Shown here: positions 1 through 64,000 of the stretch, in pieces
How positions within the stretch are numbered: position 1 is the first letter of the stretch
Layout: every line of letters begins with the position of its first letter
Assembly: GCF_004801295.1 (NCBI RefSeq)
Contig: NZ_SSOC01000002.1
Span: 1-64,000 of the forward strand
Length of the DNA stretch: 64,000 nucleotides
Direction of reading: 5' to 3'
Source: Pseudothauera nasutitermitis
Lineage (GTDB): Bacteria; Pseudomonadota; Gammaproteobacteria; Burkholderiales; Rhodocyclaceae
The notes under the pieces: generated by a model
The model's input: the letters and a program-made list of their open reading frames with translations, nothing else
Told to the model about the DNA's origin: nothing
Databases searched by the model: none
Made by a program: the position numbers and the translations under genes

Positions 1-23
1 TCACGCGCGCGCCGGCGCAGCCG

Positions 24-2501
24 ATGGGCCGCGACAGCCGGGGCCGGTTCGTGCGCGGCGCTGCTGCTGCCCGGCCTGCCGCCGGCGGCGGGCGCGGTGC
101 TGAAGCCGGCGGCCCGGCCGATGGCGACCGCGACGGCCAGGACGAAAGTGCGCTGCGCTCCCTGGGCGACCGCATCGTGGGCGCGTTCAAGGAGTCGGGC
201 GCCGGCCTGGAGGAAGCCGACCCGACGGTCAAGGCGTTCAACGAGGTGGCCCAGCCGATGGCGCGGGGCTACGAGCTGCTGACCGGCGGCGACAGCCAGA
301 AGAAGCAGGAAGGCTGGCTGCGCCGCATCTACGGCTCGCTGACCGGCTTCAGGAAGGACGAGGGCCTGTTCAACAAGGTAGCCGCCAAGCGGTTGAAGGC
401 CATCGAGGAAAAGCCCGTTGCCGAGGCCGGCGGCGGTGGCGGCCTGTTCGGCGGGCTGCTTGGAATGCTGGGTGGCCTGCTGAAGCGGATTCCGGGCGTC
501 GGTGCGCTGGCTGCCGGCGCTGGCGGGCTGCTCGCGCGCGGCGGTGGGTTGCTGGCCGGGGCTGGCCGGATGGCCGCCGGCGCTGGGCGCGGCCTGCTGG
601 GCCTGGGCCGTGGCGCGCTGCGCCGCATTCCGATCATCGGCGCGCTGCTGGGCGGCATCGGGGCGGCTACCGACATCTACGACTCGGAGACGGACGACAC
701 CCTGACCCGGCGCGAGAAAGACCAGCGCACCGGGAAGGCGGTGGGCGGCCTAGCCGGGACGATGGGCGGCATGTTCGCCGGCGCGAAGCTCGGCGCGATG
801 GTGGGGGCCTTCGCCGGCCCGGTGGGCGCGGCCATTGGTGGCGCCATCGGCGGCGCGGCGGGCCTGTTCTTCGGCGACCAGGCCGGCCAGATCATCGGGA
901 CGACTGTGGGAGGCTGGGTGTCCGACCTGCGCGACGCCGACATCCCCGGAAAGATCGCGGCGGCTTGGGATACCGCTGTGGCCTTCGTCAAAGACGGATG
1001 GCAGGAAGTCAAGGGTGCGGCCCTGGGTGTCTGGGAATCGGTGAAATCCGGCTGGGCGGACATGACGGATTCCCTGAAGTCGGCTTGGGATGGCGCGCTC
1101 GCAAAGCTGGAGGCTGGCTGGCAGTCGGTGAAGGACGCCGGCAACCAGGTGGCGGAATGGGCTGGCGTGCAGGCTGACAGTGCCAACGACTTCATCAAGG
1201 ACAAGACGGGCATCGACATCAAGGGCGGCGCTTCGCAGGCGTGGTCTTACGTGAGCGACGCAGCGACTACCGCAGGTGATGCCGTAGTCGGGGCCGGCCG
1301 GGTCGTCGTCGATAAGGCAATAGAAATCAAGGACAAGGCCGTAGAGCTTGGCGCGCAGGCTGCCGATGCTGTCGGGCGCGGCGCGAGCTGGGCGGCCGAG
1401 AACACGACCGTCGGGCGCGGCGCGGTCAAGGCATGGGAAGGTGCGAAGGCGGCCGGAAACTGGGTGCTGGGCCAAACGAGCAAGGTGTTCGAGTCCGGCA
1501 AGGGTGGAGCTGGCACGGTTTCCAGCGGCAAGGGGGACTTTGGTGGTGCCTCCTATGGCACCTATCAGCTTTCCTCGGCGGCCGGCACGCTCCAGAAGTT
1601 CCTCTCGTCGAGCAAGTACGGCGAGCAGTTCGCCGGACTCAAGCCGGGCACGCCGGAGTTCGATGCGAAATGGAAGGCGCTGGCGAACAGCGACCCGTCG
1701 TTCGGTGACGCGCAGCACTCGTTCATCCAGGCGTCGCACTACGACCCGGCCATGTCGGGCCTGAAGGATGCTGGCATTGACCTGTCGCAGCGCGGCGCCG
1801 CCGTGCAGGATGCCATCTGGTCGTCGTCCGTGCAGTTCGGGGCAGGGAACGCGAAGCGGGGAACCGGCGCCATCGGTATGTTCCAGAAGGCTCTGGCCGG
1901 ACGTGACGTTGCCACGATGAGCGACCAGGACATTGTGGCGGCGGTTCAAGACTACAAGATCGCCAACAACGACAAGCTCTTTGCCAGCTCGTCGGCAGCA
2001 GTCCGCGCCGGCACGGCCAAGCGCGCCGTGGCCGAGAAGGAGCGCCTGCTTGCTCTGGCTGGCGAGCAGACCGCGCCGGTTGTCGGCGGCGCACCCGCGC
2101 AGCCCGGCGCTCCGGAGGGTTCGCCGAGCGTGCAGGCTGTGGTCCAGGCCACGCCGCAGAACCCGGCCAGTGCCCAGCAGCCGGCACCGCCGCGCGCTGC
2201 TGCCGCGCCGGAGGGTGTCACCGCGCCCGCCGCGCCGGCGCTGGCCCAGGTTTCCGCGCCGGCCGCCCCGGTTGGCATCGTGGCGCCGGCCGCGCCCGTG
2301 GTGGCCGCCGTGAGCGTACCGACCGTGCCGGCGGCGCCCGTGGTGCCCCCCATCGCCGACGCGCCGCCCGTGGCCGTGCCGATGGCCGGGGCCGATGCGC
2401 GCAAGCCCGTTGCCGTCGTGGCGCAGCCGTCCGAGGTGGGCCAAGACCTGCGCGAGCGGGGTATCGCGCACATTGCCACGGGAGGCTTGGGGGGCGCGTA
2501 G
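24..2501 (+). CDS. Phage tail protein with C-terminal VgrG3-like peptidoglycan-hydrolase domain (5' end uncertain)
   Basis: About 825 residues. The frame stays open to the window edge upstream of the ATG at 24, so the true start may lie outside. The first 60 residues are low-complexity Gly/Ala/Arg. Residues about 140-310 are Gly/Ala-rich hydrophobic stretches of the kind seen in tape-measure proteins. Residues about 500-680 contain GGASYGTYQLSS, FIQASHYDP and AVQDAIWSSSVQFG, which I recognise from the C-terminal lytic domain of T6SS VgrG3-like spikes and phage tail-tip proteins. The last 120 residues are an Ala/Pro/Val-rich tail. Inferred role: tape measure or tail-tip component that locally opens the cell wall during DNA entry. 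Position just before the baseplate genes fits. The catalytic residues were not verified. Confidence 0.7.
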   Translation: MGRDSRGRFVRGAAAARPAAGGGRGAEAGGPADGDRDGQDESALRSLGDRIVGAFKESGAGLEEADPTVKAFNEVAQPMARGYELLTGGDSQKKQEGWLRRIYGSLTGFRKDEGLFNKVAAKRLKAIEEKPVAEAGGGGGLFGGLLGMLGGLLKRIPGVGALAAGAGGLLARGGGLLAGAGRMAAGAGRGLLGLGRGALRRIPIIGALLGGIGAATDIYDSETDDTLTRREKDQRTGKAVGGLAGTMGGMFAGAKLGAMVGAFAGPVGAAIGGAIGGAAGLFFGDQAGQIIGTTVGGWVSDLRDADIPGKIAAAWDTAVAFVKDGWQEVKGAALGVWESVKSGWADMTDSLKSAWDGALAKLEAGWQSVKDAGNQVAEWAGVQADSANDFIKDKTGIDIKGGASQAWSYVSDAATTAGDAVVGAGRVVVDKAIEIKDKAVELGAQAADAVGRGASWAAENTTVGRGAVKAWEGAKAAGNWVLGQTSKVFESGKGGAGTVSSGKGDFGGASYGTYQLSSAAGTLQKFLSSSKYGEQFAGLKPGTPEFDAKWKALANSDPSFGDAQHSFIQASHYDPAMSGLKDAGIDLSQRGAAVQDAIWSSSVQFGAGNAKRGTGAIGMFQKALAGRDVATMSDQDIVAAVQDYKIANNDKLFASSSAAVRAGTAKRAVAEKERLLALAGEQTAPVVGGAPAQPGAPEGSPSVQAVVQATPQNPASAQQPAPPRAAAAPEGVTAPAAPALAQVSAPAAPVGIVAPAAPVVAAVSVPTVPAAPVVPPIADAPPVAVPMAGADARKPVAVVAQPSEVGQDLRERGIAHIATGGLGGA

Positions 2502-2607
2502 CGGGCGTGCCGGCCCTGAAGGTTTCCGAAAAGGCCGCACGAAGGTTCCCGAAACCATCGGAAAACGGGCCGTTGCCTGTCGTTCCTTGAGCGTCATGAT
2601 TTCTGGC

Positions 2608-2898
2608 ATGGCGACGATCACTGGAAACGACATTCAAGGCATGGTGCGCCACTGGCTCAATACGCCGGTGGGGGGCTACCTCGGCTCGGACTATGGGCAG
2701 GACACGAAATCCTTGCTCCAGCGCCCGCACGCCGACGGTGCGCCCGATTCGTTCCTGCGCAAGATGCGCGGCGACGTGCCTGTGCTTCAGGCCCTGCCGA
2801 CCGGCTCGCTGAACCTCTACGGCGTTCCCTCGCTGCCTGACCGCCTTGACCTGATCGTGGAAGTCGCCGGCCAGACCATCGAAGTGACGGGGGGATGA
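2608..2898 (+). CDS. Small phage baseplate/tail protein, function unknown
   Basis: About 96 residues starting MATITGNDIQ. An in-frame ATG at 2596 is an alternative start and neither has a strong ribosome binding site. The protein has no signal peptide or membrane segment. Its C-terminal half is rich in short hydrophobic strands, as expected for a small beta-rich baseplate component. The stop lies 1 nt before the GTG start of the baseplate J-like gene, so the two are probably translationally coupled. The functional assignment rests on position only; I do not recognise the family with certainty. Confidence 0.6.
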   Translation: MATITGNDIQGMVRHWLNTPVGGYLGSDYGQDTKSLLQRPHADGAPDSFLRKMRGDVPVLQALPTGSLNLYGVPSLPDRLDLIVEVAGQTIEVTGG

Positions 2899-2899
2899 C

Positions 2900-4396
2900 G
2901 TGCTGACCAAGGCCGATTACCAGCGGGCCATCCGCGATTCGATTGCTTCCTACCCGACCATCGCCCCTCTGTACCAGGCGGGCGACCCGCGCATCATGCA
3001 GCACCTGGACGCGATGGCAACCATGCTGGCGATGTTCTCGGCGCAGGTGGATGCGGCTCACGCGGAGCCGTTCGAGAAGACCCGCGACGCGACCGTGCTG
3101 GCGGATGCCGCCATGCGCGGCATCGTGCGCAAGGGCAAGTCCGCGCGTGTGCGCGTGCGGGCCATCAACACCAGCTCCAGCGCCTTCACGGTGGAGTCCG
3201 GCCGCACGCTGCTGGATTCGTCGGGCCTGCTGTGGCGCGTCGAGACGCCGGCTGCCGTGCCCGCCGGCGGCGAGGCCACGTTCGAGGCCAGCCAGGTGCG
3301 CTCCAGCACCATCACGCATACCGTGAGCGGCACCGAGCCGTTCTACGCCATCGAGGTTCCGGCGCCCGAGGACGACTCCTACCTGTGCGCCATCGCCGTC
3401 AGCGACGTGGATGGCGCCTTCGAGTACCGCGACCGCTACGTGAACACGGCGCCCGATGAGCGCGTGTTCCACGTCGAGGCGGACGACCGCCAGCGAACCT
3501 ACATCCGGTTCGGCTTCGACGGCGTGGTGGGCGTGCAGCCCAAGGACGGCGCGGAAATCACCCTGACGGTGTTCTACACCTCGGGCGAGGTCAGCCCGGC
3601 CTACGACAGCCCGTTCTCGTTCGAGTACCTGGGTTCGCCGGCCGAGTCCGCCATCGAGCTGCGCATGGACGCGCTGCTGATCGCCGGCCAGAACCCCATG
3701 CCCATGTCGGTGCTGCGCGACCTGGCGCGCTACCCGTCGGTGTACGACAACAACGCCGTGTTCCTGGGCGAGTTCGACTTCCTGGTGCGGCGCAACTTCC
3801 CGACCCTGCAATTCCTGTCCGTCTGGAACGAGTCGGCCGAGGAACAGGCGCGCGGCCCGGCCTTCGACAACATCAACGCGATCTTCGTGGCCTGCCTCTC
3901 CAGCGAGGGCGGCGAGGACGTGCTGATCGAGGACGACCCGGACGTGCCGGTGCCGCCGGTGGTGATCGCCGACGCCGACCTGACCGGGACGCAGCAGTCC
4001 ATCAAGGCGGCAATCCTGGCCGCCGACGACAGCTACCGCGTCCGCTTCTTCTCGCCCGTGCGCTCGAAAATCCGCATGACCATCAGCGCGCGGGTTTCCA
4101 CCTCCTACGTGGCGTCCGACGTGAAGCAGAAGATCATCGAGGCGCTGATGGCCGAGTTCGGCCCGTCCTCGGCGGCATCGCGGCGCGGCCGCCAGCGCCC
4201 GCTGTACCAGCGCGTCTATGCGCTGCTGCGCCAGAAGGTGCCAGCCTTGTCCGACGGCGAGGCCGACCTGACCGTGGGCATCGTGGAGCCGGCCTCGCTG
4301 CTGGCCCGGCCCGAGATGTGGCGCTATCTGGACACCGACACCCTGAGCGTCACCGTGGAGACGGTGAATATCGTCACGCCTTCCTGGGGCGGGTAA
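2900..4396 (+). CDS. Baseplate J-like protein
   Basis: 498 residues with a GTG start right after the preceding stop. The N-terminal part carries helical segments and a KTRDATVLADAAMRG region, then a beta-rich middle containing YIRFGFDGVVGVQPKDGAE, which resembles the conserved core of gpJ/gp6-type baseplate wedge proteins. The C-terminal part has the typical alternation of charged helices and strands (ISARVSTSYVASDVKQKIIE). The family forms the ring of the baseplate periphery in contractile-tailed phages. Its place directly upstream of a gpI-like gene matches the J-I order of P2- and Mu-like tails. Family assignment is good; exact subfamily is not determined. Confidence 0.75.
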   Translation: MLTKADYQRAIRDSIASYPTIAPLYQAGDPRIMQHLDAMATMLAMFSAQVDAAHAEPFEKTRDATVLADAAMRGIVRKGKSARVRVRAINTSSSAFTVESGRTLLDSSGLLWRVETPAAVPAGGEATFEASQVRSSTITHTVSGTEPFYAIEVPAPEDDSYLCAIAVSDVDGAFEYRDRYVNTAPDERVFHVEADDRQRTYIRFGFDGVVGVQPKDGAEITLTVFYTSGEVSPAYDSPFSFEYLGSPAESAIELRMDALLIAGQNPMPMSVLRDLARYPSVYDNNAVFLGEFDFLVRRNFPTLQFLSVWNESAEEQARGPAFDNINAIFVACLSSEGGEDVLIEDDPDVPVPPVVIADADLTGTQQSIKAAILAADDSYRVRFFSPVRSKIRMTISARVSTSYVASDVKQKIIEALMAEFGPSSAASRRGRQRPLYQRVYALLRQKVPALSDGEADLTVGIVEPASLLARPEMWRYLDTDTLSVTVETVNIVTPSWGG

Positions 4397-4399
4397 GCC

Positions 4400-6055
4400 A
4401 TGCCCCTGGATTTCTCGAACGCCCAGCTCCCGCGCCTGCTGCCGCTGGAGAACAGCTACACCGAAAACGAGGTCGAGGCCGACCTGAAGCAGTTGTTTCT
4501 CGACCTGTTCGACTCGACCCTGGCCGCCGACACCTTCGACGTGAATGTGCTGGGCGCGGCGCACCTGGGCAGCTTTGACTTGGTGCGCAAGGCGGTCAAT
4601 GCCGACGGCCTGGTGCTGATGCAGGGCGACCGCGAGGAAGCCGCCACCCGCTACCTGTACCGGGCCTGGAAGTCGGGCGACGTGCAGGGGCGCGGGCTGC
4701 ACTTCCTGCGCACCTACCTCCAGATGCTGTTCCCGAACCTGTGCCAGGTCGATCAGCTCTGGCACGACAAGGCGCTGCCGTACCCGACCGGCCTTTATCC
4801 CTCGACGCCGCGCTTTTCGTGGTGGCTGCACCAGATCGGCGAACCCGGCCTGAAGTTGGACGGCACCTGGGGCATCGGCCGGCGCATCCTGAACGCCGAC
4901 GAGAGCCGCGCCGACCGGCCCATCGACACCGACCAGATGTACCTGACCAGCCGGGTCGAAATCGTGCTGGACTTCAGTGTGAATGTGCGCTCGATAGCGA
5001 GCCTCATGCACATCATCCGCTCGGTGATTCCCGCGCGCCTGCTGCCGGTGTTCCGCTTCTGGCTGAACTTCGTCCTGTACGTCGAAATCCTGGCATCGTC
5101 CAAGCTGCTGATGCAGAAGAACTCGCGGATGCGCTACCCCTGGTGCGGGCGCGTGATCGGCGATTCCACCGATGTGCGCTGGAAGCTGGGCAAGGATGGC
5201 GTGCTGGTCAAGCTGCCGCAGCCCTTCGGGTCGTTCCGCCTGGGCGAGGCGCGCGGCGGCAAGTCCGTGTGGCACCTGAAGGGCTGCCGCATCCAGAGTT
5301 CGGCCCTGCTGGAGAGCAAGGCCAGCGCGATCATCTATCGGCTGCCAAAGGTGGGCGAGGCCGACCGGCGGCTGGACGGCACCTGGCGGCTTGGCGGCCG
5401 CTCGCTGTACGTCGGCAGCCGTGCGGCCATGCAGAAGCGCATCGAGATGGCGGCGCCGGCCAGCCTGGTGACGACGTTCCACGACAAGCACCAGATCAAG
5501 TACCCGGCCACGCCGGCGCGCCTGGGCAGCACGGCCCGCCTGGCGCCGTGGCGCCGCCTGGACGGCCGCTGGCGCGTGGGCGAGAAGTCCGTGCGCCGGC
5601 CCTTCGGTTTCGCCATCGAGCGCGACGAGGCTTTCCTGGCCGACGGCTCCCTGGGTATGACTTCGACGGCGAATGCCTGGGCCATCCCCGAGCGCCTGGC
5701 GCGGCCCGCCGCCACGAAGCTCAAGGGCACCTCGCGCAAGCTCAACGGTACGTGGTTCCTGGGCGCGGAGAACCGCATTGGGCGCTTCCCCCTGGACGGC
5801 CGGCGCCTGCGCGCCATGCAGATGACCCAGTACCCGCGCATCGGGCACTTCGCCATCGCGGCAGACATCCCTGGCGACGTGGAATACGCCTCGGGCGACG
5901 TGCGCCGCCTGCGCCTCGATGGCGCCTGGCGCATCGGCGGCCCGGCCGCGCCGGAGTTCAAGCTGGAGGTGTTCAAGGTGCCGGGTGGGCCGGGCTACGA
6001 GCCGGAGCCGCTGGCCGACCTGGACGCCTCTGTACTGCCTGACGGCCTGGAATGA
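4400..6055 (+). CDS. gpI-like phage tail protein with repeated LDGxWxxG motifs
   Basis: 551 residues. The N-terminal 230 residues, including VIPARLLPVFRFW near residue 209, look like tail protein I-type baseplate proteins that attach fibres. The rest is built from degenerate repeats with an LDGTWxxG-like core near residues 152, 324, 386, 447 and 505 (LDGTWGIG, LDGTWRLG, LDGRWRVG, LNGTWFLG, LDGAWRIG), plus a weaker copy near 260. This suggests a repetitive beta-structured shaft or fibre-docking module. It starts 3 nt after the J-like gene. Its stop is at 6053-6055, but protein-like sequence continues in another frame to 6170 (see separate entry), so the C-terminus may be disturbed. Confidence 0.7.
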   Translation: MPLDFSNAQLPRLLPLENSYTENEVEADLKQLFLDLFDSTLAADTFDVNVLGAAHLGSFDLVRKAVNADGLVLMQGDREEAATRYLYRAWKSGDVQGRGLHFLRTYLQMLFPNLCQVDQLWHDKALPYPTGLYPSTPRFSWWLHQIGEPGLKLDGTWGIGRRILNADESRADRPIDTDQMYLTSRVEIVLDFSVNVRSIASLMHIIRSVIPARLLPVFRFWLNFVLYVEILASSKLLMQKNSRMRYPWCGRVIGDSTDVRWKLGKDGVLVKLPQPFGSFRLGEARGGKSVWHLKGCRIQSSALLESKASAIIYRLPKVGEADRRLDGTWRLGGRSLYVGSRAAMQKRIEMAAPASLVTTFHDKHQIKYPATPARLGSTARLAPWRRLDGRWRVGEKSVRRPFGFAIERDEAFLADGSLGMTSTANAWAIPERLARPAATKLKGTSRKLNGTWFLGAENRIGRFPLDGRRLRAMQMTQYPRIGHFAIAADIPGDVEYASGDVRRLRLDGAWRIGGPAAPEFKLEVFKVPGGPGYEPEPLADLDASVLPDGLE

Positions 6056-6170
6056 CGAGGAAACCGGGAACCTGCGCGACTCGACCAAGGGCGATTTCTC
6101 GGTGGCGGGCGGCACCTACCGGCGCTGGCACGTCGCGCCGTCCTGCCGGGCCGCCATCACCCAGGGCTGA
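6039..6170 (+). CDS. Possible small phage ORF, or out-of-frame C-terminal extension of the upstream tail protein
   Basis: In the frame that ends at the TGA of 6168-6170 the DNA encodes about 43 residues with a convincing composition (TAWNDEETGNLRDSTKGDFS followed by a Gly/Tyr/Arg/Trp stretch). It overlaps the end of the preceding tail gene by 17 nt. No ATG, GTG or TTG lies at the right place; the first plausible codon is CTG at 6039. Two readings are open: a separate small protein with a non-standard start, or a frameshift (programmed or mutational) that removed a C-terminal extension of the tail protein. Confidence 0.35.
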   Translation: MTAWNDEETGNLRDSTKGDFSVAGGTYRRWHVAPSCRAAITQG

Positions 6171-6281
6171 CCGTCTCCGCCCGGCGGGCCGTTGTGGGCC
6201 GTCTGGATTCGGAAAAAGCCGCCAAGCCGGGGTGTTCCTGGCAACCAGAATGGCCGGCATCACGTTCATAGGAGGGCTGAC

Positions 6282-6662
6282 ATGGCTGAAGCCGTCGTCG
6301 TCAACACTTACCGCCAGCGCATCGCGGCCCGCATGGCCGGCGGCGCGCAGCTCGCGCCTGTCGCCTACATGGCCTTCGGCGATGGTGGGCACAACGCCGA
6401 CCTGACGCCGAAAGCCCCGTCCGCCAGCGCGACCGCGCTCAACCACGAAATCCTGCGCAAGCCCCTCGCGGCGATCACGCAGGAAGACCTGTATTCGGTG
6501 ACTGGCAAGGGCGCGGTCGAGGCCAATGAGGTTGTCGGCGCCGGAATCTCCGAGGCGGCCCTCATCGACGCCAACGGGCAGCTTGTCGGCCTGAAGACGT
6601 TTGCTCCGAAGTTCAAGGAGAACGACGAGCGTTACGAAATCAGCATCAAGCTGCGCTTCTGA
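6282..6662 (+). CDS. Phage tail-collar/tail-fibre-associated protein
   Basis: 126 residues, ATG at 6282 with a strong AGGAGGG ribosome binding site at about 6270-6276. The N-terminus (TYRQRIAARMAGGAQLAPVAYMAFG) resembles the conserved beginning of gpH-like tail-collar fibre proteins, which bind the baseplate. There is no long fibre region, so this is probably a short adaptor rather than a complete fibre. It is followed after 14 nt by another fibre-region gene with its own ribosome binding site. The assignment is from sequence style and position and could be a related structural family. Confidence 0.6.
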   Translation: MAEAVVVNTYRQRIAARMAGGAQLAPVAYMAFGDGGHNADLTPKAPSASATALNHEILRKPLAAITQEDLYSVTGKGAVEANEVVGAGISEAALIDANGQLVGLKTFAPKFKENDERYEISIKLRF

Positions 6663-6676
6663 AAGGAGTTTCCACA

Positions 6677-7594
6677 ATGGCACTGCCCCATCCCAACATT
6701 TCCCCGATTCCCAACAACGAGCCGGATGCCGTCCCGTCGCTGTGGAACACCCGCTACCAGGAAATCGACGAGAACTTCGCCGATCACGAAACGCGCGTGG
6801 CGGCCCGCGAAACCGAGCTGAACAACGCCCGTGGCGGCAAGGCCAACCTGGCCGCCCGCCTGACCGAGATGGACTCGAACATCGGCGCGACCTCGGTGGA
6901 CATGCAGAACGCCACGGCCGCCGCGCTGAAGTTCGCGCTCGACCAGGCCGCGCTGGCGAACTACGGCGTGCGCGCGTTGCGCGAACAGGCCCAGCAGGAG
7001 GGCGTCGTCACGATCAAGAACCGGGGTGTCGTCAAGGGCTGCTCGGTGTCGAAATCGACCACGGCGGCGCGCAACCTGAACATCGTCACCGGCGTGTGCT
7101 TCGCCAACGGCCGGGCCTATCCCGTGTCCGATGGCACCAATGCTGCCTCCGTGCCCAGCAACATCGGCTCCAGCTCCGTGGTGGTGTATGCCTACCTGTT
7201 CCAAGATGCGAACGGCCTGTGGCGCCTGGCGGTGACGCCCATCGGCACGACCGTTCCCGACGGCGCCATCACCATCTACAACCTGACCATCCCGGCGAAC
7301 TCGACCGATGCCACCGACCCGAACCTGACCGGCGTGGCGATGACGGACGTTCGCCGCGTCGAAGCGCAGTTCCCGCAACTGTTCGACAACCCGGCCGGCG
7401 CGTCGCCCGTCCTGCAAACGCTGGGTGCCAACGACTACGGCCTGTCCTTCGACGTGGTTTCCGCCGACGGCGCGCCCTGCGACAGCCGGCACATCGTCGT
7501 TGCCAGTCGCGCCACCAATGGATTCACCGTCCGTTTGGCGAGCGCGGCCGACAACGTGGTTCTGCGCTGGCGCGCCAGCAAGCTCAACAACTAG
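6677..7594 (+). CDS. Phage tail fibre-like structural protein
   Basis: 305 residues, ATG with an AAAGGAG site about 9 nt upstream. The N-terminal 100 residues are predicted helical, with a possible short coiled coil around ETELNNARGGKANLAARLTEMD. The remainder is beta-rich with Asn/Thr/Ser/Val content typical of fibre shafts and tips. It lies between a collar-type protein and the DGR target, suggesting it is part of the same fibre assembly that presents the variable receptor-binding protein. No enzymatic motif is visible. Confidence 0.6.
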   Translation: MALPHPNISPIPNNEPDAVPSLWNTRYQEIDENFADHETRVAARETELNNARGGKANLAARLTEMDSNIGATSVDMQNATAAALKFALDQAALANYGVRALREQAQQEGVVTIKNRGVVKGCSVSKSTTAARNLNIVTGVCFANGRAYPVSDGTNAASVPSNIGSSSVVVYAYLFQDANGLWRLAVTPIGTTVPDGAITIYNLTIPANSTDATDPNLTGVAMTDVRRVEAQFPQLFDNPAGASPVLQTLGANDYGLSFDVVSADGAPCDSRHIVVASRATNGFTVRLASAADNVVLRWRASKLNN

Positions 7595-7611
7595 GAAAGG
7601 AGCAATCCACC

Positions 7612-7932
7612 ATGCAAATCATCCTCAAGCAGGACGGCCAGCCCGTCGCCGACTTCTCGGTGTCGGGCGCCAATGTCACCGTCGCCGGCGTCGCCATCGA
7701 CTGCGCCGAGCGCCAGCAGGACATCGCCGTCTCGGTCGAAGTCCGCCAGAACATCGGCGGCCCCAGCGAAGGCGGCAACGGCGCCTACCTGGCGCAAATC
7801 GAGATTCCGGCACGCCGCTACGAGACGGTCACTGTCCCCGCCGAAGGCGAGGACGAACAGCCGACCGAGCTGCGCGAGCCGCTGCCGCTCGACCCGAACG
7901 CCGTCGTCGTCACGCTCTGGCCCACGGCCTAA
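7612..7932 (+). CDS. Small phage protein upstream of the DGR target, function unknown
   Basis: 106 residues from an ATG at 7612, with GGAAAGGAG at about 7594-7602 as ribosome binding site. The sequence is acidic and beta-rich, with no signal peptide, membrane segment or catalytic motif. It is followed 42 nt later by the target gene, which has its own AGGAG site. The position suggests a fibre or chaperone-like partner of the receptor-binding protein, but this is inference from neighbourhood only. Confidence 0.6.
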   Translation: MQIILKQDGQPVADFSVSGANVTVAGVAIDCAERQQDIAVSVEVRQNIGGPSEGGNGAYLAQIEIPARRYETVTVPAEGEDEQPTELREPLPLDPNAVVVTLWPTA

Positions 7933-7974
7933 GCGCGCGGCACCACCCCGACCGATTCATCAGGAGAAACCTAC

Positions 7975-9069
7975 ATGCCTTCCATCTTCGTCAAGGACGA
8001 CCTGCGCGCGTCCGTCGAGGCCGCCACCGGCGGCAAAGTCACGGTGCTTTACACCGCCAGCGGCCAGCCCTCGTACATGAACGTCATCCCCAAGTTCAAC
8101 CTGGAAGACATCGACGCGGGCCTGGGTTCCGGTGTGCATCCGGCGTTCATCGTCGGCGGCGTCGAGAAGTCCGAGCTGTTCATCGGCACCTACCAGGGCA
8201 TCAACAAGAACGGCGAGTTCCTGAGCTTGCCGGGCGTCGATCCCACCGTGTCGCAGAACTTCGACTACTTCGCCAACCTGGCGCGCGCCAACGGCCCCGG
8301 CTGGCACGCCATCAGCAGCATCGAGTTCACGGCGCTGGCGCTGTGGTGCTGGAAGAACGGCTACATGCCGCGCGGCAACAGCAACTACGGCCGCTCCAGC
8401 GATGCCACCTGGGAAACCGGCCGGCGCGTCGATGGCGGCACCCCCGGCGATACCTCGACCGGCGGCCGCACGCTGACCGGCTCCGGCCCGGTGAGCTGGC
8501 GCCACGACAACAGCGTGGGCGGAATCGCTGACCTGTGCGGCAACATCTGGGAATGGTCGCCGGGCCTGCGCGTGGTGGCCGGTGAAATCCAGGTCATCGC
8601 CAACAATGACGCGGCGCTGAATGCCACCGACCTGGGCGCCACGTCCTCGGCCTGGAAGGCCATCGACGGCGATACCGGCCTGCTCATCAACCCGACCTTC
8701 ACCGGCACCATCGCCGGCGGCGACTACGTGCCGACCACGCCGAAGTCCGTCCGCTACAACACGTCGGGCACCGCGAACTACACGCTGGTTCGCGCCTCGG
8801 GCCAGTCCTTCGAGGGTATGACCAACCCCGGCGCGACGCCGGTGTCGGCCGCCGCGCTGACCGTGCTGAAGAAGTACGGCCTGTACCCGGTGGCGAACAC
8901 GGGCCTGGGCGGCGATGGCTTCTACCTGAACGTGGAAGGCGAACGGCTGGCGATCCGTGGCGGCAACTGGGGCCGCGCCGCCATCTCGGGCGTGTTCGCG
9001 CTGCACCTGGCCAGCGCTCGGTCGAGCGCGGACACGAGCATCGGCTCCCGCCCCGCTTTTGTGCTCTGA
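7975..9069 (+). CDS. DGR target: variable receptor-binding protein with C-type lectin/FGE-like fold
   Basis: 364 residues, ATG at 7975 with an AGGAG site about 10 nt upstream. The C-terminal half contains signatures of formylglycine-generating-enzyme/C-type-lectin folds used by DGR targets: GGIADLCGNIWEWSPG (182-197) and, at the end, IRGGNW (327-332) and SIGSRPA (355-361). Codons 323-361 form the variable repeat. Compared with TR1, ten residues differ (E323, G333, R334, H344, A346, S347, S351, A352, D353, S355), and eight of these are Asn in the template. Known role of the family: host receptor recognition at the fibre tip. The gene sits at the end of the tail operon just before the retroelement. 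The N-terminal 100 residues probably dock to the fibre (inference). Confidence 0.9.
   Translation: MPSIFVKDDLRASVEAATGGKVTVLYTASGQPSYMNVIPKFNLEDIDAGLGSGVHPAFIVGGVEKSELFIGTYQGINKNGEFLSLPGVDPTVSQNFDYFANLARANGPGWHAISSIEFTALALWCWKNGYMPRGNSNYGRSSDATWETGRRVDGGTPGDTSTGGRTLTGSGPVSWRHDNSVGGIADLCGNIWEWSPGLRVVAGEIQVIANNDAALNATDLGATSSAWKAIDGDTGLLINPTFTGTIAGGDYVPTTPKSVRYNTSGTANYTLVRASGQSFEGMTNPGATPVSAAALTVLKKYGLYPVANTGLGGDGFYLNVEGERLAIRGGNWGRAAISGVFALHLASARSSADTSIGSRPAFVL
8941..9057 (+). repeat. Variable repeat (VR) of the DGR
   Basis: 117 bp at the 3' end of the target gene, aligned without gaps to 10113-10229 at a constant offset of 1172. By my count 104 positions are identical and 13 differ; all 13 are adenines in the template (10 A to G, 3 A to C). 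All 91 non-adenine template positions are conserved. The 3' edge is a GC-rich invariant segment (about 9040-9057) that should act as the initiation-of-mutagenic-homing site. After 9057 the copies diverge (TTTGTG against CTTGGG). The left edge is blurred: 8940 is C against template A, 8939 matches. Confidence 0.97.
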
Positions 9070-9091
9070 AATCTGGGGCGTGTCATCTGAT

Positions 9092-9113
9092 GGGGTGGGC
9101 GATAGCCCACCCC
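9092..9113 (+). other. Hairpin/cruciform downstream of the VR (DGR target-recognition element)
   Basis: GGGGTGGGC at 9092-9100, GATA loop at 9101-9104 and GCCCACCCC at 9105-9113 form a perfect 9-bp stem with a 4-nt loop, 22 nt after the target stop codon. Published work on the Bordetella phage DGR describes a hairpin of this size and loop length just downstream of the VR that is needed for efficient homing. The position and shape fit that role. There is no T-run after it, which argues against a simple terminator. Confidence 0.8.
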
Positions 9114-9150
9114 TCGGGCCTCTCCAAGAAAACCGCTCAGGGAATCCAAG

Positions 9151-9744
9151 ATGAACGAAACGAACTTCGAGCACGCCATCTACGCCGTGCTCCTGCAAAT
9201 CGCGGTGGGCGTGCTCACCGGCAACTGGTGGATTGGCGCCGCCGCTGGCGTCTTCTTCTTCCTCGGCCGCGAGCACGCGCAGTTCGAGCGCAAGCTGGCC
9301 GTCGCCGGCGGCACCGTCGGCACGCTCAACCCGCTGGCCGGGTTCCAGCTCTGGAAGTGGAGCCTCGACAGCCAGCTCGACCTGGCGTTTCCCGTCGCGG
9401 CGACGCTGCTGGTGGCCCTCGGCTGGCACCTCGGCGTGAGCGTGCCCTTCGTAGTGCTGTTCTCGGCCCTGGTGCTGCTGAACGTCGCCGACGCGGTGCT
9501 CACGGTGCGCGTGCTGGATGCCGGCGGCCGCGAGCTGAACCCCGTCATGGCGAAGGCCATGAGCTGGATTGGCGTGGTGCCGGCGCTGGTGGTCGTGAAG
9601 GTCGTTGCTCTCGCGGCGTTCTACGTCGGCCTGGGCGTGCAGGCGCCGGATTGGGTCTATACGCCCCACGTCACAGCGGGCCTGTGCGGCTTCTATGGCT
9701 TGGTCGTCTGCAACAACTGGCGGCTGGTGGCCGCGCAGGCGTGA
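9151..9744 (+). CDS. Integral membrane protein between VR and avd, DUF5658-like motif
   Basis: 197 residues with several hydrophobic segments, probably five or six membrane helices. The N-terminal third (EHAIYAVLLQIAVGVLTGNWW, then FFFLGREHAQFE) is a short helical module I associate with phage-encoded membrane proteins. The C-terminal half carries ADAVLTVRVLDAGGRELNPVM, resembling DUF5658-type proteins. It has no recognisable enzyme motif and is too long for a typical holin, although a lysis or membrane role is possible. Its TGA overlaps the GTG start of avd1 (GTGA), so it is translationally coupled to the retroelement, which is unusual for a DGR cassette. Confidence 0.7.
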   Translation: MNETNFEHAIYAVLLQIAVGVLTGNWWIGAAAGVFFFLGREHAQFERKLAVAGGTVGTLNPLAGFQLWKWSLDSQLDLAFPVAATLLVALGWHLGVSVPFVVLFSALVLLNVADAVLTVRVLDAGGRELNPVMAKAMSWIGVVPALVVVKVVALAAFYVGLGVQAPDWVYTPHVTAGLCGFYGLVVCNNWRLVAAQA

Positions 9745-10112
9745 CGCGGCCAGTCCAGAGCGACCTACTGATTCGGCAGAAATGCGAGGCAATGATCGAG
9801 TACGGCCACACGGCCGTCAGGCAGTTTCCCAAGATGGAGCGGCACGTCCTCGGCGCGGAGATTCGCGCCACGATGTGGGCGGTGCTTCGGTTGATCGTGG
9901 TGTGCAACAAGCGATACCACAAGAAGACCACGCTTCAGGACTTGGACGCCGAACTCGACCTGCTGCGCTCGCAGGTGCGGATGGCGAAGAACATGGGCTA
10001 CCTCGACTTCAAGAAGTATGAGCACTGGTCGCGCTTGAACGACGAAATCGGCCGGATGGTAGGCGGTTGGGTCAAAGCATTTGCCGGAGACGGCAATGGG
10101 GGTGCGCGTTGA
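9741..10112 (+). CDS. avd: DGR accessory variability determinant 1 (Avd)
   Basis: 123 residues if started at the GTG of 9741 that overlaps the upstream TGA; an internal ATG at codon 18 is less likely because the family is about 110-130 residues long. The protein is almost entirely helical and basic, with AVRQFPKMERHVLGAEIR and a C-terminal NEIGRMVGGW-like segment (NDEIGRMVGGWVK), as in Avd/four-helix-bundle proteins. Known role: a pentameric helical bundle that binds the reverse transcriptase and template RNA during mutagenic cDNA synthesis. The TR1 starts directly at its stop codon. About half of the motif positions are shared with avd2 at 11466. Confidence 0.88.
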   Translation: MTRPVQSDLLIRQKCEAMIEYGHTAVRQFPKMERHVLGAEIRATMWAVLRLIVVCNKRYHKKTTLQDLDAELDLLRSQVRMAKNMGYLDFKKYEHWSRLNDEIGRMVGGWVKAFAGDGNGGAR

Positions 10113-10229
10113 AAACGGCTGGCGATCCGTGGCGGCAACTGGAACAACGCCGCCATCTCGGGCGTGTTCGCGCTGAACCTGAACAACGCTCGGTCGAACA
10201 CGAACACGAACATCGGCTCCCGCCCCGCT
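10113..10229 (+). repeat. Template repeat 1 (TR1) of the DGR
   Basis: 117-bp non-coding template for the VR. It begins immediately after the avd1 stop and is, by chance or history, in frame with avd1. It holds 26 adenines on the + strand, mostly in AAC codon positions when read in the target frame (nine AAC triplets). Half of the adenines differ in the present VR. AAC is the classic DGR choice because A-randomisation of AAC yields many residues but no stop codon. The downstream 175 nt to RT1 is probably part of the same structural RNA. Confidence 0.96.
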
Positions 10230-10404
10230 CTTGGGGAAAGTCAGGAACGGCAGGCCCACGGGCCTGACGGCAGCACACCCTCAAAAGGACGCGCATCCCC
10301 CGGCCACGGGAAACCTGAAGCCGGAAGATTGAACAGGCGGCCCGAACCAGTAGCCCGATTGGGCGACCGTTCGCAGCCGCCGCCCTTCGGGGTCTTGGGT
10401 TTAT
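10230..10404 (+). ncRNA. Probable DGR RNA spacer downstream of TR1
   Basis: No open reading frame of interest lies here. In the Bordetella phage DGR, about 140 nt 3' of the TR are needed in the template RNA to prime and position cDNA synthesis. This 175-nt stretch has the right place and size. No secondary structure was computed. The corresponding gap in the second cassette (about 11952-12117) is of similar length. Confidence 0.5.
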
Positions 10405-11469
10405 ATGGCGAAGACGTACAACAATCTCTACCCGGACATTTACAGTTTCGAGTCCCTTCACGCGGCCTACATGCTCGCCCGGCGTGGCAAGCGAGATAGG
10501 CGCGAAGTCCAGAAGTTCGAGCAAGACCTGGAAGGCAACCTGATTCAGCTCCAGAACGAGCTTATCTGGGGCATGTACCAGACGGGGCACTACCGCCAGT
10601 TCACTGTCAGCGAGCCGAAGGAACGCCTCGTCGCCGCGCTGCCGTTCCGCGACCGCGTGCTCCAGCACTCGCTGGTGTCGGTGATCGAACCGCTTTGGGA
10701 GCGTCGATTCATTTTCGACAGCTATGCCTGCCGGCCGGGCAAGGGCACCCACAAGGGCGCCGACCGCGCCGAGGCCATGCTTCGCAAGGTGAAGCGCGAG
10801 CACGGCCATGTGTATGTGCTCAAGGCCGACATCTCCAAGTTCTTCTACAGCATCGACCACGGCGTGATGAAGTCGCTGGTGCGCCGGCGCATCCGGTGCC
10901 GCCGCACGCTGAAGCTGATCGACGGCATCATCGACTCGACGGCCACGCCAGGCGACCCGCACCCCGTCGGCCTGCCCATCGGCAACCTGACCTCGCAACT
11001 GTTCGCCAACGTGTATTTGAACGAGCTGGACGAGTTCGTGAAGCATGTGCTGCGGGAGAAGAACTACCTGCGCTACATGGATGACTTCCTGATCGTGCAT
11101 CACGACAAGGCTCACCTGCACCGCATCCGCGCCCAGATCGAGCGGTTCCTGTGGGAGCGCCTGCGGCTCAAGACGAACGCCAAGACCCAGGTGTTCCCCG
11201 TCGGCGAGCGGTTCGGCCGCGCCGTGGATTTCCTGGGCTACAGGATATGGACGACGCACCGGCGCATCAGGAGAAGCTCGATTTCGCGCATCACCCGCAC
11301 GCTCAAGCGCCTGCGCAGGCAGTACGCGGCCGGCAAGATCGACCTCTCGAAGATCAGGGAATCGGTCATGTCGTGGATAGCGCACGCGAGCCATGCGGAA
11401 ACCTACGGCCTGCGCCGCAAGCTGCTGGCCAGCACCCCCTTCACGCGCGGGGAGGGCCGGCCCCAATGA
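10405..11469 (+). CDS. DGR reverse transcriptase 1
   Basis: 354 residues, ATG at 10405. Reverse-transcriptase motifs are intact: LKADISKFFYSID (139-151, catalytic Asp in palm motif A), PIGNLTSQ (191-198, the DGR-type fingers/palm motif replacing the QG box of other RTs), YMDDF (224-228, two catalytic Asp) and FLGYRI (276-281). There is no maturase, endonuclease or retron-type C-terminal domain, in line with compact DGR enzymes. Known role: reverse transcribes TR RNA with errors at adenines, with Avd. Its TGA overlaps the avd2 ATG (ATGA), linking both cassettes in one transcript. Confidence 0.95.
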   Translation: MAKTYNNLYPDIYSFESLHAAYMLARRGKRDRREVQKFEQDLEGNLIQLQNELIWGMYQTGHYRQFTVSEPKERLVAALPFRDRVLQHSLVSVIEPLWERRFIFDSYACRPGKGTHKGADRAEAMLRKVKREHGHVYVLKADISKFFYSIDHGVMKSLVRRRIRCRRTLKLIDGIIDSTATPGDPHPVGLPIGNLTSQLFANVYLNELDEFVKHVLREKNYLRYMDDFLIVHHDKAHLHRIRAQIERFLWERLRLKTNAKTQVFPVGERFGRAVDFLGYRIWTTHRRIRRSSISRITRTLKRLRRQYAAGKIDLSKIRESVMSWIAHASHAETYGLRRKLLASTPFTRGEGRPQ

Positions 11470-11816
11470 GCGACGCCCACCTGGCGCTGATGACGAAATT
11501 GGAGGAATTGGACGCCTACACCCACACGGTGCTGCACCAGTTCCCCAAGCTCGAACGGCATCTGCTGTGCGCCGAGATGCGCGGCACCATGAACAGGGTG
11601 ATTCGCCAGGTCGTGGTGGCGTGGAAGCGCAGGCAGAAGTCCGCCGCGCTGTTCGACCTGGACGTGGAAATCGAGGTGTTTCGGGGCCTCATCCGCAAGG
11701 CCCACCGGCTGGGCTACATCAACACGCACCGGCTGGAAGTCTGGATGCGGCACACGAACGAGATAGGCCGCATGGTAGGGGCCTGGATTAAGAACGAGGG
11801 AGGCAAGGCCATGTAG
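11466..11816 (+). CDS. avd: DGR accessory variability determinant 2 (Avd), second cassette
   Basis: 116 residues, ATG at 11466 overlapping the RT1 stop. The sequence is helical and basic, and clearly homologous to avd1: HQFPKLERHLLCAEMRGTM aligns with RQFPKMERHVLGAEIRATM, and NEIGRMVGAWIK aligns with DEIGRMVGGWVK. The middle part is much diverged, so the copy is not a recent duplicate. It probably serves RT2 and TR2, but cross-use with RT1 cannot be excluded. The next element, TR2, begins within about 25 nt of its stop. Confidence 0.88.
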   Translation: MSDAHLALMTKLEELDAYTHTVLHQFPKLERHLLCAEMRGTMNRVIRQVVVAWKRRQKSAALFDLDVEIEVFRGLIRKAHRLGYINTHRLEVWMRHTNEIGRMVGAWIKNEGGKAM

Positions 11817-11840
11817 CGCGCCGCTCTCCCAAGCGATGGG

Positions 11841-11951
11841 GCAGAGGCTTACTCCGGCGGCAATTGGGGCAACGGCCAGAACGCCGGCGCCTTCCATCTC
11901 AACGTCAACAACGACGCGGAGTTCTCGAACTCCAACATCGGTGGCCGCCTC
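11841..11951 (+). repeat. Template repeat 2 (TR2), orphan in this window
   Basis: Read in the avd2 frame, the segment encodes AYSGGNWGNGQNAGAFHLN, then VNNDAEFSNSNIGGRL. This is the typical DGR template pattern (GGNW, AxxF-L-N, SNSNIG) and matches the layout of TR1 and the target VR. Eight Asn codons, seven AAC and one AAT, fall between 11862 and 11936. It is followed by stop-free but meaningless sequence and is not part of a gene with a start. DNA identity to the VR at 8941 is far too low for it to be its template. No second VR was found, so boundaries are estimates. Confidence 0.75.
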
Positions 11952-12117
11952 GCAAACGACATTGCCAGAAGGCGGGCGGTTCAAGCGGCCACCGTCCAGT
12001 GCATTTCCTTTGGGGCCTGTGTCCTGACCATGCTGTCGAAGATGAACAGGGCGCCACGGCAAGTACCCGGCACGCCGGCGAACGTGGTGGCGCCCGACCA
12101 CCCCCAACAGGAACCCC

Positions 12118-13191
12118 ATGCCGAAGACCATCAGCGGCCTATGGCCGAGCATCACCCAATTCGACAACATCTACCGCGCCTATCTTGAGGCGCGCCGCAG
12201 CAAGCGGTATCGACCCGACGTGCTGCGCTTCTCCGAAAGCCTGGAAGACAACCTTTTCGCGCTCCAGGCGGCCATGATCGAGAAAACCTGGACGCCCGGC
12301 CCGCAGCGCGAGTTCATCGTGCGCGAGCCGAAGCTGCGCGCCATCCAGGCGCCGCCGTTCGCTGATCGCGTGGTACATCACGCCCTGGTGGCCGTTGTCG
12401 GCCCGCACTTCGAGCGGCGGTTCATTTCCGATTCGTTCGCCTGCCGCGAGGGTAAGGGAACCCAGGCCGCCGTGGCGCGCGTGCAGCACTTCCTGCGCGT
12501 CGCCAAGCGCAACCACGGCGACGACCTCTACGTGCTGAAGGCGGACATCAGCAAGTATTTCGCCAGCATCCGCCACGACGTGCTCATGCGCGAGGTGGAG
12601 CGGGTCATTTTCGACCCGGACGTGCTCTGGCTGTGGCGCCGCATCATCGCTGGCTACGGGCACGAGAACGGCGTGGGCCTGCCCGTGGGCGCGCTGACCA
12701 GTCAGCTCGGGGCCAACGTCATGCTGAACCGGCTCGATCACATCGCCAAGGACGACCTCGGGCTGCGGCACTACGTCCGGTACATGGACGACTTCATCGC
12801 CATCCTGCCGAACAAGGCCGCCGCGCAGCAGGCCATGCAGACCCTGGGCGAGACGGTGCGCGAGCTGGGCTTGTGGCTGAACCCGAAGACGGCAGTTCAT
12901 CCCTGGCAGCGCGGCATTGACTTTTGCGGCTACCGCATCTGGCCCACCCATGTGCTGCCGCGCAAGAGGAACATCAAGCGGGCGCGGGCCGACTTCAGGG
13001 AACTGGCGAGCCAGTTCTACCACGGGGAGGTCGATCTTGAGCACGTCCGCCAGCGGGTGATGTCCTTCTTGGCCTATGCCAAGCATTGCAACGCCCAGCG
13101 GACGGTCGAGGGCGTGCTCGGCGACCTTGTGCTGGTGCCCGGCCTGCGCGACATCGCCGAGAAGGCATCAGGCATTCCCATGACGCCGTAG
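12118..13191 (+). CDS. DGR reverse transcriptase 2, second cassette
   Basis: 357 residues, ATG at 12118. The RT core is intact: LKADISKYFASI (140-151), PVGALTSQ (189-196, DGR-type motif with Ala instead of the usual Asn), RYMDDF (221-226) and FCGYRIW (269-275). It is collinear with RT1 over its whole length but strongly diverged, so the two represent different DGR lineages or an old duplication. With all catalytic Asp present it should be active. It lies about 165 nt after TR2, matching the TR1-RT1 spacing. It is the last phage gene before the chromosomal junction. Confidence 0.93.
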   Translation: MPKTISGLWPSITQFDNIYRAYLEARRSKRYRPDVLRFSESLEDNLFALQAAMIEKTWTPGPQREFIVREPKLRAIQAPPFADRVVHHALVAVVGPHFERRFISDSFACREGKGTQAAVARVQHFLRVAKRNHGDDLYVLKADISKYFASIRHDVLMREVERVIFDPDVLWLWRRIIAGYGHENGVGLPVGALTSQLGANVMLNRLDHIAKDDLGLRHYVRYMDDFIAILPNKAAAQQAMQTLGETVRELGLWLNPKTAVHPWQRGIDFCGYRIWPTHVLPRKRNIKRARADFRELASQFYHGEVDLEHVRQRVMSFLAYAKHCNAQRTVEGVLGDLVLVPGLRDIAEKASGIPMTP

Positions 13192-13362
13192 CGTAACTTT
13201 TGGCGTAACTCGTTTTTTAAATTGTTGATTTTAAAGGGCCATAGACCCGTGCATCATCGGCGTGTGTTGCGCCAGTGCTGCCTGGCCGAGGTTTGCGCTA
13301 TCGCTCATCAGTCCGTTGGATCTCCGGTTTTCCCGATGTTTCGTTTAGGCATCTGTACTATT
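13191..13362. other. Prophage/chromosome junction region, AT-rich, with a short direct repeat
   Basis: The 171 bp between RT2 and the ABC transporter gene hold no gene. GCGTAACT occurs at 13191-13198 and again at 13203-13210, a 12-bp spacing, followed by T/A-rich sequence (TTTTTTAAATTG, then GATTTTAAA) that contrasts with the GC-rich surroundings. Such features are common at phage ends (integrase or transposase binding), but no att core or terminal CA/TG pair can be proven here. No convincing terminator was seen. Confidence 0.35.
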
Positions 13363-14145
13363 TTACAGCATGCTCTGCAGGAAGGCGCGCGTGCGCGGGT
13401 GGCACGGGTTGGCGAAGAATTCTCCGGCCGGGGCGTCCTCGATGAGTTCGCCCTGGTCCATGAAGATCACCCGGTTGGCGACTTCGCGGGCGAAGTTCAT
13501 CTCGTGGGTGACCACCAGCATGGTCATGTGCTCCTCGGCGAGCTGGCGCATGGTGCGCAGCACCTCGCCGGTGAGTTCGGGATCGAGGGCGGAGGTGGGT
13601 TCGTCGAACAGCATGATGTCCGGCTCCATCGCCAGCGCGCGGGCGATGGCCACGCGCTGCTTCTGCCCGCCGGAGAGCTGGGAGGGGTAGCTGGCGTGCT
13701 TCTCGGCCAGGCCGACCTTGGCGAGCAGGCGTTCGGCGGTGGGCAGGATCTGTTCGCGCCTGAGGCGCTTGACGGTGATCGGCGCCTCGATGACGTTCTG
13801 CAGCACGGTCATGTGCGGGAACAGGTTGAACTGCTGGAACACCATGCCCATCTTGCGGCAGATGCGGCGGATGTCGGCGTCGCCGACGTAGCGGCAATGG
13901 CCTTGCGCGTCGGTGTCGACCAGGGTTTCGCCCTCGATGTCGATGCGTCCGCGGTCGATGGTCTCCAGGTGGTTCAGGCAGCGCAGGAAGGTGCTCTTGC
14001 CGGAGCCGGACGGGCCGATCACGGCGATCACGTCACCCTTGCCCATGTCCAGCGAGACGCCCTTGAGCACTTCGACGTGGCCGAAGCGCTTGTGCAGGTC
14101 GCGTGCGGAGATCATCGGCGCGGCATCAGTCGTCATAGCGGGCAT
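13363..14145 (-). CDS. Polar amino-acid ABC transporter ATP-binding protein (GlnQ/HisP type)
   Basis: 260 residues. Walker [10 protein letters not shown] (44-52), Q-loop region VFQQFN, signature LSGGQKQR (157-164) and Walker B with [10 protein letters not shown] (181-190) are all present. The length and the [15 protein letters not shown] motif place it in the polar amino-acid uptake family. It overlaps the permease gene by 20 nt if started at 14145; an internal ATG ([12 protein letters not shown]) at 14115 would remove the overlap. It supplies ATP hydrolysis for the permease and binding protein encoded upstream. The substrate cannot be decided; glutamine, other polar or sulfur amino acids are possible. 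Confidence 0.93.
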
Positions 14146-14779
14146 AGCGTTTTTCCATGCGCTGGAAGATCCAGGTGAGCACCAGGGTCATGATCAGGTA
14201 GAAGGCCGCGGCGACGATGAACGGCGTGGTGGTGAAGTCGCGCTGGACGATGCCGCGCGCCACGCGCAGCAGGTCGTTGAGCGCCAGCACGTAGATCAGC
14301 GAGGTGTCCTTGACCAGGGTGATGGTCTCGTTGCTCATCGGCGGCAGGATGCGCTTGATGACCTGCGGCAGGACGATGCGGCGCATGGTCTGCGCGTAGG
14401 TGAGGCCGAGCACCCGGGCGCCCTCGTACTGGCCCTTGTTGATCGACTGGATGCCGGCGCGGAAGATTTCCGCGAAGTAGGCCGCGTAGTTGAGCGCGAA
14501 GGCGACCACGGCGGCGGGAAAATCCGGCAGCTTGATGCCGACCACCGGCACGAAGGGCAGGGCGAAGTAGATGAACAGCATCTGCAGCATCAGCGGCGTG
14601 CCGCGCATCAGCCAGATGTAGCCGTTCACCGCCGTGCTGATCGAGCGCAAGCGCGAGATGCGCAGCAGCGCCAGCACCAGCCCGAGCGGCACCGACAGCG
14701 CCAGCGTGATGAAGAACAGCTTGAGCGTGACGGTGGTGCCCTGCCACAACGGGCCGAGGAGGGAAAGCACGTAATCCAT
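14126..14779 (-). CDS. Polar amino-acid ABC transporter permease (HisM/GlnP family)
   Basis: 217 residues with about five hydrophobic segments. The N-terminal [19 protein letters not shown] and the cytoplasmic EAA loop ([22 protein letters not shown]) are diagnostic of the HisMQ permease family. Only one permease gene is present, so the channel is probably a homodimer. The gene lies between the ATPase and the binding protein gene, downstream of a terminator hairpin that should lower its expression relative to the binding protein. Confidence 0.93.
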
Positions 14780-14798
14780 GGGGGCGGCTCGGATAAAA

Positions 14799-14829
14799 CA
14801 AAAAAACGGCCCACCCTGGAGTGGGCCGT
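14799..14829 (-). terminator. Intrinsic terminator/attenuator inside the ABC operon
   Basis: On the minus strand, ACGGCCCAC-TCCAGG-GTGGGCCGT forms a perfect 9-bp stem with a 6-nt loop followed by a run of seven T, lying 23 nt after the binding-protein stop codon and before the permease start. This arrangement is common in ABC operons, where partial termination gives excess binding protein over membrane components. Confidence 0.88.
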
Positions 14830-14851
14830 CGTACTGCCTGGCGGGGACGGC

Positions 14852-15652
14852 TTACTTGACGATGTTCTTGCCGAACCACTGTTCCGAGATGCGCGCGGCG
14901 GAGCCGTCCTGCTTCATGGCGTTGAGCGCCTCTTCCAGCTTGGCGAGCAGCTCTGTGTTTTCCTTGGCGGTGCCCACGCCGTACTCCTCGGCGCCGAAGT
15001 GGTCTTCCAGCACGCGGTACTCGTCGGCGCGCTTGGCGATGTAGTAGCGGCCCACCACTTCATCCAGCACCACGGCGTCCAGACGGCCGGCGCTCAGGTC
15101 CATCAGTGCGGTCACGTTGTCGCCGAACTTCTTCAGTTCCTTCAGCGCGGCGGTGATTTCGGCTTCCTTCTCCACGGCCTGCACGGCGCTGCTGCCTTCC
15201 TGCACGCCGACCACCTTGCCGGCCAGGTCGGCCTTGGTGTTGATCGGCGAGTTGGCGGCCACCACGATGGCCTGGTGGTTTTCCATGTAGGGCGAGGTGA
15301 AGCCGATGTGCTGCTTGCGCTCCTCGGTGATGGTCAGGCCGTTCCACAGCACGTCGATGCGCCCGCTGTTCAGTTCGGCTTCCTTGGCGCTCCACTCGAT
15401 GGGGCGGAATTCGACATCGACGCCCAAACGGGTGGCGGCCTCGCGGGCCAGGTCGATGTCGAAGCCGACCAGTTTGTTCTGTTCGTCGCGGAAGCCCATG
15501 GGCGGGAAGTTGTCATCCAGGCCGACCACCACTTTCCTGGCTGCGGCCGGCTGGCTGGCAGCTTCGGTGGCGGGTTGTTCGTTGTTGCCGCAGGCGGACA
15601 GCAGCAGACCCGCGGTCAGGGACAGGAGGGTGAGCGCGACAGATTTCTTCAT
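14852..15652 (-). CDS. Polar amino-acid ABC transporter substrate-binding lipoprotein
   Basis: 266 residues. Residues 1-21 are a lipoprotein signal (LLLSAC, Cys21). The mature part begins with a short Ala/Pro linker and then KVVVGLDDNFPPMGF, the classic start of family-3 solute-binding proteins, with VGFDIDLAREAATRLGV and SPYM motifs following. It should be anchored in the inner membrane facing the periplasm and deliver its ligand to the adjacent permease. First gene of the leftward transporter operon; ligand unknown. Confidence 0.93.
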   Translation of the reverse strand: MKKSVALTLLSLTAGLLLSACGNNEQPATEAASQPAAARKVVVGLDDNFPPMGFRDEQNKLVGFDIDLAREAATRLGVDVEFRPIEWSAKEAELNSGRIDVLWNGLTITEERKQHIGFTSPYMENHQAIVVAANSPINTKADLAGKVVGVQEGSSAVQAVEKEAEITAALKELKKFGDNVTALMDLSAGRLDAVVLDEVVGRYYIAKRADEYRVLEDHFGAEEYGVGTAKENTELLAKLEEALNAMKQDGSAARISEQWFGKNIVK

Positions 15653-15856
15653 GGTTCCGATTTACCTGATGATGGACGGGTGATGGCGCCGGATCGGCGG
15701 GCCTTTCAAGCGCACGCGCCACCGTTCGGCCGGAGCCGGCGCGGTGGCGCGGGCGTGATTGTCCGCTTGAAGCGCGGGTGGAGCAAGTTTGCCGCGCCGG
15801 CTGGCATGCGCAAACGGTACGGGCGGCGGACCCGTGCCGTGCCGGCGGCGCGGCGC
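15653..15856. other. Intergenic region with a GC-rich inverted repeat
   Basis: 204 bp between the ABC operon and the TonB receptor gene, both leftward. GCGCCACCG at 15716-15724 pairs with CGGTGGCGC at 15742-15750, leaving a 17-nt loop that is itself GC-rich. No T-run follows on either strand, so factor-independent termination is doubtful. It may mark the end of the receptor transcript. No open frame or clear promoter was identified. Confidence 0.4.
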
Positions 15857-18301
15857 TCAGAAGCTGTACTTGGCGGTCAGCTTGAACTTGCGCGGTTCAC
15901 CGTAGATGTCCTGCGGGCCCCACAAGGTGCTGTAGGCCACCGCCCGGTAGTAGGTACGGTCGAACAGGTTGGTGACGTTGAGCTGCAGGTCCAGGTCCTT
16001 CATCGGCTGCCAGCCGATCAGCAGATCGGTGACGGTGTAGCTGCCCTGCTGGTTGCGCCAGTTCACGCCGTTGGTCGTGCCTTCGGAGTAGAAGCGGCTT
16101 TGCTGGTACAGGCTGCCGCCCACGCGCCAGCCTTGCCATGCGCCTTGCAGCCTGTAAAGCGTGCTGAGCTTGAACTGCTGGCGCGGCGCGGCGGTGTAGA
16201 AGGTCTTGCCGATGAGCGTGGCGTCGGCGTCGCGCACGTACTTGGCGTGGGACCAGGTCAGCCCCGCGCCGACCTGCCAGTTGGGGGTGAGCGCGCCCTG
16301 GATTTCCAGATCGATGCCCTTGCTGCGCACCAGGCCGGACGCTTCGTAGCAAGAAGAAGCCGGGAAGGTCGGGCATGTGCTCTGGTCGTCGAGCACGCGG
16401 GCGCGGTTGGTCTGATCGATCTGGAACAGCGCAACGCTGGCGTTCAGCGCGCCGTCGAAGTATTCGCCCTTGAGGCCGACTTCGTAGTTTTTGCCGACGA
16501 TGGGCTCGATGACCTTGCCGCTGACGTCCTTGGCCGATTGCGGCGTGAAGATGTCGGTGTAGCTGGCGTAGGCGGTGTGCCGCTGGTCCAGATCGTAGGT
16601 CAGGCCGGCGTAGTGGGTGAGGTTGCGGTTGACCTTGTAGCTGCCGGTCCCCGTGCGGTTGTCGTACTCGTACCAGTCCGCGCGCAGGCCCAGCAGCAGC
16701 TTGAGCGGATCGCTCAGATGCAGGCGGGTGGTGGCGTAGAAGCTGTCCTGGCGGTTGACGTTCTCGCTGGTGCCGGTGCGCGTGGCCGTCGGGCGCGTGG
16801 TGCTGCGCGGGTCCCAGGTGGTGATGTCCACGCCGGTGTTGAACGGCGAAGGCTGCCAGGAACGGTTGTAGGTCTTGGTGGTGAGCGACTGGCTGATGGC
16901 GCCGAAGGCCAGTTCGTGGCGGCGGCCGAGCAGCTTGTAGGTGCCGCTGGCCGAGGCTTCGTAGTTCGCCGATTTGTAGTTGTACGCGCCGCCCCACACG
17001 CTGTGGCGGAACGTGGTGTCCGTTTCGCGGTACAGGTAGGTGCCCAGCAGGTCCAGGTCGCGGTCGCTGTGCAGGGTGGACAGGCGCAGTTGCCAGTCGC
17101 CCGCCAGGCGGTGTTCGAGCACACTGAAGATCGTGTCGACGGCACTGTCGGAGTGCTCCCAGTCGTTGCCGGGGAAGGTGGAGCGCGACAGGCCGAGATG
17201 CTGGCCGGTGACCGAGATCGGCAGCCCGCCCCACCAGTTGTTGGTGAAGTCCTTCTGGCGGTGCGCGCCCAGGGTCAGCAGGGTGTCGGGGCCCAGGTCG
17301 GCCTCGATCACGCCGTAGAACAGGTCGTGGTCATGCCGCTCCACGTCGCGGAAGGTCTTGGCGTCCTGCCGGGCGGCCACCACGCGGCCGCGCAGGCTGC
17401 CGGCCTCGTTGAGCGGGCCGCCGAGGTCCACCATGGCGCCGTAGTCGTCCCAACTGCCGGCGCTCAGGGTCACCGAACCCTGGAACTCGCGGGTCGGGCG
17501 CTTGTGGATCAGGTTGATCGCCGCCGAGGGGTTGCCCCGGCCCTGCGCCAGGCCGGCCGCGCCACGCACGATCTCCACGCGGTCGTACAGCGCCATGTTG
17601 GCCTGGGAGCTGGGGATGTAGGAGGAAAACTCGCTGGAGAAACCTTCGTACATCACGTCGGCGTAGAAGCCGCGCGCGCGGATCGCGGGCCGGCCGGGGC
17701 CGTCGCTGCCGGCCAGGTAGAGGCCGGGGGCGGCCTGCACCACGTCCATGATGGAAGTCATGGCCTGGTCGTCCATGCGCTGGCGTGTGATGACGGTGGC
17801 CGACTGAGGGGTTTCGCGCAGCGAGAGCGGCAGCTTGGTCGCGGTGGAGGTTTCGGCGGTGGTGTAGCTGCCGCTGCCCTCGGTGGTGGCGGCGCGTTCC
17901 ACGCGGGCGGTGACGGAGACTTCCCGCATGGTCTGGCTGGCGCCGCCGGCGGGTTTCCGCACCACGAAACCGTTGCCGGCCGGCGTGATGAGCAGGCCGC
18001 TGCCGGCCAGGACGCGCTCCAGCGCCTCTCGTACGCTCAGGTTGCCGCTGAGCTCCGGCGCCTGGCGTCCGCCGACCGCGTCCGGATCGAACAGAATCTG
18101 CTGCCCGCTTTGCTGGCCGATGCGGGTCAGGGTGCCGGCCAAGGTGCCGGCGGGGATGCGGAAATCGAAGCGCGCTTGCTGCTGCGTGCCGCCGGTCTGC
18201 GCGTGGGCGGGCTGGGCGGGGCAGAGCGCGGCGATGGCCAATGCCAGCAGCACGGGTTTGAACGGTGCCCGGGCGGATTGCCGGCAAACGGATCGAGCCA
18301 T
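15857..18301 (-). CDS. TonB-dependent siderophore receptor with N-terminal signalling (STN) domain
   Basis: 814 residues from the ATG at 18301, chosen because CAGGAGT lies 8 nt upstream; an ATG 36 nt earlier lacks this. The signal peptide ends near AHAQ. An STN domain follows (FDFRIPAGTLAGTLTRIGQQSG, VREALERVLAGSGL), then a plug domain (RETPQSATVITRQRMDDQ) and a 22-strand barrel ending in KYSF, the terminal Phe typical of outer-membrane proteins. Family role: energy-dependent uptake of ferric siderophore and signalling to the FecR-like protein. Gene order with the fecR and fecI homologues upstream fits cell-surface signalling. The ligand is not known. Confidence 0.93.
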   Translation of the reverse strand: MARSVCRQSARAPFKPVLLALAIAALCPAQPAHAQTGGTQQQARFDFRIPAGTLAGTLTRIGQQSGQQILFDPDAVGGRQAPELSGNLSVREALERVLAGSGLLITPAGNGFVVRKPAGGASQTMREVSVTARVERAATTEGSGSYTTAETSTATKLPLSLRETPQSATVITRQRMDDQAMTSIMDVVQAAPGLYLAGSDGPGRPAIRARGFYADVMYEGFSSEFSSYIPSSQANMALYDRVEIVRGAAGLAQGRGNPSAAINLIHKRPTREFQGSVTLSAGSWDDYGAMVDLGGPLNEAGSLRGRVVAARQDAKTFRDVERHDHDLFYGVIEADLGPDTLLTLGAHRQKDFTNNWWGGLPISVTGQHLGLSRSTFPGNDWEHSDSAVDTIFSVLEHRLAGDWQLRLSTLHSDRDLDLLGTYLYRETDTTFRHSVWGGAYNYKSANYEASASGTYKLLGRRHELAFGAISQSLTTKTYNRSWQPSPFNTGVDITTWDPRSTTRPTATRTGTSENVNRQDSFYATTRLHLSDPLKLLLGLRADWYEYDNRTGTGSYKVNRNLTHYAGLTYDLDQRHTAYASYTDIFTPQSAKDVSGKVIEPIVGKNYEVGLKGEYFDGALNASVALFQIDQTNRARVLDDQSTCPTFPASSCYEASGLVRSKGIDLEIQGALTPNWQVGAGLTWSHAKYVRDADATLIGKTFYTAAPRQQFKLSTLYRLQGAWQGWRVGGSLYQQSRFYSEGTTNGVNWRNQQGSYTVTDLLIGWQPMKDLDLQLNVTNLFDRTYYRAVAYSTLWGPQDIYGEPRKFKLTAKYSF

Positions 18302-18456
18302 GGGGTACTCCTGTCGATAGATGGATAAACGGGGCATCTACCGGTCTTGACGAAGCAGGGCGCGCAACCCGAACCTTGAATGAGAATTTTTCTATCGATC
18401 GGAATTGAAATTCCGTACGTCGCCCGCCGAGGCGCCGTGCGCCATCGGGGCGGGAA
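18302..18456 (-). promoter_or_regulatory. Upstream region of the TonB receptor gene, candidate ECF/Fur control
   Basis: 155 bp between the fecR-like stop and the receptor start. It contains a perfect 16-bp palindrome, CGGAAT-TGAA-ATTCCG (18400-18415), which on the minus strand presents a GGAATT element reminiscent of FecI-type -35 boxes (GGAAAT). An AT-rich block with GAGAATTTTTCTATC (18382-18396) next to it resembles half a Fur box. No good sigma-70 promoter is visible, in keeping with an ECF-dependent promoter. This is motif-level inference. Confidence 0.4.
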
Positions 18457-19446
18457 TCAGTGCCGCAGGGCGATGAAGACGCTGCCGTCCGGCTGCGGGG
18501 TGACGACGGTCTGCGGCAGCAGGGTGGGCAGCGCCGCGAGGAAGGCGTCCGGCTGGCGCAGATCCACGGTGCCGGACAGGCGCAGCGCGGCGGCGCCGGG
18601 ATGCACCACGCGCACCGGCGCGCCGCGGTAGTGGCTCAGATAGGCCGCCGCATAGGCCAGGGTGTCGGCCTGCAGGATGAGCAGATCCTGCTGCCAGGCG
18701 CCGACCTCGGCCGGCGTGTTGTGGGCGATTTCGGTGCGGCCGACCTGCCTGCCGTCGCGCATGATGGTGGCGCTGTCGCCGGGGGCCAGTTGCCATTCCA
18801 TGTGCGCCTGCCTGGCATCCGGGGTGAGCAGCACGGCGCCGCTCTTGACGCTCACGCGCAGGTAGTCCTCCAGCGCGACCACGTTGAACTCGGTGCCGAT
18901 GTCGCGCACGCGGCTCGCGGTGCTGTGCAGGGTGAAGCGGCGGCGGTCCGCGCCGATGTCGAAGAAGGCTTCGCCATGCTCCAGCACCACGTCGCGCCGG
19001 GCCAGCGTGTAGCGCACGCTCAGGCGGGTGCGCGGCCCCGCGTCGATGCGCGTGCCGTCGCTCAGCGTCAGGCTTTGCGCACCGGCGTCCGCCTGCAGGA
19101 TGTGGTGTTCCACCGGCAGGTAGCGGTACACCGTCCAGCAGAGCAGCAGCAACGCGCAGCTGGCCAGCGCGGCGCGTGGCAGCCAGGCGATGCCGCGCGC
19201 CGCGGCCGGTCTGGGCTTCACGGCGGCGCTGCGGGCGGCCTCGGGCAGGGCGTCGAGTTCTCCCCAGGCCAGGGTGAACTGTTCGTACTCCCGCGCATGC
19301 TCCGGAGCCGCGCGCAGCCAGGCTTGAAACTCGGCTTCCCCGGCGGCGTCGAGTGAGCCGTCACGCCGGCGGAAGAACCAGTCGAGCGCGGCGGCCTCCA
19401 CCGCGCTGGCGGCTTCCTGTTCGGAGAAGGAGCGGGAAGTGTTCAT
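18457..19446 (-). CDS. fecR: FecR-type anti-sigma/sigma-regulator protein
   Basis: 329 residues from the ATG at 19446. Residues 1-85 are the cytoplasmic part with a conserved pair of aromatic residues in AALDWFFRRRDGSL. One membrane helix follows (ALASCALLLLCWTVYRYLP). The periplasmic part has the FecR core (LSDGTRIDAGPRTRLSV, EHGEAFFDI, FNVVALEDYLRVSVKSG) and a C-terminal secretin/STN-like half. It should sense the occupied receptor and control the neighbouring ECF sigma factor. Its start overlaps the end of the sigma gene by 4 nt. Confidence 0.92.
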   Translation of the reverse strand: MNTSRSFSEQEAASAVEAAALDWFFRRRDGSLDAAGEAEFQAWLRAAPEHAREYEQFTLAWGELDALPEAARSAAVKPRPAAARGIAWLPRAALASCALLLLCWTVYRYLPVEHHILQADAGAQSLTLSDGTRIDAGPRTRLSVRYTLARRDVVLEHGEAFFDIGADRRRFTLHSTASRVRDIGTEFNVVALEDYLRVSVKSGAVLLTPDARQAHMEWQLAPGDSATIMRDGRQVGRTEIAHNTPAEVGAWQQDLLILQADTLAYAAAYLSHYRGAPVRVVHPGAAALRLSGTVDLRQPDAFLAALPTLLPQTVVTPQPDGSVFIALRH

Positions 19447-20021
19447 GGCCGGCGGGAACCATCCGGTGCGTCCTGCAGGCTGCGCTTGCAGTGCAGCAGG
19501 CCCAGGCGCACGTGCTTTTCCACCATGCGCACGGAAATGCCCATGCGGGCGGCGATCTCGGTGTGCGGCAGCTCCTCGAACTTGTACAGCAGAAAGGCCT
19601 CGCGCTGGCGTTCCGGCATGGAATCGAGCGCCTGACGCAGGCGTGCCAGGCGCTGACGGGCCTCGGCACGCTCCTCGGGCTGCCAGTGCGCCGGCGCGGC
19701 GGCTTCTCTGCCGGCGGCTTCGCCCTCTTCGCTGCAGGCCTTGTGCGGATCGGCAAAGATCGAGCGGGTCAGCTGTTCCCTGCGCCACAGGTCGTTGGCG
19801 ATGTTGCGCGCCACGCCGCGCAGGAAGGCGCCCAGCTTCTCGATCGGCTGCGGGGCGGCAAGGGCGCGCGCGTAGCTTTCCTGGGCGATCTCCGCTGCGG
19901 TTTCCTTGTCCTTGACGAGCCGGCGGCAAAAGATGAGCAGGTCTTGATCGTAGCGGGAGGGCACGGATGGATCGGCGACGTTCGAGCGCGCGGCGATTAT
20001 GTGAAAGAGAATTGTTCTCAT
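19443..20021 (-). CDS. fecI: FecI-type ECF sigma factor
   Basis: 192 residues if started at the ATG of 20021; the frame extends upstream to 20117 but that part does not look like sigma sequence. Region 2 (YDQDLLIFCRRLVKDKETAAEIAQESYARAL) and region 4 (LDSMPERQREAFLLYKFEELPHTEIAARMGISVRMVEKHV) are typical of iron-starvation sigma factors. A palindrome overlapping the start codon is a candidate Fur operator. The gene is followed without a gap by the fecR homologue and then the receptor, the standard signalling triad. Confidence 0.9.
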   Translation of the reverse strand: MRTILFHIIAARSNVADPSVPSRYDQDLLIFCRRLVKDKETAAEIAQESYARALAAPQPIEKLGAFLRGVARNIANDLWRREQLTRSIFADPHKACSEEGEAAGREAAAPAHWQPEERAEARQRLARLRQALDSMPERQREAFLLYKFEELPHTEIAARMGISVRMVEKHVRLGLLHCKRSLQDAPDGSRRP

Positions 20022-20028
20022 TCTTTCA
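20002..20028 (-). promoter_or_regulatory. Candidate Fur operator at the fecI start
   Basis: A 27-bp imperfect palindrome: TGAAAGA (20002-20008) pairs with TCTTTCA (20022-20028), with GAGAATTGTTCTC (20008-20020, arms GAGAA/TTCTC) in the centre. It resembles a Fur box, though not the exact 7-1-7 consensus, and overlaps the proposed fecI start codon. Iron repression of the sigma gene is the expected logic of such triads. Confidence 0.5.
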
Positions 20029-20083
20029 CAAACCACGGCGGCCGTCGAATGCCATGGGGGAAGGAGGCGGATCGCCGTCATGC

Positions 20084-20109
20084 AAAAAAGAACCCGGCCG
20101 CAGCCGGGT
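20084..20109 (-). terminator. Intrinsic terminator of suhB
   Basis: On the minus strand ACCCGGC-TGCG-GCCGGGT forms a 7-bp stem with a 4-nt loop, followed by a T-rich tract (CTTTTTT). It lies 25 nt after the suhB stop codon. Confidence 0.85.
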
Positions 20110-20133
20110 CTTCGCATTCGCGCTCGTGCAGCC

Positions 20134-20940
20134 TCAGGCCTGCACGGAGGCCGGCCGCCAAGCCTGCACGATGGGCAGGATCTGGGCGAAGATCTTCGGA
20201 CTGCCCGCGACCAGGTTGCCGGTGGTCAGGTAGTCGGATTCGCCGGCCAGGTCGGAGACCAGTCCGCCGGCCTCCTGGATCAGCAGCACGCCGGCGGCCA
20301 TGTCCCACGGCGCCAGGCCCATTTCCCAGAACCCGTCGATGCGCCCGCAGGCCAGCCAGGCCAGATCCAGCGAGGCCGCGCCCGGGCGGCGGATGCCGGC
20401 GGTCTTGCCGGTGAGTTCCTTGAAGGTGGCGATGTAGGCATCCAGGTGTTCGAGCTGCTTGAACGGGAAGCCGGTGCCGATCAGCGCCTCGTTGAGCCGC
20501 ACGCGCTTGGAGACGCGGATGCGCCGGTCGTTGAGGAAGGCGCCGCGGCCCTTGGTGGCGGTGAACAGCTCGTTGCGGTTGGGGTCGAAGATCACCGCCT
20601 GTTCCAGCACGCCTTTCTTCGCCAGGGCGATGGAGACGGCGTACTGCGGAAAGCCGTGGATGAAGTTGGTGGTGCCGTCCAGCGGGTCGATGATCCACTG
20701 GTATTCGGCGTTGGCGGTGTCGCCGGACTCGCCCGACTCCTCTGCTAGAATGCCGTGCTCCGGGTAGGCGTCGCGCAGCACCTCGATGATCGCCGCCTCG
20801 GCCGCGCGGTCCACCTCGGTGACGAAGTCGTTGGGCGACTTGGACTGCACCTTGAGCAGATCGAGATCCAGCGAAGCGCGGTTGATGATGCTGGCGGCCC
20901 GGCGGGCGGCCTTTACGGCGATGGTCAGAGTGGGATGCAT
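20134..20940 (-). CDS. suhB: Inositol-1-monophosphatase family protein SuhB
   Basis: 268 residues, similar to the length of SuhB. The metal-binding motifs of the family are intact: LAEESGE (Glu67-Glu68 region), [17 protein letters not shown] (about 83-99) and [17 protein letters not shown]. The family hydrolyses inositol monophosphates with Mg2+, and in enterobacteria SuhB also joins rRNA antitermination complexes. The gene is divergent from trmJ with 77 bp between the starts, so both promoters must lie in 20941-21017. The same suhB/trmJ pairing is common in betaproteobacteria. Confidence 0.93.
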
Positions 20941-21017
20941 GCGCGTCGGTCTCGCGTGAAGGGAGCGCCGGAGCGGCGCTTCCGCAGAAGTGAAAACTAA
21001 AAACGTTGAATTTTAAT

Positions 21018-21746
21018 ATGAACGGCGCCTCCGCGCTCGACCGCGTCCGCATCGTGCTGTCGCGCACCTCGCACCCCGGCAATATCGGCGCGGCCGCGCG
21101 GGCGATGAAGACCATGGGCCTGTCGCGCCTGTGGCTGGTGGAGCCGCGCGAACATCCCAGCCGCGAAGCCTGGGCGCGCGCCTCGGGCGCGCTGGACGTG
21201 CTCGACCGGGCGCAGGTGGTTTCCACGCTCGAAGAGGCCCTGGCCGGCACCGTGCTGAGCGCGGCGGTCACCGCCCGCCGCCGCGAACTCGCGCTGCCGC
21301 GCCTGCACGCCCGCGAGGCCGCCGCCGAACTGCTGGCATGGGCCGCGCAGGGCGAGGTGGCCCTGGTGTTCGGCAACGAGACCAGCGGGCTGACCAACGA
21401 GGAAGTGGCGCTGTGCGGCATGCCGGTGAGCATTCCGGCCAATCCCGAGTATTCCTCGCTGAACCTCGGCGCGGCGGTGCAACTGCTGTGCTACGAACTG
21501 CGCATGGGCGCGCTGGCGCCGGCCGCGCCGGTCGATCCACGCCCGGAACCGGCCACCCACGACGAGGTGGAGGGTTTCTTCGCCCATCTGGAGCGTGCCA
21601 GCACGCAGAGCGGTTTCCACGACCCGGCCCATCCCAAGCGCCTGCTGCCGCGCCTGCGCCGCTTGTTCGGGCGTGCGCGCCTGGAAAAGGAAGAGGTCAG
21701 CATCCTGCGCGGCCTGCTGACTAGCTTTGAGCGCAAGGCCGATTAA
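21018..21746 (+). CDS. trmJ: tRNA (cytidine/uridine-2'-O-)-methyltransferase TrmJ
   Basis: 242 residues from the ATG at 21018. The SPOUT knot motifs are clear: [23 protein letters not shown] near the N-terminus, [14 protein letters not shown] (about 117-130) and [23 protein letters not shown]. The C-terminal extension with a helical [10 protein letters not shown] region fits TrmJ, which methylates position 32 of certain tRNAs as a homodimer. An upstream in-frame TTG at 21006 is possible but unlikely. The next gene, cysE, follows after 46 bp. Confidence 0.92.
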
Positions 21747-21792
21747 AATAGTCGGATATAAACCGGCACCCCGTATCAGGAGAGCAGCATCC

Positions 21793-22548
21793 ATGTTCCA
21801 GAACCTGCGTGAAGACTTGGCCAGCGTTCGCGAGCGCGATCCCGCAGCCCGTTCCACGTGGGAGGTGTTCACTTGTTACCCGGGCGTGCATGCGCTGATC
21901 TTCCATCGCCTCGCGCACGCTGCGTGGACGCGCCGGCTGTACTGGCTGGGGCGCTTCGTCAGCCACATCGGCCGCTTCCTGACCGGCATCGAGATCCATC
22001 CCGGCGCGCGCATCGGTCACCGGGTGTTCATCGACCACGGCATGGGCGTGGTGATCGGCGAAACCGCCGAGGTCGGCGACGATTGCACCATCTACCAGGG
22101 CGTGACCCTGGGGGGTACCTCGCTGTATCGCGGCGAGAAGCGCCATCCCACGCTCGGCAAGGGCGTGGTGGTCGGCGCCGGCGCCAAGGTGCTGGGCGGC
22201 TTCCTGGTCGGCGACGGGGCCAAGATCGGCTCCAACGCGGTGGTCGTCAAGCCGGTGCCGGCGGGGGCCACGGCGGTGGGCAATCCGGCGCGCGTGCTCG
22301 ATCCGGAACGGGATGCGGAGCGCGAGCAAAAGGCCGGGCAGATGGGCTTCTCCGCCTACGGCGTGACCCGCGACATGGACGATCCGCTCTCCAAGGCCCT
22401 GCATGGCCTGCTCGATCACGCGGTGGAGACGGACCGGCGTTTCCAGGTGCTGGTGGAGCGCATGCAGGCGGCCGGGGTGAACATCAATGGCGAGATGGAC
22501 TGCCCCGACGAGTGCGATCCGGCACGCTTGTCCAGGATGGTGGATTAG
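21793..22548 (+). CDS. cysE: Serine O-acetyltransferase
   Basis: 251 residues from the ATG at 21793 (AGGAG about 11 nt upstream). The left-handed beta-helix hexapeptide repeats ([39 protein letters not shown]) and the active-site region with GGTSL and RHPT are present. The enzyme makes O-acetylserine for cysteine synthesis. The C-terminal 60 residues extend beyond the core. Being immediately upstream of iscR and the cysteine desulfurases, it links cysteine supply to Fe-S assembly, as in many betaproteobacteria. Its stop codon overlaps the isc promoter -35 region. Confidence 0.94.
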
Positions 22549-22577
22549 TTGACCGATTTTGTCGGGAACCGTATAGT
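22549..22577 (+). promoter_or_regulatory. Sigma-70 promoter of the isc operon
   Basis: TTGACC at 22549-22554 and TATAGT at 22572-22577 are separated by exactly 17 bp. Both hexamers are near consensus. The -35 begins at the last base but after the cysE stop (22546-22548), so isc transcription is independent of cysE. The -10 lies inside the IscR operator. Confidence 0.85.
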
Positions 22578-22597
22578 TGAGTGAAAAATTCGGGTAT
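22573..22597 (+). promoter_or_regulatory. IscR type-1 operator in the isc promoter
   Basis: The 25 bp from 22573 to 22597 begin ATAGTTGA and end TCGGGTAT. Compared with the E. coli type-1 IscR consensus (ATASYYGACTRWWW, then YAGTCRRSTAT), I count 22 of 25 positions matching. It overlaps the -10 box, so binding of [2Fe-2S]-IscR should block the promoter: autorepression of the operon when Fe-S clusters are sufficient. Confidence 0.82.
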
Positions 22598-22637
22598 TGA
22601 TCCCGGACCATTACGCTGATCTGTGCGAGGAGCCATC

Positions 22638-23123
22638 ATGAGACTGACCACCAAAGGACGATTCGCAGTCACGGCGATGATCGATCTGGCCTCGCGCCAG
22701 GCCACCGGCCCGGTCACCCTGGCCGGCATCGCCGAACGCCAGCACATCTCCCTGTCGTATCTGGAACAACTGTTCGGCAAGCTGCGCCGCTACAAGCTGG
22801 TGAGCAGCGTGCGCGGACCGGGCGGCGGCTACCGCCTGGCGCGCGACATGAAGGACATCACCGTGGCCGACATCATCGTCGCCGTGGACGAGCCGCTCGA
22901 CGCCACCCAGTGCGGCGGCAAGCAGAACTGCCACGACCAGCACGTCTGTATGACCCACGACCTGTGGACCAACCTCAACAAGCGCATGTACGAGTACCTG
23001 GCCTCGGTGACCCTGGCCGCGCTGGTGCGCCGCGAGGTGAAGCCGGAAGAGGACGTCAGCATCATCGTCGACGTGCGCCGCCGCGCCATGGTCGCCCTGC
23101 GCGAGGCGGCCGTTTCCGCCTGA
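22638..23123 (+). CDS. iscR: Fe-S cluster-sensing transcription regulator IscR
   Basis: 161 residues from the ATG at 22638, with GAGGAG upstream. The Rrf2-type winged helix (MRLTTKGRFAVTAMIDLA, SLSYLEQLFGKLR) is complete. Cys92, Cys98, Cys104 and His107, the ligands of the [2Fe-2S] cluster in E. coli IscR, are at the same numbers. It should repress its own operon through the operator at 22573-22597. First gene of the isc operon; the next gene follows after 11 bp. Confidence 0.96.
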   Translation: MRLTTKGRFAVTAMIDLASRQATGPVTLAGIAERQHISLSYLEQLFGKLRRYKLVSSVRGPGGGYRLARDMKDITVADIIVAVDEPLDATQCGGKQNCHDQHVCMTHDLWTNLNKRMYEYLASVTLAALVRREVKPEEDVSIIVDVRRRAMVALREAAVSA

Positions 23124-23134
23124 GTACCGCTGCC

Positions 23135-24283
23135 ATGTTCGCGCCGACCTACCTCGACTGGAATGCCACCACACCGCTCGATCCGGCGGTGCGCGAGGCC
23201 ATGCTGCCGTGGCTGGACGCGCGCTACGGCAATGCTTCCAGCCGTCACGAGTATGGCCGGCAGGCACGCGCGGCGATCGACGAGGCGCGCGCACGGGTGG
23301 CCGCCGCGCTCGGCGCGCACGCCACCGAGGTGGTGTTCACCAGCGGCGGTTCGGAAGCCAACAACCTGTTCGTCAAGGGCGCCGCGGCGCTGAAGAAGCC
23401 CGCCCTGATCGCGGTGAGCGCCATCGAGCACCCCTGCGTGCGCGAGCCTGCCCGCCAACTGGCGCGCCAGGGCTGGACGCTGCGCGAGATTGCGGTGGAT
23501 GCCCAGGGCCGCATCGACGCCGAGGACTGGCGGGCGGTGCTCGCCGGGCGTCCCGCGCTGGTGTCGGTGATGCTTGCCAACAATGAAACCGGCGTGCTGC
23601 AGGACGTCGCCGCGCTGGCCGCCGAGGCGCGTGCCGCGGGCGCGCTGTTCCACACCGACGCGGTACAGGCGCTGGGCAAGATGGCGGTGGATTTCCGCAC
23701 GCTGGGCGTGCATGGACTGACGGTTTCCGCGCACAAGATCGGCGGCCCGCTGGGCGCGGGCGCGCTGGTGCTGGACAAGCGCGTGGAACTGGCGCCGCTG
23801 ATCGCCGGCGGCGGACAGGAGCGCGGCCTGCGCTCGGGCACCGAGAACGTCGCCGCCATCGTCGGCTTCGGCGTGGCCTGCGAGCGCGCGCTGGCGCGCG
23901 GCGCGGCGGAGGCCGAACGCCTGGCGGCGCTGCGCGACGAACTCGAACGCGGGCTGGCGGCGCATGGCGCCAAGCTGTTTTCCGCCGGCGCGCCGCGCCT
24001 GCCGAATACCTCGTTCTTCGCTGTGGAAGGCATCGACGGCGAAACCCTGGTCGGCCGGCTGGACCGCGCCGGTTTCGCCTGCGCCAGCGGCTCCGCCTGC
24101 TCCAGCGCCGACCCGCGCCCCTCCGGCGTGCTGCTGGCGATGGGCGTGGAGCCCGTGCTGGCACGTGGCGCCGTGCGCGTGAGCCTGGGGCGCGACAGCA
24201 CGGCCGAGGACGTACGGGGTTTTCTGGGGGCCTTGGGCCGCCTGGTGGATGAATTGAAGAACCTGACCGCGATGGCGGTCTGA
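23135..24283 (+). CDS. Second cysteine desulfurase (NifS/IscS-like) inside the isc operon
   Basis: 382 residues. Typical class V aminotransferase features: [12 protein letters not shown] at the N-terminus, [15 protein letters not shown]-lysine motif SAHKIGGP and the mobile Cys loop [17 protein letters not shown]. It shares only part of its sequence with iscS next door and is about 20 residues shorter, lacking the long C-terminal IscU-contact tail ([18 protein letters not shown] in IscS). It therefore may feed sulfur to another acceptor or serve as back-up. A tandem NifS-like/IscS pair is known to me from Rhodocyclales-type isc operons; its specific role is not established. Confidence 0.9.
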
Positions 24284-24317
24284 ACGACAAACAAGAAAAG
24301 ACCTGCGGAGAATCGCA

Positions 24318-25529
24318 ATGCTCAAGTTTCCGATCTACCTGGACTATTCGGCCACCACGCCGGTCGACCCGCGCGTGGCCGCGAAGATGATTCCGTGGCT
24401 CACCGAACAGTTCGGCAACCCCGCCAGCCGCTCGCATGCCTACGGCTGGGATGCCGAGAAGGCGGTCGAGGAGGCGCGTGCGCAGGTCGCCGCGCTGGTC
24501 GGCGCCGACGCCAAGGAGATCATCTGGACCTCCGGCGCCACCGAATCGAACAATCTGGCGATCAAGGGCGCCGCGCGCTTCTACGAGGGCAAGGGCAAGC
24601 ACATCGTCACCGTCAAGACCGAACACAAGGCGGTGCTCGATACCTTCCGCGAACTGGAGCGCGAGGGCTTCGAGGCCACCTACCTCGACGTGCAGGAAAA
24701 CGGCCTGATCGACCTGGACGTGCTGCGCGCGGCGCTGCGCCCGGACACCGTGCTGGTCTCGGTGATGTTCGTGAACAACGAGATCGGCGTGATCCAACCC
24801 ATCGCCGAGATCGGCGAGATCTGCCGCGAGAAGGGCATCGTCTTCCACGTGGACGCGGCGCAGGCCACCGGCAAGGTGGATATCGACCTGGGTGCGCTGA
24901 AGGTCGATCTGATGTCCTTCTCTGCGCACAAGACCTACGGCCCCAAGGGCATCGGCGCGCTGTACGTGCGCCGCAAGCCGCGTGTGCGCCTGGAGGCGCA
25001 GATGCACGGCGGCGGCCACGAGCGCGGCCTGCGCTCGGGCACGCTGGCCACCCACCAGATCGTCGGCATGGGCGAGGCCTTCCGCATCGCGCGCGAGGAA
25101 ATGGCGGCCGAGAACGTGCGCATCCGCGCGCTGCGCGACCGGCTGCTGAACGGCCTGACCAGCATCGAGGCCACCTACGTGAATGGTGACCTGGAGCACC
25201 GCGTACCGCACAATCTCAACATTTCCTTCGCCTACGTGGAAGGCGAGTCGCTGATCATGGCGATCAAGGACGTGGCCGTGTCCAGCGGTTCCGCGTGCAC
25301 CTCGGCGAGCCTGGAGCCGTCCTATGTGCTGCGCGCGCTGGGGCGCAACGACGAACTGGCGCACAGCTCGATCCGCTTCACCATCGGCCGCTTCACCACC
25401 GAAGAGGAAATCGATTACACCGTCGAACTGCTGCGCAGCAAGATCGGCAAGCTGCGCGAGCTTTCCCCGCTGTGGGAAATGGTGCAGGAAGGCGTCGATC
25501 TGGACACCGTGCAGTGGGCCGCGCACTGA
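24318..25529 (+). CDS. iscS: Cysteine desulfurase IscS
   Basis: 403 residues, like E. coli IscS (404). PLP-lysine motif [10 protein letters not shown] and catalytic loop [21 protein letters not shown] are present. The C-terminal IscU-interacting segment is complete. GGAG lies about 11 nt before the ATG. It converts cysteine to alanine and carries persulfide sulfur to IscU and other acceptors. Placed directly upstream of iscU with a 27-bp gap. Confidence 0.97.
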
Positions 25530-25556
25530 GCGCGGCGGGCAACAGGAGAAGAGCAA

Positions 25557-25940
25557 ATGGCTTACAGTGAAAAAGTGTTGGACCACTACGAGAACCCGCG
25601 CAACGTCGGCTCGTTCGGCAAGGACGAGGAAGGCGTGGCCACCGGCATGGTCGGCGCGCCCGCCTGTGGCGACGTGATGAAGCTGCAGATCAAGGTCGGC
25701 AAGGACGGCGTGATCGAGGACGCCAAGTTCAAGACCTACGGCTGCGGCTCGGCGATCGCCTCGTCGTCGCTGGTCACCGAATGGGTCAAGGGCAAGACCA
25801 TCAATCAGGCGCTGGAGATCAAGAATACCGAGATCGCCGAGGAACTGGCGCTGCCGCCGGTGAAGATCCACTGCTCCATCCTCGCGGAAGACGCGATCAA
25901 GGCGGCGGTGGCCGACTACAAGAAGAAGCACGAAGCCTGA
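25557..25940 (+). CDS. iscU: Fe-S cluster scaffold IscU
   Basis: 127 residues. Cluster ligands Cys37, Asp39, Cys63, His105 and Cys106 are present, and LPPVK (99-103), the recognition motif for HscA, is conserved. The protein is the scaffold on which [2Fe-2S] clusters are built from IscS sulfur. AGGAG lies just upstream of the ATG. iscA follows after 17 bp. Confidence 0.97.
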
Positions 25941-25957
25941 ACCGGGAGAACGTACCG

Positions 25958-26281
25958 ATGAGCGTCACGCTGAGTGAAAACGCCGCCAAGCACGTCGCCA
26001 GCTTCATCGACAGACGCGGCAAGGGCTACGGCATCCGCCTGGGGGTGCGCACCTCCGGCTGCTCCGGCATGGCCTACAAGCTGGAATTCGTCGACGACAC
26101 GCAGGACGAGGATCTGGTGTTCGAAAGCCACGGCGTGAAGGTGGTGGTGGACCCGAAGAGCCTGCCGTACATCGACGGCACCGAACTGGACTTCGTGCGC
26201 GAGGGGCTGAACGAGGGCTTCAAGTTCAACAACCCCAACGTCAAGGACGCCTGCGGCTGCGGCGAGAGCTTCAACGTCTGA
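25958..26281 (+). CDS. iscA: A-type Fe-S carrier IscA
   Basis: 107 residues. The three conserved cysteines Cys35, Cys99 and Cys101 (CGCGESF at the C-terminus) are at the family positions. It receives and delivers clusters or iron to target proteins. Start ATG at 25958 with GGGAGA upstream. Part of the continuous isc operon. Confidence 0.96.
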
Positions 26282-26312
26282 GGGCGTTGAACGCGAAAAG
26301 GCAAGACCCGTG

Positions 26313-26845
26313 ATGCGCATCGACCCGCAGCAGGACTACTTCGCGCTGTTCGGCCTGCCGCGCCGCTTCGAACTGGACGGCGCGGCGCTGGAAAGCGCCT
26401 TCCACAACCTGCAGGCCGAGGTTCATCCCGACCGCCACGCGCATCTGCCGGAAGCCGAGCAGCGCCGCGCCATGCAGTGGGCGACCTGGGTGAACGAGGC
26501 CTTCCGCACCCTGCGCAAGCCGCTGCCGCGGGCGATCTACCTGCTCGAACTGGCCGGCGTGGACGCCGGGCTGGAAACCAACACCGCCATGTCCCCGGCG
26601 TTCCTCATGGAGCAGATGGAATGGCGCGAGGCGGTGGAAGAGGCGCGCGCCGCCGGCGAAGCCGACGAACTGGAACATCTGCGCCAGCGCCTGGTGCATC
26701 ACGGCCGCGAGATGCTCGCCGGCCTCACCGAGGCCTTCGACCGGCGCGGCGATCTGGACGCCGCCGCCGAGAGCGTGCGCCGCATGATGTTCATCGAGAA
26801 ACTCCAGGAAGAAATCGACGACGCCCTCGAGGCGCTGGAAAGCTG

Positions 26846-26846
<1 letters not shown>
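26313..26846 (+). CDS. hscB: Co-chaperone HscB
   Basis: 177 residues from the ATG at 26313 (a GTG precedes it directly). J-domain with HPD near residues 38-40 (EVHPDRH), and a C-terminal three-helix domain that binds IscU ([14 protein letters not shown]). It recruits IscU to HscA and stimulates the ATPase. The stop overlaps the hscA ATG (TGATG), so the two are co-translated in the right ratio. Confidence 0.95.
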
Positions 26847-28714
<1,868 letters not shown>

Positions 28715-28727
28715 GCCATAACGCATC

Positions 28728-29069
28728 ATGACCCAGGTAATCGTGCTGCCCCACGTCGAGCTGTGCCCGGATGGCGCGGTGTTCGAAGCCCGCCCCGGCG
28801 AGTCGATCTGCCAGAGCCTGCTGGAGAACGGCATCGCCATCGAGCATGCCTGTGAGCAGTCCTGCGCGTGTACGACCTGCCACGTGATCGTGCGCGAGGG
28901 CTTCGACTCGCTCAACGAGGCCGAGGAAGAAGAGGACGATCTGCTCGACAAGGCCTGGGGCCTGGAGCCGCAATCGCGCCTGTCCTGCCAGGCCATCGTC
29001 GGCGACACGCCCCTGGTGGTCGAGATTCCGCGCTATACCATCAACATGGCCCGGGAGGGCAAGCACTGA
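28728..29069 (+). CDS. fdx: [2Fe-2S] ferredoxin of the isc system
   Basis: 113 residues. Cluster cysteines Cys42, Cys48, Cys51 and Cys87 are at the same numbers as in E. coli Fdx; an extra Cys46 is also there. The acidic NEAEEEEDDLL segment is a typical docking surface. It supplies electrons for cluster assembly. Stop overlaps the iscX start. Confidence 0.96.
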   Translation: MTQVIVLPHVELCPDGAVFEARPGESICQSLLENGIAIEHACEQSCACTTCHVIVREGFDSLNEAEEEEDDLLDKAWGLEPQSRLSCQAIVGDTPLVVEIPRYTINMAREGKH

Positions 29070-29263
29070 TGAAATGGACCGAAGTGCAGGAAATCGCTCT
29101 CCAGCTCGCCGACGCCCATCCCGAAGTCGACCCGTTGAAGATCAACTTCGTCGATCTGATGAACTGGGTGATCGCCCTGCCGGAATTCGACGACGATCCC
29201 GCGCATTGCGGCGAGCGTGTGCTGGAGGCCATCCAGCAGGCGTGGATCGACGAAGTGGCGTGA
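29069..29263 (+). CDS. iscX: Fe-S assembly protein IscX (YfhJ)
   Basis: 64 residues, ATG overlapping the fdx TGA. MKWTEVQEIALQLADAHPE, then DLMNWVIALPEFDDDP, are signature parts of the IscX family. The acidic protein binds IscS and modulates cluster assembly. Last gene of the isc operon; no hairpin with T-run was seen before the next gene. Confidence 0.95.
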   Translation: MKWTEVQEIALQLADAHPEVDPLKINFVDLMNWVIALPEFDDDPAHCGERVLEAIQQAWIDEVA

Positions 29264-29314
29264 CACGGCCCGGCGGCAGGGGCTTTCTTGCGGCGGCCTG
29301 ACAGGAGGTTCGAG

Positions 29315-29833
29315 ATGAGCGGGGAAACTTCGGTATTCGATTTCGAACTGCGCGCGCTCGACGGCTCGCCCTTGCCCTTGTCGCGCTTCCGCGGGCAGGT
29401 GCTGCTGCTGGTGAATGTGGCCAGCCGCTGCGGTTTCACTCCCCAGTACGAGGGCCTGCAAGCCTTGCAGGCGCGCTACGCCGCGCGTGGATTCACGGTA
29501 ATCGGCTTTCCGTGCAACCAGTTCGGCGCGCAGGAGCCGGGCAGCGCCGGGGAAATCGCCGAGTTTTGCAGCACGCGCTTCGCGGTGGATTTTCCGCTAA
29601 GCGAGAAGATCGAGGTGAATGGCCCGGCCGCCCATCCGCTGTACCGCCACCTGCGCGCCGAGGCGCCGGGGGTGCTGGGCACCGAGGCGATCAAGTGGAA
29701 CTTCACCAAGTTCCTGGTGGACCGCGAGGGCAGGGTGGTGGAGCGTTTTGCGCCGGCCACCGACCCGGCGGCGATCGCCGGGGAGATCGAGCGTCTGCTC
29801 GATGCGCCGATTGCGGGGAGCGCCGCTCAGTAG
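29315..29833 (+). CDS. Glutathione/thioredoxin peroxidase (BtuE family)
   Basis: 172 residues, ATG at 29315 with AGGAGG upstream. The catalytic elements are Cys39 in NVASRCGFTPQYEGL, Gln69 in GFPCNQFGAQEPG and the Trp-Asn pair in WNFTKFLVD. Cys67 is in the second motif; a Cys at the usual resolving position was not checked in detail. The enzyme reduces hydroperoxides. It is separate from isc by 51 bp but could be read through. Its 3' end overlaps the convergent response-regulator gene by 7 bp. Confidence 0.92.
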   Translation: MSGETSVFDFELRALDGSPLPLSRFRGQVLLLVNVASRCGFTPQYEGLQALQARYAARGFTVIGFPCNQFGAQEPGSAGEIAEFCSTRFAVDFPLSEKIEVNGPAAHPLYRHLRAEAPGVLGTEAIKWNFTKFLVDREGRVVERFAPATDPAAIAGEIERLLDAPIAGSAAQ

Positions 29834-30282
29834 GACGCGCTGGAGGCGTCCGCCGCCTCGTTGAGCGACAGCCAGTACACGCCGAGCTGGCCGACGGCCT
29901 GGATGAAGCGTTCGAAATCCACCGGCTTGCGGATGTAGCTGTTGGCCCCCAGGCGGTAGGCTTCGCGGATGTCCTGGAGTTCGCGCGAGGTGGTGAGCAC
30001 CACCACCGGCAGCAGCGCGGTGCGCTCGTCGGCGCGGATGCGGCGCAGCACCTCCAGGCCGTCGATGCGTGGCAGCTTGAGATCCAGCAGGATCACCGCC
30101 GGCATCACCGAAACGTCCCGTCCCGCATGGCTTCCCGAGGCGAACAGGTAGTCGATGGCCTCCACGCCGTCGCGCGCCACCACCACGGGATTGGCGATGC
30201 GGTTCTTGCCGAACGCGCGCAGGGTCAATGCTTCGTCGTCGGGGTTGTCCTCGACCAGCAGGATGGGGCGTTCGTTGGCCAT
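29827..30282 (-). CDS. Single-domain response regulator (Rcp1/CheY-like)
   Basis: 151 residues, receiver domain only. Acidic pocket in ILLVEDNPDDEALTLRAF, phospho-acceptor Asp in VILLDLKLPRIDG, Thr in VVLTTS and Lys in YIRKPVDF are all present. The EDNPDDExL start is typical of receivers paired with phytochrome-like or hybrid kinases. There is no output domain and no kinase nearby, so it is an orphan that probably works by protein contact. It is convergent with the peroxidase gene. Confidence 0.9.
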   Translation of the reverse strand: MANERPILLVEDNPDDEALTLRAFGKNRIANPVVVARDGVEAIDYLFASGSHAGRDVSVMPAVILLDLKLPRIDGLEVLRRIRADERTALLPVVVLTTSRELQDIREAYRLGANSYIRKPVDFERFIQAVGQLGVYWLSLNEAADASSASY

Positions 30283-30324
30283 GGCAAGCTCCTTTTGGCA
30301 GTGCTTTTGCCGTCGCGTCGTCGG

Positions 30325-31275
30325 TCAGGTCGGCAGGTCCTCGCGGCGGAGGACGAACACCATGTCGTCCCCGCCCTGGGCGGACAGCCACATCAGCGGC
30401 AGATCGGGGAAGGCGGCTTCGACCAAGGCCCGATTGTGCCCCACTTCAACGGCCAATACGCCACCCGGCTTGAGGTGGGCGGCCGCGCCGGCCAGAATGC
30501 GGCGCACCACGTCCAGGCCGTCCTCGCCCGCGCCCAGCGCCATGGCGGGTTCGTGGCGGTATTCCGGCGGCAGCGCGGCGACCGCTTCGGCGGTGACGTA
30601 GGGCGGATTGCTGAGGATGAGGTCGAAGCGGCGGCCGGCGAGGCTGTCGAAGACATCGCTGGCGACCAGTTCGATGCGTTCTTCCAGGCCATGCTCGGCG
30701 ACGTTGCGCCGGGCCACTTCCAGCGCCTCGGCGGACAGATCGGCGCCGACCACGCTGGCGTTGGGGAAGACTTCCGCCATCAGCACGGCCAGGCAGCCCG
30801 AACCGGTGCACAGGTCCAGCGCATCGACGACCGCTTCGGGGTCTTCCACCCACGGCACCAGGCCGTCCTCCAGCAGTTCGGCGAAGAACGAGCGCGGCAC
30901 GATCACGCGCTCATCCACGTAGAAGCGGTACGGGCCCAGCCAGGCTTCGTTGAGCAGATAGGCGGTGGGCACGCGTTCATCCACGCGTCGCTCGATGCGC
31001 TCGAACAGCACGCCGCGTTCCTCGGCGGTGATGCAGGCATCGAGGAAAGGCTCCAGGCGGTCCAGCGGCAGGTCCAGCGTGCCGAGCACCAGCCAGACGG
31101 CTTCGTCGTAGGCGTCGGTGCAGCCGTGGCCGAAAAACACCTTGCCGCGGTTGAAGCGGGTGACCGCGTAGCGCAGCCAGTCGCGCACGGTGACCAGTTC
31201 GGCGAGCGGACCGAACTCGTGTTCGTGCTCGTGTTCGTGGCCGGGTTGGTCGTGGTCGGGGCAGCAGGCGCTCAT
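30325..31275 (-). CDS. prmB: Ribosomal protein uL3 N5-glutamine methyltransferase
   Basis: 316 residues from the ATG at 31275. SAM-binding motif DLCTGSGCLAVLMAE and the catalytic NPPY in LILSNPPYVTAE are intact; the N-terminal helical domain (TVRDWLRYAVTRFNRGKVFFGHG) is PrmB-specific. An odd N-terminal tract contains alternating His/Glu (GHEHEHEHEF) within the first 25 residues, possibly metal-binding or just a repeat. It lies 7 bp after dapE and is probably co-transcribed. Confidence 0.92.
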   Translation of the reverse strand: MSACCPDHDQPGHEHEHEHEFGPLAELVTVRDWLRYAVTRFNRGKVFFGHGCTDAYDEAVWLVLGTLDLPLDRLEPFLDACITAEERGVLFERIERRVDERVPTAYLLNEAWLGPYRFYVDERVIVPRSFFAELLEDGLVPWVEDPEAVVDALDLCTGSGCLAVLMAEVFPNASVVGADLSAEALEVARRNVAEHGLEERIELVASDVFDSLAGRRFDLILSNPPYVTAEAVAALPPEYRHEPAMALGAGEDGLDVVRRILAGAAAHLKPGGVLAVEVGHNRALVEAAFPDLPLMWLSAQGGDDMVFVLRREDLPT

Positions 31276-31282
31276 GGGATTC

Positions 31283-33695
<2,413 letters not shown>

Positions 33696-33750
33696 CGGCG
33701 GGGGCTCCGGATCGGGGCAGGGCGGGGCGCGGGGCGCCCCGGCGGCGGAC

Positions 33751-34572
33751 TCAGGCGCCGCGCAGCAGGTCGTTGATGGCGGTCTTGGCGCGCGTCTGGG
33801 CGTCCACCTTCTTGACGATCACGGCGCAGTACAGACTGTACTTGCCGTCCGCCGAGGGCAGGCTGCCCGGCACCACGACGGCGCCGGCCGGCACGCGGCC
33901 GTAATGGATCTCGCCGGTTTCGCGGTCGTAGATCTTGGTGCTCTGGCCGATGTACACGCCCATCGACAGCACGGCGTTCTCCTCGATGATCACGCCCTCG
34001 ACGACCTCGGAGCGCGCGCCGATGAACACGTTGTCCTCGATGATCACCGGGCCGGCCTGGATGGGTTCGAGCACGCCGCCGATGCCCACGCCGCCGGACA
34101 GGTGCACGTTCTTGCCGATCTGCGCGCACGAGCCCACGGTGGCCCAGGTGTCGACCATGGTGCCTTCATCCACGTAGGCGCCGATGTTCACGTAGGAGGG
34201 CATCAGCACCACGTTCCTGCCGATGTAGCTGCCCTTGCGGGCCACCGCCGGCGGCACCACGCGGAAGCCGCCCTGCTGGAACTGCTCCAGGTTGTAGTCG
34301 GTGAACTTGGTGGGCACCTTGTCGAAGAAATTCAGCGAGCCGGCGGCCTGGATTTCGTTGTCGCGCAGGCGGAAGGAGATCAGCACGGCCTTCTTCACCC
34401 ACTGGTTGACCACCCACTGGCCGTCCTTCTTCTCCGCCACGCGCAGCGTGCCGGCGTCCAGTTCGGCGATCACCTCGGCCACGGCTTCGCGCACGTCGTC
34501 GGGCGCGGAGGTGGGCGACAGGCTGGCGCGGTTTTCGAAGGCGTTGTCGATGATCGGTTGCAGTGCACGCAT
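33751..34572 (-). CDS. dapD: Tetrahydrodipicolinate N-succinyltransferase
   Basis: 273 residues from the ATG at 34572 ([16 protein letters not shown]). The hexapeptide beta-helix ([35 protein letters not shown]) and the DapD-type N-terminal domain are complete. It succinylates tetrahydrodipicolinate, the first step of the succinylase branch of lysine synthesis. Downstream of dapC by 22 bp, probably the same transcript. Confidence 0.95.
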
Positions 34573-34594
34573 GGGAATGTTCCGAGGTTGGGTT

Positions 34595-35803
34595 TCAGAG
34601 TCGTTGGCAGAAGGCGGCGATGCGCTCGGCGGCTTCCAGGCATTCGCCCGGTTCGGCCACCAGCGCGATGCGCACATAGTTCTCGCCGGGGTTCACGCCC
34701 CCGGCCGCGCGGGCCAGGAAGCTGCCCGGCAGCACCGTTACATTATATTCAGCCTGCAGGCGGCGGGCGAACTCGGTATCCGTGATCGGGGCGCATTTTC
34801 CGACGTTCGCCCAGAAGTAGAAGCCCGCGTCCGGGCGCTGCACGCCCAGCCCGGGGGCCAGGATCGGTTCGATGCGCTCGAGCTTCTCGCGGTACAGCCG
34901 GCGGTTCTCGCGCACGTGCGCTTCGTCGTTCCAGGCCGCCACCGAGGCGGCCTGCACCACCGGGCTCATCGCGCAGCCGTGATAGGTGCGGTAGCGCAGG
35001 AACTGCTTGAGCACCGCCGCGTCGCCCGCCACGAAGCCGGAACGCAGGCCCGGCACGTTGGAGCGCTTGGACAGGCTGGAGAAGCTGACCAGATTGCGGA
35101 AGTCGCTGCGCCCCAGGCGGTGCGCAGCTTCCAGCGCGCCCAGCGGCGGGGCGGCCTCGTCGAAATAGATTTCCGAATAGCACTCGTCGGCGGCGATGAC
35201 GAAGCCGTGGCGATCGGCGCGCTCGAACAGATCCGCCCATTCCTCCAGGCTCAGCACGCGGCCGGTGGGGTTGCCCGGCGAGCACACGTAGATCAACTGC
35301 GTGTCGCGCCACACGGCTTCCGGCACCGAGTCGAAGTTCGGCCCGAAGCGCGCGGCCTCGGCGGTGTTGTTGAGGAACACCGGCTCGGCGCCGGCGAGCA
35401 GCGCGGCGCCTTCGTAGATCTGATAGAAGGGATTGGGCGCGAGCACCCTGGCGTTCGGCCTGCCGCCGTCGATGACGCACTGGGCAAAGGCGAACAGCGC
35501 CTCGCGCGAGCCGGTCACCGGCAATACCTGGGTGGCCGGGTCCACCGCCGGCAGCCGGTAGCGGCGCATCAGCCAGGCGGCGATGGCTTCGCGCAGCGCT
35601 TCGGTGCCCTGGGTGGCGGGGTAGGCCGACAGGCCGCCCAGGTTTTCCATCAATACCCGAGGGATGAAATCCGGCGTGGCGTGCTGCGGTTCGCCGATGG
35701 ACAGGCGGATGGGCTTGAGGCCGGCCGGCGGCGTCACGCCTTCGAACAGGCGGCGCAGCTTCTCGAAGGGATAGGGGTGCAGGCGGGAGAGGTTGGGATT
35801 CAC
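34595..35803 (-). CDS. dapC: Succinyldiaminopimelate transaminase
   Basis: 402 residues with a GTG start at 35803. Class I aminotransferase with [11 protein letters not shown], the [11 protein letters not shown] motif and PLP-lysine in [16 protein letters not shown]. First gene of the leftward dapC-dapD-pilU-dapE-prmB row, so the function follows from family and context. Divergent from smc; about 138 bp separate the starts. Confidence 0.92.
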
Positions 35804-35941
35804 GGCGGATATGCTGTGCTGCGCAAACGGGAAGGCGCCCCGCGGGGCGGAAGGGCGAAGATGGTATCATGGCCCGCCCCGCGCCCGAGCCCGGAGCGCC
35901 TTGCAGAACCGGCCTTTCCCGCAACCCAGCCCAGCCCCGAA

Positions 35942-38900
35942 GTGCGTCTTTCCAAGCTCAAACTTTCCGGTTTCAAGACCTTCGTCGATCCCACCACGGT
36001 ACTGACCCCGGGCAACCTGGTCGGCGTGGTCGGCCCCAATGGCTGCGGCAAGTCCAACATCATCGACGCGGTGCGCTGGGTGCTGGGCGAAACGCGCGCC
36101 TCCGCCTTGCGCGGCGAGTCCATGCAGGACGTGATCTTCAACGGTTCCACCACGCGCAAGGCGGTGTCGCGCGCCAGCGTGGAACTGGTGTTCGACAACG
36201 CCGAGGGCAAGGCCGCCGGGCAGTGGTCGCGCTACGCGGAAATCTCGGTCAAGCGCGTGCTCGACCGCAGCGGCGAATCCACCTACTACCTCAACAACGT
36301 CCACGTGCGCCGCAAGGACGTCATCGACCTGTTCCTCGGCACCGGCCTGGGCCCGCGCGCCTACGCCATCATCGAGCAGGGCATGATCTCGCGCATCATC
36401 GAGGCCAGGCCCGAGGAAGTGCGCGGGTTTCTGGAAGAGGCCGCGGGCGTCACCAAGTACCGCGAGCGCCGCAAGGAAACCGAAGGGCGCCTGAGCGACG
36501 CGCGCGACAACCTCACCCGCCTCGAAGACATCCGCATGGAGCTGGGCGAGCGTATCGAACGCCTCTCCGCGCAGGCTGAGGTCGCCGAGCGCTACCGCAC
36601 ACTCAACGACGCCCACGTGCAGCGCCAGCAACTGCTGTGGCTGCTCAAGCGCAACGAGGCGCGCGCCGAGCATGCCCGCGTCACCGAGGCGCTGGCCGAG
36701 GCCACGCGCCGCATCGAAAGCGACAGCGCCCGCCTGCAGGAGCTGGAAGCCGCGGTCGAGGCCGCGCGCGAAGCGCATTTCGCCGCCTCCGAGGACGTGC
36801 ACCAGGCGCAGAGCGACCTGTTCGCCGTCGGTGCCGAGGTCAGCCGGCTGGAAGCCGAACTGCAGCACCTCGGCGATGCGCGCAAGCGCCTGGAAGCGCG
36901 TGTCGCCCAGCTGGAAGCCGACGCCGAGCACTGGCGCGCGCGCCGCGAAAACCTCGCGGGCGACCGCGAGCGCTGGGATTCCCTGCGCGACAACGCGGCG
37001 ATGCGCGCCGAACAGGCCGAAGCGCGCCACGCCGAGGCCGCCGAACGCCTGCCGGAAGCCGAATCCGCCCGCCAGGCCGCCGACGCCACAGTGTCCGCCG
37101 TGCGCCGCGAACTGGCGCAGGCCGAACAGCAGCTGCGCGTGCAGGAAGCCAACCGCGGCGGCGCCGCGCGCGCGCTGGAGGCGCTGGCCCAGCGCCGCAC
37201 CAAGCTGGAAGGCGAGGGCGCGGCCATCGAAGGCCCGGACGAAAGCGGTCTGGCCGAGCGTGAGGCCCGCCTGGAAACCCTGCAGGAAGCGCTCGAACAC
37301 GCCCAGCACGAACTGCACACCGCCCAGGCCGCCCAGCCGGACGCCCAGGCTGCACTCAAGGCCGCGCTCGACCATGAGCGCCAGGCCCAGCGCCGCCTCA
37401 CCGAGCTGCGCGCGCGCCGCGACGCGCTGGTGCAGTTGCAGGCCCGCGTGCAATCGCAGGGCGAACTGGGCGACTGGCTGCGCCGCCATGGCCTCACCGA
37501 ACTCGCACCGCTGTGGCGCGCGCTGCGCGTGGCCGAGGGCTGGGAACTGGCACTGGAAGCCGTGCTGCGCGAGCGCCTCGGCGCGCTCACCAAGGTCTCG
37601 GAAAGCGCCGCGCGCGCGCTGCTCGACCAGCCGCCGCCGGCCACCGTCGCGCTGCTGCTCGGCGGCGCATCGTCCGCCGGCCGGGAAGATCACGTGCCGC
37701 CGGCCGGCAGCACGCCGCTGGCCGAGTGCGTGGAAGTGCTCGATGCTACGCTCGGTGGTGCCGTGCGCGAGTGGCTGGCCGGCTTTCATACGGTGGAAGA
37801 CCTCGACGCCTGGCTGCCGCGCCACGCCGAACTGCCGGCCGGCGTCGCGCTGGTTTCGCGCGCCGGTCAGTTGCTCACCCGCCACGGCCTGACCCATTAC
37901 ACGCCGGACAACCGCACCCACGGCGTCATGGAGCGCCAGCGCGAGATCGACGCGCTGGCCGGCGAGCAGGAAGCCCTGGAAGCCGAGGTGCGCGCGGCAC
38001 ACGATGCCCTGCTGGCCGCCGAGGCGCGTGCCGGTGAGTTGCAGGAGCGCACCGCCGCGCTGCGCCGCGACTTGCAGGCCTTGCAGAACCAGGTGCATGG
38101 CGAGCAGGTGGAACTGCTCAAGCTCACCCAGGCGCGCAGCCGCGCGCTGGAGCGCCGCCAGCAGATCGACCGCGATCTGGCCGATCTGGCCCGCCAGGAA
38201 GACACCGAGCGCGAGCACCTTGCACGCGCCGACCTGGAGCACGGCCGCGCCGCCGAACTGGCCGCGCTGCAGCATCAGCGCCTGGACGCGGCCATGGAAG
38301 TGCTCGAAGAGCGCGACCAGGCCCTGCGCAACACCCGCGCGCTGGAACAGGCTACCGCGCGGGAATTGCAGGAGGCACGTTTCTCCGAGCGCGAATGCGC
38401 CGGCAAGCTGGAAGACCTCGACCGCAACCTGCAACTGGCCGCCGAACAACTGGAACGCGCGCTCGGCGAACGCCTGGCGCGCGCGCAGGAGCTGGAAGCC
38501 ACCGAAACCGGACGCAGCGAGGAGGCCCTGCAGGAGGCGCTGGCCCTGCGCGCCAGCCGTGAAAGCGCGCTGGCCGCGCGCCGCGATGCGCTCGAACAGG
38601 CCAATGCCCGCCTGCGCCAGAGCGAGGAAAGCCGCCTGCGCACCGAACAGGAGGCCGCGCCGCTGCGCGACAAGGTGGCCGAACTGCGCCTGGCCGTGCA
38701 GGCCGCCGAACTGGCCACCGCGCAGTTCGACGAACGCCTGCGCGAAGCCGGCGCCGACGAGGAAGCACTGGCCCCGCTGCTCGGCGCCGATTTGCGCGAA
38801 ACCACACTGCAGCGCGAAGTGGGCCGTCTGGCGCGCGAGATCGCCGAACTGGGCGCGGTGAACCTCGCCGCGCTCGACGAACTGAAGAGCGCCGAGGAGC

Positions 38901-39472
38901 GCAAGGGCTATCTGGACGCGCAGGCCGACGACCTCAACCAGGCCATCGAAACCCTGGAAGACGCCATCCGCCGCATCGACCGCGAAACCCGCGAGCAGCT
39001 GCAGGCCACCTACGACACGGTCAACAGCCATTTCGGCACGCTGTTTCCGCAGCTTTTCGGCGGCGGGCAGGCGCGCCTGGAACTCACCGGCGAGGAAATC
39101 CTCGATGCCGGCATCCAGATCGTCGCCCAGCCGCCGGGCAAGAAGAACAGTTCCATCCACCTGCTCTCGGGCGGCGAGAAGGCGCTCACCGCGATTGCCC
39201 TGGTGTTCTCGATGTTCCAGCTCAATCCGGCGCCGTTCTGCATGCTTGACGAGGTGGACGCCCCGTTGGACGATACCAACACGGAGCGCTACGGGCGCAT
39301 GGTCAAACGCATGTCATCGCAGACGCAGTTCATCTTCATCACCCACAGCAAGATCACCATGGAGATTGCCCAGCAGCTGGTGGGGGTGACCATGCAGGAG
39401 CAGGGCGCGTCGCGGGTGGTGGAAGTGGATATCGACGAAGCCTTGCGCCTGGCCGAATCGGTAACGGCCTGA
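35942..39472 (+). CDS. smc: Chromosome segregation ATPase SMC
   Basis: 1176 residues from the GTG at 35942 (VRLSKLKLSGFKTFVDPT, the usual SMC N-terminus); an in-frame ATG at 35861 would add 27 residues and seems less likely. Walker A GPNGCGKSN, a long coiled coil rich in Ala/Glu/Arg, a hinge around residues 500-650, then a second coiled coil and the C-terminal signature LLSGGEKALTAIALVFSMF with Walker B FCMLDEVDAPLDDTN. It forms the condensin core with ScpA and ScpB. zipA follows 71 bp later. Confidence 0.95.
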   Translation: MRLSKLKLSGFKTFVDPTTVLTPGNLVGVVGPNGCGKSNIIDAVRWVLGETRASALRGESMQDVIFNGSTTRKAVSRASVELVFDNAEGKAAGQWSRYAEISVKRVLDRSGESTYYLNNVHVRRKDVIDLFLGTGLGPRAYAIIEQGMISRIIEARPEEVRGFLEEAAGVTKYRERRKETEGRLSDARDNLTRLEDIRMELGERIERLSAQAEVAERYRTLNDAHVQRQQLLWLLKRNEARAEHARVTEALAEATRRIESDSARLQELEAAVEAAREAHFAASEDVHQAQSDLFAVGAEVSRLEAELQHLGDARKRLEARVAQLEADAEHWRARRENLAGDRERWDSLRDNAAMRAEQAEARHAEAAERLPEAESARQAADATVSAVRRELAQAEQQLRVQEANRGGAARALEALAQRRTKLEGEGAAIEGPDESGLAEREARLETLQEALEHAQHELHTAQAAQPDAQAALKAALDHERQAQRRLTELRARRDALVQLQARVQSQGELGDWLRRHGLTELAPLWRALRVAEGWELALEAVLRERLGALTKVSESAARALLDQPPPATVALLLGGASSAGREDHVPPAGSTPLAECVEVLDATLGGAVREWLAGFHTVEDLDAWLPRHAELPAGVALVSRAGQLLTRHGLTHYTPDNRTHGVMERQREIDALAGEQEALEAEVRAAHDALLAAEARAGELQERTAALRRDLQALQNQVHGEQVELLKLTQARSRALERRQQIDRDLADLARQEDTEREHLARADLEHGRAAELAALQHQRLDAAMEVLEERDQALRNTRALEQATARELQEARFSERECAGKLEDLDRNLQLAAEQLERALGERLARAQELEATETGRSEEALQEALALRASRESALAARRDALEQANARLRQSEESRLRTEQEAAPLRDKVAELRLAVQAAELATAQFDERLREAGADEEALAPLLGADLRETTLQREVGRLAREIAELGAVNLAALDELKSAEERKGYLDAQADDLNQAIETLEDAIRRIDRETREQLQATYDTVNSHFGTLFPQLFGGGQARLELTGEEILDAGIQIVAQPPGKKNSSIHLLSGGEKALTAIALVFSMFQLNPAPFCMLDEVDAPLDDTNTERYGRMVKRMSSQTQFIFITHSKITMEIAQQLVGVTMQEQGASRVVEVDIDEALRLAESVTA

Positions 39473-39543
39473 TACAGGCTCGCAACGACGAATGATGTAG
39501 AAGAAAGGCCGCCGCGCGGCGGCAGCCAGAACGGGAAGAATAC

Positions 39544-43933
<4,390 letters not shown>

Positions 43934-43975
43934 GGCGCGGCCGCCCGGGCGGGCCATCACGGGCCCGCCACCCAT

Positions 43976-44001
43976 GAAAAACGGCGCTCCGCGAGCGCCG
44001 T
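43976..44001 (-). terminator. Intrinsic terminator between galU and typA
   Basis: ACGGCGCTC (43981-43989) and GAGCGCCGT (43993-44001) make a 9-bp stem with a 3-nt loop. On the minus strand it is followed by a run of T, so it terminates typA. On the plus strand only CTGCG follows, so termination of galU is less sure. Confidence 0.8.
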
Positions 44002-44025
44002 CTGCGTTGACCAGGCAGGGGCGGG

Positions 44026-45843
44026 TCAGGCCGCTTCGGCCTTGGCCGCACGCTTGCGCTCGTGCTCCTTGAGGTGGCGCTTGCGCAGACGGATGGACTG
44101 CGGGGTGATTTCCACCAGTTCGTCGTCGGCGATGAACTCGATGGCGGATTCCAGCGTGAGCTGGATCGGCGGAGTGAGGTTGATGGCCTCGTCCTTGCCG
44201 GAGGCGCGCACGTTGGTCAGTTGCTTGCCCTTGATCGGGTTCACCACCAGGTCGTTGTCGCGCGAGTGGATGCCGATGATCATGCCCTCATAGAGCTTGT
44301 CGCCCGGATTGACGAACATGCGCCCGCGATCCTGCAGGTTCCACAGCGCGTAGGCCACCGCGTCGCCGTCGTTCTGCGAGATCAGCACGCCGTTGCGGCG
44401 TTCGCCCATGGCGCCGGCCATCGGGCCGTAGTCATCGAACACGTGGCTGGCCAGACCGGTGCCGCGCGTCAGGGTGAGGAATTCGCCCTGGAAGCCGATC
44501 AGCCCGCGCGCGGGGATGCGGTACTCCAGGCGCACGCGGCCCTTGCCGTCCGGCTGCATGTCCTGCATCTCGCCGCGGCGGCGGCCGAGCTCTTCCATGA
44601 CGCCGCCCTGGTGGTCTTCCTCGACGTCCACGGTGAGCATCTCGTAGGGCTCGCACTTGACCCCGTCGATGTCCTTGAACACCACGCGCGGACGGCCGAC
44701 GGCCAGTTCGTAGCCTTCGCGGCGCATGTTTTCCAGCAGGATGGTGAGATGCAGTTCGCCCCGGCCGGAGACTTCGAACACGTCGGCGTCCTCGGTGAAG
44801 TTCACGCGCAGCGCGACGTTCTTCAGCAGTTCCTTTTCCAGGCGCTCGCGGATCTGCCGGCTGGTGACGTACTTGCCCTCGCGGCCGGCCAGCGGCGAGG
44901 CGTTGACCATGAAGTTCATGGTCAGCGTCGGCTCATCGACGGCGATCGGGGGGAGGGCGTCGGGATTTTCCGGGTCGCACAGGGTCACACCGATGTTCAC
45001 CTGCTGGATGCCGGCAATCAGCACGATGTCGCCGGCCTCGGCGAATTCGGCGGGGGAGCGTTCCAGGCCCTTGAAGGTGAGGATCTGGCTGATCTTGCCC
45101 TTGCCGCGGTTCTCGTCGCCGTACAGCACGGTGACTTCCTGGTTGGGGCGCACGCGGCCGCGCTTGATGCGGCCGATGCCGAGCTGGCCCATGTAGGTGG
45201 AGTAGTCCAGCGAGCAGACCTGCATCTGCAGCGGCCCTTCTGCATCCACCTCGGGCGGCGGCACGTGTCGGAGGATGGCTTCGAACAGCGGGCGCATGTC
45301 CTTGCGCTCGTCGTCTTCGCTTTCCACCGCGAAGCCGTTCAGGCCGGAGGCGTAGATCACCGGGAAATCCAGCTGCTCCTCGGTGGCGCCGAGCTTGTCG
45401 AACAGGTCGAAGGTATGGTTGATGACCCAGTCCGGGCGGGCGCCGGGGCGGTCGATCTTGTTGATCACCACGATGGGCTTGAGGCCCTGGGCCAGCGCCT
45501 TGCGGGTGACGAAGCGGGTCTGCGGCATCGGGCCTTCCACCGCATCGACCAGCAGCAGCACGCCATCAACCATGGACAGCACGCGTTCCACCTCGCCGCC
45601 GAAGTCGGCGTGCCCCGGGGTATCGACGATGTTGATGTGGGTTTCGCCGTACTGGATCGCACAGTTCTTGGCGAGGATGGTGATGCCGCGCTCGCGCTCG
45701 ATATCGTTTGAGTCCATGACCCGTTCGTCGACCTGCTGGTTCTCACGGAAGGTGCCGGACTGGCGCAGGAGCTGGTCGACGAGGGTGGTCTTGCCGTGGT
45801 CGACGTGGGCAATGATGGCGATGTTGCGGATGGCGCGGGACAT
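44026..45843 (-). CDS. typA: Translational GTPase TypA/BipA
   Basis: 605 residues from the ATG at 45843 ([21 protein letters not shown]). G1 [11 protein letters not shown]2 region ERGITI, G3 [12 protein letters not shown] and G4 NKIDRPGA are intact, with EF-G-like domains and the BipA-specific C-terminal domain ([17 protein letters not shown]). It acts on ribosome assembly and stress adaptation. Divergent from the mtiP gene; the 134 bp between contain TAGAAT at 45943-45948 as a candidate -10 for the rightward gene. Confidence 0.95.
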
Positions 45844-45977
45844 GGAGGGGCCGGAAGTCTTTGAAAAGGCGCGGATTCTAACACGCCCCGTTATTCCGCG
45901 CTGCACCATCGGCGCGCGCCGGGGCGCCGCCGGGGTGCGTGCTAGAATCGGCGCCGCTTTGCAACGGAGAAACACAG

Positions 45978-46715
45978 ATGCTCGCAATCATCGGCGGTAG
46001 CGGCCTGACCCAGCTGTCTTCCCTGGAAATCAAGCGCAGGGAAGTGATCCGCACCCCCTACGGCGAACCCTCCGGCGCGCTGACCTTCGGCATGCTGTGC
46101 GACACCCCGGTGGTCTTCCTGGCGCGCCACGGCTACGGCCACACGATTCCGCCGCACCAGGTCAATTACCGCGCCAATCTGTGGGCGCTCAAGGAAGCCA
46201 AGGCCACCGAAGTGGTCTCGGTGGCCTCGGTGGGCGGCATCCGCGCGGATTTCGGCCCGGGCGTGCTGGTCGTGCCCGACCAGATCATCGATTACACCTG
46301 GGGCCGCAAATCCACGTATTTCGAAGGCACCGAGGAACCGGTGCACCACATCGACTTCACCGAACCCTACGATACCCGCCTGCGCCAGCGTCTGCTGGCC
46401 GCAGCGGCCGCCGCCGGCCAGCATGCCTTCGACGGCGGCGTCTATGCAGCCACGCAGGGCCCACGCCTGGAAACCGCCGCGGAGGTCAATCGCATGGAGC
46501 GCGACGGCGCCGACCTGGTAGGCATGACCGGTATGCCCGAAGCCGCGCTCGCGCGCGAACTCGGGCTGCCGTACGCCGCGCTCAACGTCGTCGCCAACCA
46601 CGCCGCCGGCCGTTCGTCGAGCGAGCACAGCATCCATTTCGACAGCATCGAAGCGGTGCTGCAGGACGCGATGATCCGCGTGCGCTGCGTGCTGGAACAG
46701 CTCTGCAAGGTTTGA
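45978..46715 (+). CDS. S-methyl-5'-thioinosine phosphorylase
   Basis: 245 residues. The phosphate-binding IIGGSGL start, the conserved [13 protein letters not shown] and the substrate loop [19 protein letters not shown] place it in the MTAP/PNP family. The GMTGMPE variant (instead of the MTTxPE of adenosine-type enzymes) and the overall pattern resemble the Pseudomonas enzyme specific for methylthioinosine, so a role in methylthioadenosine salvage via deamination is likely. Specificity is inference from these residues. Confidence 0.82.
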
Positions 46716-46724
46716 GTGACCGAA

Positions 46725-46755
46725 GTGGGCCGCAGCACTTGATGCTACGGCCCAC
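46725..46755 (+). terminator. Stem-loop after the phosphorylase gene
   Basis: GTGGGCCG (46725-46732) pairs with CGGCCCAC (46748-46755), and AGCA/TGCT extend the stem after one mismatch. No T-run follows on the plus strand, so it may be a Rho-assisted end or a 3' stabilising hairpin. The following 95 bp to the GGDEF gene are AT-rich and hold no gene. Confidence 0.45.
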
Positions 46756-46850
46756 CATGCTCCAATGCATGCATCGAAAACAGCCATAATTTGTATTATG
46801 TAAACTTTGATAAGCTTTGCCTAGAACCACCCTGCGTGGGCCGGCTTGCG

Positions 46851-48266
46851 TCAGCCTGCGATCTCCACCCGATTCCGGCCGCGCTCCTTGCCGGCGTACA
46901 GCGCGGAATCGGCCTTGATCAGCAAGGTATCCAGGCATCTGCCGCAGGCCTCGTCGGAAAAGCTCAGTCCGACGCTGACGGTGACCGGCACCGGTATTTC
47001 TCCGCGGATGACCACGGGACGCATGGCGACGCTGGCGCGGATCCGCTCGGCGATCTCCTGCGCGGTCGAGGGCTGGCAGCGGCCGAGGAATACGGCGAAC
47101 TCCTCTCCTCCCATGCGGCCGAACTGGTCGGTGGAACGCAGGCAGGCGCGGATGCGCCGGGCGATTTCGCGCAGGACCTCGTCCCCGCTCGCATGCCCGT
47201 GGGTGTCGTTGATCGCCTTGAAATGATCGACGTCGATCATCATCACCGCGCTGGGATGCGGCGCTTCGCTCAGCATCCGCCCTGCGTTGTCGAGAAAGGC
47301 CGCGCGGTTGCCAATGCCGGTCAGCGAGTCGTGCGTGGAGATATAGCGCAGACGGGCCAGCAGTTCGTTGTGATTGCGCATGACGATGGCCAGCATGATT
47401 GGCGCGATGGCGATCACGCAGGTACCCAGGCGGATGGAGATCACCGCGAAGTTGTCGAAGCCGGTCGTGTACCCGGAGAGGTAGCCGCTCGACAGGAAAG
47501 TCAAGGCGAGCAGGCTGCAGGACAGGGTGAGGATGGCCGTGAGGAAGACCGGATAGACCAGTCCGCACCACAGCAGGGCCAGTATCGGGAAGGCGATCGC
47601 GCCCGGTCCGCCGACGAGCAAGGCCACGCCGCAGGAAAGCGCCACCGCCAGAGCGGGCAGCAGGTCGTCCCGGCGGATGAACCATGCCCTGCTCCCCAGC
47701 AGCCTCCACAGTTTCCGGAACGAGGGGGCAGACAGGAAGATGGGCAGGATGGCCACGTAATTGACCACCTCGGTGATCCACCAGAATACGAAGCCGCTCA
47801 GCAGTTTTCCCTGGAATATCCAGATGTTGGCGATTCCGCCGAGTATCCCGGCAGCCCCGCCGCCGATCGTGGCGGCCAATACCACATACAGCATGGAAAC
47901 CGGCTTTCTCAGGCGGATCATCTCGGTCGGCTGGCGCGCCAGTACGAGATACGCCGCGCCAACGCTGACCAGATTGGCTGCGTTGAGAATGGCGGCCTTG
48001 AGCAATTCCGCCCCGGTCAGCAGGTCCGCCGCCATGAAGGCCGCCGCGCCGGCAGTCCAGCCGCTCCAGTGACGGGCGTTGGGCAGACGCAGCAGCACGA
48101 CGAGCATGAGGGCGTTGGCTGGCCAGACGCTGGCCAGGAAGCCCACCGGGCGGGACCAGATGCCGAACAGGGACGCGGCGAACACCACGCCAAACAGGAA
48201 GGCCGAGGGCCAGTGCTGCAGAAGGGAGTTCTGTTGCGTTGCGGTCTTTGGAACAGAAAGGCGCAT
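46851..48266 (-). CDS. Membrane diguanylate cyclase with MASE1-like sensor
   Basis: 471 residues. About eight hydrophobic helices (residues 20-300) of MASE1 type (SVWPANALMLVVLLRLPNARHW) precede a GGDEF domain. The catalytic motif is GGEEF (RMGGEEFAVF), with DVDHFKAINDTHGHASGDEVL, so it should be active. The inhibitory I-site RSTD lies five residues before GGEEF, which suggests product inhibition by c-di-GMP. No EAL domain. It is a monocistronic leftward gene; signal unknown. Confidence 0.9.
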   Translation of the reverse strand: MRLSVPKTATQQNSLLQHWPSAFLFGVVFAASLFGIWSRPVGFLASVWPANALMLVVLLRLPNARHWSGWTAGAAAFMAADLLTGAELLKAAILNAANLVSVGAAYLVLARQPTEMIRLRKPVSMLYVVLAATIGGGAAGILGGIANIWIFQGKLLSGFVFWWITEVVNYVAILPIFLSAPSFRKLWRLLGSRAWFIRRDDLLPALAVALSCGVALLVGGPGAIAFPILALLWCGLVYPVFLTAILTLSCSLLALTFLSSGYLSGYTTGFDNFAVISIRLGTCVIAIAPIMLAIVMRNHNELLARLRYISTHDSLTGIGNRAAFLDNAGRMLSEAPHPSAVMMIDVDHFKAINDTHGHASGDEVLREIARRIRACLRSTDQFGRMGGEEFAVFLGRCQPSTAQEIAERIRASVAMRPVVIRGEIPVPVTVSVGLSFSDEACGRCLDTLLIKADSALYAGKERGRNRVEIAG

Positions 48267-48468
48267 TCCAACTCCGTCGAGGGTCGATCGAGCGGGAGAC
48301 GTCAGGCGTCTCTTCGTATCGGGCCATTCTCCATGGATGGGCCGCCGGCCTCGCGGAGCTATTTAACGCCTGCCGGCCCGCTCGCAGTACGCAGTACGTG
48401 GAGGATGGTGTGACGGCGGCCGGCATGGCCGCGCGGTTCGCCACGACATCGACGCGGAAGGTGCTTCC
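48267..48468. other. Intergenic region, nothing coding
   Basis: 202 bp between the GGDEF gene and radA, both leftward. It holds a small inverted repeat, GAGACG-TCAGG-CGTCTC (48296-48312), with no T-run. I see no gene and no clear promoter, although the promoter of the cyclase must lie here. Confidence 0.5.
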
Positions 48469-49842
48469 TCAGTGCTCCAGTTCGCGTACGCGGTCGATGG
48501 CTTCCTCGATGCGGTCGACGGCGATCACGCGGATTTCGCCCACGGCCTGCTTCGGCGCATTGGCCTTGGGCACGATGGCCACCGAAAAGCCCAGCTTGGC
48601 GGCCTCCTTCAGGCGTTCCTGGCCGCGCGGCGCGGGGCGGATCTCGCCGGCCAGGCCGACTTCGCCGAATACCGCCAGTTCGCGCGGCAGCGGCCGGCCG
48701 CGCAGCGAGGAAACGATGGCCAGCAGCACCGCCAGATCGGCGGCCGGCTCGCTGATCTTCACCCCGCCCACCGCATTGACGAACACGTCCTGATCGAAGC
48801 AGGCCACGCCGGCATGGCGGTGTGCCACGGCCAGCAGCATCGCCAGGCGATTCTGCTCCAGGCCCACCGACAGCCGTCGCGGATTGGGACTGTGGGCGGT
48901 ATCGACGAGCGCCTGGATCTCCACCAGCAGCGGGCGGCTGCCTTCCTGGGTGACCAGCACGCAACTGCCGGAAACCTGTTGGGCATGTTGCGAGAGGAAG
49001 ATGGCCGAGGGGTTGTTGACCCCCTTCAGGCCCCGGTCGGTCATGGCGAACACGCCCAGCTCGTTCACCGCGCCGAAGCGGTTCTTGAAGGCGCGCACCA
49101 GGCGGAAGCTGGAATGCGTGTCACCCTCGAAGTACAGCACGGTATCGACGATGTGCTCCAGCACGCGCGGGCCGGCCAGCGCGCCGTCCTTGGTGACGTG
49201 GCCGACGACGATCAGCGTGGTGCCGCTCTGCTTGGCGTAGCGCGTGAGCTGGGCGGCGCATTCGCGCACCTGGGCGACCGAGCCGGGGGCGGATTGCAGG
49301 GCTTCGGAATACACCGTCTGGATCGAGTCGATCACCGCGATGCGGGGCCTGGCCTCCTTGAGCGTGGCGAGGATGCGTTCCAGGTTGATTTCCGCCAGCA
49401 GTTGCAGCGGGCTGCTTTCCAGTTGCAGGCGCTGGGCGCGCAGGGCCACCTGTTCGCCCGACTCCTCGCCGCTCACGTACACCGCCGGATGGGTCGGCGC
49501 CAGCGCGGACAGGGCCTGCAGCAGCAGCGTGGATTTGCCGATGCCCGGGTCGCCGCCGATCAGCACCACGCCGCCGGGCACCAGGCCGCCGCCGAGCACA
49601 CGGTCGAATTCCTCGATGCCGGTGGGGATGCGTGGCGCCTCGCGCGGTTCCAGTTCGGCCAGCGTCTGCAACCGGCTGGTGCTCCCGGCCAGCGCGGCGA
49701 AACGGTTGCCGGACGAAGCGCCCTGCTCCACCACGCTTTCGACCAGCGTGTTCCAGGCGCTGCACTGCGGGCACTGGCCCTGCCAGCGCAGGCTTTGCGC
49801 ACCGCATTCGGTGCAGAGGTAGGCGGTCTTGCTGCGGGCCAT
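48469..49842 (-). CDS. radA: DNA repair protein RadA
   Basis: 457 residues from the ATG at 49842 (MARSKTAYLCTECGAQ). Zn finger CTECGAQ...CPQCSAW, Walker A GGDPGIGKSTL, the RadA-specific KNRFG (FKNRFGAVNELGVF) and a C-terminal Lon-like domain are present. It is a RecA-like branch-migration ATPase. The LysR gene ends 1 nt before its start, so both may be one transcript. Confidence 0.95.
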   Translation of the reverse strand: MARSKTAYLCTECGAQSLRWQGQCPQCSAWNTLVESVVEQGASSGNRFAALAGSTSRLQTLAELEPREAPRIPTGIEEFDRVLGGGLVPGGVVLIGGDPGIGKSTLLLQALSALAPTHPAVYVSGEESGEQVALRAQRLQLESSPLQLLAEINLERILATLKEARPRIAVIDSIQTVYSEALQSAPGSVAQVRECAAQLTRYAKQSGTTLIVVGHVTKDGALAGPRVLEHIVDTVLYFEGDTHSSFRLVRAFKNRFGAVNELGVFAMTDRGLKGVNNPSAIFLSQHAQQVSGSCVLVTQEGSRPLLVEIQALVDTAHSPNPRRLSVGLEQNRLAMLLAVAHRHAGVACFDQDVFVNAVGGVKISEPAADLAVLLAIVSSLRGRPLPRELAVFGEVGLAGEIRPAPRGQERLKEAAKLGFSVAIVPKANAPKQAVGEIRVIAVDRIEEAIDRVRELEH

Positions 49843-49843
49843 G

Positions 49844-50764
49844 CTAGAGATTTTTAAGGGGCTCGGTCGCCAGTTCGGCAAGCATTTCGGTGGCGTGGTC
49901 GGCGAAGGCGGTGATCAGCCGCGAGCGGAACTTGTCGCGCGGCAGGATCACTTCCAGCGGAGTGTACAGCGGTGGGTCGAGCGGTACGGCGACCAGGCGG
50001 CCTTCGCGGATGTCGCGCTGGATGGCGGCGCTGGAGGCGATGGCGAAGCCGGCGCCCTCGGCGGCCAGATGTTTCACCGTGGCCAGGCTGCCCAGTTCCG
50101 CGCACACGGGCAGTTCTTCCGGCTCGACGCCGCCCTCGCGGAAGAATTCCTCGGCCAGGTCGCGGATGGCGTTCCCGGGGTCGCGGGTGATGAACGAATG
50201 CCCCACCAGATCGCGCGGGCGCAACTGCCCGGCGCGTGCCAGCGGATGGGCCGGGTGGCAGATCACCAGCAACTGGTCGCGCGCCGCGCTGCGCCGTTCG
50301 ACGCCCGGCAGGTCGGTGACGATCTCGATCAGGCCGACGTCCAGCTCGCGCGCGGCCACGCGCTCCTCGGTGAGCTGCGAGTTGCCCACCACCACGCGGG
50401 GAATCACGCGTGGGTAGCGGCGGCGGAAGCCTTCCAGCAGACGCGGCAGCCAGTAGGCGGCGATGGTGGTGCTGGTGCCGATGGCCAGCGTGCCGGCCAG
50501 TTCGTCGGTGAGTTCGGAAACGCGCGCTTCCAGTTCGTCGCTGAGGCCGAGAATGCGCTCGGCGTAGGCGTACACGATCTCGCCGGCCGGAGTCAGGCCG
50601 ACGCGGCCGTGGCCACGGTCGAGCAGGCGGGTGTTGAAATGTTCTTCCAGCTGCTTGATCTGGAAGGTGACCGCCGGCTGGGTCATGAACAGGTGCTCGG
50701 CCGCGCGGGTGAAGGAGCCCTGGCGCGCCACCGCGTGGAAAACCTGGAGTCGTCGATCTGCCAT
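49844..50764 (-). CDS. LysR-family transcription regulator
   Basis: 306 residues from the ATG at 50764. N-terminal winged helix LQVFHAVARQGSFTRAAEHLFMTQPAVTFQIKQLEEHF, then a periplasmic-binding-protein-like effector domain. It looks most like the YeiE/CbbR-like group (VTFQIKQLEEHFNTRLLDR). It is divergent from lplT across 166 bp, so it may regulate lplT or itself, but the effector is unknown. Confidence 0.88.
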   Translation of the reverse strand: MADRRLQVFHAVARQGSFTRAAEHLFMTQPAVTFQIKQLEEHFNTRLLDRGHGRVGLTPAGEIVYAYAERILGLSDELEARVSELTDELAGTLAIGTSTTIAAYWLPRLLEGFRRRYPRVIPRVVVGNSQLTEERVAARELDVGLIEIVTDLPGVERRSAARDQLLVICHPAHPLARAGQLRPRDLVGHSFITRDPGNAIRDLAEEFFREGGVEPEELPVCAELGSLATVKHLAAEGAGFAIASSAAIQRDIREGRLVAVPLDPPLYTPLEVILPRDKFRSRLITAFADHATEMLAELATEPLKNL

Positions 50765-50930
50765 GGATATGGATAAGAGACCTTTATGGGCGTTATTACA
50801 ACATGAATCTGCCCGCTTACGGCCTGATTCGGTGCCCGTGCGCGCGGAGAATGCGCGTGCGCACAACCCCTGTCGCCGCTTCGTGATATAAACCGCCTTC
50901 CTTGCCTTCCGCGATGGCGAACGTACTTCG

Positions 50931-52181
50931 ATGCCGCTCGGCTTCTACATCATCATGGCGGCGCAGTTCTTTTCTGCGCTGGCCGACAATGCCCTGCTGA
51001 TCATCGCCATCGCCCTGCTGCGGGAGATGTCTGCCCCGCCCGAATACGAACCCCTGCTCAAGCTCGCCTTCACCCTGTCCTACGTGGCGCTGGCGGCCTT
51101 CGTCGGCGCCTTCGCGGACTCCATGCCCAAGTGGCGGGTGATGCTGGTCAGCAACACCATCAAGATCGGCGGCTGTCTGATGCTCTTCCTCGGCACGCAT
51201 CCGCTGTTCGCCTACGCGGTCATCGGCCTGGGTGCGGCGGCCTACTCGCCGGCCAAGTACGGCATCCTCACCGAATATCTGCCGCACCGCCTGCTGGTGG
51301 TCGCCAACGGCTGGATCGAAGGGCTCACCGTGGGCGCCATCATCCTCGGCACGGTGATGGGCGGGGTGCTGATCCATCCCGAGGTGGCCGGCTACATCGC
51401 CTCCATCGGCGTGCCCGGCGTGGAAACGCCGATGGGCTCCACGGTACTGGTCATCGGCAGCCTCTACGTGGTGGCCGCCATCTTCAATCTCTACATCCCG
51501 GATACCGGGGTGGACCACAAGCCGCTGAAGAACAACCCGCTGTATCTGTTCCACGACTTCAACCACTGTCTGAAGCTGCTGTGGCGCGACAAGCTGGGGC
51601 AGATCTCGCTGGCGGTGACCACGCTGTTCTGGGGCGCCGGCGCCACGCTGCAGTTCATCGTCATCAAGTGGGCGGAACACAATCTGGGCTTCGACCTGTC
51701 GCAGGCCTCCATGCTGCAGGGCGTGGTGGCCATCGGCATCGCCGCCGGCTCGATCATGGCGGCGCGCATGATCACCCTGCGCCGCGCGGTGCAGGTGATT
51801 CCGCTGGGCATCGCCATGGGCCTCGGGGTGATGCTGATGATCGGCGTGACCCACTCGGCCGCGGCGATGGCGCTGCTGGTGGTCATCGGCGTGCTGGCCG
51901 GCTTCTTCGTGGTGCCGATGAACGCCCTGCTCCAGCATCGCGGCCACATCCTGATGGGTGCGGGGCACTCCATCGCGGTGCAGAACTTCAACGAGAACCT
52001 GTCGATCCTGGTGATGACCGGCGTATACGCCCTGCTGATCATGTTCGGCGTGTCGATCAACACGGTGATCGTGCTGTTCGGCCTGCTGGTGGCGGGCACC
52101 ATGGTGCTGGTGCGCATCCGCCACAACCAGAACCAGCGCGAATTCGACGCGGTCGCCCTGCTGGAAGACCGCTCCCACTGA
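50931..52181 (+). CDS. lplT: Lysophospholipid transporter LplT
   Basis: 416 residues with about 12 membrane helices of the MFS fold. FYIIMAAQFFSALADNALLI and AFVGAFADSMPKWRVMLVSN are characteristic of LplT. It flips lysophospholipids into the cytoplasm for re-acylation. In enterobacteria the acyltransferase Aas follows it; here it does not, and the next gene is the metal ATPase on the other strand. Confidence 0.9.
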   Translation: MPLGFYIIMAAQFFSALADNALLIIAIALLREMSAPPEYEPLLKLAFTLSYVALAAFVGAFADSMPKWRVMLVSNTIKIGGCLMLFLGTHPLFAYAVIGLGAAAYSPAKYGILTEYLPHRLLVVANGWIEGLTVGAIILGTVMGGVLIHPEVAGYIASIGVPGVETPMGSTVLVIGSLYVVAAIFNLYIPDTGVDHKPLKNNPLYLFHDFNHCLKLLWRDKLGQISLAVTTLFWGAGATLQFIVIKWAEHNLGFDLSQASMLQGVVAIGIAAGSIMAARMITLRRAVQVIPLGIAMGLGVMLMIGVTHSAAAMALLVVIGVLAGFFVVPMNALLQHRGHILMGAGHSIAVQNFNENLSILVMTGVYALLIMFGVSINTVIVLFGLLVAGTMVLVRIRHNQNQREFDAVALLEDRSH

Positions 52182-52187
52182 GTGCTC

Positions 52188-54482
52188 TCAGGCGCCGTGC
52201 GCGGCCTCTTCTGCGCGCAGCAGGCGCAGGCCGTTGGCGACCACGATCAGGCTGGCGCCGACGTCGGCGAACACCGCCATCCACATGGTGCCCAGCCCGA
52301 CCAGGGTGAGCCCCAGAAACACTGCCTTGATGCCCAGCGCCAGCACGATGTTCTGCACCAGCAGACGGTGCGTGCGGCGCGACAGGCGGATGAACTGTGG
52401 CAGCTTGCGCAGGTCGTCGTCCATCAGCGCGACGTCGGCGGTCTCGATGGCCGTGCCGGTGCCCGCCGCACCCATGGCGAAGCCGATGTCGGCGCGCGCG
52501 AGCGCGGGAGCGTCGTTGATGCCGTCGCCGACCATGCCCACGGCCGCGCCTTGGCCCACGCGTTCCTCGATGCGCGCCAGCTTGTCCTCCGGCAGCAGGT
52601 CGCCGTGGGCTTCGTCGATGCCGGCCTGGGCGGCGATGGCCTGCGCGGTCTGCGCGTTGTCGCCGGTGAGCATCAGCGTGCGGATACCCAGCGCGTGCAG
52701 TTCGGCGATGGCCGCCCGGCTGCTGTCCTTGAGCGTGTCGGCCACCGCGAACAGCGCTTGGGCGCCCTCCTCGTCCGCCAGCACGACCACGGTCTTGCCC
52801 TGGGATTCCAGCACCGCCAGACGGGCCTCCAGCGCCTCGCCGCACAGGCCGCGTTCGTGGATCAGGCGGTGGTTGCCGAGCAGCCAGGCGCGGCCATCGA
52901 TCACCCCACGCACGCCGCGTCCCGGCAGTGCCTCGAAAGCGTCGACCGCGGCGGGTGTCACGCCATCCGCGCGCGCGGCTTCGGCGACCGCGCGGGAAAC
53001 CGGGTGGTCGGAGCGCGTGGCCAGACCGCCCGCGAAACGGCGCGCGGTGGCTGCGTCCAGATCGGCGAGCGTGGCGAAATCGGTCTGCGCGGGCTTGCCG
53101 CGGGTCAGCGTGCCGGTCTTGTCCAGGGCGATCCAGGCCAGCTCGCGGCCGCGTTCCAGATACACCCCGCCCTTCACCAGGATGCCGCGCCGCGCGGCGG
53201 CGGCCAGGCCGCTGACGATGGTCACCGGGGTGGAGATCACCAGCGCGCAGGGGCAGGCGATCACCAGCAGCACCAGCGCCTTGTAGATCCACGCCAGCCA
53301 TGCGCCGTCCAGCAGCAGCGGCGGCAGCAGCGCGACGCCCAGCGCGACCACCAGCACGGCCGGGGTATAGACCTTGGCGAAGGCGTCGACGAAGCGCTGG
53401 GTGGGCGCGCGCGCGCCCTGGGCGGCCTCGATGGCGTGGATGATGCGCGCCAGCGTGCTGTTGTCGGCGCGCGCGTTCACCACGTATTCGAAGGAGCCGG
53501 TTTCGTTGATCGTGCCGGCGAACACCGCATCGCCCACACTCTTGTCCACCGGCAGGCTCTCGCCGGTGATCGGCGCCTGGTTGACCGTCGAGTGGCCGCT
53601 GGCCACCTCGCCGTCGAGCGCGATGCGCTCGCCCGGACGCACCCGCGCCCGCGCGCCGATGTCCACCTCGCGCGCCGCCATGACGCGCCAGGAGCCGTCG
53701 GGCTGCAGCACGGTGGCCTCTTCCGGGGCCAGCTCCATCAGCCCGCGGATGGCGTTGCGTGCGCGGTCCAGCGAACGCGCCTCGACCATTTCGGCGATGG
53801 TGAACAGCACCATCACCATCGCCGCCTCAGGCCATTGGCCGATCAGGAAGGCACCGGTCACCGCGATGCTCATCAACGCATTGATGTTGAAATTGCCGTT
53901 GCGCACCGCGATCCAGCCCTTGCGGAAGGTGGTGCCGCCGCAGGCCAGCACGGCGATGCCGGCCAGCAGCGCGGAGGCCCACTCGGGCGCCGACAGCCAG
54001 TGCGCGGCCTCGGAGGCGAGTGCTGCCACCACCGCGAGCGCCAGCGGCCACCAGGGCTTGGGCGCGTCCTCGATGGCCGTCGGGGCGGCGCCTTCGGCGA
54101 GCGGCTCCGGATTGAAGCCCAGCGAGCGGATGGCATCGAGCACCGCGTCCAGGCGTTCGGGGCGATGATCGACGGTCAGCACCCGCCCCATCAGGTCGAA
54201 TTCCAGCCCGCGCACGCCGGGCATGCCGCCGAGCTTCTTGCGCAGCAGGGCTTCCTCGGTGGGGCAGTCCATCTGCAGGATGCGGATGGGCGAGCGGACG
54301 TCTCCGTCGGCCAGCAGCGTCGCATGCGCGGGCTTGCGCGGCGGGGAAACGGGCGCGGGGGCGCAGCAGCTGTCGTGCGCGGCGTGTTCATGCGTGTGGC
54401 CGCCGCCGCAGCAGGAAGTGCCGCCCTGGATGATCGGCAGTTCGATGGCGGCGCGGGATCGGGTCGAATCCGGAGTGCTCAT
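52188..54482 (-). CDS. cadA: Heavy-metal P-type ATPase (Zn/Cd/Pb exporter, CadA/PbrA type)
   Basis: 764 residues from the ATG at 54482. The N-terminus has a metal-binding stretch TSCCGGGHTHEHAAHDSCC and an HMA domain with MDCPTEE (71-77), the variant typical of Zn/Cd/Pb pumps. CPC motif in VIACPCALVISTPV, phosphorylation site DKTGTLTRG, TGES loop and GDGINDAPALA hinge are complete. It exports Zn2+/Cd2+/Pb2+ from the cytoplasm. Divergently transcribed from the MerR-type regulator, which most likely controls it. Confidence 0.95.
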   Translation of the reverse strand: MSTPDSTRSRAAIELPIIQGGTSCCGGGHTHEHAAHDSCCAPAPVSPPRKPAHATLLADGDVRSPIRILQMDCPTEEALLRKKLGGMPGVRGLEFDLMGRVLTVDHRPERLDAVLDAIRSLGFNPEPLAEGAAPTAIEDAPKPWWPLALAVVAALASEAAHWLSAPEWASALLAGIAVLACGGTTFRKGWIAVRNGNFNINALMSIAVTGAFLIGQWPEAAMVMVLFTIAEMVEARSLDRARNAIRGLMELAPEEATVLQPDGSWRVMAAREVDIGARARVRPGERIALDGEVASGHSTVNQAPITGESLPVDKSVGDAVFAGTINETGSFEYVVNARADNSTLARIIHAIEAAQGARAPTQRFVDAFAKVYTPAVLVVALGVALLPPLLLDGAWLAWIYKALVLLVIACPCALVISTPVTIVSGLAAAARRGILVKGGVYLERGRELAWIALDKTGTLTRGKPAQTDFATLADLDAATARRFAGGLATRSDHPVSRAVAEAARADGVTPAAVDAFEALPGRGVRGVIDGRAWLLGNHRLIHERGLCGEALEARLAVLESQGKTVVVLADEEGAQALFAVADTLKDSSRAAIAELHALGIRTLMLTGDNAQTAQAIAAQAGIDEAHGDLLPEDKLARIEERVGQGAAVGMVGDGINDAPALARADIGFAMGAAGTGTAIETADVALMDDDLRKLPQFIRLSRRTHRLLVQNIVLALGIKAVFLGLTLVGLGTMWMAVFADVGASLIVVANGLRLLRAEEAAHGA

Positions 54483-54511
54483 GGCGTGCTCGGAAGCAAG
54501 AGGATGGAACC

Positions 54512-54542
54512 ATTGCACACCCTGAAGTTACTATAGGGTCAA
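54512..54542 (-). promoter_or_regulatory. MerR-type promoter and operator of the metal ATPase
   Basis: Read on the minus strand, a -35 TTGACC (54537-54542) and a -10 TGCAAT (54512-54517) are separated by 19 bp, the overlong spacing that MerR-family activators correct by DNA distortion. Inside lies a 21-bp near-palindrome (54519-54539), arms ACCCTGAAGT and ACTATAGGGT, two mismatches, similar to known PbrR/CadR operators. This predicts metal-induced expression of the ATPase. Confidence 0.88.
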
Positions 54543-54560
54543 CCCCTCCGGAGAACGGCC

Positions 54561-54992
54561 ATGAAAATCGGCGACCTGGCGCGCACCGCCCAATGCACGG
54601 TGGAAACCGTGCGCTACTACGAGCGCGAGGGCCTGCTGCCGCCACCCGCGCGCACCGCCGGCAACTTCCGCGATTACGGCCACGAGCACGCCGATCGCCT
54701 GCGCTTCATCCGCAACTGCCGCGCGCTGGACATGAGCCACGGGGAAATCCGCAGCGTGCTGGCGCTGGCCGATCAGCCGGCGGCCGGCTGCGGCGCAGTC
54801 AATGAAGTGTTCGACCAGCACATCGCCCATGTGGACGAGCGCATCCGCGAGCTCGAGCAGCTGCGCGGCGCGCTGCTCGCCCTGCGCGAGCGCTGCCGGC
54901 ACGAGCAGGCCGTGGAGGCCTGCGGCATCCTGCAGGGGCTGGCCGAGATGGAAAGTGAGCCGCGCCATGAGCGCCACACGCATCTGGGTTGA
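54561..54992 (+). CDS. MerR-family metal-responsive regulator (PbrR/CadR type)
   Basis: 143 residues. MerR winged helix (MKIGDLARTAQCTVETVRYYEREGLL), long dimerisation helix and three cysteines, Cys77, Cys112 and Cys121, at the positions used for Pb/Cd binding in PbrR-like proteins (spacing 35 and 9, as I recall for PbrR). It should bind the operator between itself and the ATPase gene and activate on Pb, Cd or Zn. GGAG lies upstream of the ATG. Confidence 0.92.
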   Translation: MKIGDLARTAQCTVETVRYYEREGLLPPPARTAGNFRDYGHEHADRLRFIRNCRALDMSHGEIRSVLALADQPAAGCGAVNEVFDQHIAHVDERIRELEQLRGALLALRERCRHEQAVEACGILQGLAEMESEPRHERHTHLG

Positions 54993-55025
54993 CGCGCACC
55001 GGCCACGCTCTACACTGCACTGCCA

Positions 55026-55376
55026 ATGAAGCGTCTGCTGCTGATCCTCCTCGCCGTGCTGTTGCCCGTGCAGTCCGCGCTGGCGGCATTGGACGCCTAC
55101 TGCGCGCTGGAGGATCCGGCTCCGCTGGCCGCCGCCTGCATGGATGCCTGCCACCGTGGCGGCGATGCGGGGGGAGAAGACGGCAGCGCCCGTCTGCATC
55201 CGGATTGCCATTCCTGCCACCTTGCACAGTTCGCCATGGTTGCTGCGGCCCCGCCGCTGGCCCCGTCCGCCCGCGCGGATGCCCATGCCGGCGAAGCTCC
55301 CGGCTTCCTGGCCTCGCATCCTCCCGCGCGTCCGGAGCGCCCCAAATGGCGGGGGCCTTCCAGCGCGCCCGCCTGA
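55026..55376 (+). CDS. CzcI-like small secreted Cys/His-rich protein
   Basis: 116 residues. Signal peptide MKRLLLILLAVLLPVQSALAA, then a Cys/His-rich mature part (CALED, CMDACHRGG, HPDCHSCHLAQF). Such proteins accompany czc- and cad-type metal resistance genes; CzcI is thought to modulate resistance, perhaps by binding metal in the periplasm. It follows the regulator by 34 bp and could be in its transcript. Family assignment rests on the pattern and context. Confidence 0.65.
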   Translation: MKRLLLILLAVLLPVQSALAALDAYCALEDPAPLAAACMDACHRGGDAGGEDGSARLHPDCHSCHLAQFAMVAAAPPLAPSARADAHAGEAPGFLASHPPARPERPKWRGPSSAPA

Positions 55377-55487
55377 GGCGCGGCCCTGCCCTTCCCTGTC
55401 CGCTTTCATCCCATCCGTACGGCCGCCACCCGGCGCACCATGCTTGCGCGGAGGGCGGGCATGCAGACCCGATCATCCGGAGATTTC

Positions 55488-56138
55488 ATGAAACGCACTT
55501 ATCTCGTCATCGGCGCCGCCATCGTTCTGGTCGGCGGTTTTCTCGTTGCGTCCTTGCTCAGCACGAGCGATCCGGGGGCGCAGCGTGCAGAGGTGGCCGC
55601 GCAGAACCCGGCCGTCTTCAATCGCATGGGTTCGCCCGCGCTGGGGCCGCTGATGGCGCGCGCCCAGGTCACCGAGTTCTTCGATCCGGCCTGCGAAGGT
55701 TGCCGGGCCTTCCATCCCTACGTGAAGCAGATCATGCAGGCCCACGAAGGCAAGGTGCGCCTGACCCTGCGCTACGCCACCTTCCACAAGGGTTCCGACT
55801 ACGTGGTGAAGGTGCTGGAAGCAGTACGCATGCAGGGCGATGCGCTGTACTGGCAGGCGCTCGATGCCATTCTCGAGGCGCAGCCGGTCTGGGCCGATCA
55901 CGGCCGGCCGCAGCCGCAGCGGGTGTGGGAGTTCATCGGCGGGCTGGGCATCGATCTGGAACGCGCGCGGCGCGACATGGACGATCCGCGCATCGCCGCG
56001 CTGATCGCCCAGGACACCGCCGACATCACCACGCTGCGGGTGAACAAGACCCCCAGCTTCTTCATCAACGGGCAGCCGCTGCGCGAGTTCAGCCCGGACA
56101 CCCTGAACGCGCAGATTGTCGAGGCGCTGCGCTCCTGA
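55488..56138 (+). CDS. Thioredoxin-fold thiol oxidoreductase (DsbA/DsbG-like), membrane-anchored
   Basis: 216 residues from the ATG at 55488. One N-terminal hydrophobic anchor (YLVIGAAIVLVGGFLVASLL), then a DsbA-type fold with active site CEGC in FFDPACEGCRAFH and cis-Pro region TPSFFINGQPL. Probably periplasmic. It is downstream of the CzcI-like gene (111 bp), so it may protect or re-form thiols of the Cys-rich metal-binding proteins under metal stress. That link is inference. Confidence 0.85.
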   Translation: MKRTYLVIGAAIVLVGGFLVASLLSTSDPGAQRAEVAAQNPAVFNRMGSPALGPLMARAQVTEFFDPACEGCRAFHPYVKQIMQAHEGKVRLTLRYATFHKGSDYVVKVLEAVRMQGDALYWQALDAILEAQPVWADHGRPQPQRVWEFIGGLGIDLERARRDMDDPRIAALIAQDTADITTLRVNKTPSFFINGQPLREFSPDTLNAQIVEALRS

Positions 56139-56165
56139 AAGCGTTCGCGGGCGCGGCGGCCGGGC

Positions 56166-57047
56166 TCAGCCGTCCGCCGCGCCCGTGCCATGCGCTTTCA
56201 TCTGCCGGCGCGCGTAGCACAGATCTTCCCAGGCCTTGGCCTTGTCGTTCTGGTTGCGCAGCAGATAGGCCGGGTGATAGGTCACCACCACGGGCACGCC
56301 GGCGTGCTCGAACAGCCTGCCGCGCGAGGCGCCGATCTTCACCTCGGTATCGAGCAGCGCCTGCGCGGCCGGGCGGCCCAGGGCGATCATCAGGCGTGGC
56401 TGCAGCAGGGCGATCTGGCGTTCCAGGAAAGGCAGGCAGGCAGCGATTTCGTCCGCTTCCGGGGTGCGGTTGTGCGGCGGACGGCATTTCACCGCGTTGG
56501 CGATGTAGACATTCTCGCCGCGCTTGAGGCCGATGGCCCCGAGCATGTTGTCGAGCAGCTTGCCGGCGGCGCCGACGAAAGGCTCGCCGCGCTGATCCTC
56601 TTCTGCCCCCGGGCCTTCGCCGACGAACAGCCAGTCCGCCCGCCGGTCGCCGACGCCGGGTACCGCCTGGCGGCGCTTCTCGCACAGCCGGCAGGCCCGG
56701 CAGGCGCGGATTTCCGCTTCCAGTTCCTCCCAGTCCAGCGTGGCGATGCGCGTGGCGCGTTGCGGATCGACCGCCGGACGGGCTTCGGCGGGCGGCGTGG
56801 CAGGTGGCGCCTGCGGCGCGGGCCGTGGAATGGGGGACTCCCGCCGGGGCGCGGCCACGGCTTCAGGCGTTCGCGGCGCCGGTGCCATTGCGCGCGGGGG
56901 CACTTCAGCGCAGGCTGGGGCCGGCGCGGCAACGACCGATCCGGCCTCATCCGCGACCTGCTCTTCCTGCGCCGCGCGCGAGCGCAGCCGCCACAACGGG
57001 CCCAGGCCCAGCTCGCGCAGAACGGAGGCACGCTGGCCGGCGATCAC
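56166..57047 (-). CDS. Uracil-DNA glycosylase, family 4 (Fe-S type)
   Basis: 293 residues with a GTG start at 57047 overlapping the rimI stop. The N-terminal 100 residues are a Pro/Ala-rich linker without homology. The C-terminal 190 residues are the UDG-4 domain: cluster cysteines in CRACRLC (and C at NAVKCRPPHNRTP), the FVGEGPGAEEDQRGEPFVG active-site motif and YHPAYLLRN. It removes uracil from DNA. The long linker is unusual but common in betaproteobacterial homologues. Confidence 0.9.
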   Translation of the reverse strand: MIAGQRASVLRELGLGPLWRLRSRAAQEEQVADEAGSVVAAPAPACAEVPPRAMAPAPRTPEAVAAPRRESPIPRPAPQAPPATPPAEARPAVDPQRATRIATLDWEELEAEIRACRACRLCEKRRQAVPGVGDRRADWLFVGEGPGAEEDQRGEPFVGAAGKLLDNMLGAIGLKRGENVYIANAVKCRPPHNRTPEADEIAACLPFLERQIALLQPRLMIALGRPAAQALLDTEVKIGASRGRLFEHAGVPVVVTYHPAYLLRNQNDKAKAWEDLCYARRQMKAHGTGAADG

Positions 57048-57535
57048 AGTGCAAGCCTCATCACGATGGCGTCCTCGCGGCCGCCGGGCGCCGGGTAATA
57101 TCCCTTGCGGCGGCCGATCTGTTCGAAACCGGTGCGCCGGTAGAGCGCGAACGCGCTCTGGTTGGAGGGGCGGACTTCCAGAAAGAACTGCGTGGAGCCG
57201 CCCGCGCGTGCGTTGCCGGTTAGGAAGTCGAGCAGCGCCGCGCCCAGACCGCGCCCCTGCATCGCGCGGTGTATGCCCAGGGTGAGCAGATGGGTTTCAT
57301 CCAGCACGTTGAGCAGCACGGCGTAGCCGCTGCGCTGTCCATCCATGCGTTGCACCCACACTGCCTGGCCGGCGCTCAGTGAATCGATGAAATTGCCCCG
57401 GCTCCATGGATAGGCGTGCAGGTCGGCCTCGGTGGCTTCCACCCAGTCCAGATCGTCTTCGCGCATCGGCGCATGGTCGATCACCGGCATTCCGGCATCC
57501 ATCTGGGGGCTGTCCGGAACCAGCGCGGCGTTCAT
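57044..57535 (-). CDS. rimI: Ribosomal protein bS18-alanine N-acetyltransferase
   Basis: 163 residues. GNAT fold with the acetyl-CoA motif GIHRAMQGRGLGAALLDFL and the C-terminal LEVRPSNQSAFALYRRTGFEQIGRRKGYY, characteristic of RimI. About 15-20 residues longer at the N-terminus than E. coli RimI; an internal start (MPVIDHAPM or MREDDL) is possible. Overlaps tsaB by 4 nt, the usual tsaB-rimI pair. Confidence 0.92.
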   Translation of the reverse strand: MNAALVPDSPQMDAGMPVIDHAPMREDDLDWVEATEADLHAYPWSRGNFIDSLSAGQAVWVQRMDGQRSGYAVLLNVLDETHLLTLGIHRAMQGRGLGAALLDFLTGNARAGGSTQFFLEVRPSNQSAFALYRRTGFEQIGRRKGYYPAPGGREDAIVMRLAL

Positions 57536-58218
57536 GCGCGCCCTCCGCGTGCCAGCCGTTCGGCGGTGGTCAGGGCGACCTTGTCGCGCACGTACAGCGG
57601 GGCGGCGAGTTCCGCGGCCAGCAGCGCACCGCGCCGGGCAAGTGCCGCGCCGAGCCGGGCGACTTCGGCCGCGCGCGGGACCGCTTCATGATCGAAACGC
57701 ACGGCGCACGGCGCCAACCGCTCCCGCAGGGCCGGGTAGGCGTTCAGCGCGGAACCGAGCACGGACCAGCGGCCCGCCGGGATTTCCAGCGTTTCTGGTG
57801 GTGCGCATCGGGGGGGGTGCACTTCTTCAAGCGCATCGCCCGTGCGCCGGTAGGCAGCGTAGTACACCTCGCTCATGCGCGCGTCGGTGGCCGTCAGCAG
57901 ATGTTCGCCCTCGCCCTGCAATGCCAGGGCCTCCAGGCTGCACACCGGTGCGACCCCCAGGTCCGCGCCCAGGGCCAGCCCCTGTGCCACCGCGCAGGAC
58001 AGACGCAGGCCGGTGAACGCGCCGGGACCGCTGCCGAAGGCGACGGCGTCCAACTGGCGCAGGGTAATGCCGGCCTCGGCGAGCAGTTCGCGCACGGCAG
58101 GCAGCAGATGGGCGGAGTGATTGGCGTGGCCCTGCAGCGGACGCTGCAGCAGCGTGTCGCCGAGCTGGAGTGCGATGCTGCCGTGTTCGCAGGAGGTTTC
58201 GAGGGCGAGAATGTTCAT
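57532..58218 (-). CDS. tsaB: tRNA threonylcarbamoyladenosine biosynthesis protein TsaB
   Basis: 228 residues. N-terminal ILALETSCEHGSIALQLGD, then SAHLLPAVRELLAEAG and FGSGPGAFTGLRLSCAVAQGLALG, conserved in TsaB. It works with TsaD and TsaE in t6A synthesis of tRNA. First gene of the leftward tsaB-rimI-udg row. Confidence 0.94.
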   Translation of the reverse strand: MNILALETSCEHGSIALQLGDTLLQRPLQGHANHSAHLLPAVRELLAEAGITLRQLDAVAFGSGPGAFTGLRLSCAVAQGLALGADLGVAPVCSLEALALQGEGEHLLTATDARMSEVYYAAYRRTGDALEEVHPPRCAPPETLEIPAGRWSVLGSALNAYPALRERLAPCAVRFDHEAVPRAAEVARLGAALARRGALLAAELAAPLYVRDKVALTTAERLARGGRA

Positions 58219-58278
58219 AGGCGCGCCATTTTACCGGTTGGCGCGCGTGCGCGCAGGGCTGTCCCCGCGTGTCCGGGC

Positions 58279-58644
58279 TCAGTGCGCGGGATAATCCTGA
58301 TAGGCGCTGCGTACGGCGCGGCGCAGTTCGAGATGCAGCGCGTTGCGTTCCTCGGTGGTCATGCGCCGGCGTTCGCGCTGGGGCGCGCCCTGGAGCCCCT
58401 CGTCGTCGCCGAGCAGGGCGCGGCGGACTTCGACGCGGCGCGGCACTTCGAGGGAGGCCGGATACTCGATGAGGACTTCCTGTTCGACCAGCGGCAATTC
58501 TTCGCTCAGGATCTCTTCGGAGGTCTCCTGGGCCTGGACGGGCGCGCTCAGCAGTACAGCGGCGAACAGACAGGCGGTCGCGGCGCCGCCGCTGTGGCGG
58601 AAGGCGGACGGGTCGCGCGTGGGTTCGACGGACGAAATCATCAT
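58279..58644 (-). CDS. Hypothetical secreted protein
   Basis: 121 residues. A hydrophobic stretch AATACLFAAVLLSAPVQAQ ends in a signal-peptidase site (AQA region), preceded by a polar 20-residue N-terminus; a start further downstream is possible. The mature part is charged and predicted helical (EEILSEELPLVEQE, RMTTEERNALHLELRRAVRSAYQDYP). I do not recognise a family; the terminal helix resembles small stress-related periplasmic proteins. It lies alone between tsaB and the ompR-like gene. Confidence 0.6.
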   Translation of the reverse strand: MMISSVEPTRDPSAFRHSGGAATACLFAAVLLSAPVQAQETSEEILSEELPLVEQEVLIEYPASLEVPRRVEVRRALLGDDEGLQGAPQRERRRMTTEERNALHLELRRAVRSAYQDYPAH

Positions 58645-58860
58645 GGCGGGAATTATATTTCCCCTTTCGGGGTCATGGGCGATTACGACTCAAGATAGAC
58701 GCTATCGACCCGCCGCTGCACCTGCATTTGTGTTTCAACCAGTGAGTTTGTAAGTGGATATTGCCCACTGCCAAACGTCTTACGAAGCGTTACGCCGCCC
58801 GCCGCTGCTCCGCGCGGTGGGCGCTGGCACACGGCTTTCCGAGCAGATAGGATGCGCACC
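58645..58860. other. Intergenic region upstream of the two-component genes
   Basis: 216 bp between the divergent hypothetical gene and the ompR-like gene. No gene or RNA was recognised. It must contain both promoters; AGGATG at about 58847 is the ribosome binding site of the regulator. A short inverted repeat, GTGGAT...GCCCAC-like, is too imperfect to annotate. Confidence 0.4.
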
Positions 58861-59598
58861 ATGAATACCAAAATCCGATATCGCGTACTGCTGGTGGACG
58901 ACGACGCGCGTCTTCGCGATCTGTTGTCCCGTTATCTCCAGGAGCAGGGCTTCACCGTCAAGGCGGTGATCGACGCTCCGGCCATGGACCGCGCCCTGCA
59001 CCGCGAGCACTTCGATCTGCTCGTGCTCGACCTGATGCTGCCGGGCGAGGACGGCCTGTCGATCTGCCGACGCCTGCGCGCGGCGGAAAACAAGCTGCCG
59101 ATCATCATGCTCACCGCCAAGGGCGACGACGTGGATCGCATCGTCGGCCTGGAAATGGGTGCCGACGACTATCTGCCCAAGCCGTTCAACCCGCGCGAGC
59201 TGGTCGCCCGCATCCACGCGGTGATGCGCCGCCAGCCACCCAGCCTGCCCGGCGCGCCCACGCCCGAGGACGAAGTGGTGAGCTTCGGCCGGGTGCGGGT
59301 GAACCTGGGTACCCGTACGTTGACTCGCGACGGCGAGGAAATCTCGCTGACCACGGGCGAATTCTCCCTGCTCAAGGTGCTGCTGCAGCATCCGCGCCAG
59401 CCGCTGTCGCGCGACAAGCTGATGGAACTGGCGCGCGGCCGCGAATACGGTGTGTTCGACCGCGCCATCGACGTGCAGGTCTCGCGCCTGCGCAAGCTGG
59501 TCGAGGACGACCCCGCCAAGCCGCGCTACATCCAGACGGTGTGGGGCTTCGGCTATGTTTTCGTCCCCGACGAGCCCAAGCCGGCCAGCGACGAATAA
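58861..59598 (+). CDS. ompR: OmpR-like response regulator
   Basis: 245 residues from the ATG at 58861; an ATG 9 nt upstream is possible. Receiver with YRVLLVDDDARLRDLLSRYL, phospho-acceptor Asp in LLVLDLMLPGEDGLS and Lys in DDYLPKPFNPREL, then an OmpR/PhoB winged helix ending TVWGFGYVFVPD. It fits OmpR in length. It is followed directly by the sensor kinase. Confidence 0.92.
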   Translation: MNTKIRYRVLLVDDDARLRDLLSRYLQEQGFTVKAVIDAPAMDRALHREHFDLLVLDLMLPGEDGLSICRRLRAAENKLPIIMLTAKGDDVDRIVGLEMGADDYLPKPFNPRELVARIHAVMRRQPPSLPGAPTPEDEVVSFGRVRVNLGTRTLTRDGEEISLTTGEFSLLKVLLQHPRQPLSRDKLMELARGREYGVFDRAIDVQVSRLRKLVEDDPAKPRYIQTVWGFGYVFVPDEPKPASDE

Positions 59599-59605
59599 GC
59601 GCTTC

Positions 59606-60979
59606 GTGCGACTGCCCGCGCCCCTGACCCGGCACGCCCGCCGCCTGCTGGCGGCGGGCTGGTGGCCGCGGACCCTGCTGTGGCAGACCTTCATGCTGAT
59701 CGCGCTGCTGCTCAGCCTGACGCTGGCAGCGTGGTCGCAGATCTTTCGCTACTTCGAAGAGCCGGCGCGCGCGCGGGATCTGGCGCAGATGGTCGCCAGC
59801 GTGGTGAACCTCACCCGCACCGCGCTGCTCAATGCCGAGCCGGGTCTGCGCACCGGCCTGCTGATCGATCTGGCGGCGCTGGAAGGCATCCGCATCTATC
59901 CCTCCGAGCCCAGTGACGAACTGGCGCCGCTGCCGCAAACCCGGCCGATGCGCCTGCTGACCGCCGAGATCCGCAAGCAGCTCGGCGATCACACCCGTTT
60001 CGCCACGCGCTGGAAGACTGTGGACGGCTTCTGGGTGAGCTTCCGCCTGGAGGCCGACGACAAGGACGAATACTGGGTGATGCTGCCCGGCGAGCGCCTG
60101 CAGAAGCACAACGCACTCGACTGGCTGGCCTGGGGCAGCGCCGCGCTGGTGGCCGCGCTGGTCGGCGCCTTTCTGCTCGTCTCGCGCATCAGCGCGCCGC
60201 TGCGCAGCCTGGCCAAGGCCGCGCGCATCGTCGGCAGCGGACAGTACCCGCCCCTGCAGGCGGAAAGCGGGCCGGTGGAACTGGCGGTGGTGACCCGTGC
60301 ATTCAATCAGATGACCGGCGATCTGGCGCGCGCCGACGCAGACCGCGCGCTGATCCTCGCCGGGGTCTCGCACGACCTGCGCACGCCGCTGGCGCGTCTG
60401 CGCCTGGGCGTGGAGATGTCCGGCGCGCCCGATGACGAGGTGGCGGCGATGGTTGCCGACATCGAGGAGATGGACCGCATCATCGGCCAGTTCCTCGACT
60501 TCGGCCGGGGCGATCCGCAGGAACCGATGCAACCGGTCGAACTGGTCGAACTGGTCAGCGGATTGAGCGAGCCTTACCGCCTGCGCGGTCTGCCGCTCGA
60601 ACTGCGCTTGCCCGGGGAACTCACCGTTTCCGGGCGTGCCCTGCCCTTGCGCCGCGCGGTGGCCAATCTGATCGACAACGCCATCCGCTATGCGGGCTCG
60701 GAGTTGCCGATCACGCTGACCGTGGGCCAGGACGACGACGGCAGCGCCTACGTCGAAGTGGCCGACCGCGGACCGGGCATTCCGGAAGACGAGGTGGAAC
60801 GCATGCGCCGGCCGTTCACCCGCCTGGAAAATGCGCGCAGCAACACCAAGGGCGCCGGCCTCGGGCTGGCCATCGTCGAGCGCGTGATGCGCGCGCATGG
60901 TGGCGCGTTGCTGCTGCTGCCGCGCGACGGCGGCGGCCTGCGCGCGGTTCTGCGGATGCCCCCAGGCCGGGCGGGCTAG
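59606..60979 (+). CDS. envZ: EnvZ-like sensor histidine kinase
   Basis: 457 residues from the GTG at 59606, 7 nt after the ompR stop. Two membrane helices (LLWQTFMLIALLLSLTLAAW and ALVAALVGAFLLVSRI) flank a periplasmic part of about 120 residues. HAMP domain, H box GVSHDLRTPLARLRLG, N box NLIDNAIRYA, G1 DRGPGIP and G2 GAGLGLAIV are all intact. Expected to sense osmotic or envelope signals and phosphorylate the adjacent regulator. ETHE1-like gene follows 31 bp later. Confidence 0.9.
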   Translation: MRLPAPLTRHARRLLAAGWWPRTLLWQTFMLIALLLSLTLAAWSQIFRYFEEPARARDLAQMVASVVNLTRTALLNAEPGLRTGLLIDLAALEGIRIYPSEPSDELAPLPQTRPMRLLTAEIRKQLGDHTRFATRWKTVDGFWVSFRLEADDKDEYWVMLPGERLQKHNALDWLAWGSAALVAALVGAFLLVSRISAPLRSLAKAARIVGSGQYPPLQAESGPVELAVVTRAFNQMTGDLARADADRALILAGVSHDLRTPLARLRLGVEMSGAPDDEVAAMVADIEEMDRIIGQFLDFGRGDPQEPMQPVELVELVSGLSEPYRLRGLPLELRLPGELTVSGRALPLRRAVANLIDNAIRYAGSELPITLTVGQDDDGSAYVEVADRGPGIPEDEVERMRRPFTRLENARSNTKGAGLGLAIVERVMRAHGGALLLLPRDGGGLRAVLRMPPGRAG

Positions 60980-61010
60980 AATCGCCCTTGACGCAAAACC
61001 AGGGCACGCC

Positions 61011-61727
61011 ATGCACATCCTGTTCCGGCAACTGTTCGACGAGGACAGTTCCACCCTCACCTACCTGCTGGCTGATCCGCACACGCGCGAGGCCGTGCTG
61101 ATCGACACCGTGCGCGAGCAGGCCGGCCGCGATCTGGCGCTGCTCGACGAACTGGGCGTGCGCCTCGTGTGGATTCTGGAAACCCACGTGCACGCCGACC
61201 ACGTCACCGCCGCCGCCACGCTCAAGCAAGCCACCGGCGCGCGCACGGTGACCGGGCGCCACGCAGGCGCCGCCTGCGCCGACGTGATGGCCGGGGACGG
61301 GCATGAAATCGTCTTTGGCGGCGAGGTGATCCGCGTCATTCCCACGCCCGGCCATACCCCGGGCTGTGTCACCTACCATTGGCGCGACCGTCTGTTCACC
61401 GGTGACGCCCTGCTCATCGGCGGCTGCGGACGCACCGATTTCCAGGGCGGGGATGCCGGCGCGCTGTACGACAGCCTGACCACCCGCCTGTTCACGCTGC
61501 CCGGCGAAACGCTGGTCTATCCCGCGCACGATTACCAGGGGCGCCGCGTGTCGTGCATCGCCCAGGAGCGCGACACCAATCCCCGGCTGGCCGGCAAGAC
61601 GCGCGACCAGTTCATCCAGCTCATGGGCGAGCTCAACCTGCCCCGCCCCCGGCGCATCGACGAGGCCCTGCCGGCCAACCTGCGCTGCGGGCGCGCTCCC
61701 GACCCGGCCGAACACCATGCCGCTTGA
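61011..61727 (+). CDS. ETHE1-like persulfide dioxygenase (metallo-beta-lactamase fold)
   Basis: 238 residues. MBL motif THVHADH, then PTPGHTPGCVTYH, FTGDALLIGGCGRTDFQGGD and YPAHDYQGRRVSCIAQE, all typical of the ETHE1/Sdo group, which oxidises glutathione persulfide to sulfite with a single Fe. The usual length is about 240. Its end overlaps the truncated haemoglobin gene by 11 nt, so they are translated together. Confidence 0.9.
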   Translation: MHILFRQLFDEDSSTLTYLLADPHTREAVLIDTVREQAGRDLALLDELGVRLVWILETHVHADHVTAAATLKQATGARTVTGRHAGAACADVMAGDGHEIVFGGEVIRVIPTPGHTPGCVTYHWRDRLFTGDALLIGGCGRTDFQGGDAGALYDSLTTRLFTLPGETLVYPAHDYQGRRVSCIAQERDTNPRLAGKTRDQFIQLMGELNLPRPRRIDEALPANLRCGRAPDPAEHHAA

Positions 61728-62157
61728 ACCCCAGCCCCTGCCCGTACTGACGCCCTACCAGATGATCGGCGGGGAACCCGCCGTGCGTGCGCTGGTCGAT
61801 CGCTTCTACCAGCTGATGGATGAATTGCCCGAGGCCTGGGGCGTGCGCAGGATGCACGCCGAGGATCTTTCCGGTTCCGCCGAGAAACTCTTCTTGTTCC
61901 TCTCCGGCTGGCTGGGCGGCCCCAATCTGTACGTGGAGCGCTTCGGCCCACCCTTCCTGCGCGCCCGCCATCTGCCGTTTTCCATTGGTGCCGCCGAGCG
62001 CGACCAGTGGATGCTGTGCATGCGGCAGGCGCTGGAAGAGATCGTCAGCGATGCCGAGGCGCGCGACCACCTTCTGCGCGCCTTCACCGGCCTGGCCGAC
62101 CACATGCGCAACCGCGTCGAAGCGCCAGTGCCGACGCGCGCCGATCAACCGTTATAA
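61717..62157 (+). CDS. Truncated haemoglobin (group II-like)
   Basis: 146 residues. Helical globin with [30 protein letters not shown] at the start, [28 protein letters not shown] (proximal His region, HLPF) and a C-terminal amphipathic helix. This is the YjbI/GlbO pattern. Such globins bind O2 or NO. The 11-bp overlap with the persulfide dioxygenase gene suggests a shared redox or O2-supply role (inference). Confidence 0.88.
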
Positions 62158-62166
62158 TCCCACCGC

Positions 62167-62775
62167 ATGAAATTCCTGTTCGATCTCCTGCCCGTCATCC
62201 TCTTCTTCGGGGTTTACAAATTCGCCGGCGCCAATCAGGACGCCGCCTACCAATTGGCCGACCAGTGGCTGGGCGCGGGCATCACCCCGCAACAGGCGCC
62301 CATCCTGCTCGCCACTGCGGTCACCATCCTCGCGACCTTCGCGCAGATCGGCTGGGTCTGGCTGCGCCACCGCAAGGTGGACACCATGCTGTGGGTCAGT
62401 CTGGTGATCATCGTCGTGTTCGGCGGTGCCACGCTGCTCTTCCACAACCCCACCTTCATCAAGTGGAAGCCCACCGCGCTGTACTGGCTGTTCGGCGGCG
62501 TGCTGGCGATTTCGGCGCTGCTGTTCCGCCGCAATCTGATCCGCCGAATGCTGGAAGCGCAGATCCGCCTGCCCGATGCGGTATGGGACAAGCTCAATCT
62601 CGCCTGGGCCGGCTTCTTCCTGACCATGGGCGTGCTCAACCTCTATGTGGCCTACAGCTTCTCCGAGGAAGCCTGGGTCAACTTCAAGCTCTTCGGCGGC
62701 ATGGGGCTGATGTTCGCCTTCGTGCTCGCCCAGGGCTTCTTCCTGTCCAAGTATCTCGAAGAGGATCCGCAATGA
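62167..62775 (+). CDS. yciB: Inner-membrane septation-associated protein YciB/IspZ
   Basis: 202 residues with five predicted membrane helices. [21 protein letters not shown], then [14 protein letters not shown] and [17 protein letters not shown], are highly conserved in YciB. It is linked to envelope synthesis and intracellular septation. Nine bp after the haemoglobin gene; stop overlaps the YciI-like start. Confidence 0.94.
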
Positions 62776-63074
62776 TGTTCTACGCCCTGATCGGCGAAGA
62801 CGCGCCGGACTCGCTGGCCGCGCGCATGGCTGCCCGTCCCGCGCATCTGGCGCGCCTGGAGGCCCTGCGCGACGAAGGCCGCCTGCTGATCGCCGGCCCC
62901 ATGCCGGCCATCGACTCGCCCGATCCCGGCCCGGCCGGCTTCGCCGGCAGCCTGGTGGTCGCAGAGTTTCCCTCGCTGGCGGAGGCCGAGCGCTGGCTGG
63001 CTGACGACCCCTACGTGCGGCAAGGCGTGTTCGCGCGCACCAGCGTGCGTCCGTTCAAGAAGGTGCTGCCTTGA
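62772..63074 (+). CDS. YciI-like protein
   Basis: 100 residues, ATG at 62772 overlapping the yciB stop. [16 protein letters not shown], then [22 protein letters not shown] and VRPFKKVLP fit the YCII family (dimeric ferredoxin-like fold). The conserved His and Asp residues (H in PAHLARL; D in WLADDPY) are present. Biochemical role unknown. The pairing with yciB is widespread. Confidence 0.92.
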
Positions 63075-63367
63075 GCAGGGTGGAACGCATGGATGCGCTG
63101 CTGCGCGCCGCGTTTCAACCCGAGTACATCGCCATCCGCGACGACAGCGCCCTGCACGCCGGCCATGCCGGTGCGCGTTCGGGCGGCGGCCATTACCACC
63201 TGGAAATTGTTTCCGCTTCGTTCGAAGGCAAGAATTCGGTGTTGCGACACCGTATGATCCATCAAGCATTGGGCTCGATGATGCAGAGCGAAATCCACGC
63301 CCTGTCGATTCGCGCCCGGACGGCCGAGGAGGCCGCCAATCAACCCACCCCGAAGGAAATCAGATGA
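63071..63367 (+). CDS. BolA family protein
   Basis: 98 residues with a TTG start at 63071 overlapping the YciI-like stop; an ATG at 63089 is an alternative. The BolA core is present: [44 protein letters not shown] and [10 protein letters not shown]. BolA proteins bind monothiol glutaredoxins and Fe-S clusters. Stop overlaps the start of the prolyl isomerase gene (ATGA). Confidence 0.92.
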
Positions 63368-64000
63368 AAGCACTGCCCAGTCGTCTCGCTCTTTGCCTCG
63401 TGGCCGGCTTCGCCGCCCTGTCGGTCCAGGCGGCCGACACCACGGCCACCGTCAATGGCAAGGGCATTCCCGCCTCGCGCCTCGAGGTCATGCTGGGCGA
63501 ACAGCGTGCCCAGGGCGCGCCGGACAGCCCGCAGCTGCGTGACGCGGTGCGCGAGGAACTGATCCGTCGCGAAGTGCTCGCCCAGGAAGCCGCCAAGCTC
63601 GGCCTGGACAAGAAGGCCGACGTGCAGGCGCAGATGGATCTCGCCCGCCAGGCTATCCTGATCCGCGCCTACCTGCAGGACTGGGTGAAGAAGAACCCGG
63701 TGTCGGACGCCGACGTGAAGAAGCAGTACGACACCATCGTCGCCGAACTGGGCACCACCGAGTACCACCCGCGCCACATCCTGGTGGAAACCGAGGATGC
63801 CGCCAAGGAGATCATCGTCAAGCTGCAGGGCGGCGCCAAGTTCGACGAACTGGCCACCAGCAGTTCCATCGATCCGGGCTCCAAGGAGCGCGGCGGCGAT
63901 CTGGGCTGGGTGAGTCCGGCGCGCTTCATCAAGCCGTTCTCCGATGCCATGGTCAAGCTCAAGAAGGGCGAGTACACCGCCGCGCCGGTGCAGACCGACT
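63364..64000 (+). CDS. Periplasmic PpiC/parvulin-type peptidyl-prolyl isomerase, cut by window end
   Basis: At least 212 residues. Signal peptide (ALPSRLALCLVAGFAALSVQAAD), N-terminal helical SurA/PrsA-like domain (VREELIRREVLAQEAAKLGLD) and the start of the parvulin domain with YHPRHILVETEDAAKEI and SIDPGSKERGGDLGWVSP. The 3' end is beyond the window. A periplasmic folding role is expected. Last of a tightly overlapping row from 61011. Confidence 0.92.
   Translation, partial: MKALPSRLALCLVAGFAALSVQAADTTATVNGKGIPASRLEVMLGEQRAQGAPDSPQLRDAVREELIRREVLAQEAAKLGLDKKADVQAQMDLARQAILIRAYLQDWVKKNPVSDADVKKQYDTIVAELGTTEYHPRHILVETEDAAKEIIVKLQGGAKFDELATSSSIDPGSKERGGDLGWVSPARFIKPFSDAMVKLKKGEYTAAPVQTD

What the first reader, a model, noticed from the sequence alone, without database searches (positions are those of the whole stretch)
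9741..13191. Tandem double DGR: two avd, two TR and two RT genes in one phage operon
After the first cassette (avd1-TR1-RT1) a second, full cassette (avd2-TR2-RT2) follows without a gap; avd2 overlaps the RT1 stop codon. Both RTs keep the catalytic YMDDF and the DGR GxLTSQ motif, yet the sequences are strongly diverged. DGRs I know of normally have one RT, one or few TRs and one accessory gene. A pair of diverged, collinear cassettes could let one phage diversify two proteins with different RT/Avd/TR specificity, or make hybrid complexes.
Basis: partly seen in the sequence, partly recalled or inferred. Interest (0 to 1): 0.95.

Follow-up and report, generated by a model that had tools for sequence, protein, structure and literature searches.

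The report
Phage with two tandem hypermutation cassettes
This bacterial virus carries two different self-mutating gene cassettes side by side, one matching its tail protein and one matching a separate protein encoded far away in its genome, so two recognition proteins could change independently.

Summary
Two full DGR cassettes, avd1-TR1-RT1 and avd2-TR2-RT2, lie head to tail at 9741-13191, at the right end of a temperate myophage prophage. TR1 matches VR1 in the nearby tail-protein gene: 12 of 13 differences fall on TR1 adenines. The target of cassette 2 is outside the window, on another contig of the same genome (C1:807735-807845). There TR2 and VR2 differ at 13 of 24 adenines and 0 of 78 other bases of a 102-nt core. 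VR2 ends a stand-alone 325-aa protein whose model resembles the DGR variable protein TaqVP. Two other tandem phages were found (hosts Burkholderia, Pigmentiphaga): their TR2 cores differ from ours by 0-1 base, while the VR2s differ pairwise at 15-17 sites, mostly TR2 adenines. In single-cassette relatives one RT2-type DGR serves both a fibre in cis and the remote protein. RT1 and RT2 fall in separate clades. Best reading: a second cassette took over the tail job, and the older one was kept for the remote protein. Two-target phage DGRs are known; my searches of an open library showed no tandem cassettes. The remote protein's function is unknown.

The parts
7975..9069 (+). target gene 1 (364 aa, tail-type variable protein)
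   Evidence: phrog_2889 E=1.4e-132 (unknown function), phrog_5302 tail E=1.2e-10; holds VR1
8942..9061 (+). VR1, variable repeat of cassette 1
   Evidence: 89% identical to TR1; 12 of 13 differences at TR1 adenines
9092..9113 (.). hairpin 3' of VR1, 9-bp stem and 4-nt loop
   Evidence: DNA fold of 9062-9130 z -2.61
9151..9744 (+). 197-aa gene between target 1 and avd1 (phrog_1443, DUF5658), role unknown
9741..10112 (+). avd1 (GTG start)
   Evidence: PF22296 bAvd, NF033474 above cut-off
10114..10233 (+). TR1
   Evidence: the query 10100-11469 found in the own genome itself, VR1, part of the RT2 gene and an RT gene on C9
10405..11469 (+). RT1
   Evidence: RVT_1, phrog_1423; clade separate from RT2
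11466..11816 (+). avd2, overlaps the RT1 stop
   Evidence: PF22296 bAvd, NF033474 above cut-off
11855..11956 (+). TR2 core (102 nt)
   Evidence: matches VR2 on contig C1 (C1:807735-807845, 111-nt match): in the core 13 of 24 A changed, 0 of 78 non-A
12118..13191 (+). RT2, last gene of the prophage if the att candidate is right
   Evidence: RVT_1, phrog_1423; tree
13189..13201 (.). att candidate (13 nt) overlapping the RT2 stop; same 13-mer at G000:C1:789398-789410, just before the integrase gene
   Evidence: integrase

Best explanation
Two complete, separately acquired DGRs sit in tandem at the end of the late operon of one temperate myophage. Cassette 1 diversifies the nearby tail protein (VR1, in cis). 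Cassette 2 diversifies in trans a 325-aa stand-alone C-type-lectin-like variable protein (VR2), encoded in the early region, about 60 kb away in the linear prophage (about 20 kb if the phage circularises at the att candidate). Ancestrally one RT2-type cassette served both a fibre in cis and the remote protein, as it does in relatives. In the tandem lineage the fibre end was replaced by a module with its own target, avd1, TR1 and RT1, and avd2-TR2-RT2 was kept for the remote protein. Seen in sequence: the tandem, the adenine-specific TR/VR pairs, the remote gene, its recurrence in relatives, the separate RT clades. Inferred: the order of module replacement, that RT2/Avd2 copies only TR2, the contig join, the label 'early' (gene content and strand, no expression data), and any function of the remote protein. 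My leading guess for that function is an early intracellular or cell-associated binder used in host conflict (about 0.4), ahead of an extra virion adhesin (about 0.35) and a released decoy or exclusion factor (about 0.2).
For: VR2 was found by searching the whole genome with TR2 (E 2.1e-30; the next match E 0.1). In the core 13 of 24 TR2 adenines are changed against 0 of 78 other bases; the wider 111-nt match has 3 further differences, not at adenines, at its 5' edge. All 10 remote copies examined show the pattern: 4-19 adenines and 0-2 other bases changed. That scoring tolerates adenine changes; with neutral scoring, flanks included, the counts are 6-21 adenines and 0-6 others, P below 3e-5 in 9 of 10 and 0.016 in G402. 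TR2 cores of the three tandem genomes differ by 0-1 base, VR2s pairwise by 15-17, 14-15 of these at TR2 adenines. Ten single-cassette genomes or records, two of them perhaps one phage, have a cis VR from the same TR: 7-15 adenines, 0-1 others. A hairpin follows VR2. RT1 and RT2 are in separate supported clades. RT1-only L199 and L201 share full-length 6677-7594, target 1, avd1 and RT1; 11 of 12 RT2-only loci share only its first 70-97 residues. A relative's single contig crosses the C1/C2 junction in the same gene order.
Against: No expression or mutagenesis data exist. The remote target and the cassettes are on different contigs in all three tandem genomes; the join rests on one relative's gene order and a 13-nt att candidate, and the empty-site test was uninformative. 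Deeper in the tree RT, Avd and target types mix: several RT2-clade loci carry target-1-like genes, so co-inheritance holds only among close relatives. Record G405 (67 kb) has RT2 and a cis VR but no remote gene; it may be incomplete. G402 shows only 4 adenine changes in the core. Against more distant relatives the scaffold of the remote gene has dN/dS 0.22-0.73. The tree is a quick search with SH-aLRT support only.
Confidence: 0.85

Rival explanations
1. Cassette 2 is a leftover: VR2 was diversified in the past, and avd2/RT2 no longer work or are not expressed.
For: No sigma-70-like site was found in 6600-13400, though 0.8 are expected by chance and the operon may start upstream; no expression data exist.
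Against: avd2 and RT2 are open, with dN/dS 0.10-0.15 against the two tandem relatives. VR2 differs between phages whose TR2 is the same or nearly so, which implies retrohoming since their split.
Confidence: 0.08
2. The two RT/Avd sets cross-talk (hybrid complexes), either RT copying either TR; the second cassette adds a template rather than an independent machine.
For: Both sets are of DGR type and probably co-expressed from overlapping genes. In single-cassette relatives one RT serves two VRs.
Against: RTs are 45% identical and from separate clades. In the 13 loci closest to RT2 (L051-L063) Avd is avd2-type, in the 12 closest to RT1 (L197-L208) avd1-type. Both pairs show low dN/dS. None of this excludes cross-talk.
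Confidence: 0.2
3. Tandem duplication of one DGR followed by divergence.
For: Same gene order in both cassettes; the two TRs are distantly alike.
Against: Each RT groups with single-cassette phages of its own type in starred sets that exclude the other. Targets and late genes also differ by type.
Confidence: 0.03
4. The remote protein is a second virion adhesin (an alternative fibre tip), not an early non-virion protein.
For: It hits phrog_5302, tail protein, E=7.9e-34. It is 50-55% identical to the matching part of the cis fibres of close relatives. The best named viral structural matches are mostly tail collar fibre proteins.
Against: The gene is a stand-alone domain. It lies beside a YqaJ-type recombination module in five other genomes (one of them seen only in part), near SSB or DNA methylase genes in three, and by Mu-type transposition genes in one. 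Position alone does not exclude a virion role.
Confidence: 0.35

Closest known systems
Bordetella phage BPP-1 DGR
   Same: Order tail target (mtd), small gene (bbp7; avd by recall), TR, brt in the record.
   Different: One cassette and one VR in the annotated stretch; Brt groups elsewhere in the tree.
Quimbyvirus DGR (PMC8008677; passages seen)
   Same: A second target far from the structural genes on the opposite strand, near methyltransferase and nuclease genes, with a C-type-lectin domain.
   Different: One RT (in three overlapping frames) serves both targets; here two RT/Avd/TR sets divide them.
Gut prophages with a second distal VR (PMC12629997; passages seen)
   Same: Remote VR near counter-defence genes in four prophage species.
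   Different: No second cassette is mentioned in the passages seen.
nd4/nd12 tentaclin phages (PMC10743442; passages seen)
   Same: Two targets hypermutated in one phage.
   Different: Both VRs come from one TR, targets within the cassette.
DGR with two TRs and six VRs (PMC6642488; passages seen)
   Same: More than one TR in one DGR.
   Different: The passage does not mention a second RT.
Thermus aquaticus TaqVP (PDB 5vf4; PMC6328139 passages)
   Same: Nearest solved relative of the remote protein: FGE-type C-type-lectin fold, single domain, prophage DGR.
   Different: TaqVP belongs to its DGR cassette; ours is remote.
Genomes with several DGRs or trans targets (Thiohalocapsa PMC10907252, Trichodesmium PMC8867640, Nostoc PMC7517822, Bacteroides sp. 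1_1_14 PMC3521204; passages)
   Same: Several DGRs in one genome; in the first three, targets dispersed or diversified in trans.
   Different: Bacterial genomes; the passages do not describe adjacent cassettes in one phage operon.

Membership tests
DGR (cassette 1) | DGR-type RT with Avd | tested here: met
DGR (cassette 1) | TR/VR pair with changes at TR adenines | tested here: met
   12 of 13
DGR (cassette 2) | DGR-type RT with Avd | tested here: met
DGR (cassette 2) | TR/VR pair with changes at TR adenines | tested here: met
   13 of 13 in the core; 13 of 16 in the 111-nt match; 15 of 18 with neutral scoring. VR on another contig
DGR (both) | VR at the 3' end of a C-type-lectin target gene | tested here: met
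   VR2 protein. VR1: end of its gene; its own fold was not predicted, only phrog hits
DGR (both) | hairpin 3' of the VR (feature recalled from work on BPP-1) | tested here: met
   own VR1 and VR2; no stem of 6 or more pairs after the remote VR of G400
DGR (both) | mutagenic retrohoming in vivo | not testable with these tools
   only the footprint in sequence was seen
Two-target single-RT phage DGR (Quimbyvirus type) | one TR serves both targets | tested here: not met
   in the tandem phage TR1 gave no match above threshold to the VR2 locus, nor TR2 to target 1; met in RT2-only relatives

The most novel reading that the evidence does not exclude
A temperate phage runs two dedicated hypermutation machines: one for virion tropism, and one for an early-expressed, non-virion lectin-fold binder that acts inside or at the surface of the infected cell, for example against host defence. 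That would be a hypermutable recognition protein serving the phage after entry, with its own RT, Avd and template, and shared between unlike phage backbones (a 90% identical copy lies in a Mu-like phage).
Probability: 0.33. Interest if true: 0.9.

Novelty: new variant of a known kind. Interest (0 to 1): 0.72.

Why it matters
It is a natural case in which two DGRs of different lineages share one operon but match different targets, so RT/Avd/TR specificity can be tested by single gene removals in one phage. It also strengthens the comparative case that some phages keep a DGR for a protein outside the late tail module: the remote gene recurs with RT2-type cassettes in unlike phage backbones, with adenine-specific variation in each copy examined.

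Tried and rejected
Rejected: a missing target for TR2 (found on contig C1); tandem duplication; a non-DGR RT2. The first structure prediction with 10 sequences was poor (pLDDT 40.9) and was not used; the second with 46 sequences gave 94.6. An empty attachment site could not be shown: in 5 genus relatives the left flank is conserved up to about C1:789254, but the right flank gave only paralog-like matches or short pieces in the rows listed. No tRNA in C1:778000-794999. Rfam gave one weak match, below its cut-off, in 6000-14500. Sediminimonas G414 has a target-2-like gene (41%), but its TR does not match it adenine-specifically (16 of 77 other bases differ). G405/L171 was a self-hit on the TR and was dropped from the remote count. 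G399 and G404 give the same cis VR counts and may be one phage, so the lack of a remote gene in G399 may only be a contig limit. B. hinzii (G397, G416) and Gulbenkiania (G400, G419) seem to appear twice through two collections and are counted once. Inverted repeats in L018 gave nothing used. My earlier notes call the 446-aa gene beside the YqaJ gene recT and the 215-aa gene a repressor: no call shows the first (phrog_3657, unknown function), and the second rests on a RacR match below its cut-off. No paper was read whole; papers were seen as listings or find passages. Those opened without use above: PMC8144416, PMC11792537, PMC4372165, PMC10053308, PMC7981956, PMC4159848. One survey (10.1093/nar/gkx1150) was not held.
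Full report
Observation. avd1 (GTG 9741 to 10112), TR1 (10114-10233), RT1 (10405-11469), avd2 (ATG 11466 to 11816) and RT2 (12118-13191) follow each other on the + strand, with avd2 overlapping the RT1 stop. Both Avd proteins pass the curated cut-off, and both RTs hit reverse transcriptase families. RT1 and RT2 are 45% identical over about 326 residues.

Cassette 1. TR1 and VR1 (8942-9061, near the end of the 364-aa gene 7975-9069) differ at 13 of 120 positions; 12 are TR1 adenines and one is a C. In the whole genome the TR1-RT1 stretch found, besides itself, VR1, part of the RT2 gene and an RT gene on C9. VR1 is followed by a hairpin with a 9-bp stem.

Cassette 2. No VR for TR2 was found in the window; the nearest match besides itself was VR1, in register, with 38% of non-adenine bases different. 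The genome search found one at C1:807735-807845, minus strand (E 2.1e-30, next match 0.1). In the 102-nt core 13 of 24 TR2 adenines are changed and 0 of 78 other bases (P 2.7e-10); the 111-nt match has three further differences at its 5' edge that are not at adenines. With neutral scoring over 116 nt the counts are A 15/27, C 1/40, G 0/32, T 2/17, P 3.6e-9. VR2 ends a 325-aa gene (C1:807728-808705). A hairpin and then a terminator-like hairpin follow it.

Where it lies. The right end of C1 looks like the left part of the prophage: integrase from 789487, genes mostly on the minus strand, then terminase, tail sheath and other genes on the plus strand up to the contig end. In the relative G404, one contig carries homologs of the last C1 genes followed by homologs of window 24-2501, 2900-4396, 4400-6055, 6192 and 6677 in order, so window position 1 very probably continues C1. 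A 13-mer occurs at window 13189-13201, overlapping the RT2 stop, and at C1:789398-789410, just before the integrase gene. A 13-mer match among so many positions is not in itself rare; its two places make it a plausible att core. If both joins hold without a gap, the prophage is about 79 kb, TR2 and VR2 are about 60 kb apart in it, on opposite strands, and about 20 kb apart in a circle closed at att (arithmetic from these coordinates).

Relatives. Scans with RT2 gave 80 viral loci (capped, of 106) and 32 genome loci; 33 of 395 family genomes, own included, matched at E 1e-30. Two RTs in tandem were seen in the own genome and in two more: Burkholderia sp. LMG 13014 (L130; RT1 98%, RT2 97%) and Pigmentiphaga sp. 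NML080357 (L131; 98%, 97%). With further viral scans by RT1 and three other DGR RTs (one search capped at 80 of 329), 334 loci, redundant ones included, were checked with an RT profile; 333 had an RT. Adjacent pairs were in 5 loci, which represent these same three phages (L020, L050 and L196 own; L130; L131). Two other loci (L087, L317) looked like one RT in two frames, and L160 had a weak second hit. Many loci have short flanks, so this is a lower bound.

Remote target in relatives. The 325-aa protein was searched for in 11 genomes or records. Nine hold a remote copy, at 60-96% identity; G399 and G405 hold only the cis copy. For the 10 remote copies (own first, then G395, G396, G400, G404, G403, G397, G401, G402, G398) the changes are 13/24, 15/24, 10/24, 11/27, 12/28, 19/27, 9/24, 13/26, 4/25 and 15/26 adenines against 0, 1, 1, 2, 1, 0, 0, 0, 0 and 2 other bases. 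That scoring penalised adenine changes less, so I repeated it neutrally: adenines 15/27, 15/25, 12/27, 12/30, 12/28, 21/32, 9/24, 13/26, 6/30 and 18/31 against 3, 4, 4, 4, 1, 6, 0, 0, 4 and 6 others; P is below 3e-5 in nine and 0.016 in G402. In nine single-cassette genomes or records and in G421 the TR also matches a cis VR (7-15 adenines, 0-1 others); G399 and G404 may be one phage. So one RT2-type cassette serves two targets in the seven single-cassette genomes that hold a remote copy. In five of these (G398, G401-G404) the remote gene is on the strand opposite to the cis target; in G397 and G400 it is on the same strand. Of 16 further records, the six RT2-type ones include two with a remote copy (apparently second entries of B. 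hinzii and Gulbenkiania) and four of 11-34 kb with the cis copy only. Of ten RT1-type ones, nine have no match or only a short weak one, including a 71-kb record (G406), and G414 has a 41% copy that its TR does not match. Most are fragments, so absence is weak evidence.

Recent activity. G000 and G396 have identical TR2 cores and G395 differs by one base, yet their VR2s differ pairwise at 15-17 sites, 14-15 of them TR2 adenines. Outside the VR the remote gene has dN/dS 0.085 and 0.02 between own and the other two tandem genomes; against L135, L052 and L133 it is 0.22, 0.65 and 0.73, so the scaffold itself is less constrained at depth.

Origin. In a tree of 117 RTs (from 150, reduced at 85% identity; quick search, SH-aLRT support only), RT1 lies in supported sets of 12 and 22 rows and RT2 in sets of 12 and 31 rows, each without the other. 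Among RT1-only loci, L199 and L201 share full-length 6677-7594; L197, L198, L200 and L202 match part of it and L203 none. All seven have target 1, avd1 and RT1; the 7613 gene matched only in L197 and L199. Of 12 RT2-only loci compared, 11 match only the first 70-97 residues of 6677-7594 and L060 the first 155, before a different fibre. The simplest order is replacement of the fibre end by an RT1-type module upstream of a retained avd2-TR2-RT2; other orders are possible. At greater depth the types mix (several RT2-clade loci have target-1-like genes).

What the remote protein is. A 46-sequence alignment gave a model with pLDDT 94.6 and pTM 0.94. Its best PDB matches are DGR variable proteins: TaqVP (5vf4, Foldseek E 8.2e-16, TM 0.55-0.60 on the query), then Mtd and TvpA with weaker overlap (TM 0.34-0.38). 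The profile finds TaqVP at 1.7e-66. Among viral models the best named hits are mostly tail collar fibre proteins (TM up to 0.83). The N-terminal strand belongs to the fold, so I infer no signal peptide (no predictor was run). Neighbourhoods: beside the YqaJ-type module in G396, G398, G402 and G404, and in G395 as far as its contig was fetched; near SSB in G401 and G403 and near C-5 DNA methylase genes in G401 and G397; and near an AAA and a Mu-type transposase gene in the Gulbenkiania phage, where the protein is 90% identical to ours although no other called protein of our prophage matched in the 20 kb fetched around it. This favours an early, non-virion role, while sequence homology favours a tail-type adhesin; I cannot decide.

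Comparison with what is known. A phage DGR with a second target far from the structural genes, on the opposite strand and near methyltransferases, was described for Quimbyvirus (PMC8008677, passages); four gut prophages with a distal second VR near counter-defence genes are reported (PMC12629997, passages). As far as the passages show, each has one RT cassette. Several DGRs per bacterial genome and targets diversified in trans are known. Six searches of the open library and the passages seen did not show two adjacent DGR cassettes in one phage; subscription papers and at least one survey could not be read, so this is not proof of absence. I file it as a new variant of a known kind.

Noticed in passing
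L070 (IMGVR_UViG_3300043120_000159) 4895-4999 and 11794-11899: A single-cassette phage with two VR-like repeats on the same strand on either side of the RT (18 and 10 adenine changes, 4 others each): another two-target arrangement.
   Followed up: no
G000:C9:43298-44149 (L019): Another reverse transcriptase gene elsewhere in the genome, 36% to RT2; RVT_1, best NCBIfam match group II type but below its cut-off.
   Followed up: partly
L188 15608-16549 (Gulbenkiania mobilis prophage): A remote target 90% identical to ours sits in an unlike, Mu-like phage; the gene seems to move between phage backbones.
   Followed up: partly
window 9151-9744: A 197-aa gene (phrog_1443, DUF5658) between target 1 and avd1 in the three tandem phages, with half-length homologs in L197 and L199; role unknown.
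   Followed up: no
window 1 and start of the L131 contig: By gene offsets, the contigs carrying the cassettes begin at nearly the same place (about window 1-130) in two assemblies, which hints at a hard-to-assemble stretch (inferred).
   Followed up: no
G000:C1:810967-811839 (L015 15968-16840): Gene with an LprI-type (lysozyme inhibitor) domain between the remote target and a repressor-like gene.
   Followed up: no
L087 and L317: DGR-type RT genes in two overlapping frames; programmed, decayed or sequencing error.
   Followed up: no
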